Origin: a virus
Length of the DNA: 41,206 nucleotides
Virus record (IMG/VR): IMGVR_UViG_3300046517_000953
Span: 1 to 41,206 of that record
Strand: one strand, 5' to 3'
Part shown: piece after piece, positions 1 through 41,206 of the stretch
Numbering within the stretch: position 1 is the first letter of the stretch
How the letters are laid out: each line of letters starts with the position of its first letter
Made by a program: the position numbers and the translations under genes
The notes under the pieces: model-generated
The model's database searches: none
Told to the model about the DNA's origin: nothing
What the model saw: the letters and a program-made list of their open reading frames with translations, nothing else

Positions 1-127
1 GGCTCGACGTAGGGATCGGGCACGCCGCCGTTGGCGAGCCAGTCTTGGTACTCGACCCAGTCGCGGTTGGCGGGATCGTTGGGGATGCAGGCCCCGTCGG
101 CGGTGCGGATGACGGAGGCGTCGGTTG
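1..127. repeat. Terminal direct repeat, left copy (circular contig overlap)
   Basis: Bases 1-127 are identical to bases 41080-41206. A short exact terminal repeat of 127 bases equals a common assembler k-mer length, so it most likely marks a circular assembly graph rather than a physical terminal repeat of the virion DNA. A single gene reads continuously through the join. Confidence 0.95.
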
Positions 128-149
128 CGGTGAGTTGATAGTCGGACAT
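1..149 (-). CDS. Fibre-associated small protein, N-terminal part (gene split by the contig ends)
   Basis: This is the 5' half of a 96-residue protein that starts with ATG at 149 and runs off the left edge; because the contig is circular it continues at 41079 and stops at 40938. The N-terminus begins [19 protein letters not shown] and contains [20 protein letters not shown], a W/Y-rich signature common in small phage proteins encoded next to tail fibre genes. The ATG lies 3 bases after the stop of the 466-residue fibre gene upstream in the same operon. It has no signal peptide or membrane segment. By position and sequence style it may be a fibre chaperone or attachment protein, but that role is inferred. 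Confidence 0.85.
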
Positions 150-152
150 TGG

Positions 153-1553
153 TCAGAGCCTCGCATCTAAACTGAGTGTTTGGTACGCCCGCGCAGTTTG
201 GTAAAACTGAGCACTACCGGTAAAAAGAGAGCCGACAACAAAACCCGCACCACCTCCGGCTACTGTAGGGTTTGCTCGCATCGCGGTTTGAAAAATTGTA
301 GTTTGGCTGACCGTAGATGTATCGACGATCACGCCTTCCAGCTTCTGCCAGTACCGCTTGCACGTCAGCAGCTCCTGATCGTAGGGCCGCATGATGAGCG
401 GCGCGCGGGCGGCGGCGGGGGCCTCGATGCCGGGGAGGACGACGACGCCACCGATGCGAAATATGTCCGACGTGGCGGCAATGCCGTTGATCTGGCCGGG
501 CGCGGCAAAGAGGTTTCCGGCAGTCCAGACGTTTGCGGTCGGCACCTGATAGGTAGTGCCGCAGGCCATTGTGAAATTAAGGACCAGTCCAATCGTGTTG
601 TCTATGGCCCACGTTCCCGCCGTATCGCCGGGGATGGTGACGACATTGAACTGCGGCCCGTCGGCGACATTGTGGGTGTAGGTGGTCGCGTAGCTGCGAT
701 TGGCCGCTGCATTGATGAATGCTACGCTGTAGATGCCGGGTCGATGATGATCGGACCAGAACCCGACGGTCAGCGGCTGTGCGTTGGGCGTGCCCCAGCC
801 CAACCGCGTGACCCGATAGCCTTCGATGCTTTGACGGACAAGGACGAAGCTGCTTGCGGCAAGTGCTGCCTCCGCCGTCGAGACGGTAATACCCAGAAAA
901 TAATTTTGACCGACAGTAAGACCGCCAGTTGGCGTACCACCATAAACCGCAGCGGGAGTGACAGAAGGTCCAAGTTTGCCTAAAACCCAACCGTCGCAGA
1001 TATAGGTAGCATTGAGTGAAGTGCTGCCAGAGCCGGTCTGAAAAACATCAAAGTTGCCGTTGACCTGCATGCCGCTGTAGGCCATCGCGTCGAACGGCGC
1101 GGCGTAGATGCTCTGGCGTGACGTGACGATGTTGGCGACGTCGCTCAGGTTCGAAGCCTTGGACAGCTTCGTGGTGTCGCTGGGGTGAACGTGATCTTCC
1201 CGCGCGTACTTGGTCGCGACCCCGACCACCGCAGCACCATCCATGATCGGAGCGACCGTCGCTGGCGGCACCATGCCGCCGCCGGGGCCGACCATCACCC
1301 ACTGGCTGGAGGTTCCGTCGTTGTACCACGCGTAGAGATACCCGGTGTCGCTTTCCCACCACAGCGCGCCGTTGGCGGCTCCCACGGGAGGCGTATCGCT
1401 GATGATGGTCGTGGCGGTGCCGCCGGGGCCCATCGGGCCCGTAGCACCCGGCGGGCCCTGAACGCCGGGAGCCCCCTGAGGGCCCGCCGGTCCGGGAACC
1501 GTGCTGGGAGGACCAGCGGGACCTCTAATATTGGTTTCAATGCCCCATGCCAC
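153..1553 (-). CDS. Tail fibre with N-terminal collagen-like repeat (466 aa)
   Basis: Structural tail fibre or receptor-binding protein. Residues 11-45 are Gly-X-Y triplets (GPAGPP, then GPAGPQGAPGVQGPPGATGP) of the kind that trimerise phage fibres. Residues about 53-90 hold a short W/Y-rich unit (GALWWESDTGYLYAW), followed at about 100-135 by PIMDGAA...REDHVHPSDTTK, which is shared with the fibre at 39433-40947. The C-terminal 300 residues are beta-rich with no enzymatic motif I recognise; the NGNFDVFQ and RYWQKLEG blocks are typical of phage carbohydrate-binding fibre tails. It lies last in the fibre cluster before the junction gene. Receptor specificity cannot be read from sequence. Confidence 0.88.
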   Translation of the reverse strand: MAWGIETNIRGPAGPPSTVPGPAGPQGAPGVQGPPGATGPMGPGGTATTIISDTPPVGAANGALWWESDTGYLYAWYNDGTSSQWVMVGPGGGMVPPATVAPIMDGAAVVGVATKYAREDHVHPSDTTKLSKASNLSDVANIVTSRQSIYAAPFDAMAYSGMQVNGNFDVFQTGSGSTSLNATYICDGWVLGKLGPSVTPAAVYGGTPTGGLTVGQNYFLGITVSTAEAALAASSFVLVRQSIEGYRVTRLGWGTPNAQPLTVGFWSDHHRPGIYSVAFINAAANRSYATTYTHNVADGPQFNVVTIPGDTAGTWAIDNTIGLVLNFTMACGTTYQVPTANVWTAGNLFAAPGQINGIAATSDIFRIGGVVVLPGIEAPAAARAPLIMRPYDQELLTCKRYWQKLEGVIVDTSTVSQTTIFQTAMRANPTVAGGGAGFVVGSLFTGSAQFYQTARAYQTLSLDARL

Positions 1554-1556
1554 CGA

Positions 1557-2165
1557 TCACACTCCCTTGAAGGCCGACCACGTTTGCGTCGTGGCGCTCC
1601 AGCGGTAGACGTCGCCGTTTCCTTCATCCAGCCACATGTCACCGTCGACCCTTGTGTCGGGAACGGCTACAGGAGGCCCTGAGCCGGTGTACCAGCGCGA
1701 TCCGCGCACGCCCGGGTCTCCCTGAGCCCCTACCGGCCCGGTCGAACCCATGGGCCCCGCAGGGCCTTGAGGGCCCTGTGGGTAGCTGGCGGGGCCTAGC
1801 GGGCTGGAGGCCAGATAGCCGTACCCGGTCAGATCCACCTTCCCGACCGCCAGCATCCTTTGGGGTTGCCCAATCGAGTTCCGCTCGTAGACCTCGACGC
1901 TGAAGCGGTCGTTCATGACGGTGCCGGGAATGGTGGCGATGCCCGAGGCCCCGGTGGGGTCGTTGATGACAATGTCATAAGCGTACAGCGCCCCGGTCGT
2001 GAACGGGCGCAGCACCACTTGCGGATACAGGCTGGCGATCGCCGGGTAGGCGATGTTGGCCTGCGTCTTGAAATCGAACCGCATGTCTCCCGGCATGCCT
2101 GCGGCCTGCGCGAAACCGATCGGGGTGGCTCCGACCGGGTCGATGTGGACGACGGCGCGGTGCAT
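1557..2165 (-). CDS. Collagen-like minor tail/fibre protein (202 aa)
   Basis: The first 125 residues are a compact beta-rich domain that I do not recognise. Residues 131-155 are Gly-X-Y collagen-like triplets (GPQGPAGPMGSTGPVGAQGD). The C-terminus (VDGDMWLDEGNGDVYRW) is the short W/Y motif that commonly follows collagen-like stretches in phage fibres and also appears in variant form in the 466-residue neighbour. It starts one base after the stop of the preceding gene and ends 3 bases before the next start, so it is translated as part of the tail operon. It probably acts as a trimeric fibre or fibre adaptor on the virion; this is inferred from composition and neighbours. Confidence 0.82.
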   Translation of the reverse strand: MHRAVVHIDPVGATPIGFAQAAGMPGDMRFDFKTQANIAYPAIASLYPQVVLRPFTTGALYAYDIVINDPTGASGIATIPGTVMNDRFSVEVYERNSIGQPQRMLAVGKVDLTGYGYLASSPLGPASYPQGPQGPAGPMGSTGPVGAQGDPGVRGSRWYTGSGPPVAVPDTRVDGDMWLDEGNGDVYRWSATTQTWSAFKGV

Positions 2166-2166
2166 G

Positions 2167-2571
2167 TCAGGGCCCCTTCTTGGCTTCGAGGGCTTCGAGC
2201 CGCTTCAGGATCTCGGCCAGCGGGTCCGGCCGTTTGACCGGCGGCGGCGGGTCGCTGAAGGTCTTGCTGGCGGCGTCATAGGCCTTGCCGCCAGCGGCTT
2301 TCTGCGGGTCGGCCACGGTGACGCCGATCACCTCGATGACGTTGCTGTCGCCGGGAAACAGCGTCGTCGGGTCGACATTGGCCGCACCCACGATGCCGCC
2401 GACGACGGTCATCTTGATGCTGGTGACGTCGAAGTTCGACGCGTCCTTGACGTAGGCGTACCAGTCGACGCCGTCGCCTTCGCGGCGCGAGAACATCGCA
2501 TTCGGCGGCGCGCCCGGCGGCGGTTGATCGGGCTTGTAGCGGTGCCAGACGCCGTGATCCCTGATCTCCAT
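2167..2571 (-). CDS. Structural protein of unknown function in fibre cluster (134 aa)
   Basis: Unrecognised protein between two fibre genes. It opens with an Arg/Tyr/Pro-rich segment (WHRYKPDQPPPGAPPN), has a central beta-rich region with VDWYAYVKDAS, and ends in a Pro-rich linker plus a short charged helix (LAEILKRLEALEAKKG) that could form a coiled coil. No membrane segment or catalytic motif is visible. The start sits immediately after the stop of the 289-residue fibre gene. A minor virion component or fibre assembly factor is the reasonable guess from position alone. Confidence 0.75.
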   Translation of the reverse strand: MEIRDHGVWHRYKPDQPPPGAPPNAMFSRREGDGVDWYAYVKDASNFDVTSIKMTVVGGIVGAANVDPTTLFPGDSNVIEVIGVTVADPQKAAGGKAYDAASKTFSDPPPPVKRPDPLAEILKRLEALEAKKGP

Positions 2572-3441
2572 TTAGGCGTACCCCACTGTGTACCAGTTGT
2601 CGGTGTAGATTTGCAGATAGCGGAGCCGGAAGGACGTCGCCTCGGCAATCCCGGCGACGATGGCCCACACCCAGCCGGTGATGACCGCCCCGCCATAGGG
2701 CTCGTAGACCGAACTCTGGGGGCCCGTCGCGATCGCGACGTCTCCCGCGTAAGCCAGCCGCAGACTGGTAATCGACGACGGATGGAAATTCTCGGTGTAG
2801 ATCCGCCCTATGTCGGAACTGTCGACTTGGGCGCGCAGCGTGGTTCCGTCCCAGCCGATATAGATCTTGTTGGCCTGCTGGTAGAGCCCGCCGCCTTGTT
2901 GAACAGGCGTGAAGCCGAGGCTGGCCTGCTTGGTGTTGATCTGGTTTTGCAGCGAGGTGTCCGTCGCCTGTAGGGTCGCAACCTGCCCGTTGACGTAACC
3001 CTGCGTGGCGAGGGCCCCGACATTCGTATTGTCGATCCACGCTTCGACATTGCCGCCGTTCCAGTCGAAGTTGAACCAGTTCGCGCCTGCGGGCCCCGCA
3101 AGGCCCTTGCGGGTGCCGTAGCCGGTCGCCGTGACGGTTCCGGCAACGGTGATCGGACCGGTGAACGTGCCGCCCGCCAGCGGCATCTTGGTGTCGGCGT
3201 AGGCTTTGGTCGCCGCGTCCTGCGGGTTGACGGGATCGGCGAGGCCCGTGATGCGCTTGCTGTTCCACGGGATGTTCTGGGTAACGACGGTCTGACCGTC
3301 TTTGGTGATGCAGTTGGTAAGGCCCGCCGCGAAACCGTCGTCTTCGGCGTCGTGGTAGTCGGCGCGGATCTTGATCCCCGCCGTCGCGTCCGCGACCCAG
3401 TTCCGCACCCGCTGAAAAACACCGCTACCGTTATACGGCAT
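2572..3441 (-). CDS. Tail fibre protein with phage-type N-terminal anchor (289 aa)
   Basis: The N-terminus (MPYNGSGVFQRVRNWVADA, then ADYHDAEDDGFAAGLTNCI) is the characteristic start of a family of podoviral and siphoviral tail fibres. It is followed by the IPWNSKRITGLADPVNPQDA block that recurs in fibre proteins, then MPLAGGTFTGPITVAG. The C-terminal half is beta-rich and ends in ITGWVWAIVAGIAEATSF, probably the distal tip. It should attach to the tail and contact the host surface. It lies directly downstream of the 58-residue gene with 2 bases between, and upstream of the collagen-like fibre genes, so the tail carries at least three distinct fibres. Confidence 0.88.
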   Translation of the reverse strand: MPYNGSGVFQRVRNWVADATAGIKIRADYHDAEDDGFAAGLTNCITKDGQTVVTQNIPWNSKRITGLADPVNPQDAATKAYADTKMPLAGGTFTGPITVAGTVTATGYGTRKGLAGPAGANWFNFDWNGGNVEAWIDNTNVGALATQGYVNGQVATLQATDTSLQNQINTKQASLGFTPVQQGGGLYQQANKIYIGWDGTTLRAQVDSSDIGRIYTENFHPSSITSLRLAYAGDVAIATGPQSSVYEPYGGAVITGWVWAIVAGIAEATSFRLRYLQIYTDNWYTVGYA

Positions 3442-3443
3442 GA

Positions 3444-3620
3444 CTACCTCTTTTTCTTCACCGTCTTGGGCAGGTTGAATTGCCCGGCCTTGCGCTTGGC
3501 TTCGTCGGCCTTGTTGAAGTCCTCGCCGACCGATTGCGGGATCTTGACCTTGGCCGCGAACTTCGGCGAATGCGCCACCGCCTGCATCAGCCGGGCTTGC
3601 GCCTGTGATTTCGAGGGCAT
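3444..3620 (-). CDS. Small conserved phage protein, Lys-rich (58 aa)
   Basis: ATG at 3620, TAG at 3444-3446. The protein begins MPSKSQAQARLMQAVAHSPK and continues FAAKVKIPQSVGEDFNKADE, ending in a basic PKTVKKKR tail. This helical, Lys-rich pattern (RLM-A-AH-P-FA-KV-IPQSV--DF--AD) is familiar from small proteins encoded among tail genes of many podoviruses. Function is unknown to me; it could be a DNA- or tail-associated virion protein. Its start overlaps the TAA of the upstream gene by one base (TAATG), indicating coupling. Confidence 0.85.
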   Translation of the reverse strand: MPSKSQAQARLMQAVAHSPKFAAKVKIPQSVGEDFNKADEAKRKAGQFNLPKTVKKKR

Positions 3621-3895
3621 TATTTCTTGTCCTTATCCTTGTCCTTGTAGCCGCCGCCGGGGAGTTTCGGCTCGTCCATGTCGGTGTCGGGCATCACATG
3701 GATACGCAATTTTACGCCCGGGCCCTTCGGCGGCGACTTCGGCAGGCCGAACTGGCTTGGTTGCTGCATGCCCTTCTGCATCTTCTTGGTCGTCGTGTAG
3801 CCGGGCGAGCCCGTGGCGTCGGCGATCGCGCTGGGCCTCTGGGCCCTGTTGTACTCTGCGGCGATCTGGGGAGGAACGTCTGCGGTGGTTTTCAT
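3620..3895 (-). CDS. Small virion-associated protein, unknown function (91 aa)
   Basis: ATG at 3895 overlaps the end of the 571-residue gene (stop near 3892) by 4 bases, and its TAA overlaps the next ATG by one base, so the reading frame fits the operon exactly. The N-terminus starts MKTTADVPPQIAAEYNRAQR; the middle is Gly/Pro/Lys-rich and the C-terminus is a run of Lys-Asp pairs (YKDKDKDKK). It looks largely disordered, has no signal or membrane segment, and is probably a minor structural or assembly protein. I do not recognise a family. Confidence 0.75.
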   Translation of the reverse strand: MKTTADVPPQIAAEYNRAQRPSAIADATGSPGYTTTKKMQKGMQQPSQFGLPKSPPKGPGVKLRIHVMPDTDMDEPKLPGGGYKDKDKDKK

Positions 3896-5607
3896 GGTGT
3901 TTTCTTCTCCTGATCTGGCTGGTTGCCGATGACTTGCGAGCCGACGCGCGGCGCAAGGCGTTCGAGATCTTGCGCAAAGAGGATCTTGGCGAGATCGCCC
4001 CGGGTGATGGCGTCTCCGGGAACAGGCTTCGGCGAGCCGCTGAGGCTCCGGATCAGGGCGTTGACGTTCTCCTGACCTCGCCGCGCCGCCGCGTTCTCCA
4101 AGGCCCCGCCCGCTACTTTGGAAGCGACCGTTACCGGCACGCCCACCAAGCCCCCGGCAACCGAGTGCGGCAGATCGAAGCCCTTCCACAGCCCGAGCGA
4201 TCCGGCGGCACCCGCCGCGCCGATGCCTGCAAGGTTTGCGTTGCCGCGCAGCGCGGCCCCGACGTTTCCCTGCACGTTCTGCACCGGGTCGCCCCGGACG
4301 ATGCGGCTCAAGAGATCGCGCTGCTCTTGGTTGTGGGGGTTGTAGGCCCCCGGCTTGTTGACGCGCTTCTCGATGGCTCCGAACTCGGCCTTGGTGGCTT
4401 TATTCGGATCAATCCCGCTGTTGATGGCTTCCTTGCGCGAGACGTTATCGGCGTGCCAGCTTGCATCCTCGGAAAGCGATTTCTTGCGCCACATGTCGCG
4501 GGCCGTCGAATAGGCTTCCTTGACGTTGACGTTGTTCGGATTGATCGCCGGAGGGCCCGAGCCGATCAGACGGTCGATCTCGCCGAGCATGGCTCCGGCG
4601 GCTTCGCGCGTCGACGGATCGGGGTTTCTGGTTTGCTTGGAGATCGCCGAACGGGCGTTGTCCAGCTCGTTGAAGGTCGCACCCTGACGCGTCAGCTTCA
4701 ACAGGTCGTTGAAGTGGTCGACCAGCGCGGGGTTTGCCGACGGCACAAACACGCTGCTGTTCCGCAGATCGTGCAGCGCCGTGTAGAGCGAAGCCGTCTG
4801 CTGCGGACTGTAGGCGATGCCGTTGTTGTCGAGCTGGTTGAAATAGGTCTTGGCTTCGGCTTTTAATTCATCCCCCGTTGCGCCGCGCGCCGCCGTCGCT
4901 TCGGCAGCGGCACCGCGCTTTGCAGCAGGCAGGAGGGCCTTCGTCCCCTTGTCGAGCACGCCTGCCGGGACGGCACTGAAAGCCGCGTTGGTGGCTCCGC
5001 CCTTGATCGCCTCGGGAATACTCTCGGCGTGCTGCGAAGCGCCCTCGATGGCTCCCGGGATCGCCGCCTGACCCATGACTTTAAGCGTCGAGGCGGGAGC
5101 CGTGGCCCCCCGAACGCCGGGCATCGCCATCGAAGCCGGTAGCTGTGCGACGGCACCGACGACCGGCGCGAACGGCGTGTTCTTCTCCGCCTGCGCGGCG
5201 CGGTCGTTCATGTACTGGAGCGCCGCCTGATAGCGTTCGCCCATGGTGCTGTCCGGATACGAATTGAGCAGTCCGCCCGTGGCGGCACCCGCGAGTGCCG
5301 AAATCGGCCGCGCCGTGCTGAGGCTCGCAGCATCGGCGATGTGTTCGAGAGGGCCCGGCGTCCACGGGGCCCCGGCCTGCATCTGGGCCGCGATCTTGCG
5401 GACACGTTGCGCGCTTTTCTGCTCGTCGGTGGGCTCGTCGAACTTCAGCGTTCGGAGTTGCGCCTCGTCAATGTTGCCGCCGCTGACCGGCGGCCTCGGG
5501 CCCTCGGTCGGGTCGATATTGGAGCTGCTGATCGGCACGCTTGGAGGGCCCGCCGGGGCTCTGGCGGGTTCTGGCGGCGGGTCGAATACCAGACGACGTT
5601 CGGCCAT
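3892..5607 (-). CDS. Putative internal virion/DNA ejection protein (571 aa)
   Basis: Large Ala-rich protein in the position where podoviruses encode ejection proteins. The first 90 residues are Pro-rich and disordered. Residues about 95-160 are small-residue rich with possible membrane-active helices (ALAGAATGGLLNS). The centre is long and helical (about 240-400), and near residues 455-510 there is a hydrophobic Gly/Ala stretch (NLAGIGAAGAAGSLGLWKGF, then VAGGLVGVPVTVASKVAGG) that could insert into membrane. Such a layout matches proteins expelled into the host envelope to form a DNA conduit. No lytic motif is visible here; the neighbouring 278-residue gene supplies one. Assignment rests on composition and gene order. 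Confidence 0.7.
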   Translation of the reverse strand: MAERRLVFDPPPEPARAPAGPPSVPISSSNIDPTEGPRPPVSGGNIDEAQLRTLKFDEPTDEQKSAQRVRKIAAQMQAGAPWTPGPLEHIADAASLSTARPISALAGAATGGLLNSYPDSTMGERYQAALQYMNDRAAQAEKNTPFAPVVGAVAQLPASMAMPGVRGATAPASTLKVMGQAAIPGAIEGASQHAESIPEAIKGGATNAAFSAVPAGVLDKGTKALLPAAKRGAAAEATAARGATGDELKAEAKTYFNQLDNNGIAYSPQQTASLYTALHDLRNSSVFVPSANPALVDHFNDLLKLTRQGATFNELDNARSAISKQTRNPDPSTREAAGAMLGEIDRLIGSGPPAINPNNVNVKEAYSTARDMWRKKSLSEDASWHADNVSRKEAINSGIDPNKATKAEFGAIEKRVNKPGAYNPHNQEQRDLLSRIVRGDPVQNVQGNVGAALRGNANLAGIGAAGAAGSLGLWKGFDLPHSVAGGLVGVPVTVASKVAGGALENAAARRGQENVNALIRSLSGSPKPVPGDAITRGDLAKILFAQDLERLAPRVGSQVIGNQPDQEKKTP

Positions 5608-7028
5608 TACTGTGCTGTCCCTGTTCGTCCATCAGGTAGTTTGAACTTGGTGTTAGGCGGCAGTTTCATGGCCTCGGCTTCGGATGCGACGGCCTTCACG
5701 TCTCCGGTGCTGCTGGCCTGCTTGCTCGCCCCCAGTTGCGCGTCGATGGCGGCGGGATCGCCGCGAAGCTGCTTCAGTGCGTTGGCGTGCGTGCCCTTGT
5801 CGACTTCCGCAGCGGCGATCAGCCGGTCGAGCTGGGCCTTGCGATGCTCGGGCGTAGAGCTTGGGTTATTCAGCACCTCGATGAACTTCTTCATTTCGAA
5901 ATCGGTGGATTGCCCCTTGAGTGTCTGGGACATTTCCTTGATCGCGTTCTCGTTGATGATCGAGTTGAAGTCGTTGGTCCGCTGCGCCTTTTCTTTGGCT
6001 TCTTTGCTGACCATCCCGCCGATAACCGGCACGTCCGCAGCGCCGAGGGTAGCCCCGGTCTTGGCCCCGGCCCAAGGCCCGACATTGATGCCACCGGGGT
6101 GAGCGAGAATGGCCTTGGCCTCGTTGAGCTTGTCGAGCGACTGCGCGTGCGCGCGATACGTCGTCGCGGCATTGGTCTGGGCCGTGACTTGTGCAGGGCT
6201 CGGCGCGGTCAGCTTCGATGTGGCTTCAGCCCCGACTTCTGGCGGCACGATACCCGCCTTCACGTCCGCCGAGACGGCACCGACGTCGCTCTTGGGCTGG
6301 GTGGCCTTGAAGGCGTTGTTGGCGGCGTCGCGCGCCAGCTCGTGCTTCTGCTGGGCCTCGGCAAGCTTCGCCTGCGCGTCGATCTTCTGTTGCGTGGTGC
6401 CGTCCTGATTGGCGCGGTCCAGCGCCGCCTGCGCACCCTTGAACTCGCGCTCTGCGGCTGCGAGATCGGCATGGGCGCGTTGGGCTTGGGTCGCCAGATC
6501 GTACTGGCTCTGGCGGGTAGCGGCCCCCTCGCTTCGGGTAACGTCGTGGCCTTCGCGGGCGGTCGTCGCCTGAAGCTGCTGGCCTTCGCGCGTAACGGCC
6601 TGACCTCCCCGCGCGGTTTCCGCCCCGACGTCCTGTCCGCGCGACGTCGTTGCATTCGTCGCCGCGTTCCGGCGGGTCTCCGCCCATTGCGAGAGCAGGG
6701 ATTTATACAGGTCGGGATCAATCGCAGCAGCGGCTGGCGGAGGCGGCCCGTTCAACGGGTCGTAGCCCGTCATCGCCTTCGACAAGGTATCGCGCTGCGC
6801 GGCAATAGCGGCATCGGTGCGGTTTTGCCGAAACGCATCGGCGGCGACGTTGGCGACTTGGGCGATGCCCTGAATGGGGGTCTGGGTATTCTCGGGCTTG
6901 AACATGCCCGCTTCCTGCGTGGCTTGTTGCGCCAGCATGTCGGCCTGCCGCTTCTCAAGCGCCTTGATCGTCAACGCCTTGAGCGGATCGCTGTAGCCGG
7001 ACGTGGTCGTCGATGCGAAGATCGCCAT
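5607..7028 (-). CDS. Putative internal virion protein with long coiled coil (473 aa)
   Basis: I choose ATG 7028 (MAIFASTTTSGYSDPLKALT), 2 bases after the TAA of the upstream gene, because an AGAAGG-like ribosome site precedes it; an in-frame upstream extension would run inside the previous gene. Residues about 130-270 are highly charged and helical, with Arg-Glu/Gly periodicity followed by a heptad-like stretch (AAEREFKGAQAALDRANQ), indicating a coiled coil. The C-terminal region contains LPPNTKFKLPDGRTG. It has no enzymatic motif. Position between a transglycosylase-like protein and the 571-residue protein suggests an ejection-apparatus component. Its ATG-proximal and stop overlaps with neighbours indicate coupled translation. 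Confidence 0.72.
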   Translation of the reverse strand: MAIFASTTTSGYSDPLKALTIKALEKRQADMLAQQATQEAGMFKPENTQTPIQGIAQVANVAADAFRQNRTDAAIAAQRDTLSKAMTGYDPLNGPPPPAAAAIDPDLYKSLLSQWAETRRNAATNATTSRGQDVGAETARGGQAVTREGQQLQATTAREGHDVTRSEGAATRQSQYDLATQAQRAHADLAAAEREFKGAQAALDRANQDGTTQQKIDAQAKLAEAQQKHELARDAANNAFKATQPKSDVGAVSADVKAGIVPPEVGAEATSKLTAPSPAQVTAQTNAATTYRAHAQSLDKLNEAKAILAHPGGINVGPWAGAKTGATLGAADVPVIGGMVSKEAKEKAQRTNDFNSIINENAIKEMSQTLKGQSTDFEMKKFIEVLNNPSSTPEHRKAQLDRLIAAAEVDKGTHANALKQLRGDPAAIDAQLGASKQASSTGDVKAVASEAEAMKLPPNTKFKLPDGRTGTAQ

Positions 7029-7029
7029 C

Positions 7030-7866
7030 TTAGTACAACCTTCTGCTATTGAGCCGCTGCATGGCGAGGGCGAGCTGTTGCCGTTGCGCCTCGGCCAGTC
7101 GTGCATCCGTCATCGGAATAGGCCCCGGAGCCGTCGGCGTCGACGGCGCAGCGATGTTGGCAGGCCCCGAGGCCCGGGCCGCGTTCTTCGCCACCGGGCC
7201 CTCGGCATAGAGTTTTCCGATGTCGCTTACCGCGTCGCCTGCGAGATCGCCGTAGTCCTTCTTCTTTTTGTCTTTGGTCTTTTCGTCCGACGTCGTGCTG
7301 TCGTCGCCGGGCGTGGTGGTGCTGGCGGTGTCGACGCGGGCATCGCTCGGAGGCGCGGTGCCGCTCTCGGTATTGGCCGCCGGATCGAGCATCGGGCTTG
7401 CCGTGGCGATGGCGGTGGAGGCGGGGCTGGTGCCGATGCCTTCAAACTGACCGATGCCGGTATTCTTCGCGCCATTCCACGGGCCCCAGCCGCCTTGCGC
7501 CGCGCGTTTCAATGCGAAGTCGATCGTCGCCCGCTCGTTTGCAGGGTCGGACGGATCGAGCCCGGTCGCTTTCTGGAACTCGTTGCCGAGACCGCCGCCC
7601 GTGTAAAGCTGGAACGCGCCGAAGCTGGGTTCCTCCGTGCCGTCCTTTCGGATCACCCCGGACTTGAACGAGGCCAGACCTTCAGACTTCGCCACTTTTA
7701 ATGCGGTAACGGGGTCGATCCCGTATTTCTTGGCGGTTTCGAGGATGTACGGCGTCAGCCCGCGCGGATCTCCCGGCGTCGGCAACGGCGCAGGCACCGT
7801 CTGCGTCACCGTCGGAGCCTTCAGCTCGGTCCGCTTCTTGTTGCCGGGCAGGTCGTACTGGGCCAC
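7030..7866 (-). CDS. Virion-associated lysozyme-like lytic transglycosylase (278 aa)
   Basis: Residues about 35-140 show a lysozyme-like (SLT/goose-type) fold signature: a helix ending AKSEGLASFKSG with candidate catalytic Glu62, then SFGAFQLYTGGG (81-92) which matches the family's G-x-x-Q motif, and WGPWNGAKNTGIG (127-139). The likely reaction is local cleavage of peptidoglycan glycan strands so that the genome can cross the cell wall. The remaining C-terminal half is low-complexity (Ser/Thr/Asp then Lys-rich) with a helical end (ARLAEAQRQQLALAMQRLN) probably for virion incorporation. Neighbouring internal virion genes support a role in DNA ejection and not in lysis, which the GH24 enzyme at 38248 would perform. 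Confidence 0.8.
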   Translation of the reverse strand: MAQYDLPGNKKRTELKAPTVTQTVPAPLPTPGDPRGLTPYILETAKKYGIDPVTALKVAKSEGLASFKSGVIRKDGTEEPSFGAFQLYTGGGLGNEFQKATGLDPSDPANERATIDFALKRAAQGGWGPWNGAKNTGIGQFEGIGTSPASTAIATASPMLDPAANTESGTAPPSDARVDTASTTTPGDDSTTSDEKTKDKKKKDYGDLAGDAVSDIGKLYAEGPVAKNAARASGPANIAAPSTPTAPGPIPMTDARLAEAQRQQLALAMQRLNSRRLY

Positions 7867-7869
7867 CGA

Positions 7870-8403
7870 TTACCCTCCTGCCTTGGCCGCAGCGTCTTTC
7901 GCGCGCCAGTCGGTCGGGAAGCCGCTGTTGGTATTGACCTGCACCGGGTACGGCGTCACCCAGCCGCCCGGGGGCGTCGGCAATTGCTGCGCGCCCGGCG
8001 GCGGGGCAAGGCCGTTGGCGAAGGGACCGCCACCGCCGCCGAGCCCCATCGTCCCCACGGGTGAAGCGCCGCCAGCGCCAGCGCCAGCAGATCCGGCAGC
8101 TCCGGTTCCGCCAACGAGGGCTCCGGCGTCACCGCCTGCGACGGCCTGCGCGAGCGCGTCGCGCATCGTGCCGCCGCCCGGGTTGGGTTTTTTGTACTGG
8201 AACATGTCCGGTCGAAGGCCCGTCGCCATGTCGTTCGGGCCCTCGGATTTGACGTCGGGCAGGAAGTTCTGGAACTGGCCGTACTCGTAAGGGTCGCCCG
8301 TCGCGTTGGCCGAACCCGCAACAGGTAAACCCGGCATCGGCGTGCCCTGCTGCATCATCAGCAGCGAGCTTAAACCGCCGTCTCCGCCACCGCTTGAACC
8401 CAT
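7870..8403 (-). CDS. Gly/Pro/Ala-rich virion protein (177 aa)
   Basis: Unrecognised low-complexity protein. It starts MGSSGGGDGGLSSLLMMQQG, has a short ordered-looking section around 38-70 (YEYGQFQNFLPDVKSEGPND), a Gly/Ala-rich middle, and a Pro-rich end with PTDWRAKDAAAKAGG. It lies between the 307-residue ejection-type protein and the transglycosylase gene with 3 and 14 bases of spacing, so it belongs to the same internal virion cluster. It may be a small ejection protein that unfolds during infection; no direct evidence beyond position and composition. Confidence 0.7.
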   Translation of the reverse strand: MGSSGGGDGGLSSLLMMQQGTPMPGLPVAGSANATGDPYEYGQFQNFLPDVKSEGPNDMATGLRPDMFQYKKPNPGGGTMRDALAQAVAGGDAGALVGGTGAAGSAGAGAGGASPVGTMGLGGGGGPFANGLAPPPGAQQLPTPPGGWVTPYPVQVNTNSGFPTDWRAKDAAAKAGG

Positions 8404-8417
8404 GACTTAATCTCCTG

Positions 8418-9341
8418 TCAGGCAAACGCCTTCACGCCCGCGCCCGCCAACCCGAACAGACCGGCATTGGTCTGCGACGCGGCGGCGCTCTGGGCCTTGT
8501 AGTTGTCGTTGATGTACTGCGCGATATTCGGGGACGATATCGGCGTGCCTTGGTAGGGCTGGAATTGCGGAATGGTCGCCTGCGCGCCACTCATGAGCGC
8601 GGTCAACTCGTTGATCGGCTGGTTGCGCAGGCCGAAGCTCTCCTGCATCTGCGAGCCACGAAGGTTGTTGTAGTAGGACGACAACGCCTGATCCATGTTG
8701 AACTTCTGGGTCGAGGCGGCATTGTAGGAGCCCTGTGCGGCCCGGGCCTCGTTGCCCGATCCCAAGTAAGCCTGACGCGCCGCTTCAGCCCGGTTATCGT
8801 CGCGCTGCATCTGGTAATTGCCGTAGCCCTGCGAGCCCGGCGATAACCCGCGCGCCGCGAGTTGCGCCTCCTGCGCCTGTTCGGTCGGCGCAACGCTGCG
8901 GTTGTAGCTCGCCATCATCGCCTGTTCGATGGCGGGTCGATCGGTCGGGCTGGTGTCTTGGCGGGTGTCCTGTGTTTGAAGATTAGTTTGCCACGGTTGC
9001 CAGCCCGTGGTGTCCATCGGCGTGCCGAGCGTGTCGCGGATCTTGGCCGATTGCTCGACCGCCGTCGTTCCGAGATTGTATTTGCCTTGGGTCTCTAGGC
9101 CCTGAAGTTTCTGCTGATCCGGCGAAAGCGTCGTGGTGCGCTGATAGCGCGGCGCGTAACCCGAGACGACGCCGTTGGTGTAGATCGGCACCTGCTCGAC
9201 GGCTTGGTAGCTCACCGTGCCGTAGGGATTGACCTCGTTGACGTTGCCGCTGACCGCGTTGTACTGGCTGGTGGCTTGGTTCTGCTGGCCTTGCGCCGCA
9301 GCCGTGGCGTAGGGATTGGGGGCGTCGGGTTGACTGACCAT
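8418..9341 (-). CDS. Putative internal virion protein, Gln/Ala-rich (307 aa)
   Basis: The ATG at 9341 overlaps the TGA of the preceding gene (ATGA), making this the best start, one codon inside a possible TTG. The protein begins MVSQPDAPNPYATAAAQGQQ and is rich in Gln, Ala, Asn and Ser throughout, with predicted long helices (TEQAQEAQLAARGLSPGSQG, then QMQRDDNRAEAARQAYLG). The C-terminus ends in a hydrophobic Ala/Gly segment (AGLFGLAGAGVKAFA). This pattern is common in the smaller ejection proteins of podoviruses infecting proteobacteria. It is followed by the Gly-rich and transglycosylase-like genes. I see no enzymatic motif. Confidence 0.74.
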   Translation of the reverse strand: MVSQPDAPNPYATAAAQGQQNQATSQYNAVSGNVNEVNPYGTVSYQAVEQVPIYTNGVVSGYAPRYQRTTTLSPDQQKLQGLETQGKYNLGTTAVEQSAKIRDTLGTPMDTTGWQPWQTNLQTQDTRQDTSPTDRPAIEQAMMASYNRSVAPTEQAQEAQLAARGLSPGSQGYGNYQMQRDDNRAEAARQAYLGSGNEARAAQGSYNAASTQKFNMDQALSSYYNNLRGSQMQESFGLRNQPINELTALMSGAQATIPQFQPYQGTPISSPNIAQYINDNYKAQSAAASQTNAGLFGLAGAGVKAFA

Positions 9342-9832
9342 CAATGCACCTTTTCGTAGATGTAGGCGGGCAGCGCAGGGCTCGCCTGCACGGTCGGGCC
9401 CTGATATCCGGGAAGATATTTGCAGTCGCCTTTGAGCATGCCGTAAACCATCGTGTCGCGAGTGCCTTCAAGCCCGAGCCGCCGATAGCCCTCGTAGACG
9501 AAACCCATGCGCTGCACCTGCCGCAGCGCCCGGCGGTTGTCCGGCTCGACTTCGGCAGTCAACCGTCGCGCTTGGGAGAATGCCGCCGTGAAGATGGCGC
9601 GCAGAACCCTCCGCGACATGCAGCGAGGGTCAAGGACCAAAATCGTCACCCGGCCCTCGAACCAGAACGGAAACTCGATGGCGAAGATCCCCACGATGTG
9701 ACCTTCGTCATTGCGGGCCCACGCCGAGAACCAGCGCGGGGCCTTGAAGTCGCAGCGGGAGAAATCCACGCGAAGATGCTTGGTGAGTAGATCTTGCGCG
9801 TCTCTCGGGAGATCACCGAACCGGGTTTTCAC
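9341..9832 (-). CDS. GNAT-like acetyltransferase-fold protein in tail module (163 aa)
   Basis: The start is GTG at 9832, overlapping the TGA of the upstream gene as GTGA; no ATG is available until well inside the domain. The fold signature is GNAT-like: beta strands around IVGIFAIEFPFW and VTILVLDPRCMSRRVLRAIF, then ARRLTAEVEPDNRRALRQVQ and RMGFVYEGYRRLGLEG, matching the GNAT C-terminal motif with N-x-x-A, G-F and E-G positions. The acetyl-CoA loop (R/Q-x-x-G-x-G/A) is not obvious, so it may be a structural or degenerate GNAT. GNAT-like proteins at this position, between tail hub and ejection proteins, are known in podoviruses. Substrate cannot be predicted. Confidence 0.78.
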   Translation of the reverse strand: MKTRFGDLPRDAQDLLTKHLRVDFSRCDFKAPRWFSAWARNDEGHIVGIFAIEFPFWFEGRVTILVLDPRCMSRRVLRAIFTAAFSQARRLTAEVEPDNRRALRQVQRMGFVYEGYRRLGLEGTRDTMVYGMLKGDCKYLPGYQGPTVQASPALPAYIYEKVH

Positions 9833-11415
9833 ATCAAGCCTCCCAGTTCGTAGATCACGTCGAGGCCCGAAATCGACAACGTGCAGCCGGAGACGCTGAC
9901 GCGAATACGCGCCGCCCCGACGCGGCCGAGGCCCGTGATGCCCTGCCAGTTCTGCTTGGGCTGGGTGCTCTGCGCCCAGTAGTCCACGTCCCACGTCGCC
10001 GTGTTCCAGACGCCGCCGCCCGTAGGCCCGAGCGTGATTTCAGGCTGGTTGGTCGGCTGCGTATTGTCGTAGTCGACTTCCAGATCCATGAACGGGCGCG
10101 GCAAGCCATCGGTAATGGTGTAGAGCCGCATCATCTTGAAGTTCTTCTTGGCGGCGCTGCGGTAGCTCGACCACGCAAAGCGCACGTCGGCGTTGATCGC
10201 CGCGCCGTTGTCGTTGAGATATTCCGAGCCGCCGAGGTAGATGCCGCCAGTGTCGGTGCCGAAATAAGCGTGGTTGTTGAGCCAGCCCCAGCAGCGCGAC
10301 GGAATGTCGGCCCACTTCATCCAGACGGCTCCGGTCATCAGCCGCACCACCTGCTGGTACTTGCCGCCGCCGAGCGGCATGTTGCAGATCGCGTGGTTGG
10401 TGTGGTGGTTGAGAATGACCTGCCAACCGAAGTCGTCGCGGTGGTTCTTCGACACCCCGTCGAACTCCTGCATGATGCCGAGATCGGACTTGCCGAGCTG
10501 TTCGGTCTCGGCGCGCAGCAACGTCGTCATCGGCACGAAGCCGGTCGAGATCATCAGGTAGAGATCGCCGCCGAAATTGATGAGGCTGTTCTTCGACATT
10601 GGCGCGTCAAAGCGGAACACGCCGACAAGCTGGAAATTGCTGGCGGGATCGACGCCTTGGTAGATCGCGCATTCGCCGTTGGTGGTGAAGATCGCCAGCG
10701 CGTCGTCGAGCCCCGCGCCGCCGTCGATCGACCATGTCGCCATCGCCGCGATGTTGCCGCCGCGCTTGAACAAAGCGTTCAGCGGCAGCAGCAGCAGGGC
10801 CCCGGATTTCTGCTGGACGGGCAGGTAGTACACCGCGAGGTTATCGCTGTCGGCGAACCACAGCCGGTTCATGTGCGAGAGGATCTTGTCGAGCTTCGCC
10901 GGGAGGACCCACGTCGCGCCCGCCGGAGCCGTCACCGCTTCGGCGGCAAACGTGGTGCCATCCCACGAAACGACCCCATCATGGCCGTTGACCATCACGG
11001 TGTAGTCGACGCTGGAGAGGTTGGCGAACGACGTCCATGACCAGTCGTCGCCGCCGTAGGGCCCGGCAGCGATCTGGGCCCCGGCAATGTCGTAGATCTT
11101 TCCGCCCGACGCCGCCGCGAGCTTCTGCGGCGTGCCATAGAACGGGATCAGGGTCGAAATGGGCGTGTTCGCCGCGATCTGCCCCAGCTTGATGTAGCCG
11201 GGCCGCACCGTGATGCGGTCGTCCTCGACGACCCAGTTGGTCAGGATAGAGGCGAGCTGCGGGTCGGCATCGCCGAGTTCGGCGTGGCGAGATAACCCTT
11301 TCAGGGGCGCGCCGACATGCGCCACCCGGGCGGCGGGGCGGCCCTTGTTCAGGGCCCGGGTCGGGGTGCCCCGGGGCTTCTTCAGTTCCAGCAATCCCGA
11401 CGGGGTCATTCTCAT
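9829..11415 (-). CDS. Tail hub/tail tube protein, beta-propeller-like (528 aa)
   Basis: Long beta-rich protein with repeated blade-like segments such as TLIPFYGTPQKLAAASGGKI, SSVDYTVMVNGHDGVVSWDG and DALAIFTTNGECAIYQGVDP, reminiscent of the podoviral tail hub (P22 gp10-like packaged-DNA stabilisation) proteins. It probably plugs and extends the portal and anchors the fibres or the needle. ATG 11415 overlaps the stop of the 140-residue connector gene by ATGA, and its own stop overlaps the GTG of the GNAT-like gene. Length and gene order (connector, hub, then ejection proteins) support the call; the precise equivalence to gp10 is an inference. Confidence 0.8.
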   Translation of the reverse strand: MRMTPSGLLELKKPRGTPTRALNKGRPAARVAHVGAPLKGLSRHAELGDADPQLASILTNWVVEDDRITVRPGYIKLGQIAANTPISTLIPFYGTPQKLAAASGGKIYDIAGAQIAAGPYGGDDWSWTSFANLSSVDYTVMVNGHDGVVSWDGTTFAAEAVTAPAGATWVLPAKLDKILSHMNRLWFADSDNLAVYYLPVQQKSGALLLLPLNALFKRGGNIAAMATWSIDGGAGLDDALAIFTTNGECAIYQGVDPASNFQLVGVFRFDAPMSKNSLINFGGDLYLMISTGFVPMTTLLRAETEQLGKSDLGIMQEFDGVSKNHRDDFGWQVILNHHTNHAICNMPLGGGKYQQVVRLMTGAVWMKWADIPSRCWGWLNNHAYFGTDTGGIYLGGSEYLNDNGAAINADVRFAWSSYRSAAKKNFKMMRLYTITDGLPRPFMDLEVDYDNTQPTNQPEITLGPTGGGVWNTATWDVDYWAQSTQPKQNWQGITGLGRVGAARIRVSVSGCTLSISGLDVIYELGGLM

Positions 11416-11834
11416 TGCACGCGCCCCGGATCGACGTTGAGATCTATCACGGGCGCGTTGCGGCCCGCGATCTTGTTGAGCCGGGAAATGAAGTCGCGCT
11501 GTTCCTCGCCGTATTCGAGCCCCTTGGCTTTCAGGAAACGATATTTGAGCCCGTTCACGGTGAGGCGGGGATCGAACAGGATGATATCGGTGTCCGACGT
11601 CGGCCGCGATTTTCTGACAACGAGCCCGCTGTCGATCAGCCAGTTGCCGTCGCCGAGCTGATCGCGATACGGCGGGTCAATCAGCAATTCGTCGGCGACG
11701 TTCTGCAACAGCGCCGCCATCTGCGCGATATCCTGATCCGCCGTGCCGACGACGTTGGTCACGGGGGCTTGCACGATGCCGATTTCCAGCGAGGCATCGG
11801 ACACGGCATCGACGATGGTCAGCAGTCTCGGCAT
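11412..11834 (-). CDS. Putative head-tail connector protein (140 aa)
   Basis: Begins MPRLLTIVDAVSDASLEIGI and continues VVGTADQDIAQMAALLQNVA, a helical start typical of small connector or tail-accessory proteins that bind below the portal: N-terminal helix, a D-x-D-x-x-Q-M-x-x-L-L helix, then a beta-rich domain (DTDIILFDPRLTVNGLKYRF) and a C-terminal helix (GEEQRDFISRLNKIAGRNAP). It sits between the 183-residue gene and the tail hub gene, with overlapping stop and start codons on the hub side. The family name is not certain; the role is inferred from order and helical pattern. Confidence 0.72.
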   Translation of the reverse strand: MPRLLTIVDAVSDASLEIGIVQAPVTNVVGTADQDIAQMAALLQNVADELLIDPPYRDQLGDGNWLIDSGLVVRKSRPTSDTDIILFDPRLTVNGLKYRFLKAKGLEYGEEQRDFISRLNKIAGRNAPVIDLNVDPGRVQ

Positions 11835-12386
11835 TTATGCAGCCGCCTTCAGCCGGAGGGTTTCGATCAGGGCTTTCTGCGCGGAGATCGTCGTCAGGGC
11901 CTCGGTGAACTGCTCCTTGACCGCGTCGAGCTGGCCCTGCAAGTCGGTAACGATTTCCTCGTACTGCCCGGCCTTGCCGTGCAGTTCCATCATCTTGACG
12001 GCGCGGTCGGCAATCTCGATGACGTCGGGCGGCATGGTCTTGAGGGCTTCGGCACGCCGCTTCTTGCTGATCTGCTGCGCCAACTGCTCGACGGTGTGGA
12101 TATCGCGCACGGCGCACATCTGAAAAATATGAGGAGGACAAGCAGGCCACAGAGCCAGCGGATAACCGACGATGGTTTTGCGGGCCGCGCAGGTCTTTTG
12201 GTAGAGTTCATAGGGCCCGGGGTGGTCGTCGATATCGACTTCATCGGCCACGCGGTCGATCCCGAGATAAGGCGGGCGGTCCATTCGCACGCGAACGATC
12301 TCGCGGTACAGCGGCATGCCGTCGGGGCCGTTGCCGTCGCGCTCCCAGCCGGAATAGAATTTCACTAAAGTCGGTGTATCGCTCAT
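11835..12386 (-). CDS. Hypothetical protein with C-terminal coiled coil, downstream of capsid (183 aa)
   Basis: Begins MSDTPTLVKFYSGWERDGNG and contains RVRMDRPPYLGIDRVADEVD and a Trp/Cys-containing region (YPLALWPACPPHIFQMCAVRD). From about residue 125 it is helical with heptad features (YEEIVTDLQGQLDAVKEQFT). A GAGGAG ribosome site precedes the ATG. It is the first gene after the hairpin terminator behind the capsid gene, so its expression may be set below that of capsid. It may be a head-completion or capsid-associated protein; I do not recognise a family. Confidence 0.72.
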   Translation of the reverse strand: MSDTPTLVKFYSGWERDGNGPDGMPLYREIVRVRMDRPPYLGIDRVADEVDIDDHPGPYELYQKTCAARKTIVGYPLALWPACPPHIFQMCAVRDIHTVEQLAQQISKKRRAEALKTMPPDVIEIADRAVKMMELHGKAGQYEEIVTDLQGQLDAVKEQFTEALTTISAQKALIETLRLKAAA

Positions 12387-12410
12387 GGTCGCTCCTCGGG
12401 GAGCGCGGGG

Positions 12411-12450
12411 AAAAACGGCGGCCGTGCTCCCCGCAAGTCGGCCGCCGTTT
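12411..12450 (-). terminator. Intrinsic terminator behind the major capsid gene
   Basis: A perfect 12-bp inverted repeat (12413-12424 with 12439-12450) and a 14-base loop lie just after the capsid stop codon. On the minus strand the stem is followed by five U residues (the A-run at 12411-12415). It would partly terminate late transcription, giving more capsid than tail mRNA. Confidence 0.82.
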
Positions 12451-12460
12451 AACGATGCAG

Positions 12461-13414
12461 TTAGGTACCCGTTGCCGTGAGCCTGCCCTGCATCGAGCGG
12501 TTGGACAGCGTCAGCGCACCCATGAACGCCATGTGGCGGGTGACGGCATCCATGTCGGGCGATTGATCGGGCAGATCGAGGGCTTCGAAGTTACGGCCCG
12601 AGTAGATCTCGAACTTCATGTACTTGGTGTTCAGATAGTAGGCCCCGGTGATGCCGGTGGCCGCGCCGTCGAACACCAAAGGCGCGCTCTTGTACTTCAG
12701 CGTCTCGAAGCCGAGAGATCCCAGTTTGGCGTCGGCATAGCGTTGGTTCTCCTGAAGGCCGCTTTCATAGGTCGAATAGATTTCGCCATCGGCGACGATC
12801 AGGTCAGGCTTCTCGGCACCACGAATGAGTTTCATCCACAGCGCGTTCATGCCTGCCTTCAGCGCCGGATATTGTAGACCTGTTGCACGCGCTACAGCTT
12901 GGAACTGGTTCTTCCAGAAGATCCAAGTGCCCGCGTCGATGCCGCCGACGATGCCGAGGCCGTCAACAGTGACGAAGGCCTTGAGGCCCGCGAAGGATTT
13001 CGCAACGGTGCCATCGCCATAAACGGCTTTGGTGATGTTGTTCTTCATGGTGCTCTCGGCGTTGTCGAGCTTGCCCTCCAGAAGATTGAGGATGCGCTCC
13101 CGCGAGCGGTTCTTGGCCAGATCAGGGCCCGAGAGGGTCACGGAGGCCACGGCGTTCGCCGGGTCATAATGAGCCTCGGAGATTGTATCCTTGGTGGCTC
13201 GCGAGAGCAGTTCGGTTCCGAGGTACCACGCAAAGGTTTCCTCGGCGTAGGTCAGCGGGCAGGAAATCTGCTTGCCGCCTTCGATGACGCGGACGCGGTT
13301 GCCCTCGCGCAGAAGCGCGGTAACGGCGTTACTGTTGGAGACGTTATCGGCGAACTGCTTGTGGTAGTTGTTGATCGTGGTCGCGACGAGCATGGAGACT
13401 GTCGGGTCGGCCAT
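12461..13414 (-). CDS. Major capsid protein (317 aa)
   Basis: The N-terminus (MADPTVSMLVATTINNYHKQ, then FADNVSNSNAVTALLREGNR) is a recognised start of HK97-fold major capsid proteins of this podovirus-like group. The middle includes IEGGKQISCPLTYAEETFAW and ISEAHYDPANAVASVTLSGP, and the C-terminal third has the P-domain-like beta segments with PDQSPDMDAVTRHMAFMGAL. It is encoded directly after the scaffold gene, with an AGGAG ribosome site 8 bases from ATG, and is followed by a strong terminator, as expected for the most abundant virion protein. Length is normal for capsids lacking an N-terminal delta domain. I see no protease gene, consistent with a separate scaffold. Confidence 0.93.
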   Translation of the reverse strand: MADPTVSMLVATTINNYHKQFADNVSNSNAVTALLREGNRVRVIEGGKQISCPLTYAEETFAWYLGTELLSRATKDTISEAHYDPANAVASVTLSGPDLAKNRSRERILNLLEGKLDNAESTMKNNITKAVYGDGTVAKSFAGLKAFVTVDGLGIVGGIDAGTWIFWKNQFQAVARATGLQYPALKAGMNALWMKLIRGAEKPDLIVADGEIYSTYESGLQENQRYADAKLGSLGFETLKYKSAPLVFDGAATGITGAYYLNTKYMKFEIYSGRNFEALDLPDQSPDMDAVTRHMAFMGALTLSNRSMQGRLTATGT

Positions 13415-13431
13415 ATGGCACTCCTATGAGG

Positions 13432-14640
13432 TTAAAACCCGACCTCATCGGCAGACCGCTCGATCGCATCTCGCACGCTACCCTTCGAGGGCCCGTCCGC
13501 GCCGTTGGGCCTCGCGACGGGTGTGGTGACCCCCCGCGTGTTGCCCCGTTGTGCGATCCGGGCCTTGGCGAGGTCATTCTGCGACTGGCTGCGGAATTGC
13601 TCCGCCGCGACCAGTTGCTTCCTGACTTCCGGGTGAGCCCAGCAGGCGGTCTCGTAGGCCTCGGCCAGATTGCGGTTCGGATTGGCCTTGAACAAGTCGA
13701 TGATGAGCGGCAGCACGGCGTCGAAGTGCGGGCGCAAAGGGCGTCCGTCCTTCGACTTTTCGTCCGCGAAACCGTCGATCCCCGTCCTTGCATTCCTGAC
13801 GCCCCATTCAGCACGCGCTTGCTGCTCCGCCTGCTGTCTCTGCTGTAGCTCGCCACGGATGGCGTTGAGTTCGTTCGTCGTCTTGCCGAGGTGATCGGCG
13901 ATGTACTTGACTGCCGGGTCCTTGAGGTCCTCGTCCGAGAGGCCCATCGGGTTCGGCGGCGGCTGGTTCTGTAAGGCGGAAAATATGCGCGCTGGGTCCA
14001 GCCCCATGCGTTGCGTCAGGTTGACCAGCAGCTTGAAACGGTCCTGCTGGTCCGGCGAGGTGCCCATCTTGTGCCAAGTCGCCCACTCATGGATCGCTTG
14101 CACCGGATGGACGCCCGCCTGCTTCAGCGACGCCACGATCTGCGGGTCGTTGAATACTGGCGCAAGCGCCTGCGTGAACTGGACTGCTCCCGCACTCGCC
14201 TGAGATTTGCGCGTGAACTCGGCTTCCATTTCGCCGTGACGCTTCAGGAGGAAGGATTGCCCCTCCGCAGGAAGCTTGGCGAATGTCGCCTTATCTTCCG
14301 CGCTCCAGTGCTCCGGTACCTGATTGCTTCGCGCCGGTTGAACGGCGGCTGGATCAGCGGTCGGTGGCTTCTGGACTTCAATTCTTGGTTTCGGGGCTGG
14401 ATCGAGGGGTTCGATTGCTTCGCCCGGCTGGGGAGCCTCTGATTTGGCGACCCAACGCCCCGACTTATCGCGCGGACGGTCGTCGGATGCAAGGGGTTCT
14501 TCGGCAGCCCCTTCCGTCTCGGGCCCTGACGGGCCCTCCGGGGCTTCGGCACCGGCATCGGCTTCGAGATCGTCGTAAGCCTGCTCGGCAATGTCCCTAA
14601 GGCTCGGCGGTGCTTCGTTTTGCGGATTGTCGACGGGCAT
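13432..14640 (-). CDS. Scaffolding protein (402 aa)
   Basis: ATG 14640 (MPVDNPQNEAPPSLRDIAEQ) is preceded by CAGGAG at ideal spacing; an upstream in-frame extension lacks support. The N-terminal 150 residues are acidic and Pro/Glu/Ala-rich (disordered), the centre has NQVPEHWSAEDKATFAKLPA and EGQSFLLKRHGEMEAEFTRK, a block I associate with phage scaffold-like proteins next to capsid genes, and the C-terminal half is helical and charged. The end (SVRDAIERSADEVGF) may be the capsid-binding tail. Position directly upstream of capsid and acidic, helical composition make scaffold the best call. Its 5' end overlaps the previous gene by 44 bases. Confidence 0.86.
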   Translation of the reverse strand: MPVDNPQNEAPPSLRDIAEQAYDDLEADAGAEAPEGPSGPETEGAAEEPLASDDRPRDKSGRWVAKSEAPQPGEAIEPLDPAPKPRIEVQKPPTADPAAVQPARSNQVPEHWSAEDKATFAKLPAEGQSFLLKRHGEMEAEFTRKSQASAGAVQFTQALAPVFNDPQIVASLKQAGVHPVQAIHEWATWHKMGTSPDQQDRFKLLVNLTQRMGLDPARIFSALQNQPPPNPMGLSDEDLKDPAVKYIADHLGKTTNELNAIRGELQQRQQAEQQARAEWGVRNARTGIDGFADEKSKDGRPLRPHFDAVLPLIIDLFKANPNRNLAEAYETACWAHPEVRKQLVAAEQFRSQSQNDLAKARIAQRGNTRGVTTPVARPNGADGPSKGSVRDAIERSADEVGF

Positions 14641-14872
14641 CTTTGGCTCTCCTGAAGGACGCGGGGGTGTCCCGGGGGTCGTAGCTCCCCGAGGCGTGAA
14701 GGTCGCGGTCGCGCTGGCGATGCGACGAAATCGTGCGGTCGTCGACCGGAGAAGCATAACTCTCGAACGACTGCACGGCGGGGGCCGGAAGATCGGAAGC
14801 CGCATGACCGGAGTTCGCCGGTCTATACTTTTTCTCGATCAACCGACCGCCGTAGAGAACATAGACGGGCAT
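14597..14872 (-). CDS. Small conserved head-operon protein (91 aa)
   Basis: Two starts are possible, GTG 14875 or ATG 14872; I prefer ATG. The protein begins MPVYVLYGGRLIEKKYRP, resembling a family of small phage proteins (YVL-x-x-GR-L-x-x-K) encoded between portal and scaffold. The central part has SYASPVDDRTISSHRQRDRD and GSYDPRDTP, and the C-terminus is basic and Ser/Arg-rich. It overlaps the scaffold start by 44 bases in another frame, unusually long for this operon, so the scaffold ribosome site lies inside this gene. Function is unknown; a head-assembly or accessory role is inferred only from conservation of position. Confidence 0.78.
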   Translation of the reverse strand: MPVYVLYGGRLIEKKYRPANSGHAASDLPAPAVQSFESYASPVDDRTISSHRQRDRDLHASGSYDPRDTPASFRRAKDARRQSAKRSTAEP

Positions 14873-14876
14873 CACG

Positions 14877-15149
14877 CTAGTCCTCGCCGTGGAGAACAGC
14901 CGCCCCCGCCCACATCATGGTTTCTTCGAGCGCGACGAAGGCCTGCGCCATGCGGCGGTTGCCGGGACGCGAGCCTTCAGTCGTGCCGTCCAGCTCATGG
15001 AGGACGAGGCGGAAGGCTTTCTCGGCCTCCTTGAGCTTGGAAAGACGCGCGGTGATAACCGGCGGCAGCAGGTGGCCGGTCCACGGGTTCACGGGGACGC
15101 CGAGGCCCGGCAGGTGCATCTGGTCGTTGGGTCGAAGGCCCGTGCTCAT
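14877..15149 (-). CDS. Acb2/Tad1-like small helical protein, putative cyclic-nucleotide sponge (90 aa)
   Basis: After a 30-residue loop-like N-terminus, residues 34-54 form one helix (ARLSKLKEAEKAFRLVLHEL) and residues 64-86 a second (NRRMAQAFVALEETMMWAGA), separated by a short Gly/Thr/Ser turn. The second helix carries the R-x-x-A-x-A-x-x-x-L-E-E-x-M-M-W-A pattern that I associate with the Acb2/Tad1 helical-hairpin proteins of phages, which bind cyclic oligonucleotide or cADPR-type signals and blunt CBASS or Thoeris defence. It is co-encoded with head genes and its start overlaps the TIG-domain gene stop by ATGA. The family resemblance is by eye; a generic helical head protein remains possible. 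Confidence 0.62.
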   Translation of the reverse strand: MSTGLRPNDQMHLPGLGVPVNPWTGHLLPPVITARLSKLKEAEKAFRLVLHELDGTTEGSRPGNRRMAQAFVALEETMMWAGAAVLHGED

Positions 15150-15745
15150 GTGTACACGAAGTTGTCGGCGGCCCCGGTGATCGCGCTGGAGCCTTTGGGT
15201 GTCGTGACGCGCACGTCGACGGTGCCGACGGCATGCGCGGGCGTGGTTGCGGTGATGGTGTTGGTGTTCACGACGACGACGGCGGTGGCAGCGGTACCGC
15301 CGACGGTGACGCCGGTAGCTCCGGTGAAGCCCGCACCGGAGATCGTGATGGCGGTGCCGCCCGCCGCGAGGCCCGTGCCGGGACTGACATTGGTCACGAT
15401 CGGCGGCGAGGTGGCGTCAGGATAGGGCGCGGAGGGCGCAACAGGGCCCGTGCGCCCCGCTTGGCCCGCATAGGCACCTGTATCCAAACCAAGATCATCG
15501 ACGATCTGGAGCGCGGGGACCATCGCGGCAGCCTTGGCGGATTGCGTCTTGGGCGCGTAGGGCCCGACGGTGACGCCGGAGACGTCCGTCAACGAACTGG
15601 TCGCGGTGGCGATATCTTCCTCGTTGCCGGTGGCTCCGCCCTGCCAGTCCGCGCCTGACGTGTAGCGCGGCTTGGCTTCGTTGGTGGCGTTGGCGCGCGC
15701 CAGCATCGCGTTGGTGATCGGCAGCGGATAACGAACCATCGCCAT
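15146..15745 (-). CDS. Virion protein with C-terminal IPT/TIG Ig-like domain (199 aa)
   Basis: ATG 15745 (MAMVRYPLPITNAMLARANA) overlaps the stop of the 168-residue gene; a GTG one codon upstream is less likely. The first 110 residues are a helical/loop region. Residues about 113-198 show an IPT/TIG immunoglobulin-like fold: PIVTNVSPGTGLAAGGTAIT, ISGAGFTGATGVTVGGTAAT, then NTITATTPAHAVGTVDVRVT, the classic SP-x-x-G-P/A-x-x-G-G-T and G-x-G-F motifs. Ig-like domains on phage heads bind carbohydrates weakly or decorate the capsid. Position between portal-side and scaffold genes suggests capsid decoration. Its stop overlaps the Acb2-like gene start. Confidence 0.82.
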   Translation of the reverse strand: MAMVRYPLPITNAMLARANATNEAKPRYTSGADWQGGATGNEEDIATATSSLTDVSGVTVGPYAPKTQSAKAAAMVPALQIVDDLGLDTGAYAGQAGRTGPVAPSAPYPDATSPPIVTNVSPGTGLAAGGTAITISGAGFTGATGVTVGGTAATAVVVVNTNTITATTPAHAVGTVDVRVTTPKGSSAITGAADNFVYT

Positions 15746-16251
15746 CACGCACCGCCTTTCGGCGGGATCGGATTGCCGAAGGCGTCGGTGTTCGGACGGG
15801 CCGGGCCCTTGCTCTCGCCGGGGGTCACATGGGGCTTGTCGGAAACGCCCTTGATCCCCTGCGAGCGGGTAATGGTTTCTTCCGGCGGCGGCGGATTACC
15901 CTCCGGGTAAGGCGTGCGGGGCCCGATGCCCTGCTCCTCGATGGTCTGGACCGGGCCCGGCGAGACTTCGGCGAGGCTGACGGGGCCGACGCCCGCGCCC
16001 GGCTCTCCGGCAGCGGCGGATTTTTCCTGCTCGGTCATCATGTCGCCGGGCGGGATGGAAAAGGTCGTGGGCGCGTTCGGATCGGGCGAAAGCGTGCGAT
16101 TAGCCGGGTGATTGGGGTCCTGATCGCGGTTGGCGGGCGGCGTGGCTTTCTTGTTGGCCGCGTCGGGGCTGCGCTCGGTCCGGTGTTCTTCGCGGACGCG
16201 TTCGTCACGGCCACGTTCGGCATCGTCACGTTCGGTAGTTGGGTTAGCCAT
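15745..16251 (-). CDS. Hydrophilic, disordered head-operon protein (168 aa)
   Basis: Begins MANPTTERDDAERGRDERVR and is rich in Asp, Glu, Arg, Pro and Asn with almost no hydrophobic core; it looks intrinsically disordered throughout. A GAGGGAG ribosome site precedes ATG. It lies immediately after the portal gene and its TGA overlaps the start of the TIG-domain gene. I do not recognise a family. It may be an assembly helper or a linker that recruits the TIG-domain protein to the head, but only position supports this. Confidence 0.68.
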   Translation of the reverse strand: MANPTTERDDAERGRDERVREEHRTERSPDAANKKATPPANRDQDPNHPANRTLSPDPNAPTTFSIPPGDMMTEQEKSAAAGEPGAGVGPVSLAEVSPGPVQTIEEQGIGPRTPYPEGNPPPPEETITRSQGIKGVSDKPHVTPGESKGPARPNTDAFGNPIPPKGGA

Positions 16252-16269
16252 GACGGTTTTCTCCCTCGG

Positions 16270-18744
16270 TTACATTGGTGGAGGTGGACCGCCCATGCCG
16301 GGCGGCGGTGGCGACTGGGGTTTCGGCATCGGCGGCGGGCCCTTGCCGTTCTGGCCCCGCGTCGGCGCTGGCTGGGGCCCGGGCGGGCCCTGACCCGGCG
16401 GCGGAGGCCCGGGAGGCGGCGGTGGGCGCATCATCGCGCCCGTGGGATCGACGCGCATGTAAGCGCCGAGCATTTCCTGATAGCCGTTGACCATGTCGAT
16501 CACGCCCCGGGAATGCCGGACCGGGTGGAGCAGCATCTTTATCATTTCGAGCGTCATGTTGAGGATCATCGGCGGCGGCAGGATCCCGGTCATCATCAGG
16601 CCCTGAGCGGCCTGCATGGTGCCGCCGATCACCTGCATGATCTGGGCGTTGGCTTCTTTCTCGGTGGCTTCGTCGGCCTGCACGGTGCTGTCGGTCTCGA
16701 TGTCGATCGAGCACATCCGCGCGAAGTCGTTGCGCAGGATCTCCATCACCGCAGGCGTGACGTTCTCGCCGGTCATTCTCGTCAAGGTTTCGGCATCGAA
16801 GTTGCGCGCGATGATATCGCTCTTGAGCCGCATCAGGTCGCGGACGAAGTTGGCGACCGAGCCTTGCACGCCCGCCATTCGACCCGAGCCGATGGTGCCC
16901 TTCATGCGTTGCGCGGTGGCGGTTTCGTAAGGGTTGGACGCGCCTCTGACGATATCGCTGATGCCGATGATTTCGTAGATCGCGTTCTTTTGTTGATCCC
17001 TCGACATGTAGAGTTCTTTGAGCGCGTTGACCCACTCAAGTATCGGCACGAGCCAGATGTGATTTTGCAATCCGCCGGACATAAGATCGACGCCGTCAAC
17101 CGGCAGCAGCTTTCCGTCGTCGGCGGTGAGTAGGTTTGCAATATCCTTGTTTGCAGAGTTGTATCCGCCGCGCACCTTGATCTTGGCGGTGAGATCGGAA
17201 ATGCGACGCGAAGTATCGTCCAGATCGGCGGCGAGGTGCGCGTAGAGGTCATAGAACGCCTTCGGGATCATGGTCTCCGTGGTGACCACGGCGTAAATCG
17301 GTTTCGGTATGGGGTAGAAGCCCTCCAAGCCAAGCACGTCCGGATCGACGCGCAGCGCGCAGCCGCCGCCCTCGCGGATGATCCAGAGGACCTCGCGCGT
17401 ACTCCTGTTCCAGATCTCCCAGACCATGGCTTTCCGAACAACGCTGTCCAGCTTGCCCGAGGCCCGGGTCGAGGGCCCGCCCCCTACGGGGGATTTTGCT
17501 GCGCTTTCTTCGGTCCATTTCAGCAGCTCCGAGAGCTTGTTGGCCTTGATGTACTCCTGAAGCTTGGGGCTGTCGCCGAACTCGGAGGTGAGGGCCTTCT
17601 CGGAGAAAAGATGCCGGAACGCGATCCACTCGACGTCGCCGTGGTTGCGAACGGGGTCTAAGAGGATGTCCTCCCAGAATACATATTCGTCGTCGACGGT
17701 CTCCCAGATCTTGGCGTCCTTCAGCGTCGGCTCGCCCGTCATCGGGTTCTGCAAGGGCCCGCCCATCACCGGATCTTCAACCGGGATCTGCTTCAGGATC
17801 GGCTTCCAGCGCACGCGGCAGATGCCCCGGCCGGGCAGCAGCATGTCCCTGACGGCGGCTTTGACCGCTTCGTGCGAGGCCTCGTCGGCCACCACGATCT
17901 CCAGCGCCTTCTCCATCACGGCAGCGGCCGTATCAATGTCCTGCTGCGGCGGCATGCCCGGGGGCATCGCAGCGGGTTGCGGCACGGTCTGGGGCCCGAC
18001 GGGCGGCTGCGGCGGCGGCATGCCACCGACGGGAGGCGCGCCGCCGCCGGGCGGCATCCCGTCGAGCTGTGGCGGGCCAGAACCGAATTGGGGCGGGCCC
18101 CCGCCAACGGGCGAAGCAGGCGGAGGCCCTGCGCCCGGCGGAGGGGGGCCAACGCCGGGAGGTTGCGGGGGAACGGGCGCTCCGGGTGGAGCCATTGCCG
18201 AGGGAGGGGCTCCGGGCCCCAACGGCGGCGCAGGTTCACCCGGAGGACCCATCCCCGGAGAAGGTGGACCGTTCATCCCCGGAGGCGGTTGCGGCGAGCC
18301 GATCGGCGGCAGGCCCGGAGGGCCCGGCGGAGGGCCCATCGGCGGCATCGGCATCGGCGGCATGGCCGATTTCTTCACGAAGCGGGATCTGACAACGGGA
18401 TCAGGGGGTTTCGAATAGGCGGCAGGCAGCATCACTTCGGTATTGGCGTACAAGATATTGAAGGTCGAGGACTGGTTGAGCCGCGTGGTGGAGGACGAGA
18501 CCCTGCCCGCCTTGGGGCGGGTGATCGGAATGTCACCGCGATAGATCTGGACGATTTCGCGGCCTCGGGTGCGCCAGTCTTTCTCTGCGCGTTCCGCATC
18601 CGCAAGGGCTTTTTCCCAAAAAGAAGTATCGACTTCTGCGGTGTCGCTGGCCGCGATATCCGGCTTGTCCGGGTTCTGGGCCTCGGGGCTCTCGGGGGTC
18701 ACCCGGGGAAGGTCATCGCCTTTGGAGTAGCTGGTCTCTGCCAT
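16270..18744 (-). CDS. Portal protein with large proline-rich insertion (824 aa)
   Basis: Portal ring subunit through which DNA is packaged and ejected. Residues 40-125 (SFWEKALADAERAEKDWRTR, YRGDIPI, STFNILYANTEVMLPAAYSK) and about 272-770 (EKALEIVVADEASHEAVKAA, LLPGRGICRVRW, ISDIVRGASNPYETATAQRM) form a portal fold typical of large podoviral portals. Between them, residues about 127-267 are an almost pure Pro/Gly/Ala/Met stretch (for example MPPMPMPPMGPPPGPPGLPP), and the C-terminal 40 residues are again Pro-rich. The insertion splits the conserved N-terminal portal domain. Start ATG 18744 has a GAGGG site; a stronger AGGAGG lies further upstream beside a very short overlapping ORF. Gene order TerS-TerL-portal is canonical. 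Confidence 0.9.
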   Translation of the reverse strand: MAETSYSKGDDLPRVTPESPEAQNPDKPDIAASDTAEVDTSFWEKALADAERAEKDWRTRGREIVQIYRGDIPITRPKAGRVSSSTTRLNQSSTFNILYANTEVMLPAAYSKPPDPVVRSRFVKKSAMPPMPMPPMGPPPGPPGLPPIGSPQPPPGMNGPPSPGMGPPGEPAPPLGPGAPPSAMAPPGAPVPPQPPGVGPPPPGAGPPPASPVGGGPPQFGSGPPQLDGMPPGGGAPPVGGMPPPQPPVGPQTVPQPAAMPPGMPPQQDIDTAAAVMEKALEIVVADEASHEAVKAAVRDMLLPGRGICRVRWKPILKQIPVEDPVMGGPLQNPMTGEPTLKDAKIWETVDDEYVFWEDILLDPVRNHGDVEWIAFRHLFSEKALTSEFGDSPKLQEYIKANKLSELLKWTEESAAKSPVGGGPSTRASGKLDSVVRKAMVWEIWNRSTREVLWIIREGGGCALRVDPDVLGLEGFYPIPKPIYAVVTTETMIPKAFYDLYAHLAADLDDTSRRISDLTAKIKVRGGYNSANKDIANLLTADDGKLLPVDGVDLMSGGLQNHIWLVPILEWVNALKELYMSRDQQKNAIYEIIGISDIVRGASNPYETATAQRMKGTIGSGRMAGVQGSVANFVRDLMRLKSDIIARNFDAETLTRMTGENVTPAVMEILRNDFARMCSIDIETDSTVQADEATEKEANAQIMQVIGGTMQAAQGLMMTGILPPPMILNMTLEMIKMLLHPVRHSRGVIDMVNGYQEMLGAYMRVDPTGAMMRPPPPPGPPPPGQGPPGPQPAPTRGQNGKGPPPMPKPQSPPPPGMGGPPPPM

Positions 18745-18776
18745 ATTTTGGGGCCCTCGAAGCCCTCATACACCTC

Positions 18777-20186
18777 CTATTGTAACGCGTCGAGCTTAAA
18801 GGCGTTCTTGACCAGAAGGGGATTGAGATCCTCGTCGGTTTCGACGCGGGCCCCGAACGGTCTGCTCATGCAGGCGTAGCGGATATCGTCGACGGCGTGG
18901 TCCTCGCCCTCGGTGTCGAGATCCTCGGGGCGGTTTTCATCGTGCTGCTGCATGGGAAGGGTTCTGATGCTGTCCCTGCAATGGTCGACGAAGAAGATCA
19001 TGGGGTCGCCTTCTTCGTCGCCGCGCAAGCGCCATCGGACCTGATCCCAACCACCCATCCGTTTCGGCGTAGAGACACGCGAGTTATCGGCACGCCGGAA
19101 GTACACGCCATGACGTGCAAACGTCTCACCAATGCTCGGACCTGACACGACTTGAAAGGCGGAGGGGTCGAGGATGCCGTAGGCGATCGGTTCGCGAAAT
19201 CCTCGACCATCTGTTTCTCGACGAACAACTTCCTTGGCGACGGCATCGGCGGGCAGCTTGAGGCCTTTGTTGGGGGCGGAGGAACCGTACCACTCACGAT
19301 AACGGATGATTGCATTCTTGGGAATGCGTCGCTTATCATGGACGAAATCATCCTGCACGACGATCCACCATCCAAGGCTGAAGGGCGAGGCCGATCCCCA
19401 GTCCATGGAGCGGAAGCGCGTCCAGTGCAGCGGCATTCGCGGAGGCGTAATCACATGACGACCGGGATCGAACTCCGGGAAGAACGCGCCCTCGATCACG
19501 TTCCAGTCGCCTTCCAGCCATGCGCGAACGAGTGCAGGGCTTCCCGAAGCGCGAAGGCGGTTGATGTAGTTCGGGTCGTTGTTGAGCAGGCTGGGATTGT
19601 CTTGGATCTTGGCGGGGATGAAGATGCGGATCAGGCCCGTCTCGTTGTCCTTGACTGGCTTATACGCGCCGTTGTCGATCACCCAGTTCTTGACCCAATG
19701 ATGGCCCGGGCCGCCGGGGTTGCAGGTGGCGCGAAACTGACAGCGGGCCCCTGACGTGGTCCTTAAAGTGGCGAACAACCTGAAGATACCCGCAGAACTG
19801 GCGTACTGTGTCAGCTCCTCCACATAGACGCGCGTCAGCGACCAGCCCTGATAGTTCATCGCATCGGCATCGCTCTCCAGATAGGCCATATGAAAAACGG
19901 CACCATTGCGGAAACGAAACTGCTTCTCCTTGTCTTTCCACTCGGCGGCATCCCCGTACATCTGACGGGCAACATCTATGGTGTCTTTTAGATCCTCGCG
20001 AGAGCGGCGCAGCATCAAGCCCTTTGCGGCGGGCCCCCAATCCTCCGCATGGCACCAAAATTCGCCAAGCGAAGCGAAAGATTTCCCGCCGCCCCGGGCA
20101 CCGCCGTAAACCACAATATCGGCAGGGCACGTCAGGAAATGGTGCTGGGGCCCGGGCTGGGGCTTGAACCCCGTGACGATCTTCAT
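18777..20186 (-). CDS. terL: Terminase large subunit (469 aa)
   Basis: ATP-driven DNA packaging motor and headful/cos nuclease. The Walker A-type motif GGARGGGKS is at residues 28-36, a Walker B (RVYVEELTQY) at about 119-128, and the motor coupling region ATCNPGGPGHHWVKNW follows. The C-terminal RNase H-like nuclease shows MDWGSASPFSLGWW, LDPSAF and a terminal D-x-x-D (EGDHAVDD-like) acidic set. Length is typical for Terminase_6-type large subunits. ATG 20186 overlaps the TerS stop as ATGA. It binds the portal during packaging. The packaging mode (headful versus cos) cannot be told from this gene alone. Confidence 0.93.
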   Translation of the reverse strand: MKIVTGFKPQPGPQHHFLTCPADIVVYGGARGGGKSFASLGEFWCHAEDWGPAAKGLMLRRSREDLKDTIDVARQMYGDAAEWKDKEKQFRFRNGAVFHMAYLESDADAMNYQGWSLTRVYVEELTQYASSAGIFRLFATLRTTSGARCQFRATCNPGGPGHHWVKNWVIDNGAYKPVKDNETGLIRIFIPAKIQDNPSLLNNDPNYINRLRASGSPALVRAWLEGDWNVIEGAFFPEFDPGRHVITPPRMPLHWTRFRSMDWGSASPFSLGWWIVVQDDFVHDKRRIPKNAIIRYREWYGSSAPNKGLKLPADAVAKEVVRRETDGRGFREPIAYGILDPSAFQVVSGPSIGETFARHGVYFRRADNSRVSTPKRMGGWDQVRWRLRGDEEGDPMIFFVDHCRDSIRTLPMQQHDENRPEDLDTEGEDHAVDDIRYACMSRPFGARVETDEDLNPLLVKNAFKLDALQ

Positions 20187-21049
20187 CCGAATAATTCTTC
20201 AAAGCTAGGGATTTGATTTTCCCCCGTATTGGTACTGGTACCCTCATCCTCGATCAACCCCGTTTTCTTGGAGGGGGTGGGGCCCGGGCCCCCGGCGGGT
20301 AATAAAGTTGCGCGTGCGCGCTCGATAGGGGTCCCGGTTACCGTCGGCGATGGGGCCCCGTTTTCGGATCGCCCCGCCACCGGGCCTTCGAGCCCTAACC
20401 AATTGATTTCATTGAGCTTTTCAACCTCCAAGGGCCCGGGCCCTGAGGGCTCGGCGGTATCTGGGTGTGGAATTGTGGGTTCGAGCCCTAATAGACCGGC
20501 GGGCGCGTCGGAAACGCGCAGGAATGAGGCCTCTTGGACAGGGCTCAAGGGCCCGTCCGGGCCCGGGCCCGGAAGGGCTGGCAGGGCTTCAACCCATGCG
20601 CTCAGGGCCTGCTCCGAAGGCGCATCCGGATCACGCGAGGGCCTGCGGATAACTTCGAGCGTGCTCTTGTCGGTAACGTGGCCGTAAAGCCTCGCCAGAC
20701 TGAAGGCGGCATTATGCGCGGCGCTATATTCACCCTCGCTGTGAGCCCCGGCAAAAACCCTTTGAAGCATGTCGGTCACCTGCGGCAAGGTGACAACGCC
20801 GGTTGACCGTCTGGCTTCAAGTATCGCCCTCGCCCTCTCTTGAACCCTTGGCAGATTGAAAAGGTTTGCAGCCGCGTCTTTTGCCTTGCTCGAAAAACCA
20901 GCCCTCGCGAACGCGATACCCAAAGCAAGACCGTCGCAGACCATGCGAACAAAGACTTCCTCTTTGGCGTCTCGCAATTCAACGCCATACAAGACAACGC
21001 CGCGCTGCGTTCCGTTCCGCATGCCTCTCGCGATTAAACCTCTCGCCAT
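20183..21049 (-). CDS. terS: Terminase small subunit (288 aa)
   Basis: DNA-recognition subunit of the packaging motor. Residues about 45-140 are helical with an HTH-like start (FARAGFSSKAKDAAANLFNL) and LPQVTDMLQRVFAGAHSEGE, followed by AAHNAAFSLARLYGHVTDKS, a pattern I associate with TerS of rhizobial and related phages. From residue about 150 it is Pro/Gly-rich and probably disordered before a short acidic C-terminal peptide (NQIPSFEELFG), which may bind TerL. It is the first gene of the late operon, with its stop overlapping the TerL start. An AGGGA ribosome site precedes ATG. Confidence 0.84.
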   Translation of the reverse strand: MARGLIARGMRNGTQRGVVLYGVELRDAKEEVFVRMVCDGLALGIAFARAGFSSKAKDAAANLFNLPRVQERARAILEARRSTGVVTLPQVTDMLQRVFAGAHSEGEYSAAHNAAFSLARLYGHVTDKSTLEVIRRPSRDPDAPSEQALSAWVEALPALPGPGPDGPLSPVQEASFLRVSDAPAGLLGLEPTIPHPDTAEPSGPGPLEVEKLNEINWLGLEGPVAGRSENGAPSPTVTGTPIERARATLLPAGGPGPTPSKKTGLIEDEGTSTNTGENQIPSFEELFG

Positions 21050-21207
21050 GTATCCCTCGCCTTCGATTTTACTGGGAGTTGTATTTCAGCCCCTTTTCCC
21101 GTGAGAACAAAACGCGAAAACGTCGCCCATGCGTTATTTCACCTAAACCCATGTCCGATACCGGGCCCGCGAAAGGGCCCTCAGCGGGCCTCGCAATCAA
21201 TCCTAGA

Positions 21208-21240
21208 GGGGTTGACACCTAAACCCTTTCCGTGCTTCAT
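21208..21240 (+). promoter_or_regulatory. Promoter-like element before the AAA+ gene
   Basis: Consensus -35 TTGACA at 21212-21217 inside an AGGGGTTGACA box shared with 22774 and 29605. Seventeen bases downstream lies only a weak -10 (CTTCAT, 21235-21240), so activation or a host sigma variant would be needed. Confidence 0.45.
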
Positions 21241-21246
21241 GTTCAT

Positions 21247-21265
21247 AAGGCCCGCAAAGGGCCTT
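21247..21265 (+). promoter_or_regulatory. Leader hairpin of the AAA+ gene
   Basis: AAGGCCC (21247-21253) pairs with GGGCCTT (21259-21265) around a 5-base loop in the presumed 5' leader, followed by TTAGCCCG and not by a U-run. It could stabilise the mRNA or serve as a protein-binding site. Confidence 0.4.
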
Positions 21266-21298
21266 TAGCCCGTTTAACAAAAACCTAAGGAAAATCAA

Positions 21299-22774
21299 AT
21301 GCTTACCCAAAATACCCAAATTCCGACGGCCTGCCGTGGTCAGGTGCGCTCAATCGTCAAGGCGCATAGTGACTGGCCTGCTTTCCTAGTCGAAAAAGGC
21401 CTGATTAGCGCCAGCGCAAAGAACGCGGACCTGATCGAGTTTGCTTTACGGCACGTCGACTTGATAACCAAAATCAACGCTATCCTATCCCTGAGCCCGC
21501 AAGGTGCGCAAGCGGATGCGCCCGAAACCATGATGGAAGACGATGACACCATGATTGACGAAGCACCCGCAGCACCCGCGCCCAATGCCGGTTTCGAGTT
21601 GGACAATATCTTGGGCACGGTCGATCAACTGCTTTCGCCGCTGGTACGCAAGGAAATCGCGGGCGCGCTCGCGCCTGTCATTGCCGCAGCCAATCGAGGG
21701 CCAATCGAAGTCGAGCGCATTGTGGAAGTCGAGCGCATTGTGGAAGTTGCGCCCGGCGAGGGCCCGCGCATTGCCGCAACTCCAAAGGCGCGCCGTGACA
21801 AGCGCGTACCCTTTCGCACGCTGTTTCCAACGCGTGCGAAGGACGCTTATTTGGATGCGCCTTTGACGCTGTGGACCGGCACGCCTTCGCCTGCGGCCGA
21901 TCCGTTTTACGTTGTGGACCGGGCGCAGATGGCACTTTTGATGACCGCGTTTGAGCGCGGCACCAACGTGTGGCTGGCGGGCCCGGCGGGCACGGGCAAG
22001 AGCACCATGCCGGAACAAGCCGCAGCTATATTGGGCAGGCCTTTCACCAAAATTGGCATGACCTACCAGACCGACGTTGAAACGCTTGTGGGCGGGCCCG
22101 GGATGCGCAACGGCGCAACGCTTTGGGAAGATGGCTCATTGGTGAAAGCCATGCGCCAGCCCGGCATGGTCATCTTGATTGATGAACTCACGATCGCGCC
22201 CGCAGGCGTGCAGGCCATCGTGCAGCTAGTCGCGGATGACCATCGCTCTCTGACCCTGCCAACAGGTGAAGTTGTGAAAGCTGCGGATGGCGCGGTGTTC
22301 GTGGTCGCCGATAACACCTGTGGATCAGGTGACGAAGGCGGGCTCTATGTCGGCACCAACGTATCGAACGCAGCCCTTGTGACGCGGTTCAAGCGGATGA
22401 TTATCGTGGACTACCTTTCGGCGCAGAAAGAAGCGGAAGCCCTCGCCAATCACACGGCATGCCCATTGCCTGCGGCAAAGCACTTGGCCGATTTTGTCGC
22501 GCAATGCCGACGTCAGCCGACGCTTGCAGGCGTGGTGATCTCGCTGCGGCAAATGGTTGGCTTCGTCCAATGCGTTCAAGACGGTTTTTCCGCAAAAGAC
22601 GCTTTCGAAACCACCATTTCAAGCCGCATGCCAGCCACTGAAAAGGCCACGATTGAAGGCCTTTGCAATCTGGCATGGTCAGAGGCTTTTGAGGCTCTGG
22701 TACATAACAAGCCCGCGCCTGCCACGCCTTCTAACAGCGCAGCGGCGAACGCCTTTGCCGACACCCAATATTGA
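21299..22774 (+). CDS. MoxR/CobS-type AAA+ ATPase (491 aa)
   Basis: AAA+ ATPase of the MoxR/CobS kind, expected to remodel a client or insert a metal together with a VWA partner. Residues 226-237 hold the Walker A (LAGPAGTGKSTM), 291-296 the Walker B (VILIDE), 335-340 sensor 1 (VVADNT), and 362-366 a likely arginine finger (TRFKR). The N-terminal 190 residues include a small helical domain (DWPAFLVEKGLISASAKNAD), an acidic linker and IEVERIVEVERIVEV, encoded by an exact 18-bp tandem duplication (21707-21742). A TAAGGA site precedes ATG. It is followed on the same strand by a CobT-like VWA protein, the standard MoxR partner. Codon choice looks different from the late genes, hinting at separate acquisition. 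Confidence 0.88.
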   Translation: MLTQNTQIPTACRGQVRSIVKAHSDWPAFLVEKGLISASAKNADLIEFALRHVDLITKINAILSLSPQGAQADAPETMMEDDDTMIDEAPAAPAPNAGFELDNILGTVDQLLSPLVRKEIAGALAPVIAAANRGPIEVERIVEVERIVEVAPGEGPRIAATPKARRDKRVPFRTLFPTRAKDAYLDAPLTLWTGTPSPAADPFYVVDRAQMALLMTAFERGTNVWLAGPAGTGKSTMPEQAAAILGRPFTKIGMTYQTDVETLVGGPGMRNGATLWEDGSLVKAMRQPGMVILIDELTIAPAGVQAIVQLVADDHRSLTLPTGEVVKAADGAVFVVADNTCGSGDEGGLYVGTNVSNAALVTRFKRMIIVDYLSAQKEAEALANHTACPLPAAKHLADFVAQCRRQPTLAGVVISLRQMVGFVQCVQDGFSAKDAFETTISSRMPATEKATIEGLCNLAWSEAFEALVHNKPAPATPSNSAAANAFADTQY

Positions 22775-22807
22775 GGGGTTGACAATCAACCCCTAGGCCA
22801 TTAAAAC
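22774..22807 (+). promoter_or_regulatory. Inverted repeat with promoter-like boxes after the AAA+ gene
   Basis: AGGGGTTGA (22774-22782), loop CAA, TCAACCCCT (22786-22794) is a perfect 9-bp inverted repeat beginning at the AAA+ stop codon. It contains TTGACA (22779-22784), with TAAAAC 17 bases downstream (22802-22807) as a plausible -10. It may be an operator-controlled internal promoter for the VWA gene. Confidence 0.45.
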
Positions 22808-22852
22808 GAGGGCTCGTTTTAACGCAAAAGCGCGTTGAAACGAGCCCTTTTT
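22803..22852 (+). terminator. Attenuator-like terminator between AAA+ and VWA genes
   Basis: GGGCTCGTTT (22810-22819) pairs with AAACGAGCCC (22838-22847), enclosing a nested AACGC/GCGTT hairpin, followed by five T residues (22848-22852): an intrinsic terminator. The upstream AAAACGAG (22803-22810) can instead pair with CTCGTTTT (22813-22820), which would disrupt the terminator stem. The two foldings are mutually exclusive, as in attenuators. The VWA start is 28 bases downstream. Confidence 0.7.
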
Positions 22853-22879
22853 CTTACTTCTAACCAGAAAGATCAAACA

Positions 22880-24724
22880 ATGTCATATACTTACCCAGAA
22901 GCCCTCTCCGCGCTGGAAAGCATCGCAAACGATTATATCAAGATATTGCGCCCGAATGAGAATGCGCCCGTGCGTCTCAAATGTGACCCCTATGCACAGA
23001 CTGCGTCCGTGACTTGGGAAGCGTGGCAAATCGAAGTGACCATGCCCGTGCGCCCGGCGACGTCGCAGATGTTGCAGGCCGAATTTGAGGACTGGATTGC
23101 CTACATGCTGCACGAGTTAGGCCACCCGACGCACACGAACAAGAGCGCATGGCACCATGCCGTGCGCCTAGGCGTATCGCGCATGGTCAACGCGTTGGAA
23201 GACGTACGGATGGAAAAGGCGCTTATTGCTTCGGGTATCGTGCCCAATGCGCGCCGCGTGCTGTCGCGCCTGATATCGCGCAAAGTTGTGGAAGCCCGCG
23301 CCAATGCATGGAAGCCCAATGCGCGCTCGGAATTTGGCTGGACCGTTTGCGTGCTTGGGCGCGCAGCCAATGGCTATGACATTGACGCTTCGGACCTGTC
23401 ATGGATCAAGGCGCAAATCAAACCGGGCTCAACGGTCGCAACCGTTTTGGGTTGGGCAATGCCAGCCCTTGCGGCATGTCAATCAACATCGGATTGCGTG
23501 ACATTGGCTGAAAAGATCATGGCAGCCCTCAAGACGCCGCAAACCGGCCAGCCCGGCGAAGGCGAAAGCCAGCCCGGCGAAGGCGAAGGCCAGCCCGGCG
23601 AGCAGGACGAAGGCGAGGGCGAGGGCGAAGGCGAGGGCAAGGGCGAGAGCGAGGGCGAGGGCGAGGGTAAGCAGGGAAAGCCCTCAGGTGAGGCTGACGA
23701 GGGCAAGGGCGAGGGCGAGGGCGAGGGCGAGGGAAAAGGCGAGGGCGAGGGCGAACGCGATGGGGAAGCTTCTAATGAGGCTGGAGACACTAACGCCGGA
23801 AAAGGCGGCAAGGGCCACGGCACGGGCGCGACCGACGATGACGAAACACCCATCACGGATGAAAACGATTTGACGGAACATTCGCTCGCCCCTGAGGGCG
23901 AAACCATGGAAGGCGCGGGCGCGAATACCGAAAGGTCCGTGATTGATATCCTGCGTTCCCGCGTCATCACGGACAGCCCTCGCAATGGCCCTAACCCCCG
24001 CATGGGTGTGGCTGGCACGCGTTTGAGGGATTGCGCCGCGAAAGCGTCTAAACAGCGCGCTGTTTTGGCCCGCGCATTGCGGTCCAACGAAACCAACATT
24101 CGGGAAGGCGGCCGCAGGGCCGGGAGACTAGATCGCGGCGCATTGGCGCGGGCCAGCGCGGGCGCGACCAACATTTTTGAACGCCGCACCATTTCCAAGG
24201 GTTTTGACACGGATGTTTGCATATTGCTTGACGCTTCGGGCTCAATGGCGGGCGCGAACATGGCGAGCGCCCTTGAGGTCGGCCTAGTGGTGTCGCAGGC
24301 AGCGGCAAGCGTTGGCGCATCCTGCACGGTCGAAGTGTTCAACTCGCAGGGTTACATCCGAGCAGGCGGGTTGGCTTCGAAGCGCACGCCTAACCCTGCG
24401 GAATTTGGCGCATTGGTCAGCGCAGCCACAGGCGGCACGCCGTTGAGCGCGCATATGGCCCGCGCTGCGGTAAACCAAGCCAAGCGCGCGCCGCAAAAAC
24501 GCCGCGTGCTTTTCGTGGTGACCGATGGCGGCTGCGACTATGGCCCGCAAACAGTCAAGCGCATGGCGAATTATCTGGAACGGTCTTTGGGCACGGTCAT
24601 GGCACACGTTTCGATCGCCACGCCTTTGCAGGGCTCGTTTCGGGCAGAAGTCTGCGTACCCTGCGGCGCAGCCCTTTCGGAAATCGGCCTAGAGCACTTC
24701 GTCAAAGTGCTTCAAGCCCTCTGA
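22880..24724 (+). CDS. CobT-like VWA protein with HExxH zincin motif (614 aa)
   Basis: Partner of the upstream AAA+ ATPase. I choose ATG 22880 (MSYTYPEALSALESIANDYI); an in-frame start at 22835 would lie in the terminator. Domains: residues 65-112 contain YMLHELGHPTHTN with HELGH at 78-82 and, 24 residues later, NALEDVRME, giving a zincin-like HExxH...E set; 222-320 is a Gly-Glu low-complexity linker made of GEGEGEG repeats; 441-614 is a VWA domain with a complete MIDAS (DASGS 451-455, T520, D549 in VVTDGG). Such MoxR-VWA pairs act as chaperone or activation complexes. A metalloprotease activity is plausible but unproved; CobT cobaltochelatase subunits share the general layout. A strong terminator follows the stop. 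Confidence 0.85.
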   Translation: MSYTYPEALSALESIANDYIKILRPNENAPVRLKCDPYAQTASVTWEAWQIEVTMPVRPATSQMLQAEFEDWIAYMLHELGHPTHTNKSAWHHAVRLGVSRMVNALEDVRMEKALIASGIVPNARRVLSRLISRKVVEARANAWKPNARSEFGWTVCVLGRAANGYDIDASDLSWIKAQIKPGSTVATVLGWAMPALAACQSTSDCVTLAEKIMAALKTPQTGQPGEGESQPGEGEGQPGEQDEGEGEGEGEGKGESEGEGEGKQGKPSGEADEGKGEGEGEGEGKGEGEGERDGEASNEAGDTNAGKGGKGHGTGATDDDETPITDENDLTEHSLAPEGETMEGAGANTERSVIDILRSRVITDSPRNGPNPRMGVAGTRLRDCAAKASKQRAVLARALRSNETNIREGGRRAGRLDRGALARASAGATNIFERRTISKGFDTDVCILLDASGSMAGANMASALEVGLVVSQAAASVGASCTVEVFNSQGYIRAGGLASKRTPNPAEFGALVSAATGGTPLSAHMARAAVNQAKRAPQKRRVLFVVTDGGCDYGPQTVKRMANYLERSLGTVMAHVSIATPLQGSFRAEVCVPCGAALSEIGLEHFVKVLQAL

Positions 24725-24746
24725 AACCTCAGAGGCTCAACATCCC

Positions 24747-24773
24747 GGGCCCGCAGCAATGCGGGCCCTTTTT
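24747..24773 (+). terminator. Intrinsic terminator of the AAA+/VWA unit
   Basis: GGGCCCGCA (24747-24755), tetraloop GCAA, TGCGGGCCC (24760-24768), then five T residues. The 9-bp GC stem with a GNRA-type loop makes this one of the strongest terminators in the window; it starts 22 bases after the VWA stop. Confidence 0.9.
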
Positions 24774-24910
24774 CATGCCCGCAGGGCTCGCAGGGAAGGG
24801 CCCTGAGGGGTTTAAAATCAACCCCTGCTAGGGTGATGGCCCGCAAGGGTCAAAACGCACAAGCGGGCCCCGCAGGGCCCGTCTAGGGCCCAAGGTTTCT
24901 AATTACCGTC

Positions 24911-25032
24911 GCACGCGCTCGCCCGCACGCGCTCGCCCGCACGCGCTCGGGCGCACGCGCTCGGGCCCGCACGCGCTCGGGCGCACGCGCTCGGGCCCGC
25001 AGGCGCGCGGGCCCGCAGGCGCGCAGGCGCGC
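24911..25032 (+). repeat. Iteron-like direct repeat array
   Basis: Six exact copies of GCACGCGCTCG start at 24911, 24925, 24939, 24953, 24969 and 24983, that is at 14-base intervals with one of 16. Three diverged copies (GCAGGCGCGC) follow at 24999, 25015 and 25023. The regular spacing suggests an initiator-binding array, though replication slippage in GC-rich sequence could also create it. Confidence 0.75.
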
Positions 25033-25318
25033 GGGGGCCCGCGCCCGCACGCACGAGGGCTCGGCCCCTATAAGGATCGACCGGGTTTTTCTAAAAGGAT
25101 CGACCAGGATTTTGAAAAAGGCCCGGGGGAGCACGCCAGCAACCCCACCCCCATCCCCGTCCACACCGGCAGCGTAGGCCCCGGTTACAGAAGGTTACGG
25201 AAGTCACACCACTTCCCTATAGCGCCATACGCGCTCTCCCTATACACTCTACCTATGTATCCATTTCACTTAATAAGAGATTATCTGTAACTCTGTAACC
25301 TCTGAAACAACCCAGTGC

Positions 25319-27493
25319 TTAGAATGGGTTAGCAGTTACGCTTTTTGTTACAGTTACACTTTGGGCGTTGCGCTTGTACCCCCTGAACACCATCCCGTTC
25401 GTTTTTCGAGAGCATCGCTCCCACCCCAGCTTACGCATGATCTCGGCAATCTTCCGACCTGACCCCGAATTGAAGGTCTGTCTCCTGTAACCTGCGAGGT
25501 ATTCATGTACCGATAGGTTACTGATGAACTGCTCCCCGTTCCAGTCCTCGATGCGTTCACACCCGACTGGAGCAACCCCCGTCATTGGTACCAGATTATT
25601 CAACTCATCCTCCCACGGGTCGATCGCCCGCCGCGCTTCCTGCGCGTCCCCCGCCAGCCCCCATAGCCGCTCCGCCAGCACCAGCGTCTCCCCGACGCTC
25701 TCCGCCGCTGCCGCTTCGCCCCAGATCTGGAGCCGGTCCCGCCGCAGCGCCGCCATATCCACCCGCGCGGTCATCTTGAAGGGCCAGAACCGCCGGTTGC
25801 CGGTAGTGGACAGCAAATAGCTGTCGGCATTGGTGGTCCCCACCTCGATCGACTGCCGTGGCTGGTCCGTCAGGTGCCGGGCATAGGCACCACGGGCCCT
25901 GTCATTGGTCCGGGACGCAAACGCCTTCACATGCTCGACCTCGGCCCTGTTGAGCCCTGACAGATCCGCGATTTCGTGTATCCAGACGTCGGCCAGTTCT
26001 TCCTGCACCGCCCGGGCGTCCCGCCCCAAGATCGGCGCGTCGGAGAAGTTTCCCGGCCCCGCCAACGCTTCCCATGCCGACGATTTGTCCCACCCTTCAG
26101 GGCTCTCCAGCACCAGTATCTGGTCGAACTTGCACCCCGGACGCCGGGCCCGCCGCACCGCCGCGATCATCACTTTACGAAAGCACGCCCGCGCCAGCTC
26201 GGTATCCTCGGTGTGAAAATAATCGGGCCCCAGCCGGTCCAGCCGCCGCCGCCCGTCCCATAGCGCCTCGGCTTCTTCCAGCATCGTCGTCACCGGGTTG
26301 AACCCGTTCAAAAGCGCCGTCATGACCACGGCGTCCCCGGTATGCACCGACCCGAAATCCTTGCCGTAGGCGGCGTCGATGTCGTGCCGCAGCAGCAGCA
26401 CCAGATGGTCTGTCAGCTTCTCCGCCTTGCCGCCGCGCTGGATGAACACCCGATGGTGAAACTCGTCATACGAACAAGTCAGCCCCAACCCTGCCAGCGC
26501 CAAGGCCGCATTCACCGTCGTCGTCAGGATTTCCTTGTTCTTGCCCAGCTTGAACTTCACCGACCCCCGCCCCGGCGGCGGCGGCTCGGGAGGGTCCATG
26601 CCGTCGTCGAACACCAGCGCCGCGTAGCCTTGCGGGTTAAGCCCCTCGGCCCGGGCCCTGAGCCGCCCGCCCTTCGACTTGAGCCCCGAAGCCCCCAGAC
26701 TGTCCCAGACCCGCCTCGTCTCGGCCGCGTCGTAACTCGCATGTTGGCTCGACCACTCGTCGAACACCACGAACCCGTCCGCGTCGTTCGAGCATAGGGC
26801 CTTGAGGCCATGCCCCACTTCGATCCAGTCATCGCGGGCGTCGAGGTCGTTCGGGACCAGCTTCATCAGCGATCGCAGTTTGTCGAGCCCCATGTCGCCG
26901 ACAGCCGAAGGCGGCACGGGCCCTGCTGCCGGGCCCCCAACCCCTCCGGAGCTGCTTAAGTTGATTTGCATGCAGTCCAACTCCAACCCTTGGATCACCT
27001 CGGCCAGCCGCACCGCAAACCCGCCTCGCCCCTTTTTGGTGTTCACGCCCATCGGTAGCCGGAACAGATGCACGGCGTCTTTTCCCTCCAGCGGCGTGCC
27101 GACGAGGAACTCGACCGACGCGAAAAACCGTGCCCAGTCCGCCACCGCGACCGCAGGGTTCAGCCGATACGTCCACTGGAAATTCCCCGCCGACGTTTCG
27201 ACGACGGCGGTCGCGGCCCCCAGCGCGCTCCATAGCTCGGCCGCCCCGACCTTGGTCCCGACGTCGTCGATGACGAGGGCCCGAACCTCCAAGGCCCGAC
27301 CCAAGTTACGTTCTGTATGTCCTCCAGCAAAAGCCGCCACGCTCCAGTAGCAATCCCGCGTGCTGTCGAGGACCTGAATGTCCCGGGTGTGCCGCATGCC
27401 CTTGGGCTTGGTGCTGTAGGCAAAGATCCCATGAGTTCTCCAGTCTGGAAATACCGCTTGGAGGAACCGCTCGGTGTCTGTATACGTTGTCAT
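25319..27493 (-). CDS. Primase/VirE-type helicase replication protein (724 aa)
   Basis: Replication initiator/primase-helicase. Residues about 70-150 resemble an archaeo-eukaryotic primase-like domain (ALVIDDVGTKV at 73-82; ETSAGNFQWTYRL at 99-111). Residues 214-265 match a PriCT-type primase C-terminal domain (DARDDWIEVGHGLKALCSND). Residues about 400-610 are a virulence-associated-E (VirE) ATPase: ESPEGWDKSSAW (463-474) replaces a classical P-loop, DVWIHEIADL is the Walker B-like acidic motif, and IEVGTTNADSYL with TGNRRFWP are VirE signatures. The C-terminus is a short winged-helix-like region. It is transcribed toward the presumed origin and lies just downstream of the polymerase gene. 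Confidence 0.87.
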   Translation of the reverse strand: MTTYTDTERFLQAVFPDWRTHGIFAYSTKPKGMRHTRDIQVLDSTRDCYWSVAAFAGGHTERNLGRALEVRALVIDDVGTKVGAAELWSALGAATAVVETSAGNFQWTYRLNPAVAVADWARFFASVEFLVGTPLEGKDAVHLFRLPMGVNTKKGRGGFAVRLAEVIQGLELDCMQINLSSSGGVGGPAAGPVPPSAVGDMGLDKLRSLMKLVPNDLDARDDWIEVGHGLKALCSNDADGFVVFDEWSSQHASYDAAETRRVWDSLGASGLKSKGGRLRARAEGLNPQGYAALVFDDGMDPPEPPPPGRGSVKFKLGKNKEILTTTVNAALALAGLGLTCSYDEFHHRVFIQRGGKAEKLTDHLVLLLRHDIDAAYGKDFGSVHTGDAVVMTALLNGFNPVTTMLEEAEALWDGRRRLDRLGPDYFHTEDTELARACFRKVMIAAVRRARRPGCKFDQILVLESPEGWDKSSAWEALAGPGNFSDAPILGRDARAVQEELADVWIHEIADLSGLNRAEVEHVKAFASRTNDRARGAYARHLTDQPRQSIEVGTTNADSYLLSTTGNRRFWPFKMTARVDMAALRRDRLQIWGEAAAAESVGETLVLAERLWGLAGDAQEARRAIDPWEDELNNLVPMTGVAPVGCERIEDWNGEQFISNLSVHEYLAGYRRQTFNSGSGRKIAEIMRKLGWERCSRKTNGMVFRGYKRNAQSVTVTKSVTANPF

Positions 27494-27548
27494 AATGCAA
27501 GCGCCTTTCTTGGCCTGTGGTGGGTAAAGTGGGATAGCTTTGCAGTTC

Positions 27549-27585
27549 CGGCCTTCGTGTTCCCCACGCGAAGGCCGTTTCTTTT
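27549..27585 (+). terminator. Hairpin with U-tract between polymerase and primase genes
   Basis: CGGCCTTCG (27549-27557) pairs with CGAAGGCCG (27569-27577), followed on the plus strand by TTTCTTTT. Read on the minus strand the hairpin lacks a U-tail, so it would block antisense (rightward) transcription, while serving the leftward polymerase/primase mRNA only as a secondary structure between genes. Confidence 0.55.
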
Positions 27586-27615
27586 AAATGTCAGGAAAGC
27601 GTCATAGTCCGCTTC

Positions 27616-29562
27616 TCAGGGCGATTTGGCAACCGCTACTGCCGGTGCTGCTACGCCATAGCGCCGCATGATCTTGTGTTCGCCCGCCAAGGGTAATCCC
27701 CCGGCCCAAGGCGGCGGCTCCAGCATCAGCGCCTCCAGTACCGGGGCAGATCCTTGCGGGTTGGCAAGCGCATAAACCAGTTCGTCATGCACCGTCATGC
27801 ACGGCACCGCGCCGACCCGGCGGTGAGCCCTCAGCATCGCCTCCGACATGATGTCCCGGGCCGCCGCCTGCGTCGCGTTCTCGGCCAGCTTGCCGCCCCA
27901 TGCCCGCTGCTCGACCCAGCGGCCGCCGACCTCGGCCCCCCAGTACACGATGGAACTTGTCGCCGGATCGAGACGCGGCTTGTGATAGTAGAGCACCCGC
28001 CCCGACGGCAACCGCATCTGCAACGTTCTTGACGTGCAGCAGAACGCCACGCCCGACCCGCCGACCGGCACGGTCAGGTGCCGGTTGAGGATGGCGTGCT
28101 TCGCCGCGTAGTCCATTCCCGCCCAGAACTGAACGATGTGCCGATTGGTCTGCCGCCAGCCGTCCTTGAACTTCTCGGCCTGCGAAGCCGTCAGCCGCAC
28201 GCCGTAGGCCTTCCAAGCGGTTTCGCGGAGTTTGGTCGCGCCCATGCCGAAGCCCAGCGCCAAGACCAAGACTTTCCCTAATTGTCTATCTTTCGACCCG
28301 AACTGCGCTGCCGCCCAAACGTAAACATCCTCGCCCGCCGCGAACACCGCGAGGATATCGTGCTGGCCCGCGAGCCACGCCAAGACCCGCGCCTCGATTT
28401 GAGCGAAGTCGAACGACCAGAGCACTTGCTTGTCGTCCGCCGCCTTGAGGCAAGACCTGAGGCTCCAGCTTACGCAGTCCAATAGCGGTGCCGATATGAC
28501 CGTGTCGAGATGATCGGGATCGGCGGCGGCCATGTCGTAGAACAGTTGAGGATCGAAGTCTTTTGGCACCCTTGGGAGGTTCTGCACCTGCACCCCCCGC
28601 CCCGACCAGCGACCTGTCCGCCCGGCCCCGCAAAACTGGAATTGACCCCTCAGCGAGCGATCGACCGCCGAGCACATGTCCAGCATCCGTTGCAGCTTGC
28701 GGTTCGAGGCCCGGGCCATTCGCAGTCTTATCGCAAGCACCTCGACCACGGCAGGGCTTAGGCCCTCCTCACGCGCCACCAGCAAGGTTTCCTCGATGGT
28801 GGCCCGTTGGGTGTCGGGGAGGGTGCATTCGTTCGCCGCCAGCCACGCCAGAAGCTTTGCCGTCTGTGTTCCCGGCGACGTCACTTCGCCGCCGGTAATC
28901 ACCGCGCAGCGCGCCGCGTCGATTTTCTCGGCGGCCTCGGCGACGCCTTGCAGCGTGCAGACCCGGTTGAAGTCGATGCCCAATTCGCCTGACGTATTCA
29001 TGTCGGCGTCCAACCGCGACAATTCGGCTTCGTCGGGCTGTAGCTGCGGGATGACGGCACTCAAAGCCGCTTCCGCTTCGACGTCTTTCTGGCAATAGGC
29101 CCCCAGCGCCACATAGTCCGCAACGCTCCACGGCGCGTACACCTTCAAGGGCCGGGACATCTTCAACATCAGCCGGTGCCCGGCCATGTCTTTTTGTGAA
29201 GCGAGCCCGAGCGCGGCCGCCGCCTGCTCCAGCTTCCCCGGCAGGCCATAAGCCAAGGCTCTTTGCATGGTGCAGCTAAGGGGGTTGGCGACGAACACGC
29301 CCAGCCAGTCCAGCACCGCCGTTTCGAACGAAGCGTTGAAGGCGTGCCCCTGCACGTCCGGGCTTTGCAATGCCTGCACCAGATCCGGCGGCAAGTGTTG
29401 CGGCAGGATGGTGTGCCCTGCCGCCCTGCCGTCCAGCTTCCATGCGACGATCAGCACCTTGAACGAAGGGTCCGCCACATAGCGATGCACGCCGACCTTC
29501 TTGAGATCCAGATCGCAGTAGGTTTCGAAGTCGAGGTGCAGGTCGTGGGTGGGTTTGGGCAT
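27616..29562 (-). CDS. DNA polymerase I-like, family A, with 3'-5' exonuclease (648 aa)
   Basis: Genome replicase. I choose ATG 29562 (MPKPTHDLHLDFETY) because AGGAGG stands 5 bases upstream; a longer frame to 29592 has no such site. Residues 11-13 (DFE) are exonuclease motif I, GHAFNASFE (72-80) motif II, YCQKD (156-160) motif III. Polymerase motif A is SFDFAQIEAR (383-392), motif B RQLGKVLVLALGFG (426-439) with Leu where E. coli Pol I has Phe762 and Phe for Tyr766, and motif C VHDE (591-594). A GKLAENATQAAARD motif (557-570) is present. There is no 5'-3' exonuclease. It shares a bidirectional promoter region with the early operon. Confidence 0.95.
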   Translation of the reverse strand: MPKPTHDLHLDFETYCDLDLKKVGVHRYVADPSFKVLIVAWKLDGRAAGHTILPQHLPPDLVQALQSPDVQGHAFNASFETAVLDWLGVFVANPLSCTMQRALAYGLPGKLEQAAAALGLASQKDMAGHRLMLKMSRPLKVYAPWSVADYVALGAYCQKDVEAEAALSAVIPQLQPDEAELSRLDADMNTSGELGIDFNRVCTLQGVAEAAEKIDAARCAVITGGEVTSPGTQTAKLLAWLAANECTLPDTQRATIEETLLVAREEGLSPAVVEVLAIRLRMARASNRKLQRMLDMCSAVDRSLRGQFQFCGAGRTGRWSGRGVQVQNLPRVPKDFDPQLFYDMAAADPDHLDTVISAPLLDCVSWSLRSCLKAADDKQVLWSFDFAQIEARVLAWLAGQHDILAVFAAGEDVYVWAAAQFGSKDRQLGKVLVLALGFGMGATKLRETAWKAYGVRLTASQAEKFKDGWRQTNRHIVQFWAGMDYAAKHAILNRHLTVPVGGSGVAFCCTSRTLQMRLPSGRVLYYHKPRLDPATSSIVYWGAEVGGRWVEQRAWGGKLAENATQAAARDIMSEAMLRAHRRVGAVPCMTVHDELVYALANPQGSAPVLEALMLEPPPWAGGLPLAGEHKIMRRYGVAAPAVAVAKSP

Positions 29563-29587
29563 CGGGCCCTCCTGTGGTGGGGCAACC

Positions 29588-29616
29588 AACATAGCGCATC
29601 AAAAAGGGGTTGACAA
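29588..29616 (-). promoter_or_regulatory. Promoter of polymerase/primase operon (leftward)
   Basis: On the minus strand TTGTCA (complement of 29611-29616), a 17-base spacer and TATGTT (complement of 29588-29593) form a good sigma-70-type promoter 26 bases before the polymerase ATG. Its -35 overlaps that of the rightward early promoter. Confidence 0.65.
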
Positions 29617-29640
29617 TGACTTTGTGCGTGCTACAACCCC
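29605..29640 (+). promoter_or_regulatory. Early operon promoter with operator-like inverted repeat
   Basis: TTGACA (29610-29615), 16-base spacer, TACAAC (29632-29637). GGGGTTG (29606-29612) and CAACCCC (29634-29640) form a perfect inverted repeat with a 21-base spacer that spans the promoter. The upstream arm belongs to an AGGGGTTGACA box seen also at 21207 and 22774. Confidence 0.68.
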
Positions 29641-29659
29641 CTCAACAGCCGACGGCTGG

Positions 29660-29715
29660 CGGGGCAAGGCGAGGGGACGATCATAGTCCGTAGACCCCCT
29701 ACGACCCTTGCCCCG
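29660..29715 (+). promoter_or_regulatory. Large stem-loop in the early operon leader
   Basis: CGGGGCAAGG (29660-29669) pairs with CCTTGCCCCG (29706-29715), and AGGGG (29672-29676) with CCCCT (29696-29700) inside it. The structure ends 23 bases before the first early ATG (29739), just before an ACAGGAG ribosome site. It may control translation or mRNA stability; there is no U-tract. Confidence 0.5.
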
Positions 29716-29738
29716 AAAAGCCTCAACAGGAGACATCT

Positions 29739-30059
29739 ATGCCCAAGACCCTAGCCGACCGTTCCCGCAAGAACACCCCCGAAGCGCGGCAAGCCGAACT
29801 TCCCAACATACACCCCGCCGACGAACTCTCGGCGGTTCGCGAGGAGATCAAGATCCTCACCAACCGTGCCGATGAACTCCGCGACCAGCTTCTCGCCGAA
29901 GGCGCGGACCTGAAAGGCGACCAGTACACCGCCGTGATCCATCCCGGCACCCGCGAGACGCTGGACCGCAAGGCCATCACCGAAGCTTTTGGTGAAGCGG
30001 CCATTGCCCCCTTCGTCAAGGCGACCAGCTTCAAGACCGTCAAGTTAGTGGAGAACTGA
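29739..30059 (+). CDS. Early protein of unknown function, helical N-terminus (106 aa)
   Basis: First gene of the early operon, with CAACAGGAG before ATG. After a basic start (MPKTLADRSRKNTPEARQAE) it contains a charged helix (LSAVREEIKILTNRADELRD) and then GDQYTAVIHPGTRETLDRKA and FVKATSFKTVKL. The C-terminal E-x-L-D-x-K-A-I and F-x-T-V-K-L pattern recurs in small early proteins of alphaproteobacterial phages in my recollection, without a known role. No enzymatic motif is visible. It precedes an HTH-like protein by a single base, so the two may act together in regulation or replication. Confidence 0.75.
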   Translation: MPKTLADRSRKNTPEARQAELPNIHPADELSAVREEIKILTNRADELRDQLLAEGADLKGDQYTAVIHPGTRETLDRKAITEAFGEAAIAPFVKATSFKTVKLVEN

Positions 30060-30060
30060 A

Positions 30061-30348
30061 ATGCCGAAGCGTAACCGCACCATCTTCTCCCCGGCACCAC
30101 CTGTCTGGAAGGTGCGGGATATCATCGAGAAACTCGGCGGTGTCGGCCCGACCACGGAAAAACTCATGGCCAAGGGGTTCTTCCCGCCGGGGGCCGATAC
30201 CGTCCAAGGCTGGAGCACCCGCAACAGCGTGCCCGGGGCTTGGGCCCCGGCGCTGTTTGCGCTGGCTCAAGACGCGGGCCTGATCGAAACCCCGATGGAC
30301 GCGCTGGTCCGCGACTTCAAACTTACCCCGAAAGGCGCACGAAAATGA
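30061..30348 (+). CDS. HTH-like DNA-binding protein, putative regulator (95 aa)
   Basis: Short basic protein. Residues 17-40 (VRDIIEKLGGVGPTTEKLMA) and 48-70 (VQGWSTRNSVPGAWAPALFA) read like a Cro/YdaS-type helix-turn-helix, in which W-x-x-R-N-x-(I/V)-P-x-x-W is the recognition region. The C-terminus (KLTPKGARK) is basic. It starts one base after the preceding stop, and its TGA overlaps the next ATG. Being the second gene downstream of an inverted-repeat-flanked promoter, it is a natural candidate for the operator-binding protein there; that link is inference. Confidence 0.65.
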   Translation: MPKRNRTIFSPAPPVWKVRDIIEKLGGVGPTTEKLMAKGFFPPGADTVQGWSTRNSVPGAWAPALFALAQDAGLIETPMDALVRDFKLTPKGARK

Positions 30349-30515
30349 CCAAACGCGAAATCGAGCTTGGACTGGAACTGGAAAAGGCCCTTTCCCGTAT
30401 CTGGGAACTAGAGGCGGCGCTGCGGATAGCTTACTTGCGGATTGATCCTAACCATATTCCCGCCGCCGATTACGCCCTCGTTAACGCTGCCCTCGCACCG
30501 GAGCAGGGCAAATGA
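30345..30515 (+). CDS. Small helical early protein (56 aa)
   Basis: ATG 30345 overlaps the previous TGA (ATGA). Sequence begins MTKREIELGLELEKALSRIW and continues as an amphipathic, Leu/Glu-rich helix before NHIPAADYALVNAALAPEQG. It probably forms a coiled coil. No family is recognised. Overlaps at both ends show translational coupling in the early operon. Confidence 0.65.
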   Translation: MTKREIELGLELEKALSRIWELEAALRIAYLRIDPNHIPAADYALVNAALAPEQGK

Positions 30516-30583
30516 ACCCCGAGATCGTGATGATGGTGCTGATGATGCTGGTCGTGGTGTTCTGCTGCCCGGAGGGCAAATGA
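30512..30583 (+). CDS. Tiny hydrophobic peptide (23 aa)
   Basis: ATG 30512 overlaps the preceding TGA, and its own TGA overlaps the ATG of the RuvC-like gene. The product is MNPEIVMMVLMMLVVVF followed by CCPEGK: a Met/Val-rich hydrophobic segment long enough to span a membrane, with an adjacent Cys pair. It may be a functional membrane peptide or exist mainly to couple translation to the nuclease gene. The exact fit of both overlaps argues against a chance frame. Confidence 0.55.
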   Translation: MNPEIVMMVLMMLVVVFCCPEGK

Positions 30584-31059
30584 TCTTCGCCGCCGTCGAT
30601 CCCGGTGCGGTGCATGCGGCTGTTGCGGTTTTCCACGACGGCACCCCCGTTTTCGTGGACGACATTCGCACCGTCAACGGCATGCTGGACAGCACCGCCT
30701 TTGCCCATGCCTTGCAGGACATGAAGGTCGAGCACATGGTCGTCGAGAACGTGCATTCCATGCCCAAGCAGGGCCTCAGCAGTACGTTCAAGTTTGGCAT
30801 GGGTGTCGGCATCATCCACGGCGTTGCCGGGGCCCTGCGGCTTCCGCTGACGCTCGTAGCCCCCTCCCAGTGGAAGGCCTACCACGGCCTCCGGGGGCCC
30901 GACAAAGAACTCTCCCGCGCGCTGGCGATCCGGAAGTGGCCCGACCACAACCGCCGCCTCGACCGGAAGAAAGACGCCGACCGTGCCGAGGCCCTCCTGA
31001 TCGGCGACTGGTACTACGTCCGCTGTGTCCTTCCCCGCAACGCGGAGATTTTCGCATGA
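30580..31059 (+). CDS. RuvC-like Holliday junction resolvase/RNase H-fold nuclease (159 aa)
   Basis: Structure-specific endonuclease of the RuvC/RNase H-like superfamily. Motif 1 is FAAVDPGAVHAAVAV with Asp7; motif 2 MVVENVHSMPKQGLSSTFKF with Glu56; the Q-x-W (SQWKAYHG, 96-103) resembles RuvC-type substrate contacts; motif 4 DRKKDADRAEALLIG holds Asp132/Asp134 and Glu137. The length suits RuvC. It should resolve branched DNA made by replication/recombination before packaging. It is co-translated with small early genes and precedes a zinc-ribbon protein and the SNF2 helicase. Confidence 0.86.
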   Translation: MIFAAVDPGAVHAAVAVFHDGTPVFVDDIRTVNGMLDSTAFAHALQDMKVEHMVVENVHSMPKQGLSSTFKFGMGVGIIHGVAGALRLPLTLVAPSQWKAYHGLRGPDKELSRALAIRKWPDHNRRLDRKKDADRAEALLIGDWYYVRCVLPRNAEIFA

Positions 31060-31223
31060 GCAGGGGCGACGGCAAGAACCCCAAGTTCCGTATCCTGTGC
31101 AAAATCTGTAACAGCTACCAGCATACGGTCGTGCTGCCCTGCGAGCGGATTGACGGGCCCGCGATACAAATTCTCTGCACCAAATGCGGCAACAACGCCG
31201 ACAGCTTCGAGGAAGAGCAATGA
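31056..31223 (+). CDS. Small C4 zinc-ribbon protein (55 aa)
   Basis: ATG 31056 overlaps the RuvC-like stop, and its stop overlaps the helicase start. Two Cys-x2-Cys pairs (LCKICNSYQHTVVLPC and ILCTKCGNN) indicate a zinc ribbon, with an acidic end (ADSFEEEQ). It may bind nucleic acid or adapt the helicase/nuclease pair. No family name is assigned. Confidence 0.75.
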   Translation: MSRGDGKNPKFRILCKICNSYQHTVVLPCERIDGPAIQILCTKCGNNADSFEEEQ

Positions 31224-32611
31224 GTAAGCCGCTGTTTCCCCACCAACATAAAGGCGCGATGCGGATTGCCGAGAAGGTTCCGACTTATCTCGCCCTTGAC
31301 ATGGGTATCGGCAAAACGAGGACGTTCATCGAAGCGGTGGCTGTACGCCGCGCCAAGCGAGCCCTTGTCATCTGCCCGGCCAGCGCGGTGCTGGTCTGGA
31401 AGCGGGAAATAGGCCTGTGGCACCCCGGCGCGACCTTTGTCGTCGTGCGGCATGCCGTCGACCTGACGAGGCCCGCGCTGTATTACATCGTCAGCCACGG
31501 GCTCATGTCGCAAACCAACGGGCCGATCCCTGCGGCCCTGATCCTCGGCAACCCGTTTGACATGACGGCGATCGACGAGGCCCACGCCTTCAACGCCGTG
31601 GATACCAACCGCGTCAAGGCCCTGCGCCGCGCCGCCCCCAAGCTGGGAGATATCATCCCCCTCAGCGGCACGCCCATGAAGAACCACGCCGGAGATCTCT
31701 ACACGCTTCTCTCGATCTGTTGGCCGCAGGGCATGAAGATGACCCGTGCCGACTACGAGGAGAAGTTTTGCAAGGTCACGCATAAATACTTCGGGGGCTC
31801 AAGGCCGATCCGCGTGGTCGAAGGCTCCAAGAACCTCGACCAGCTCAAGACGCTGATCGCGCCCTTCATGTACCGGGTCCGCAAGGAAGAGGTTTTCAAG
31901 GATCTGCCGCCCATTCTATGGGATCAAATTCCGATCCCGCTCGACGCCGCGCAGATGCCCGCCACGGAGGCGGCACTGCTGGAGAAAACCGTTGCAAGCC
32001 TGATGGCCGATAAAGGCTCGACCGCCAATCTCGACGTCATGACGGCGGCGCTGGCCTCGCTCGACAAGCAGGTCGGCCTGATGACGCTGCGAAGAATGCT
32101 GGGGCTGGCGAAGCTGCGCGGCGCGACCGAGTATATCGACGACATGCTGAACAACCTGCCGCCGGACCGCAAGGTACTGGTGTTCGCGCATCACACCGAC
32201 GTCGTTTCCGCCTTGGTAAATCATCTTGGCGAATACCTCCCCGCCGTGCTGGTGGGAACCTCAACCCCGCGAGAGCGAGAATTAGCCGTCGACACGTTCC
32301 TGAGCGATCCCAAGTGCCGCGTGTTCGTCGGCAACATTCAGGCGGCCGGAACCGCGATCACTCTCGTAGGGCCCAAATGCAAATGCAGCGACGTTGTCTT
32401 TGTCGAGAGTTCTTGGACGCCCATGGACAACGCCCAAGCCGCCTGCCGCGTTCACCGCATCGGGCAGAAAGACGGCGTCGTCGCGAGGATGCTCTCGGCG
32501 GCCGGAACCGTCGACGATTTGATAAACGGGCTTCTGGTTCGAAAAGCCCGCGAGTTCACCCAACTGTTCGACCAGCAACAAGGAGAAAGTAAAAATGAAG
32601 ATCACGTTTGA
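31220..32611 (+). CDS. SNF2/DEAH-type helicase (463 aa)
   Basis: Superfamily 2 ATPase of the SNF2 kind seen in phage replication modules. Start ATG 31220 (MSKPLFPHQHKGAMRIAEKV) overlaps the upstream stop. Motif I is DMGIGKT (27-33), motif II IDEAH (118-122), motif III SGTP (149-152); the second RecA domain has LVFAHHTDVVSALVNHLGEY, QAAGTAITLVGP and motif VI QAACRVHRIGQ. It would translocate on duplex or remodel replication/recombination intermediates. It is encoded with RuvC-like, Cas4-like and ssDNA-binding proteins, the usual combination in family A polymerase phages. Its 3' end overlaps the next gene by 17 bases. Confidence 0.92.
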   Translation: MSKPLFPHQHKGAMRIAEKVPTYLALDMGIGKTRTFIEAVAVRRAKRALVICPASAVLVWKREIGLWHPGATFVVVRHAVDLTRPALYYIVSHGLMSQTNGPIPAALILGNPFDMTAIDEAHAFNAVDTNRVKALRRAAPKLGDIIPLSGTPMKNHAGDLYTLLSICWPQGMKMTRADYEEKFCKVTHKYFGGSRPIRVVEGSKNLDQLKTLIAPFMYRVRKEEVFKDLPPILWDQIPIPLDAAQMPATEAALLEKTVASLMADKGSTANLDVMTAALASLDKQVGLMTLRRMLGLAKLRGATEYIDDMLNNLPPDRKVLVFAHHTDVVSALVNHLGEYLPAVLVGTSTPRERELAVDTFLSDPKCRVFVGNIQAAGTAITLVGPKCKCSDVVFVESSWTPMDNAQAACRVHRIGQKDGVVARMLSAAGTVDDLINGLLVRKAREFTQLFDQQQGESKNEDHV

Positions 32612-33155
32612 AGGCAATACGTTCCACGACGTTCTCGACCAGATGCAGGATGCGATAGCCATCGCTGAATTTCTGGCCACAAAAAATATTTCTAAAAGCG
32701 TGTCCGAAAAGTCAAACAAGAGCGCGATACCTCCGGCAGCTCCGGTAAAGCCTCAGGGCCCGGGCCCTGACGTCTTTTCCCCTGTGGAGAACTCTGTGGA
32801 CAAATCTGTGGATCCGCAGGGGGCAAAGCCGGTGAAGCCGGTGAACCCGCAGATCGCCAAGATGCAGGCCGCCAAGGCTGCGAAAAAAGCCGAGCGGGAA
32901 GCCGCCGCCGCTGCCCCCAAGGAAAAGGCCCTGCCCCCGCCGCCCAAGACGGCCGAAGGCATGGACCCTGCCGAAGTGGTCGCGCTCCGCACCAAGACCA
33001 TCGCGGAGCTACAGGAAGCCTATGCCAACGGGCACCAGAAGGAAGTGTTCGAGCTGCTCTCCCGTTTCGGCAACGGCGCAAAGAGTTTTAGAGAACTGCC
33101 GCCGGATGCTTTCGTCCCGATCCGCGAAGCGATCGACAACGGAGCCCTGACATGA
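32595..33155 (+). CDS. Early protein with disordered Lys/Ala/Pro-rich middle (186 aa)
   Basis: Begins MKITFEGNTFHDVLDQMQDA with an AGGAG ribosome site inside the helicase 3' end. After a short folded start (FEGNTFHDVLDQMQDAIAIA), residues about 35-120 are disordered, rich in Pro, Lys and Ala (NPQIAKMQAAKAAKKAEREA). The C-terminal 60 residues look folded and helical: DPAEVVALRTKTIAELQEAY, VFELLSRFGNGAKSFRELPP. The pattern resembles accessory nucleic-acid-binding proteins, but I do not recognise it. It lies between the helicase and an exported protein gene, with a 4-base overlap downstream. Confidence 0.75.
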   Translation: MKITFEGNTFHDVLDQMQDAIAIAEFLATKNISKSVSEKSNKSAIPPAAPVKPQGPGPDVFSPVENSVDKSVDPQGAKPVKPVNPQIAKMQAAKAAKKAEREAAAAAPKEKALPPPPKTAEGMDPAEVVALRTKTIAELQEAYANGHQKEVFELLSRFGNGAKSFRELPPDAFVPIREAIDNGALT

Positions 33156-33436
33156 AGAAGGTGGTCCTGTGGCTGGCGACGGCTTTCGCGATCGGGGCGC
33201 TTGCGACATGGGCCAAGGCCCATGCCGGGGATGACACGATCTACGTCATGCCGAAGATCCCCAGCGAAGCCGAGAAAGTCGAGGCCCTGCGCCTCGGCTA
33301 CGTCCTCAACGGCTTCTCGATGAAGCGGGAATTGCATCAGGGCTCGATCGACGTGTCGGGCCTGATGGGCACACCCGCGCCGGGTGTGGTGCGGACCATT
33401 CCGATCAGACCCGAACCCAAAAAAGCGAAACAGTGA
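33152..33436 (+). CDS. Small exported protein (94 aa)
   Basis: ATG 33152 overlaps the preceding stop. Residues 1-25 are a classic Sec signal peptide (MKKVVLWLATAFAIGALATW, cleavage probably after AKAHA). The mature part starts GDDTIYVMPKIPSEAEKVEA and ends in a basic tail (RPEPKKAKQ). It is predicted to act in the periplasm. Phage early exported proteins often modify entry of competing phages; here that is speculative. It is followed 46 bases later by a second exported protein with a sorting-type C-terminus. Confidence 0.78.
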   Translation: MKKVVLWLATAFAIGALATWAKAHAGDDTIYVMPKIPSEAEKVEALRLGYVLNGFSMKRELHQGSIDVSGLMGTPAPGVVRTIPIRPEPKKAKQ

Positions 33437-33482
33437 TACCCTGACCCTCGCGGCTATTCCGCCGTACCCACAGGAGCACAGC

Positions 33483-34154
33483 ATGAGAAGGCTTCTTTTA
33501 GCGACAACTGCATTGCTGGCCTTGGCAATTCCCGCCAAGGCCGACATTATTATCGACACCAACGGCCAAGGCGGCACCGGCGACAACGTGATCTTCAACT
33601 CGATCGCCAGCACCAGTCTGGTCCTCGGCACGCTCAATGGCCAGCACAACGAGGTGGTTCGCTTTACCGATCTGTCCGGCAACGGCAACTTCACGGGATC
33701 GGCGGGCCAGAACGGAAACGATATCAAGATCTTCAATACCAGCGATCTCGATATCAGCGTCTATGACAGCACCAACACCACGCAACTCGGCATCACGCGG
33801 GAGGTTTTCTCCCTCAAGGGTGACGGCAATGTTTTCTTCCACCTGACGGCGCTGGAGAGTGACGGCAGTTTCAAGATCTTCAACTTTGGCGGCTACGCGC
33901 TCGGGCCCGGACAGTCCGGCTTCGACTTCCAAGCCATCAACGGCGAGCGGATCTGGGACTTCGACGTGGTCAATATCGGCGGCACCATCAGCGACTTCGA
34001 GCATTACCGCATCGACGTGCAGCCGTTCGCCGTTCCGGGCCCGACCGTCGGCGAGGGCCTTCCCGGTCTGCTGCTGGCGTGCGTGGCCCTGTACGGCTTC
34101 AACCGCTATCGCCGCAACCGTCGCGAGGGCGGTTTCGATGCTGCGATGGCTTAA
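33483..34154 (+). CDS. Exported protein with PEP-CTERM-like C-terminal sorting signal (223 aa)
   Basis: Preceded by CAGGAG. Residues 1-20 are a signal peptide (MRRLLLATTALLALAIPAKA). Residues 21-182 are beta-rich with Asn/Asp/Gly-rich strands (DLSGNGNFTGSAGQNGNDIK). The C-terminus has VPGPTVGEGLPGLL (184-197), a hydrophobic helix and an Arg cluster (FNRYRRNRR), the tripartite layout of PEP-CTERM-type surface-sorting signals, which in alphaproteobacteria often read VPGP-x-x-G-x-GLPGL. The last nine residues extend past the Arg cluster because the frame overlaps the next gene. It is probably anchored at the host envelope. Host-derived origin is likely; superinfection exclusion or surface alteration are possibilities. 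Confidence 0.82.
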   Translation: MRRLLLATTALLALAIPAKADIIIDTNGQGGTGDNVIFNSIASTSLVLGTLNGQHNEVVRFTDLSGNGNFTGSAGQNGNDIKIFNTSDLDISVYDSTNTTQLGITREVFSLKGDGNVFFHLTALESDGSFKIFNFGGYALGPGQSGFDFQAINGERIWDFDVVNIGGTISDFEHYRIDVQPFAVPGPTVGEGLPGLLLACVALYGFNRYRRNRREGGFDAAMA

Positions 34155-34404
34155 AAAACTGCTTCGTCCGCCCTTACCGGCGGGCGAACCCTACCGGATC
34201 AAGCCGACGCCGGGCAACCTTTACGTCCTGCTCAAGAAGCGTTGCCCGGTGTGCGGATTGAGCCCGCCGGACTGGACCGACGCGCACTGGTCGCTGGATC
34301 ACGACGCCGCGCCCACCGACGATGCGGTCTGCGCCCGCTGCTCGGCGCACTACCGCGTCGACCAGCAGCAGAAGATCGCCTTCCGCATTAACAGGATGCA
34401 CTGA
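34138..34404 (+). CDS. Zinc-ribbon protein (88 aa)
   Basis: ATG 34138 lies inside the 3' end of the exported protein gene (17-base overlap). The sequence starts MLRWLKKLLRPPLPAGEPYR, basic and Leu-rich, and has two Cys pairs, KKRCPVCGLSPPDWTD and DAVCARCSAHYRV, with LDHDA between, giving a likely zinc-binding module. The CPVC...DH...CARC layout resembles small HNH-like or zinc-ribbon proteins, but the HNH histidine pattern is incomplete. Function is unknown; nucleic-acid binding is plausible. Confidence 0.72.
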   Translation: MLRWLKKLLRPPLPAGEPYRIKPTPGNLYVLLKKRCPVCGLSPPDWTDAHWSLDHDAAPTDDAVCARCSAHYRVDQQQKIAFRINRMH

Positions 34405-34406
34405 AA

Positions 34407-34553
34407 ATGAGTGAGAAAAAGATCACTGAGCACCTTGAGGCGGCTAAGAAGCTGCTCAAAGAGGTTATGCCCCTCCTAGAGGATCAGGGGTATTTACCCG
34501 AAGTGAGGAAGATCCGTGCAGTTCTCAAAGAAATCGAGAGGCAACAGCGATGA
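34407..34553 (+). CDS. Small helical protein (48 aa)
   Basis: ATG 34407 follows the previous stop by two bases and the TGA overlaps the next ATG. The product begins MSEKKITEHLEAAKKLLKEV and ends VRKIRAVLKEIERQQR: two amphipathic helices around a GYLPE turn, suggesting a helical hairpin. No family is recognised; the compact operon spacing supports expression. Confidence 0.62.
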   Translation: MSEKKITEHLEAAKKLLKEVMPLLEDQGYLPEVRKIRAVLKEIERQQR

Positions 34554-34738
34554 ACAAATGGGAAGCCCGAAGTCGGCTGCGCTATGGTTCTGAACATCAG
34601 GGCTGGTTTGGCTCATTACGGGCGGCCCAAGACTTCGCCGATGCCGAGATCAAACGCAACGGCAGTATCGGGCGCATCGAGGCCGTCAATCGCGGTACGC
34701 GCACGGTTTACTATGACGTGTACGAAGAATTGACCTAG
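34550..34738 (+). CDS. Small basic early protein (62 aa)
   Basis: ATG 34550 overlaps the preceding TGA. Sequence starts MNKWEARSRLRYGSEHQGWF and includes DFADAEIKRNGSIGRIEAVN and TRTVYYDVYEELT, a beta-alpha-beta-looking fold. It has no known motif. It closes a run of three short genes before the DUF2800 nuclease. Confidence 0.68.
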   Translation: MNKWEARSRLRYGSEHQGWFGSLRAAQDFADAEIKRNGSIGRIEAVNRGTRTVYYDVYEELT

Positions 34739-34757
34739 ACAACCGGGGGACTACACC

Positions 34758-35501
34758 ATGAGCGCGCACGCGGCCTGTTCGCCTTCTTCCGCCGCGATGT
34801 GGCTGGCATGCCCCGCCAGCGTCACCAAGACGAAGGACGTCCTGCGTCCTTCGTCGCGGTACGCCAAAGAAGGCACGGCGGCGCACGCGGTTGCCGAATT
34901 GACCTTGAACGGGGATATATTTCTTCCTGACAAGATCACCGTCGAGGGCGACGAGGTCATCGTGAGCCCCGGCATGTGCCGGGCCCTGAGGCCCTACGTC
35001 ACGCACGTCCAGTCGTTGCAGGAATTACCCGGGGCCGCGCTGGTGCTGGAAAAGCGCCTTATCGTGCCCGGCACTGGCGGCATGGTCTGGGGCACGCTCG
35101 ATTGCGGCGTCCGCTCCAGATACGACATTCACATCGTAGATCTTAAATTTGGAAAAGGCGTCACCGTTGGGCCCGAGGGCCCGCAGCTTAAATTCTACGC
35201 GCTGGCGTTCGCGAGCTTCATGGGCATGAGCCTGAACCGCCGCCGGAGCAAGGTACACCTGACCATTTGCCAGCCCCGCGTCGAAGGCCCGCCCGTGCGG
35301 ACCCACGACACGACGCTGGTCGATCTGGCGGATTGGCTCGACGCCGAAGTGAGGCCCGTGCTGGCCCGCATCGCGGCGGGCGACACCACAGAGAACGCGG
35401 GCGCGCATTGCCGCTGGTGCGTCCGCAAGACCGAGTGCAGCGCCTTCGCGCGCAAGCATCAGGGCCACGCCGCTGCGGCTTTCGAGGATGATCTTTTTTG
35501 A
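34758..35501 (+). CDS. DUF2800/Cas4-like PD-(D/E)XK nuclease with Fe-S cysteines (247 aa)
   Basis: DNA exonuclease-like protein of the DUF2800 family, common beside DUF2815 in phage replication modules. The nuclease core shows EGTAAHAVAE (38-47), GTLDCG with Asp115, VDLKFGKG with Asp128 and Lys130, and QLKFYALA (143-150), the order expected for PD-(D/E)XK exonucleases of the RecB/Cas4 type. Four cysteines (C18 in WLACPAS, and C218, C221, C227 in HCRWCVRKTEC) match the Cas4/AddB iron-sulfur arrangement. It probably resects DNA ends for recombination with the ssDNA-binding protein encoded next. A GGGG-containing site precedes ATG. Confidence 0.9.
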   Translation: MSAHAACSPSSAAMWLACPASVTKTKDVLRPSSRYAKEGTAAHAVAELTLNGDIFLPDKITVEGDEVIVSPGMCRALRPYVTHVQSLQELPGAALVLEKRLIVPGTGGMVWGTLDCGVRSRYDIHIVDLKFGKGVTVGPEGPQLKFYALAFASFMGMSLNRRRSKVHLTICQPRVEGPPVRTHDTTLVDLADWLDAEVRPVLARIAAGDTTENAGAHCRWCVRKTECSAFARKHQGHAAAAFEDDLF

Positions 35502-35510
35502 AATCAGACG

Positions 35511-35548
35511 TTGACAGGGGGTTTGATTTCGACTTATAGTACCCCTGT
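35511..35548 (+). promoter_or_regulatory. Internal early promoter with operator-like inverted repeat
   Basis: TTGACA (35511-35516), 18-base spacer, TATAGT (35535-35540): close to sigma-70 consensus. ACAGGGG (35514-35520) and CCCCTGT (35542-35548) are a perfect inverted repeat with 21 bases between arms, the same geometry as at 29606-29640. It would give the SSB-like gene its own, regulated expression. Confidence 0.75.
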
Positions 35549-35575
35549 TACCAAACCAGAAAGAGGAACTAGATT

Positions 35576-36118
35576 ATGACTGCCATCAACACTCCTTACG
35601 CGACGCTCTCGTTCGCGAACATCTTCACCCCGCGCCCAAGGGCCGAGGGCGGAGATCCCGTCTACTCCTGCTCGCTTCTCTTTGATCCGGCACAGCAGAA
35701 GTCCCCCGCCTACAAGGCGCTGCAAGACGCCTGCATCGAAGCGGCGCGTAAAGAGTGGGGCGACAATGTCCCGCTCAAGAGCGTCAAGATGCCGTTCCGC
35801 GACTGCGGCGAGAAGTCCTATGACGGTTATCATCCCGGCCATACCTTCATCTCGCCGTGGTCGAAGAACAAGCCGGGCGTGGTCGACACCAACCGGCAGG
35901 ACATTCTCTTGCCGGATGAAGTGTGGTCCGGCCAGCTTGTGCGTGCGAACGTCGTGCCGTTCGCGTGGACGCACACGGGGCGCAAGGGTGTCTCGTTTGG
36001 CCTTAACCACCTACAGATCATCCAATCCGAAGGGCGTCAGCGCCTCGACGGACGCCCCGCTGCCTCGTCGGCGTTCGACGACGGCGAGGTCAAGGAAACC
36101 GAAGGGGTGCCGTTCTGA
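35576..36118 (+). CDS. DUF2815 single-stranded DNA-binding protein (180 aa)
   Basis: ssDNA-binding protein of the DUF2815 type (T7 gp2.5-like OB fold). Signature parts are YATLSFANIFTPRPRAEGGD at the start, YSCSLLFDPAQQ, KSVKMPFRDCGEKSYDGYHP, then SPWSKNKPGVVD and LVRANVVPFAWTHTGRKGVS in the second half. An acidic C-terminus (FDDGEVKETEGVPF) fits the partner-binding tail of such proteins. It has a dedicated promoter and an AGAGGAAC ribosome site. It should coat single strands during replication and work with the DUF2800 nuclease and polymerase. Confidence 0.9.
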   Translation: MTAINTPYATLSFANIFTPRPRAEGGDPVYSCSLLFDPAQQKSPAYKALQDACIEAARKEWGDNVPLKSVKMPFRDCGEKSYDGYHPGHTFISPWSKNKPGVVDTNRQDILLPDEVWSGQLVRANVVPFAWTHTGRKGVSFGLNHLQIIQSEGRQRLDGRPAASSAFDDGEVKETEGVPF

Positions 36119-36447
36119 TGACCAACATCCCCGAAAGGCCCCATCCGGGCGATCTGCTGTCGCTTGCGTTCGAGTTAATCAACGCAAGAGGCTCCGAGTA
36201 CGACAATGCTGGCAGTCTCGAACAAAACTTCCGCGAGGCTGCCGCCGTCGCCACGGTCATCATCGGCAAGGATATCACGCCGCGCGACGTCGCGATGATC
36301 TTGGCGTGCGTCAAGCTGATCCGGTCCAAAAGCGTCCCGGACAAGCTCGATAACTACGTCGACGGAATGAACTACATGGCGTTCGCCGCCTGCTTCGCCG
36401 GGGTCATGCCGTTGAAGCTGTCGGTCGTCAAGCAAGCCGCCGAATGA
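36118..36447 (+). CDS. DUF6378 phage protein (109 aa)
   Basis: Starts on the last base of the previous stop codon. The sequence follows the DUF6378 pattern familiar from phages: ARGSEYDNAGSLEQNFREAA near the start, then DITPRDVAMILACVKLIRSK and DKLDNYVDGMNYMAFAACFA, i.e. R-G-x-x-Y, N-F, D-V-A, K-x-x-R and D-N-Y-x-D-x-x-x-Y-x-A blocks. It is an all-helical protein; a nucleotide-pool role similar to MazG-like folds has been speculated for such layouts, but nothing in the sequence proves it. A membrane peptide gene overlaps its 3' end. Confidence 0.8.
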   Translation: MTNIPERPHPGDLLSLAFELINARGSEYDNAGSLEQNFREAAAVATVIIGKDITPRDVAMILACVKLIRSKSVPDKLDNYVDGMNYMAFAACFAGVMPLKLSVVKQAAE

Positions 36448-36539
36448 CCCACGACGACCGCATCACCATGAACACCTTGGGGGCGATCGTCTGCATCGCC
36501 CTCGCCGTCGGGTGGCTGTTCTTCATCTACGGCACTTGA
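36444..36539 (+). CDS. Small single-span membrane protein (31 aa)
   Basis: ATG 36444 overlaps the DUF6378 stop. The product starts MTHDDRITMNTLGAIVCIAL and ends AVGWLFFIYGT: a short charged N-terminus and one transmembrane helix. It is the last gene of the early operon, directly before the terminator. It may be an early membrane peptide; a lysis role is less likely because the lysis genes are on the other strand. Confidence 0.62.
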   Translation: MTHDDRITMNTLGAIVCIALAVGWLFFIYGT

Positions 36540-36540
36540 A

Positions 36541-36578
36541 AAAAGAGCCCCGCCAGATCGTTCTGGCGGGGCTTTTAA
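36541..36578. terminator. Bidirectional terminator between early and late operons
   Basis: AGCCCCGCCAGA (36547-36558), loop TCGT, TCTGGCGGGGCT (36563-36574): a perfect 12-bp stem with T-run on the plus strand (36574-36577) and a run of A residues (36539-36545) that becomes a U-run on the minus strand. It can end both convergent transcription units. Confidence 0.92.
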
Positions 36579-36604
36579 GTCTGCTTACCCGTTTTCCTTA
36601 TAAC

Positions 36605-37558
36605 TCATTGCGCGCCCTTCTGTAACCACGCATTTGCGGCATCCTGCCCGACCGCGTTGGTGAAGGTCTGCACGTCGCTGGGCGACATGCCGAGGGCCTG
36701 CCAGCTTCGTCCGCCGCCGCCGATATCCCCCAGCGTGCGCTGCAAATCGTTGGTCATCTGCTGCGGATTGTACTGCTGCATGCCGCCGCCCGCCGCGAAG
36801 TCGCCGCCGAAGCCGGGGTTGTAGCCGAGGTTCGGGTAGGGCCCGTTGGCCGGGGTCATCCCGACCATCTGCTGTGCAAGCGCGTTCCGTGCCGCATCGC
36901 CTTGGCCCGCCGCTTCCATTGTCCGCTGCCACGTCGCCTTGTCACCGGCCGACATGCCGCTGAAGATGTCGGGCTGGCTCGGGGCCCGGGCCGCGTCGCT
37001 GCCGATGCCGCCGCCGCTATAAAGGTTCTGCGGTGTGTAGCCGAGAAGCCGCTGCATGTCGGGATTGCCGCCCGGGGTCGGGCTCCAGCCGCTCGGGGTC
37101 TGACTGTTGCTCCCCGGCGAAGAAGGCTCTGCGGCAGGGGCCGCCGGGTAGTCGCTGGTCGTCGTGTTGAAATACTTGTTCCAGTCCACCACCGGATCTT
37201 GATTTTGATACTGGCCGGGCGACTGGCCTGCGTCGCTGCCGATGCCGCCGCCCATCGTTCGGTTGAACGTCTGCTGATCCCCGGGGCTCATGGTGCTCCA
37301 TGTCCCGGGATCGACGCCGTAGGTGTTGCCGTAGATGTTGCCGCCGGTCGCGGTCGTGAAGTCGCGGCCGAGGCCCGAGTAGTAATCGGTCATCGCGCCG
37401 AAACCGCCGCTCTGGGCGAACGGGTCATACTGTCGTCCGGTGATCTGGCTGTTGAGGTTGCCGAGGTAGTTGTTGGTCTGGCCGGTCGAGGCGAGAGCAT
37501 TGTTGAAGCCCGAGAACGGGTTGTTCGAGCTGTCGGAGTAGCCGCTGAACAGGTCCAT
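36605..37558 (-). CDS. Gly/Asn-rich protein with MSPxD repeats (317 aa)
   Basis: Last gene of the late operon. Low-complexity, Gly/Asn/Gln/Ser-rich, with three copies of a degenerate unit: WSTMSPGDQQTFNRTM, FSGMSAGDKATWQRTM and LGMSPSDVQTFTNAV. The unit appears twice more in the neighbouring 226-residue protein, and GVDPGTW here matches GVDPSLW there, so the two are paralogues. No signal peptide, membrane segment or catalytic motif is visible. A late, possibly virion-associated or lysis-cassette-linked role is inferred from position. Termination lies 30 bases downstream. Confidence 0.75.
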   Translation of the reverse strand: MDLFSGYSDSSNNPFSGFNNALASTGQTNNYLGNLNSQITGRQYDPFAQSGGFGAMTDYYSGLGRDFTTATGGNIYGNTYGVDPGTWSTMSPGDQQTFNRTMGGGIGSDAGQSPGQYQNQDPVVDWNKYFNTTTSDYPAAPAAEPSSPGSNSQTPSGWSPTPGGNPDMQRLLGYTPQNLYSGGGIGSDAARAPSQPDIFSGMSAGDKATWQRTMEAAGQGDAARNALAQQMVGMTPANGPYPNLGYNPGFGGDFAAGGGMQQYNPQQMTNDLQRTLGDIGGGGRSWQALGMSPSDVQTFTNAVGQDAANAWLQKGAQ

Positions 37559-37563
37559 GATTT

Positions 37564-38244
37564 TTAGCTCCCCGGATAGTAGTTATTACCGGAGGGGAAA
37601 CTGCTGTTAAACCGGTCGCTAAACGTATTGCCGGGGCCCTGATAGTTGCCGAAGGGGTCCATCGAACCGAGCTGTCCTGACCCCGGGAAGCCGTAGAGAT
37701 TGGTGTCCGGGCCTCCGAATTGTGAAGGCGTCTCGGTCGAGGATCGCGACTGCGGTGGCTGCGTTGGTTGCTGTTTGGCTACGCCACCGCTGCCGAAGAA
37801 GTCGCTGCCGCCATAGCCGCCGCCGTAGAGCCCGCCGCCGATGTTGGCGGGAGGAAGCCCCGCGCCGCTGAAGGCGTTATAGCCGCTCGGGATCTGCGGG
37901 GCCCCCATCGCGCCGCCGCCATAGGGCCCGGCGACGCCGGTCGGAATGGCCTTGCCCTGCGATGCCTGTCTGAAAAGGGCGATATCGGTCGGCGACATGC
38001 GCGCCAGCAGGGATGCGGGAATGTCGGAATTGTCGGCTTGCGCCGGGACGCCGGTCGGGGCCGTCGGCGTCGAATACTGCACGGTGCCGCCGCTCAGGGC
38101 TTGCTGCGGCTGTTGCGCCATCGTTTGCGCAAGCTGATCCCGGCCACCTCCGGCCGCGCCCATCGTCTGGTTGAACTGCATCATGTCGGAAGGAGACATG
38201 CGGCCCCACAGGCTGGGATCTACGCCATAGGTGTTATCGGGCAT
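37564..38244 (-). CDS. Gly-rich paralogue with MSPxD repeats (226 aa)
   Basis: Begins MPDNTYGVDPSLWGRMSPSD and has a second repeat unit at SLLARMSPTDIALFRQASQG. The rest is Gly/Pro/Ser/Gln-rich (GGGLYGGGYGGSDFFGSGGV). The N-terminal YGVDP-x-x-W-x-x-MSP block is nearly the same as an internal block of the downstream 317-residue protein. It lies 3 bases after the lysozyme stop. Likely a late structural or release-related protein; the family is unknown to me. Confidence 0.74.
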   Translation of the reverse strand: MPDNTYGVDPSLWGRMSPSDMMQFNQTMGAAGGGRDQLAQTMAQQPQQALSGGTVQYSTPTAPTGVPAQADNSDIPASLLARMSPTDIALFRQASQGKAIPTGVAGPYGGGAMGAPQIPSGYNAFSGAGLPPANIGGGLYGGGYGGSDFFGSGGVAKQQPTQPPQSRSSTETPSQFGGPDTNLYGFPGSGQLGSMDPFGNYQGPGNTFSDRFNSSFPSGNNYYPGS

Positions 38245-38247
38245 TGC

Positions 38248-38811
38248 TCAATCCTCCGGGATGTCGACGATCTGGGGCATCGGGTGCGGCGACGGCGGCG
38301 CATCCGCCTTGCCGTCGTAGTTCTCGTCGGGAATATTCTCGAACATCAGGGCCTCCGAGGCCCGGCGACGGGTCAACCCTGCGAGTTCTTTTCCGTTGGC
38401 TTTATTCCATCGCTTGAACTCTTGGGCCGCGCCCTTGTAATCGCCCGCGTTGAGTTTCTTGAGAAGCGTGCTCTTGCTCAGGGCCCCCTCGCCGACATTG
38501 TAGGTGAAGGACACCAGCGCGTCGAACTGGTAGGCGGTCAGCGGCACCGTCACCAGATGCTTGACCGCTTCCTCGAAGCCCTTCATGTCGTCGGTGAAAG
38601 CCGCATCGCAGTCGGCCTGTGACCAGACGTCCTCGTTGGTGAACTTGATGCCGTGGTGGTTGGTGTGGCCCCAGCCGATCGTCAGCACCCCTGCCGGGCA
38701 CTTGTAGGCTTTAAAACCATCCTTCACCGGCTTGAGGCAACTCTCGAAATGCTTGACGAGGTTGGCACCGCGTTCGGTAAGAATAAGGCTGTCGTTCTGT
38801 TCGTGGCTCAT
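38248..38811 (-). CDS. Endolysin, GH24 (T4-type) lysozyme (187 aa)
   Basis: Peptidoglycan-cleaving muramidase for host lysis. Glu23 in VKHFESCLK is the catalytic acid; KCPAGVLTIGWGHT (37-50) contains Cys38 in the position of the T4 lysozyme Asp and Thr44 in the threonine position, as in many P22/lambdoid-like GH24 enzymes. Between Glu23 and Cys38 there are about six extra residues compared with the common E-x8-D/C-x5-T spacing. The rest of the fold follows (QFDALVSFTYNVGEGALSKS, LTRRRASEALMF). There is no signal anchor, so export depends on a holin. ATG 38811 overlaps the upstream stop and has GGAGG nearby. Confidence 0.92.
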   Translation of the reverse strand: MSHEQNDSLILTERGANLVKHFESCLKPVKDGFKAYKCPAGVLTIGWGHTNHHGIKFTNEDVWSQADCDAAFTDDMKGFEEAVKHLVTVPLTAYQFDALVSFTYNVGEGALSKSTLLKKLNAGDYKGAAQEFKRWNKANGKELAGLTRRRASEALMFENIPDENYDGKADAPPSPHPMPQIVDIPED

Positions 38812-39155
38812 CTAGGGCCTCCACAGGTTGGCGGGCTCCATTCCAGCATGTTGGTTCGCGCGACGTCGTAGATATGCAGGCTCTCCTGCATCCCCGCGCT
38901 GGCCCGCTTGGGCTGGTCGACGTGGTCTTTCACCCAGCCCTCGAACAGTTTCTGGGTGTGGGCCTTCAGCGCAAGCCCGAGGCCTTCCAAGGTCAGCTTG
39001 CGTATTTCCTCGCGGGCCTCGTCGTCCATGCATAGCGAGGCTTGCGGCGTTGCCGGTTGGGCCTTGTCGGGGAATAGCGCCTGCGCCAGCAGCGCCAGCA
39101 ATACGGCCACGCCTACCGCGACAAACGCCATCCACCAATCCTTGACCGGCAACAT
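38808..39155 (-). CDS. Membrane-anchored lysis-cassette protein, possible i-spanin (115 aa)
   Basis: N-terminal transmembrane helix (WMAFVAVGVAVLLALLAQAL) followed by a periplasmic helical domain (DDEAREEIRKLTLEGLGLAL, HTQKLFEGWVKDHVDQPKRA). Type II single-pass topology and helical ectodomain next to a lysozyme gene fit an inner-membrane spanin, though a matching outer-membrane lipoprotein is not found. Alternatively it is a virion-release or superinfection protein. Its stop overlaps the lysozyme start by 4 bases. Confidence 0.72.
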   Translation of the reverse strand: MLPVKDWWMAFVAVGVAVLLALLAQALFPDKAQPATPQASLCMDDEAREEIRKLTLEGLGLALKAHTQKLFEGWVKDHVDQPKRASAGMQESLHIYDVARTNMLEWSPPTCGGPR

Positions 39156-39243
39156 CTTCTAGCATCCTTTGCAGATCCTCGGTTGCCCGGTGTCCAGCGG
39201 CGGCATCGGCTCTATCGCGGCGGGTCCGTCCGTGCCCGGCGCG

Positions 39244-39420
39244 TCAACGAATGGGGCTCCCGAAATCGTGCAGCCCGAGGATGCCTATCAGGATGAACAG
39301 GATCAGCCAGCCGCCAAAGGGGGCATAGGGCGAATTGGCGGGCCGCCAAGGGTTCATGCCCCAGACGCCGAACAAGAGCGTAATGACGTAGAGCAGCCAG
39401 AACCAGATGTTTGCACCCAT
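39244..39420 (-). CDS. Putative holin, two membrane helices (58 aa)
   Basis: ATG 39420 is preceded by AAAGGAGG, one of the best ribosome sites in the window; TGA is at 39244-39246. The product begins MGANIWFWLLYVITLLFGVW and, after NPWRPANSPYAP, has a second hydrophobic helix (WLILFILIGILGL) before HDFGSPIR. Size, two-span topology and position directly after the S74 fibre and before the spanin-like and lysozyme genes make a holin the best call. The 88 bases between this gene and the next contain no convincing gene; a lipobox-like SSGC frame there has no start codon. Confidence 0.75.
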   Translation of the reverse strand: MGANIWFWLLYVITLLFGVWGMNPWRPANSPYAPFGGWLILFILIGILGLHDFGSPIR

Positions 39421-39432
39421 TTGTGTCCTCCT

Positions 39433-40947
39433 TTATTGCCCGGGTTTGGCGTCTACCCGTCCCTCAAGCTGCGCGACCCGGGCCCTCAGGGTTTTGAGTT
39501 CCTGCAACAGCACGGGAATGTATTTAGAGTAGTCCACGCCCCAAGCATCGTCATCCATGCCGTCCTGCTTGCTGTGCGTCACGGCCAACGGATAGACCTC
39601 GATGGCCTGCTGCGCGATCACGCCGTAAGCGCGCTCGCTGCTGGACTTCCACTTGAAGTCATAGACGTTGGTCTGGTCGATGATGTTGCCCGCGTCGAAG
39701 GATTTGAGATCTTCCTTCAACTCCGCGCTGGAGGCCGTGTTGAAGGCAACATTGGTGGCGGTCTGCGAGATCGACCCGATGTTAGTCCCGCCTGCGTTTT
39801 CAAACCACATCACAGTCGTAGTGTCGGCTTGTGGGCGCATGCCGATACCATACTGCGTGCTGCCACCGCCATAAGCAAATTTTGCAATCTGGGCAGGAGC
39901 CGTCATCGGCGCGTTGCCGACTAAAAGAGAATAGTAAAACTGCGTCGAGTTGTTGGCGGCCGTGACCTGCATCACCGACGCCGGGATCATGTGATTGTAA
40001 AGCACCAAATCGTTCGACGTGGTGGCAAAGAACGTGCTGGAGTGCCCAAACGAGTATTGAATGACGCCGTTTTTTCGCCATTGCGTGAAGCAACCGCCGC
40101 TGACGGCAGAACCACCATCCATGACAAGGGAGGCGCTGGAATTGCCAGCACCGCCATTGTTCAGAATAAGACTGCCCGTTCCGTAGGTAAGAGAAAAAGA
40201 TGTGCCGTCCCACGTCAGGGTTCTCGAGCCGGTATTACCGAAATAGATTGTGCCCGATCCGGCGTTTGCACCAACATTGACGTAGCCCAGTACGGCCAGA
40301 CCGCCACCAGCCAGTTGATAGTTGGTGCCGTCGTAATTCAGGTACTTCGTGCCGGAGCTACCAAAATAGTAGGCACCGCTGACGGTGGCGCTTCCAGCAA
40401 CGAAGTTATTCTTTGAGGCGACCGGACCATCGGAAGTGATGCCGCCCGTGCCGGTATGAATGCCGTTGTCGCCGACGACCAGACCGCCGGAAACGGAAAC
40501 AGCGCCGCCCGTATAGGCGAGACGAAGCGTGACGTTGTAGCCCGCCGAATAAAACACCAGATCGTCCGACGTACCGCTTCCCAGAACGGCGCTGTCATGA
40601 CCGATGAACCATTTGTTCACGCCGGTCTTGTGCATCTGCAAGGTGGCCCCGCTGGCGGCAGCGTTACCGCCGATGAGACTAAGCGAGGACGAACCGGCAT
40701 GCATGATGGTCAGGTCGCCGCCCATGGTGTCGCCAGCCTTGGCGACTTTCGCCGTGTCGCTGGGATGGACGTGATCGCCGCGCGAATACAACGCCGAGAC
40801 GCCCGGCGCAGCGACGCTGTCCATGATCGGGCTGGAGTTACTGGGCGTCGAGCCTCCCGTGGGCGTGACGATCCACTTCTCGCCATCCCATGTATAGGGG
40901 CCCGAGATCTGGCCGTTGGTCGGCACGTCCGGGAAGTTCATGCCCAT
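39433..40947 (-). CDS. Tail fibre/spike with C-terminal S74 intramolecular chaperone (504 aa)
   Basis: Receptor-binding fibre. The N-terminus (MGMNFPDVPTNGQISGPYTW) is an attachment-type start; residues about 35-75 hold PIMDSVAAPGVSALYSRGDH and HVHPSDTAKVAKAGD, shared with the fibre at 153-1553. The middle is beta-helix-like with repeated G-T-x-Y-F-G-N/S units (GSGTIYFGNTGSRTLTWDG). From residue 406 the S74 chaperone domain begins: SSAELKEDLKSF, YGVIAQQAIEVYPLAV, VDYSKYIPVLLQELKTLRAR, ending in a coiled coil. S74 domains trimerise fibres and then cleave themselves off at the Ser. ATG 40947 has GGGGA 7 bases upstream; ATG 40941 overlaps the upstream TGA and is an alternative start. Confidence 0.9.
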   Translation of the reverse strand: MGMNFPDVPTNGQISGPYTWDGEKWIVTPTGGSTPSNSSPIMDSVAAPGVSALYSRGDHVHPSDTAKVAKAGDTMGGDLTIMHAGSSSLSLIGGNAAASGATLQMHKTGVNKWFIGHDSAVLGSGTSDDLVFYSAGYNVTLRLAYTGGAVSVSGGLVVGDNGIHTGTGGITSDGPVASKNNFVAGSATVSGAYYFGSSGTKYLNYDGTNYQLAGGGLAVLGYVNVGANAGSGTIYFGNTGSRTLTWDGTSFSLTYGTGSLILNNGGAGNSSASLVMDGGSAVSGGCFTQWRKNGVIQYSFGHSSTFFATTSNDLVLYNHMIPASVMQVTAANNSTQFYYSLLVGNAPMTAPAQIAKFAYGGGSTQYGIGMRPQADTTTVMWFENAGGTNIGSISQTATNVAFNTASSAELKEDLKSFDAGNIIDQTNVYDFKWKSSSERAYGVIAQQAIEVYPLAVTHSKQDGMDDDAWGVDYSKYIPVLLQELKTLRARVAQLEGRVDAKPGQ

Positions 40948-41206
40948 ATGGATTTCCCCAAGGTCTTTGCGATGAAGTCGGCCCGCGTCAAAGGCGGCTG
41001 GCCTTCGAGGGCCCGGACGCGGTTTTCGTGGTCGTAGAGCACTTGGTCTTGTGGCGTCGCGACTGGCGGCACCTGCGGCGGCTCGACGTAGGGATCGGGC
41101 ACGCCGCCGTTGGCGAGCCAGTCTTGGTACTCGACCCAGTCGCGGTTGGCGGGATCGTTGGGGATGCAGGCCCCGTCGGCGGTGCGGATGACGGAGGCGT
41201 CGGTTG
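40938..41206 (-). CDS. Fibre-associated small protein, C-terminal part (gene split by the contig ends)
   Basis: The 3' part of the 96-residue protein that begins at 149 in the window; it runs from the right edge to TGA at 40938-40940. The C-terminal half contains PQVPPVATPQDQVLYDHENR and RALEGQPPLTRADFIAKTLG, a pattern typical of small phage proteins placed before a fibre gene. The TGA overlaps a possible ATG of the S74 fibre gene. The sequence 41080-41206 duplicates 1-127 and so is counted once in the circular genome. Confidence 0.85.
   Translation of the reverse strand, partial: TDASVIRTADGACIPNDPANRDWVEYQDWLANGGVPDPYVEPPQVPPVATPQDQVLYDHENRVRALEGQPPLTRADFIAKTLGKSIWA
41080..41206. repeat. 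Terminal direct repeat, right copy (circular contig overlap)
   Basis: Exact copy of 1-127. See the left copy; removing one copy gives a circular genome of 41,079 bp with an intact gene across the join. Confidence 0.95.

Follow-up and report, generated by a model that had tools for sequence, protein, structure and literature searches.

The viral sequence analysed here is IMG/VR record IMGVR_UViG_3300046517_000953, taken in full from position 1 to position 41,206; this stretch of 41,206 bases is referred to as the window. Its minus strand carries a block of head genes that runs, in strand order, from terminase through portal, a low-complexity open reading frame (ORF), a TIG-domain gene, the hairpin gene studied here, a small gene and a gene in scaffold position to the major capsid gene:

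18777-20186, minus strand: terminase large subunit (annotation)
16270-18744, minus strand: portal protein (phrog_12082, PHROGs), upper edge of the portal-to-scaffold interval
15745-16251, minus strand: low-complexity ORF of 168 amino acids, between the portal and TIG genes
15146-15748, minus strand: TIG gene of 200 amino acids with a C-terminal IPT/TIG domain (PF01833, Pfam), directly upstream of the hairpin gene
14877-15149, minus strand: hairpin gene, PF24729 (Acb2_Tad1_hairpin), 90 amino acids, ATG start (ORF, Pfam, relatives, dN/dS)
14597-14875, minus strand: small conserved gene of 92 amino acids, GTG start, directly downstream of the hairpin gene and kept in relatives; lower edge of the slot, as we call the position held by the hairpin gene
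13432-14640, minus strand: scaffold-position protein of 402 amino acids, directly upstream of the major capsid gene (named by position only)
12461-13414, minus strand: major capsid protein (phrog_9953, PHROGs)

The location among head genes given in a preliminary description, which had been made from the sequence alone, holds: the hairpin gene lies in the portal-to-scaffold interval, is tightly packed there and is conserved in relatives. The stop codon of the TIG gene overlaps the hairpin start (ATGA), and the 92-amino-acid ORF starts one base past the hairpin stop. Given this spacing, the hairpin gene is likely to be translationally coupled to its neighbours. When positions 12300-20300 were scanned for promoters and terminators, the coding strand showed no promoter-like site, and matches were no more frequent than in shuffled sequences. 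By position, the 92-amino-acid gene resembles p46 of Myxococcus phage Mx8. The TIG/IPT protein (15146-15748, minus strand) is also conserved in relatives and could be an Ig-like capsid decoration. Elsewhere in the window, on the strand that does not carry the head genes, an AAA_5 ATPase gene (21299-22774, plus strand; phrog_249, annotated as porphyrin biosynthesis) is followed by a gene for a 629-amino-acid protein (22835-24724, plus strand; phrog_1576), and we take this pair to be a CobS/CobT-like arrangement.

Coding status and relatives

The ORF at 14877-15149 is a real, conserved coding gene. Loci with relatives of its protein numbered 20 in a first scan of IMG/VR (one of them, L020, spanning just 25 residues) and 26 in a second, and the 22 aligned relatives are 58-88% identical to the window protein. 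Across 105 pairs drawn from 15 sequences, the median dN/dS (Nei-Gojobori-type) is 0.30 and the highest value 0.64, and the frame is thus under purifying selection. Searches of a phage collection with tblastn returned no relative of the window protein or of the L089 or L101 proteins, and two contig scans of a bacterial genome collection yielded no confirmed relative. The motif first remarked on in this gene, R-x-x-A-x-A-x-x-x-LEE-x-MMWA-x-A, is matched exactly at residues 65-83 (R-R-M-A-Q-A-F-V-A-L-E-E-T-M-M-W-A-G-A).

Family assignment

The protein had been described as a helical hairpin of the Acb2/Tad1 type, and this homology is borne out by Pfam and by profile-profile comparison with controls; the ranking of predicted folds, given below, agrees. 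The match to PF24729, the Acb2/Tad1 hairpin family, passes the gathering cut-off (E 1.3e-7; 32.2 bits against a cut-off of 27), and the family was found in none of 14 control genomes. The Tad2-like family PF11195 is absent among the Pfam matches of the window protein at E up to 10, an NCBIfam search gave no match, and the one PHROGs match was a weak one to an unnamed family (phrog_1454, E 3.5e-4). With phmmer, the single window protein gave chance matches alone against PDB sequences.

Profile comparisons used the close window subfamily (A1), a diverse set of 24 members that includes L103 and the canonical-type L123 (A3), 40 slot sequences without the divergent L103 and the canonical-type L123 (A5, the source of the residue counts below), and ten Acb2-type sequences led by T4 Vs.4 (A6). 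Within A3, PF24729 is matched with an E-value of 1 or lower by 20 of the 24 members and not by the other four. Aligned with hhalign, A5 and A6 match with a probability of 94.6% (P 7e-8); as controls, the reversed alignment reached 0.1% and the highest-scoring of 60 column permutations 4.4%. When the reference was reduced to T4 Acb2 plus four relatives, A5 matched with P 5e-7, and the window subfamily taken by itself gave P 1e-6 (hhalign). The distant GPRD-type half of the slot family, taken alone, matches T4 Acb2 weakly (P 0.007); it matches the window subfamily with P 1.5e-15. Against PDB sequences, A3 ranks T4 Vs.4 first (E 0.005), followed by Tad1 (0.06) and 'Acb2 homolog 43' (0.11), and A5 again places Vs.4 first (E 0.037); with A1 the top hit is the designed helical protein 9k7t (E 0.004), followed by Vs.4 (E 1.6).

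Comparison with individual systems helps to place the protein. T4 Vs.4/Acb2 (PDB 7uq2, 8h2j) has two long helices in a chain of similar size (88 versus 90 amino acids) and shares a helix-2 pattern around A-x-T-x-L-x-E-A-x-M-W-A-x-x-A-V. In alignment, however, the window protein is without an equivalent of Tyr8 and has a longer N-terminal arm and a shorter inter-helix linker, and its subfamily keeps His51, Gly55 and Met67 instead. The genes also differ in setting: that of T4 is found in the vs/regB region, away from head genes, whereas the window hairpin lies among them. In Tad1 (PDB 7uav, 8kbg), the helix-2 stretch FSSRENACALTHVEEALMW resembles F.SRRM.IAATHLE.ALM of the slot proteins, but the Tad1 chains in PDB are longer (123-138 amino acids versus 90) and have an N-terminal antiparallel beta-sheet domain, which the window protein, with 29 residues before helix 1, does not. 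Short FNPS-type proteins (from Flavobacterium phage FCL-2, L123 and the second copies in L034 and L075) belong to the same Pfam family as the window hairpin and, like the slot hairpin, occur in related head operons, once in the slot itself (L123). They differ in having an N-terminal F-N-P-S motif and a length of mostly about 75 amino acids, and in lacking the H..(D/E)G...RRM signature of the slot family.

On sequence grounds, the window protein is a member of the PF24729 superfamily that is neither Acb2 nor Tad1 proper, and it belongs to a separate subfamily with conserved residues of its own. To our knowledge, the members of PF24729 that have been studied experimentally, Acb2 and Tad1, are all sponges, and we know of no sponge protein homologous to the window hairpin that is part of the virion.

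Predicted fold

15063-15149, minus strand: N-terminal arm (residues 1-29), which carries the motif RPNDQMHLPGLGVPVNPWTG of the subfamily and is modelled as largely non-helical at low confidence
14988-15062, minus strand: helix 1, residues 30-54, ending LHELD (AlphaFold model, slot alignment)
14889-14957, minus strand: helix 2, residues 65-87, RRMAQAFVALEETMMWAGAAVLH (AlphaFold model, slot alignment)

The two helices of the preliminary description reappear in the AlphaFold2 models of the protein, which place them at residues 30-54 and 65-87 with either a 23- or a 40-sequence alignment. For most of both helices, block-mean pLDDT lies at 91-96; it drops to 80 for the final ten residues. The predicted arrangement is that of two antiparallel helices, as PF24729 requires, and neither model contains a strand of at least three residues. 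The arm (residues 1-29) is mostly non-helical, with block-mean pLDDT of 46-79, and its model was not improved by the deeper alignment A5 used for the second model. Residues 7-12 are helical in the second model alone, within a stretch of low pLDDT (compare the short N-terminal helix of Acb2). The N-terminal loop had been thought to add 30 residues; a low-confidence, non-helical arm of about that length is indeed predicted, but its excess over the matching segment of T4 Acb2 is about 17 residues by profile alignment, or about 12 by hand, and not 30.

Foldseek searches of PDB rank T4 Vs.4 chains first to third (E 0.6-1.2), and Vs.4 is first again with the second model (E 2.4). Among viral models, named Acb2/Tad1 hairpin proteins make up seven of the top ten and 11 of the 50 rows listed. 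The structural match that the preliminary description called for is present as a ranking that favours T4 Vs.4, but no single fold match is significant, the best E among all the viral rows listed being 0.29. Z-scores from VIA-align for Vs.4 and Acb2 (6.3-6.5) are level with those of unrelated helical hairpins. Because hairpins of two helices are common, matches of this kind are too weak to stand alone. In other words, the ranking of the predicted fold agrees with Acb2/Tad1 homology and would not suffice without the profile evidence.

Conservation of the slot in relatives

Relatives of the capsid protein were collected as the best 80 of 150 (80-99% identical) and, in a wider set, as 80 kept of at least 574. 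We screened 93 loci for the slot, namely the window, the 85 loci L052-L136 and seven further ones, and 51 passed a spanning test, defined by the small downstream gene plus an upstream TIG or portal match. A hairpin gene occupies the slot at 47 of these 51 loci, window included, a recovery that is partly by construction because many of the recovered hairpins had gone into the profiles themselves, and that comes from loci that are not independent (L060-L063 have identical hairpin proteins, as do L111 and L114; L079 and L080 look alike; L109, L110 and L116 form one cluster). The slot profile detected 46 of the 47. The remaining one, in L123, was detected by the Acb2-type profile; it represents another hairpin lineage, of the canonical short type, and is 50% identical to Flavobacterium phage proteins. 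Three loci that failed the spanning test (L089, L094 and L120) do carry the hairpin.

The slot hairpin is missing in the cluster formed by L109, L110 and L116, and in L125, though the capsid proteins of these loci are still 80% identical. Two loci outside the 51, L124 and L126, have the downstream gene and sequence upstream of it, and no hairpin profile match. A reading by eye of the portal-to-scaffold ORFs in L109 revealed no recognisable substitute sponge.

Pfam alone was applied to two groups of 50 records, chosen for length enough to cover the slot. PF24729 is matched at E up to 0.01 in 40 of the 50 close records (27 above the cut-off) and in three of the 50 others, which comprise 46 IMG/VR records and four named phages; none of these three is above the cut-off, and all have capsid proteins 72-78% identical. 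The slot profile adds L128 and L135 in this second group. In 40 distant IMG/VR loci, whose capsid proteins are 36-41% identical, and in eight loci from the phage collection (L044-L051), the stretches available contain no match to either hairpin profile. A Pfam scan of Mx8 p46, a BUCT555 protein and eight other interval proteins from phage records found PF24729 in none. The lack of the hairpin gene in some relatives suggests that the capsid can do without it.

The main alternative to a sponge is a protein of head morphogenesis or packaging that has the hairpin fold and is retained because capsid assembly needs it. Such a role would fit a syntenic gene found at most spanning loci, packed tightly between the TIG-domain gene and a small conserved gene and constrained to the degree that its dN/dS indicates. 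Counter to this, four spanning loci have dispensed with the gene while their capsid proteins remain similar, L124 and L126 give no hairpin profile match either, nor do the available stretches of the distant loci, and the homology points to sponge proteins, which we know only as non-virion proteins. The losses, and the presence of another hairpin lineage in the slot of L123, weaken the head-assembly role, and we consider it unlikely.

Other sponge-type genes occur in related head operons. L034 (629-856) and L075 (3989-4261) have a second PF24729 hairpin, of the FNPS type, between terminase and portal, and both keep the slot hairpin. Ruegeria phage 45A6 (L048) has the order terminase, portal, capsid protein, with a capsid protein 34% identical, and matches to PF11195 (Tad2-like), a Pfam family unrelated to PF24729, occupy the portal-to-scaffold interval of this related operon at 5787-6230 and 7262-7660. 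The strong one (E 5e-26) is directly after the portal gene; the weaker, below the Pfam cut-off, is further along. In L161, a distant capsid relative, a Tad2-like gene (3677-3973) lies downstream of terminase with one 78-amino-acid ORF between them. Because Tad2-like genes were found in two of the 50 records searched, which were other than the 50 close ones, we treat their co-occurrence as a lead rather than a pattern.

Candidate pocket residues

Our comparison with the Acb2 pocket rests on three T4 residues quoted in passages of PMC12657218 and PMC12657230, according to which Tyr8 is required for dinucleotide binding, Thr68Met lowers affinity, and Phe82Cys, from an escaper, weakens binding. 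The place of Tyr8 is taken by Gly25 in the profile alignment (Gly in 22 of 23 close relatives) and by Val20 in the hand alignment (23 of 23). Residues 1-29 of the window protein contain no tyrosine, and the dinucleotide-stacking tyrosine of Acb2 is without a counterpart. Thr68 aligns with Val72 of the window protein, a position that is Thr in 35 of 40 slot proteins and Gln, Asp or Arg in four other T4-like Acb2 proteins; Phe82 aligns with Leu86.

The slot proteins have a conserved set of their own. Within A5, His51, Gly55 and Met67 are each present in 40 of 40 sequences, as is Asp or Glu at position 54, and Arg65 is present in 36. When the 24 members of A3 are considered, L103 and L123 included, Gly55 alone is invariant and His51 and Met67 are kept in at least 90%. 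His51, Asp/Glu54, Gly55, Arg65 and Met67, together with the VPV(D/N)..TG arm, may form the pocket. Given a separate subfamily with its own conserved candidates, the ligand may differ from those of known sponges. The preliminary description had held that absence of the conserved ligand residues would refute its reading, and for Acb2 proper this is partly the case, because the Acb2 tyrosine and the Tad1 beta domain are absent and other residues are conserved.

The same set, combined with the lack of the Acb2 tyrosine, could also reflect binding of a nucleotide or nucleic acid in a different role, such as late-gene regulation, or of a host nucleotide unrelated to defence; as far as we know, most PF24729 proteins lack experimental study. 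Arguing against this, Acb2 and Tad1, the members that we know to have been studied, are sponges, and a relative has Tad2-like genes in its portal-to-scaffold interval, which points to counter-defence. We find a purpose outside defence more doubtful still than a role in head assembly.

Discussion

Hairpin sponges are already known; what appears to be new here is a subfamily fixed in a capsid operon and bearing its own signature. A limited literature search found no published description of such a subfamily. Published annotations of such hairpins include gp57 of Microbacterium phage Statler, a phage with its protease at gp24 and its tail chaperones at gp35-36, and genes 101 and 102 of two mycobacteriophages.

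We favour, with moderate confidence, the interpretation that the window gene encodes a late-expressed, sponge-like counter-defence protein. Acb2 is a compact homohexamer with pockets for dinucleotides and trinucleotides, and Tad1 binds gcADPR. By homology, the 90-amino-acid protein would oligomerise, and would bind and hold a nucleotide-type alarm molecule of a host CBASS- or Thoeris-like system. With the alarm molecule sequestered, the suicide effector would stay off. The sponge would be expressed late as part of the capsid message, probably with translational coupling to its neighbours, and would appear alongside the head proteins, which are reported triggers of such systems. According to two reviews, ThsB1, a sensor of Thoeris, recognises the major head protein of the phage (PMC12043709), and phages deleted for acb2 escaped CBASS with a capsid mutation (PMC10419184). 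The capsid-linked and presumably late position of the gene agrees with these two statements. A degenerate or inactive sponge, with the fold retained and binding lost, might be read from Val72 where most slot proteins have Thr, but purifying selection and the functional-looking conservation of His51, Gly55 and Arg65 make this very improbable.

Beyond the sponge role of the single gene, it is possible, if speculative, that the head operon of this clade is a standing place for signal sponges that are co-translated with the capsid proteins that trigger CBASS or Thoeris. Because of this co-translation, trigger and antidote would rise together. The occupant would mostly be the new subfamily, with a different pocket (His51-Gly55-Arg65-Met67) and perhaps a ligand unlike that of any known sponge.

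If true, a capsid-adjacent sponge subfamily would link counter-defence to the late phase of expression in which capsid-sensing systems fire, and the slot would be a map position at which to look for further sponges. Conserved residues that are distinct from those studied in Acb2 would make the search for the ligand directly testable.

Follow-up and report, generated by a model that had tools for sequence, protein, structure and literature searches.

Phages are already known to encode pairs of a MoxR-type AAA+ ATPase and a VWA protein. In group 2.2 jumbo phages, such a pair has been proposed to serve virion assembly, on the basis of its architecture and of the MoxR-vWA system of Acidianus two-tailed virus (PMC7824862). 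CobST clusters have also been described in phages and archaeal viruses, for example in Microcystis phage Mae-Yong1326-1 and in cyanophage S-PM2, where CobS is accompanied by a "Peptidase"; in that work the "peptidase" label of the phage VWA partner was called a mistake, and phage CobST was proposed to recruit host CobN and thereby raise cobalamin (PMC8651126). Among cyanophages it belongs to the core genes and is not a sporadic presence (PMC3037559, PMC8651126). Several hundred phages carry genes annotated as "cobS" and its partner, which are described as auxiliary B12 genes and, in cyanophages, as part of the core; our literature search found no experiments on phage CobS/CobT and no report on their expression timing.

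An intact ATPase–VWA gene pair

The window, which is the whole 41,206-nucleotide stretch of viral DNA analysed here, carries such a pair, termed S and T. The locus comprises the following features:

21207..21217, +, promoter-like element AGGGGTTGACA 5' of S; exact match, recurring in relatives L006 and L007
21299..22774, +, S, MoxR/CobS-type AAA+ ATPase, 491 aa (AAA_5, 3e-17; phrog_249, 3e-50)
21299..21508, +, N-terminal helical domain of S (residues 1-70), a stand-alone protein in motor-less relatives
21980..22003, +, Walker A GPAGTGKS (S 228-235); G233 and K234 invariant in the S alignment
22169..22186, +, Walker B VILIDE (S 291-296); D295 and E296 invariant in the S alignment
22304..22315, +, sensor 1 VADN (S 336-339; N339), from the S alignment
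22774..22794, +, inverted repeat AGGGGTTGA-CAA-TCAACCCCT with a TTGACA (-35-like) box 5' of T, conserved at the same intergenic position in relatives
22808..22849, +, hairpin resembling an intrinsic terminator in the S–T gap, with a T-rich tail after it (-31.7 kcal/mol, z -8.0)
22880..24724, +, T, zincin-like domain, acidic linker and VWA domain, 614 aa (phrog_1576, 7.7e-23; alignments)
23111..23125, +, HELGH (T 78-82), HExxH metal-site motif; H78, E79 and H82 unchanged across 16 diverse phage T proteins
23189..23215, +, NALEDVRME (T 104-112), region of the probable third metal ligand, D108; N104, D108 and E112 invariant
23546..23833, +, acidic Gly/Glu-rich linker (T 223-318), predicted disordered (pLDDT <50; 35 G and 25 E in 96 residues)
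24230..24532, +, MIDAS residues DASGS (451-455), GGTPL (518-522) and VTDGG (547-551) in the VWA domain of T
24747..24768, +, terminator-like hairpin 3' of T (z -2.4)

As the first-pass annotation had described, S and T are two long open reading frames on the same strand and are oriented opposite to both flanks, the TerS/TerL and primase-helicase/PolA blocks, which lie on the - strand; TerS and the primase-helicase are the direct neighbours of the pair. T starts at the ATG at 22880, a start kept in relatives; an upstream TTG (22835) falls within the hairpin between S and T. The Walker A/B and sensor 1 motifs of S and the MIDAS of T are all complete, as first read. Additionally, R363 and R417 are invariant in the S alignment, and among PDB sequences S matches CobS, CbbQ and NorQ chains (1.6e-26 to 2e-20). 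Judged by its sequence, S is thus an ATPase of the MoxR/CobS type whose AAA+ active site is complete. Its N-terminal domain is modelled with a pLDDT of 81 and gives no match in a fold search against the PDB.

S and T are adjacent and conserved together in relatives, and dN/dS is 0.075-0.20 for both genes. Because the motifs are kept in relatives and dN/dS is this low, the pair does not reflect chance: by these sequence measures both genes are genuine, intact and under purifying selection.

The same annotation had placed the pair in one transcription unit with its own promoter-like boxes and one strong terminator, and this description holds only in part. A TTGACA-type element does precede each gene, and exact AGGGGTTGACA occurs at 21207 (before S), 22774 (before T) and 29605, that is, three times against 0.35 expected by chance; however, only weak -10 boxes accompany these elements, and scanning for sigma-70 promoters gave none at S/T. 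The hairpin between the genes has an 18-pair stem, and most relatives have one at the same place. Terminator-like matches across the region are no more numerous than in shuffled sequences, so the evidence for the hairpins lies in conservation and folding energy, not in their count. Since this 18-pair hairpin and a second TTGACA element stand between S and T, and another hairpin follows T, a single S–T transcription unit is doubtful.

A metallopeptidase signature in T

The second product had been read as a VWA protein, which is correct as far as its C-terminal part is concerned: by Foldseek, the VWA domain of T matches the Midasin MIDAS (8.7e-8) and the NorD VWA domain from the complex with NorQ (2.4e-7). 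What that reading overlooked is the N-terminal metallopeptidase signature. Sixteen aligned phage T proteins, with identities to T down to 14%, share HExxH and N..(E)D...E. In the predicted T model, the helices 66-85 and 100-118 carry HExxH and the D108 region, and T thus displays, at the level of motif and predicted model, the zincin arrangement of HExxH plus a third acidic ligand on the next helix. In line with this, HExxH and D108 are both lost in T of Pseudomonas phage nickie, in an Acinetobacter plasmid T and in cellular CobT, and D108 is substituted wherever HExxH is gone; such joint loss is what a role of D108 as third ligand would predict. On the other hand, the N-domain of T matches no recognised peptidase family in Pfam, the zincin-like domain has no meaningful PDB match by sequence, and among the matches listed in the fold search with the T model all are to VWA domains. 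What speaks for the likely zincin assignment is therefore the motif, the order of the helices and the joint loss of the residues. Searching the T alignment against genome contigs gave 60 pattern matches, with no relative among them.

The N-domains of cellular CobT and phage T align; yet HExxH is present at the aligned site in 11 of the 12 named phage T sampled and in 0 of 32 cellular CobT, which have SMALR/SMALK-type residues at this position. An apparent HExxH in one cellular CobT was rejected, as it lies in an upstream extension of the open frame, off the aligned site. Given the intact HExxH...D in T, it may be "CobT" that misleads and "peptidase" that is correct.

Accessory status and possible roles

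Matches to S occur in 589 of 50,697 phage records, and S/T homologues are also found on plasmids, some of them phage-like. In most sampled phages the pair is placed among replication genes; in about 10 lineages, including that of the window, replication genes adjoin the pair or lie within a few kb. Two near relatives on full-size contigs (G015 and G019, 41.5-42.0 kb) have neither T nor the motor, although they share the window's set of virion genes (MCP 91-93%, TerL 89-90% and portal 74-77% identical). There, the slot is occupied by a DUF932 gene and/or the S N-terminal domain as a protein of its own, and across 50 TerL loci it contains S/T or DUF932, never both together. The homologous phages MW202489 and Pam5 have no S/T pair either. 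One apparent motor-less variant, L054, was left out of these counts because its open reading frame runs past the end of the contig and probably represents an incomplete S. By gene content, then, the pair is accessory, as had been supposed, and dispensable for this virion type.

Taken together, we propose, as a reading that we hold to be about evenly balanced between right and wrong, that S/T is an ATP-driven, MIDAS-guided metallopeptidase/remodelling machine with an optional early-stage phage function. By analogy with NorQ-NorD (PMC13036017), an S hexamer would receive T's VWA domain at its pore and the MIDAS metal would grip an acidic residue of a client or adaptor, while movement powered by ATP would present or remodel the client. 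The putative zincin domain, held on by the flexible acidic linker, would then cleave this client. Neighbourhoods and accessory status point to a host or replication-stage protein, and not a capsid protein, as the client.

Several other roles have to be weighed against this machine. The pair could be a non-proteolytic MoxR-VWA remodeller, which remodels or metallates its client as NorQD, CbbQO and RavA-ViaA do, with an HExxH domain that only binds metal or protein. The VWA and AAA matches indeed point to NorD/NorQ, CbbQ and Midasin, cellular CobT has a related architecture without HExxH, and T of nickie and of the Acinetobacter plasmid retain the VWA part without the metal site, from which it follows that catalysis is dispensable in these two mobile-element lineages. 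However, HExxH and D108 never vary in the remaining T of the alignment, which would be puzzling if no metal chemistry were involved, and we consider this role unlikely. A chaperone-protease that processes structural proteins while heads or tails are being built, as proposed for the jumbo phages on the same architecture and the Acidianus system, would be in keeping with the position of the pair next to TerS in the window. Yet G015 and G019, with the same set of virion genes but without S/T, argue against an obligate role of this kind and weaken the earlier proposal, and the pair is also missing from the slot of the other relatives and from MW202489 and Pam5; we regard it as quite improbable. 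Counter-defence or interphage competition, which the first-pass annotation had suggested, would be a special case of the proposed machine, in which a host defence protein or a rival phage protein is proteolysed. Accessory status and DUF932 exchange at one locus are typical of host-interaction cargo, and homologues reside on plasmids; nothing specific speaks for it, however, as PADLOC gave no match, no defence partner gene was identified, no VMAP-type third component was seen beside the pair, and the cyanophage pair is core. The chance of this special case appears small.

Less probable still is a cobaltochelatase helper that recruits host CobN for more cobalamin. S is related to CobS, the N-domains of CobT and phage T align, some phage T, such as that of CRP-810, match TIGR01651 (CobT), at 179 bits in this case, and a B12-dependent-type RNR exceeds the cut-off in one of 26 S/T phages. 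Nevertheless, S reaches only 52.1 bits against TIGR01650 (CobS), whose curated cut-off is 558.55 and against which a plasmid-borne cellular CobS scores 584.8 bits, and T of the window has no TIGR01651 match at 1e-5. None of 26 S/T records has CobN, and the window has neither CobN nor other cobalamin genes; NrdJ is missing from the window and its clade, and an Rfam scan returned no cobalamin riboswitch and no other Rfam match. In addition, phage T has the HExxH that cellular CobT lacks. The first-pass annotation's own counter-hypothesis, an ordinary CobS/CobT set with cobalamin genes nearby, is thus not what the locus contains, and by the curated models S/T is not a cobaltochelatase.

Should T be a working metallopeptidase, a considerable share of viral ecology would be misled by the B12 annotation, and an ATP-driven protease encoded by phages would become testable. 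Close relatives that carry or lack the pair provide a natural experiment for target finding. More tentatively, and with somewhat less than even confidence, phage "CobST" in general may be ATP-driven metalloproteases and not B12 enzymes; cellular CobT would derive from, or share ancestry with, this family via a zincin domain minus its HExxH...D site, and in this genus the pair would be exchangeable cargo swapped with DUF932, the N-terminal targeting domain of S surviving alone once motor and protease are lost.

Comparison with known systems

The pairing of a MoxR-type ATPase with a VWA protein, noted at first reading, is confirmed; its earlier publication for other phages had been missed (PMC7824862, PMC8651126). 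At motif level, the locus has the AAA+ motifs, the adjacent MIDAS vWA protein and the fused HExxH, and on these sequence features S/T belongs to the published phage "CobST" or MoxR + metallopeptidase-vWA kind. Likened by described architecture, this phage and the group 2.2 jumbo phages share a MoxR ATPase beside a vWA protein whose N-terminal domain is of metallopeptidase type (PMC7824862), although this phage has a genome of 41 kb. Mae-Yong1326-1 likewise has adjacent S and T, at 31-33% overall identity to those of the window and with HExxH in both phages. Cellular CobS/CobT (TIGR01650/TIGR01651) is also an AAA + VWA pair, distinguished by a CobT without HExxH, and the vWA-MoxR-VMAP ternary conflict systems (PMC7159879) share the MoxR + vWA core. 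Compared by their AAA and VWA domains only, NorQ-NorD and CbbQ-CbbO (PMC13036017; PDB 9qh6, 6l1q) have the same folds as S/T and likely work by the same motor principle; the matches examined showed no HExxH domain. S/T thereby adds a member to a gene pair known from many phages, for which the comparisons suggest an optional protein-cutting/remodelling machine in place of the vitamin-B12 enzyme of its usual label.

Integrity and identity of the S/T pair

The first-pass annotation claimed a MoxR-VWA pair at 21299-24724 of the window, and both open reading frames are indeed present there. S encodes the MoxR/CobS-type AAA+ ATPase, whose AAA part we call the motor:

21299-22774, + strand, S, 491 aa

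For its 614-aa partner T, ATG 22880 is the best choice of start because it is kept in relatives. The nucleotide-site motifs of S are complete, with Walker A at residues 228-235, Walker B at 291-296 and sensor 1 at 336-339, as are the three MIDAS elements in the VWA domain of T (451-455, 518-522 and 547-551). The flanking blocks, TerS/TerL/portal on the left and primase-helicase/PolA on the right, both lie on the opposite strand, as had been described. Comparison with six relatives gives dN/dS values of 0.075-0.116 (S) and 0.089-0.200 (T), and neither gene has therefore decayed. A 127-bp exact terminal direct repeat (window 1-127 and 41080-41206) makes it probable that the genome in this record is complete or circularly permuted.

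S matches phrog_249 ('porphyrin biosynthesis', 3e-50), Pfam AAA_5 and the PDB chains of CobS, CbbQ, NorQ and Midasin, and T matches phrog_1576 and, weakly, the CobT/CoxE VWA families. By curated models the pair is not an ordinary CobS/CobT cobaltochelatase set: S scores 52 bits with the CobS model (cut-off 558), compared with 585 for a plasmid-borne cellular CobS, and the CobT model has no match in the window. On the phage side, where the search was made, neither the window nor any of 26 S/T-bearing records contains CobN. Only one of these 26 records has a B12-dependent-type ribonucleotide reductase above the cut-off and the window has none, and a riboswitch search found none.

The putative zincin-like domain of T

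Modelled with AlphaFold (mean pLDDT 65.9), T comprises a confident N-domain, an acidic linker that is disordered and a domain of VWA fold. The PDB matches listed for this model fall on the VWA part, including the Midasin MIDAS (8.7e-8) and the NorD VWA in complex with NorQ (2.4e-7); neither these nor a PDB sequence search with the zincin-like domain gave a solved zincin relative. In the viral library, the best matches are to further phage CobT/VWA proteins and extend along most of T. The N-domain is modelled as a helix, three strands, helix 66-85 (carrying HELGH) and helix 100-118 (carrying NALEDVRME). Across 16 T proteins, with members as low as 14% identical to the window T, the invariant residues of the N-domain are exactly H78, E79, H82, N104, D108 and E112.

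HExxH is present in 11 of the 12 named phages whose VWA partner was sampled, the exceptions found being Pseudomonas phage nickie and an Acinetobacter plasmid; GodonK and Demosthenes T contain HExxH, with the second motif outside the alignment. The phage T N-domain can be aligned with that of cellular CobT, whereas HExxH is kept in none of 32 cellular CobT proteins, in which the site reads SMALR, SMALK, SIALK and similar and the NALED position mostly DAVEQ. Because D108 is missing wherever HExxH is missing, D108 may serve as the third metal ligand, which fits the conservation pattern. Motif, helix order and the correlated loss of HExxH and D108 together identify the T N-domain as putatively zincin-like.

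Transcription signals around S and T

That the pair forms its own single transcription unit is doubtful: S and T share a strand, but a terminator-like hairpin separates them, and a second one is situated after T.

22808-22849, between S and T, 18-pair terminator-like hairpin with T-rich tail (-31.7 kcal/mol, z -8.0)

Regarding the promoter-like boxes, AGGGGTTGACA occurs exactly at 21207, 22774 and 29605 (0.35 hits expected by chance), and relatives also carry AGGGGTTGACA variants, with hairpins directly behind, in the gap between S and T. However, the -10 boxes are weak and a sigma-70 scan reported none here, and the arrangement therefore only suggests a separate promoter for each gene. It also suggests a start site for T within or adjoining the 5' arm of the terminator of S.

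The third AGGGGTTGACA (29605-29615) has a conserved TACAAC behind it and separates polA (- strand) from the replication genes that point rightward; it is conserved in the relatives' loci L006, L007 and L011. Directly 3' of T lies a GC-rich tandem array (24910-25052) with units of about 14-30 bp, CGCACGCGCTCG.

Slot exchange, proposed mechanism and known systems

From 80 TerL-anchored loci fetched, the 50 with sufficient upstream DNA were classified. Where TerL is at least 88% identical, motor, N-domain and T are found in nine loci, S in three more whose sequence ends before T, a DUF932 gene in eight (two of them with a stand-alone N-domain ORF), and an N-domain match only in three, including L054, a probable truncated S. 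S/T and DUF932 co-occur in 0 of the 50 loci. The DUF932 gene (PF06067, 1.5e-38) occupies the S/T slot, upstream of TerL, in L078, L089, L053, L066, L068, L082 and L087.

In eight relatives, the counterpart of S residues 1-70 is encoded at the same position as a protein of its own, 99-126 aa long. The N-domain model is helical (pLDDT 81), and a fold search with it against the PDB gave no match; it may act as a targeting domain. Since the N-domain is fused to the motor in the deeper group, the simplest reading is that motor and T were lost and the domain kept; independent fusion of N-domain and motor is possible.

T and the AAA part are nowhere present in the full-size contigs G015 (41,980 bp) and G019 (41,513 bp), which are 91-93% identical to the window in major capsid protein, 89-90% in TerL and 74-77% in portal. 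In the group with TerL 66-71% identical, some members carry the pair, in reversed orientation to TerL, and others, such as L114, lack it; MW202489 and Pam5 (TerL 41-44%) lack it too. Judged from these gene contents, this virion type therefore does not require S/T. This makes the assembly role put forward for the jumbo-phage pair (PMC7824862) less likely. An assembly role restricted to one lineage retains a small probability, as the groups with and without S/T are phylogenetically distinct.

A small DUF6378 gene (36118-36447) is found in 6 of 7 large contigs with S/T and 0 of 4 without, a difference confounded by phylogeny. The protein at 9829-11415 (PHROGs 'amidase', phrog_5107; homologue in relatives annotated as phage stabilization protein) is 68-86% identical in relatives with S/T versus 54-55% in those without, a steeper drop than for most neighbours.

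Replication genes are found next to the pair or an S homologue, or at most a few kb away, in the window, S-PM2, nickie, two Rhizobium phages, a Klebsiella phage, a Cobavirinae phage, cr114_1, Bacteroides BS162P1, ICP2 and the Acinetobacter plasmid; CRP-810, GodonK, Demosthenes and Whirlwind do not show this arrangement. Near the S homologue of Whirlwind, Listeria LP-114 and cr114_1 (L035, L036 and L039; Mycobacterium, Listeria and crAss-like phages) is a 275-303-aa protein with neither HExxH nor MIDAS.

The AAA+, MIDAS and HExxH...D signatures are intact in two adjacent genes that are under purifying selection and accessory in distribution. After NorQ-NorD (PMC13036017), an S hexamer could hold the T VWA domain at its pore, a client would be recognised via the MIDAS and the tethered N-domain would cleave it, the target perhaps being an early host or replication protein. 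A literature search for experiments on these phage proteins found none. Pairings of this kind have been published as jumbo-phage MoxR with a metallopeptidase-vWA protein (PMC7824862) and as viral CobST (PMC8651126), the latter paper considering the peptidase annotation mistaken. Our analysis goes beyond these papers in three respects: a systematic comparison showing how phage T and cellular CobT contrast in HExxH, the exchange of S/T, as an accessory, with DUF932, and the N-domain that also stands alone.
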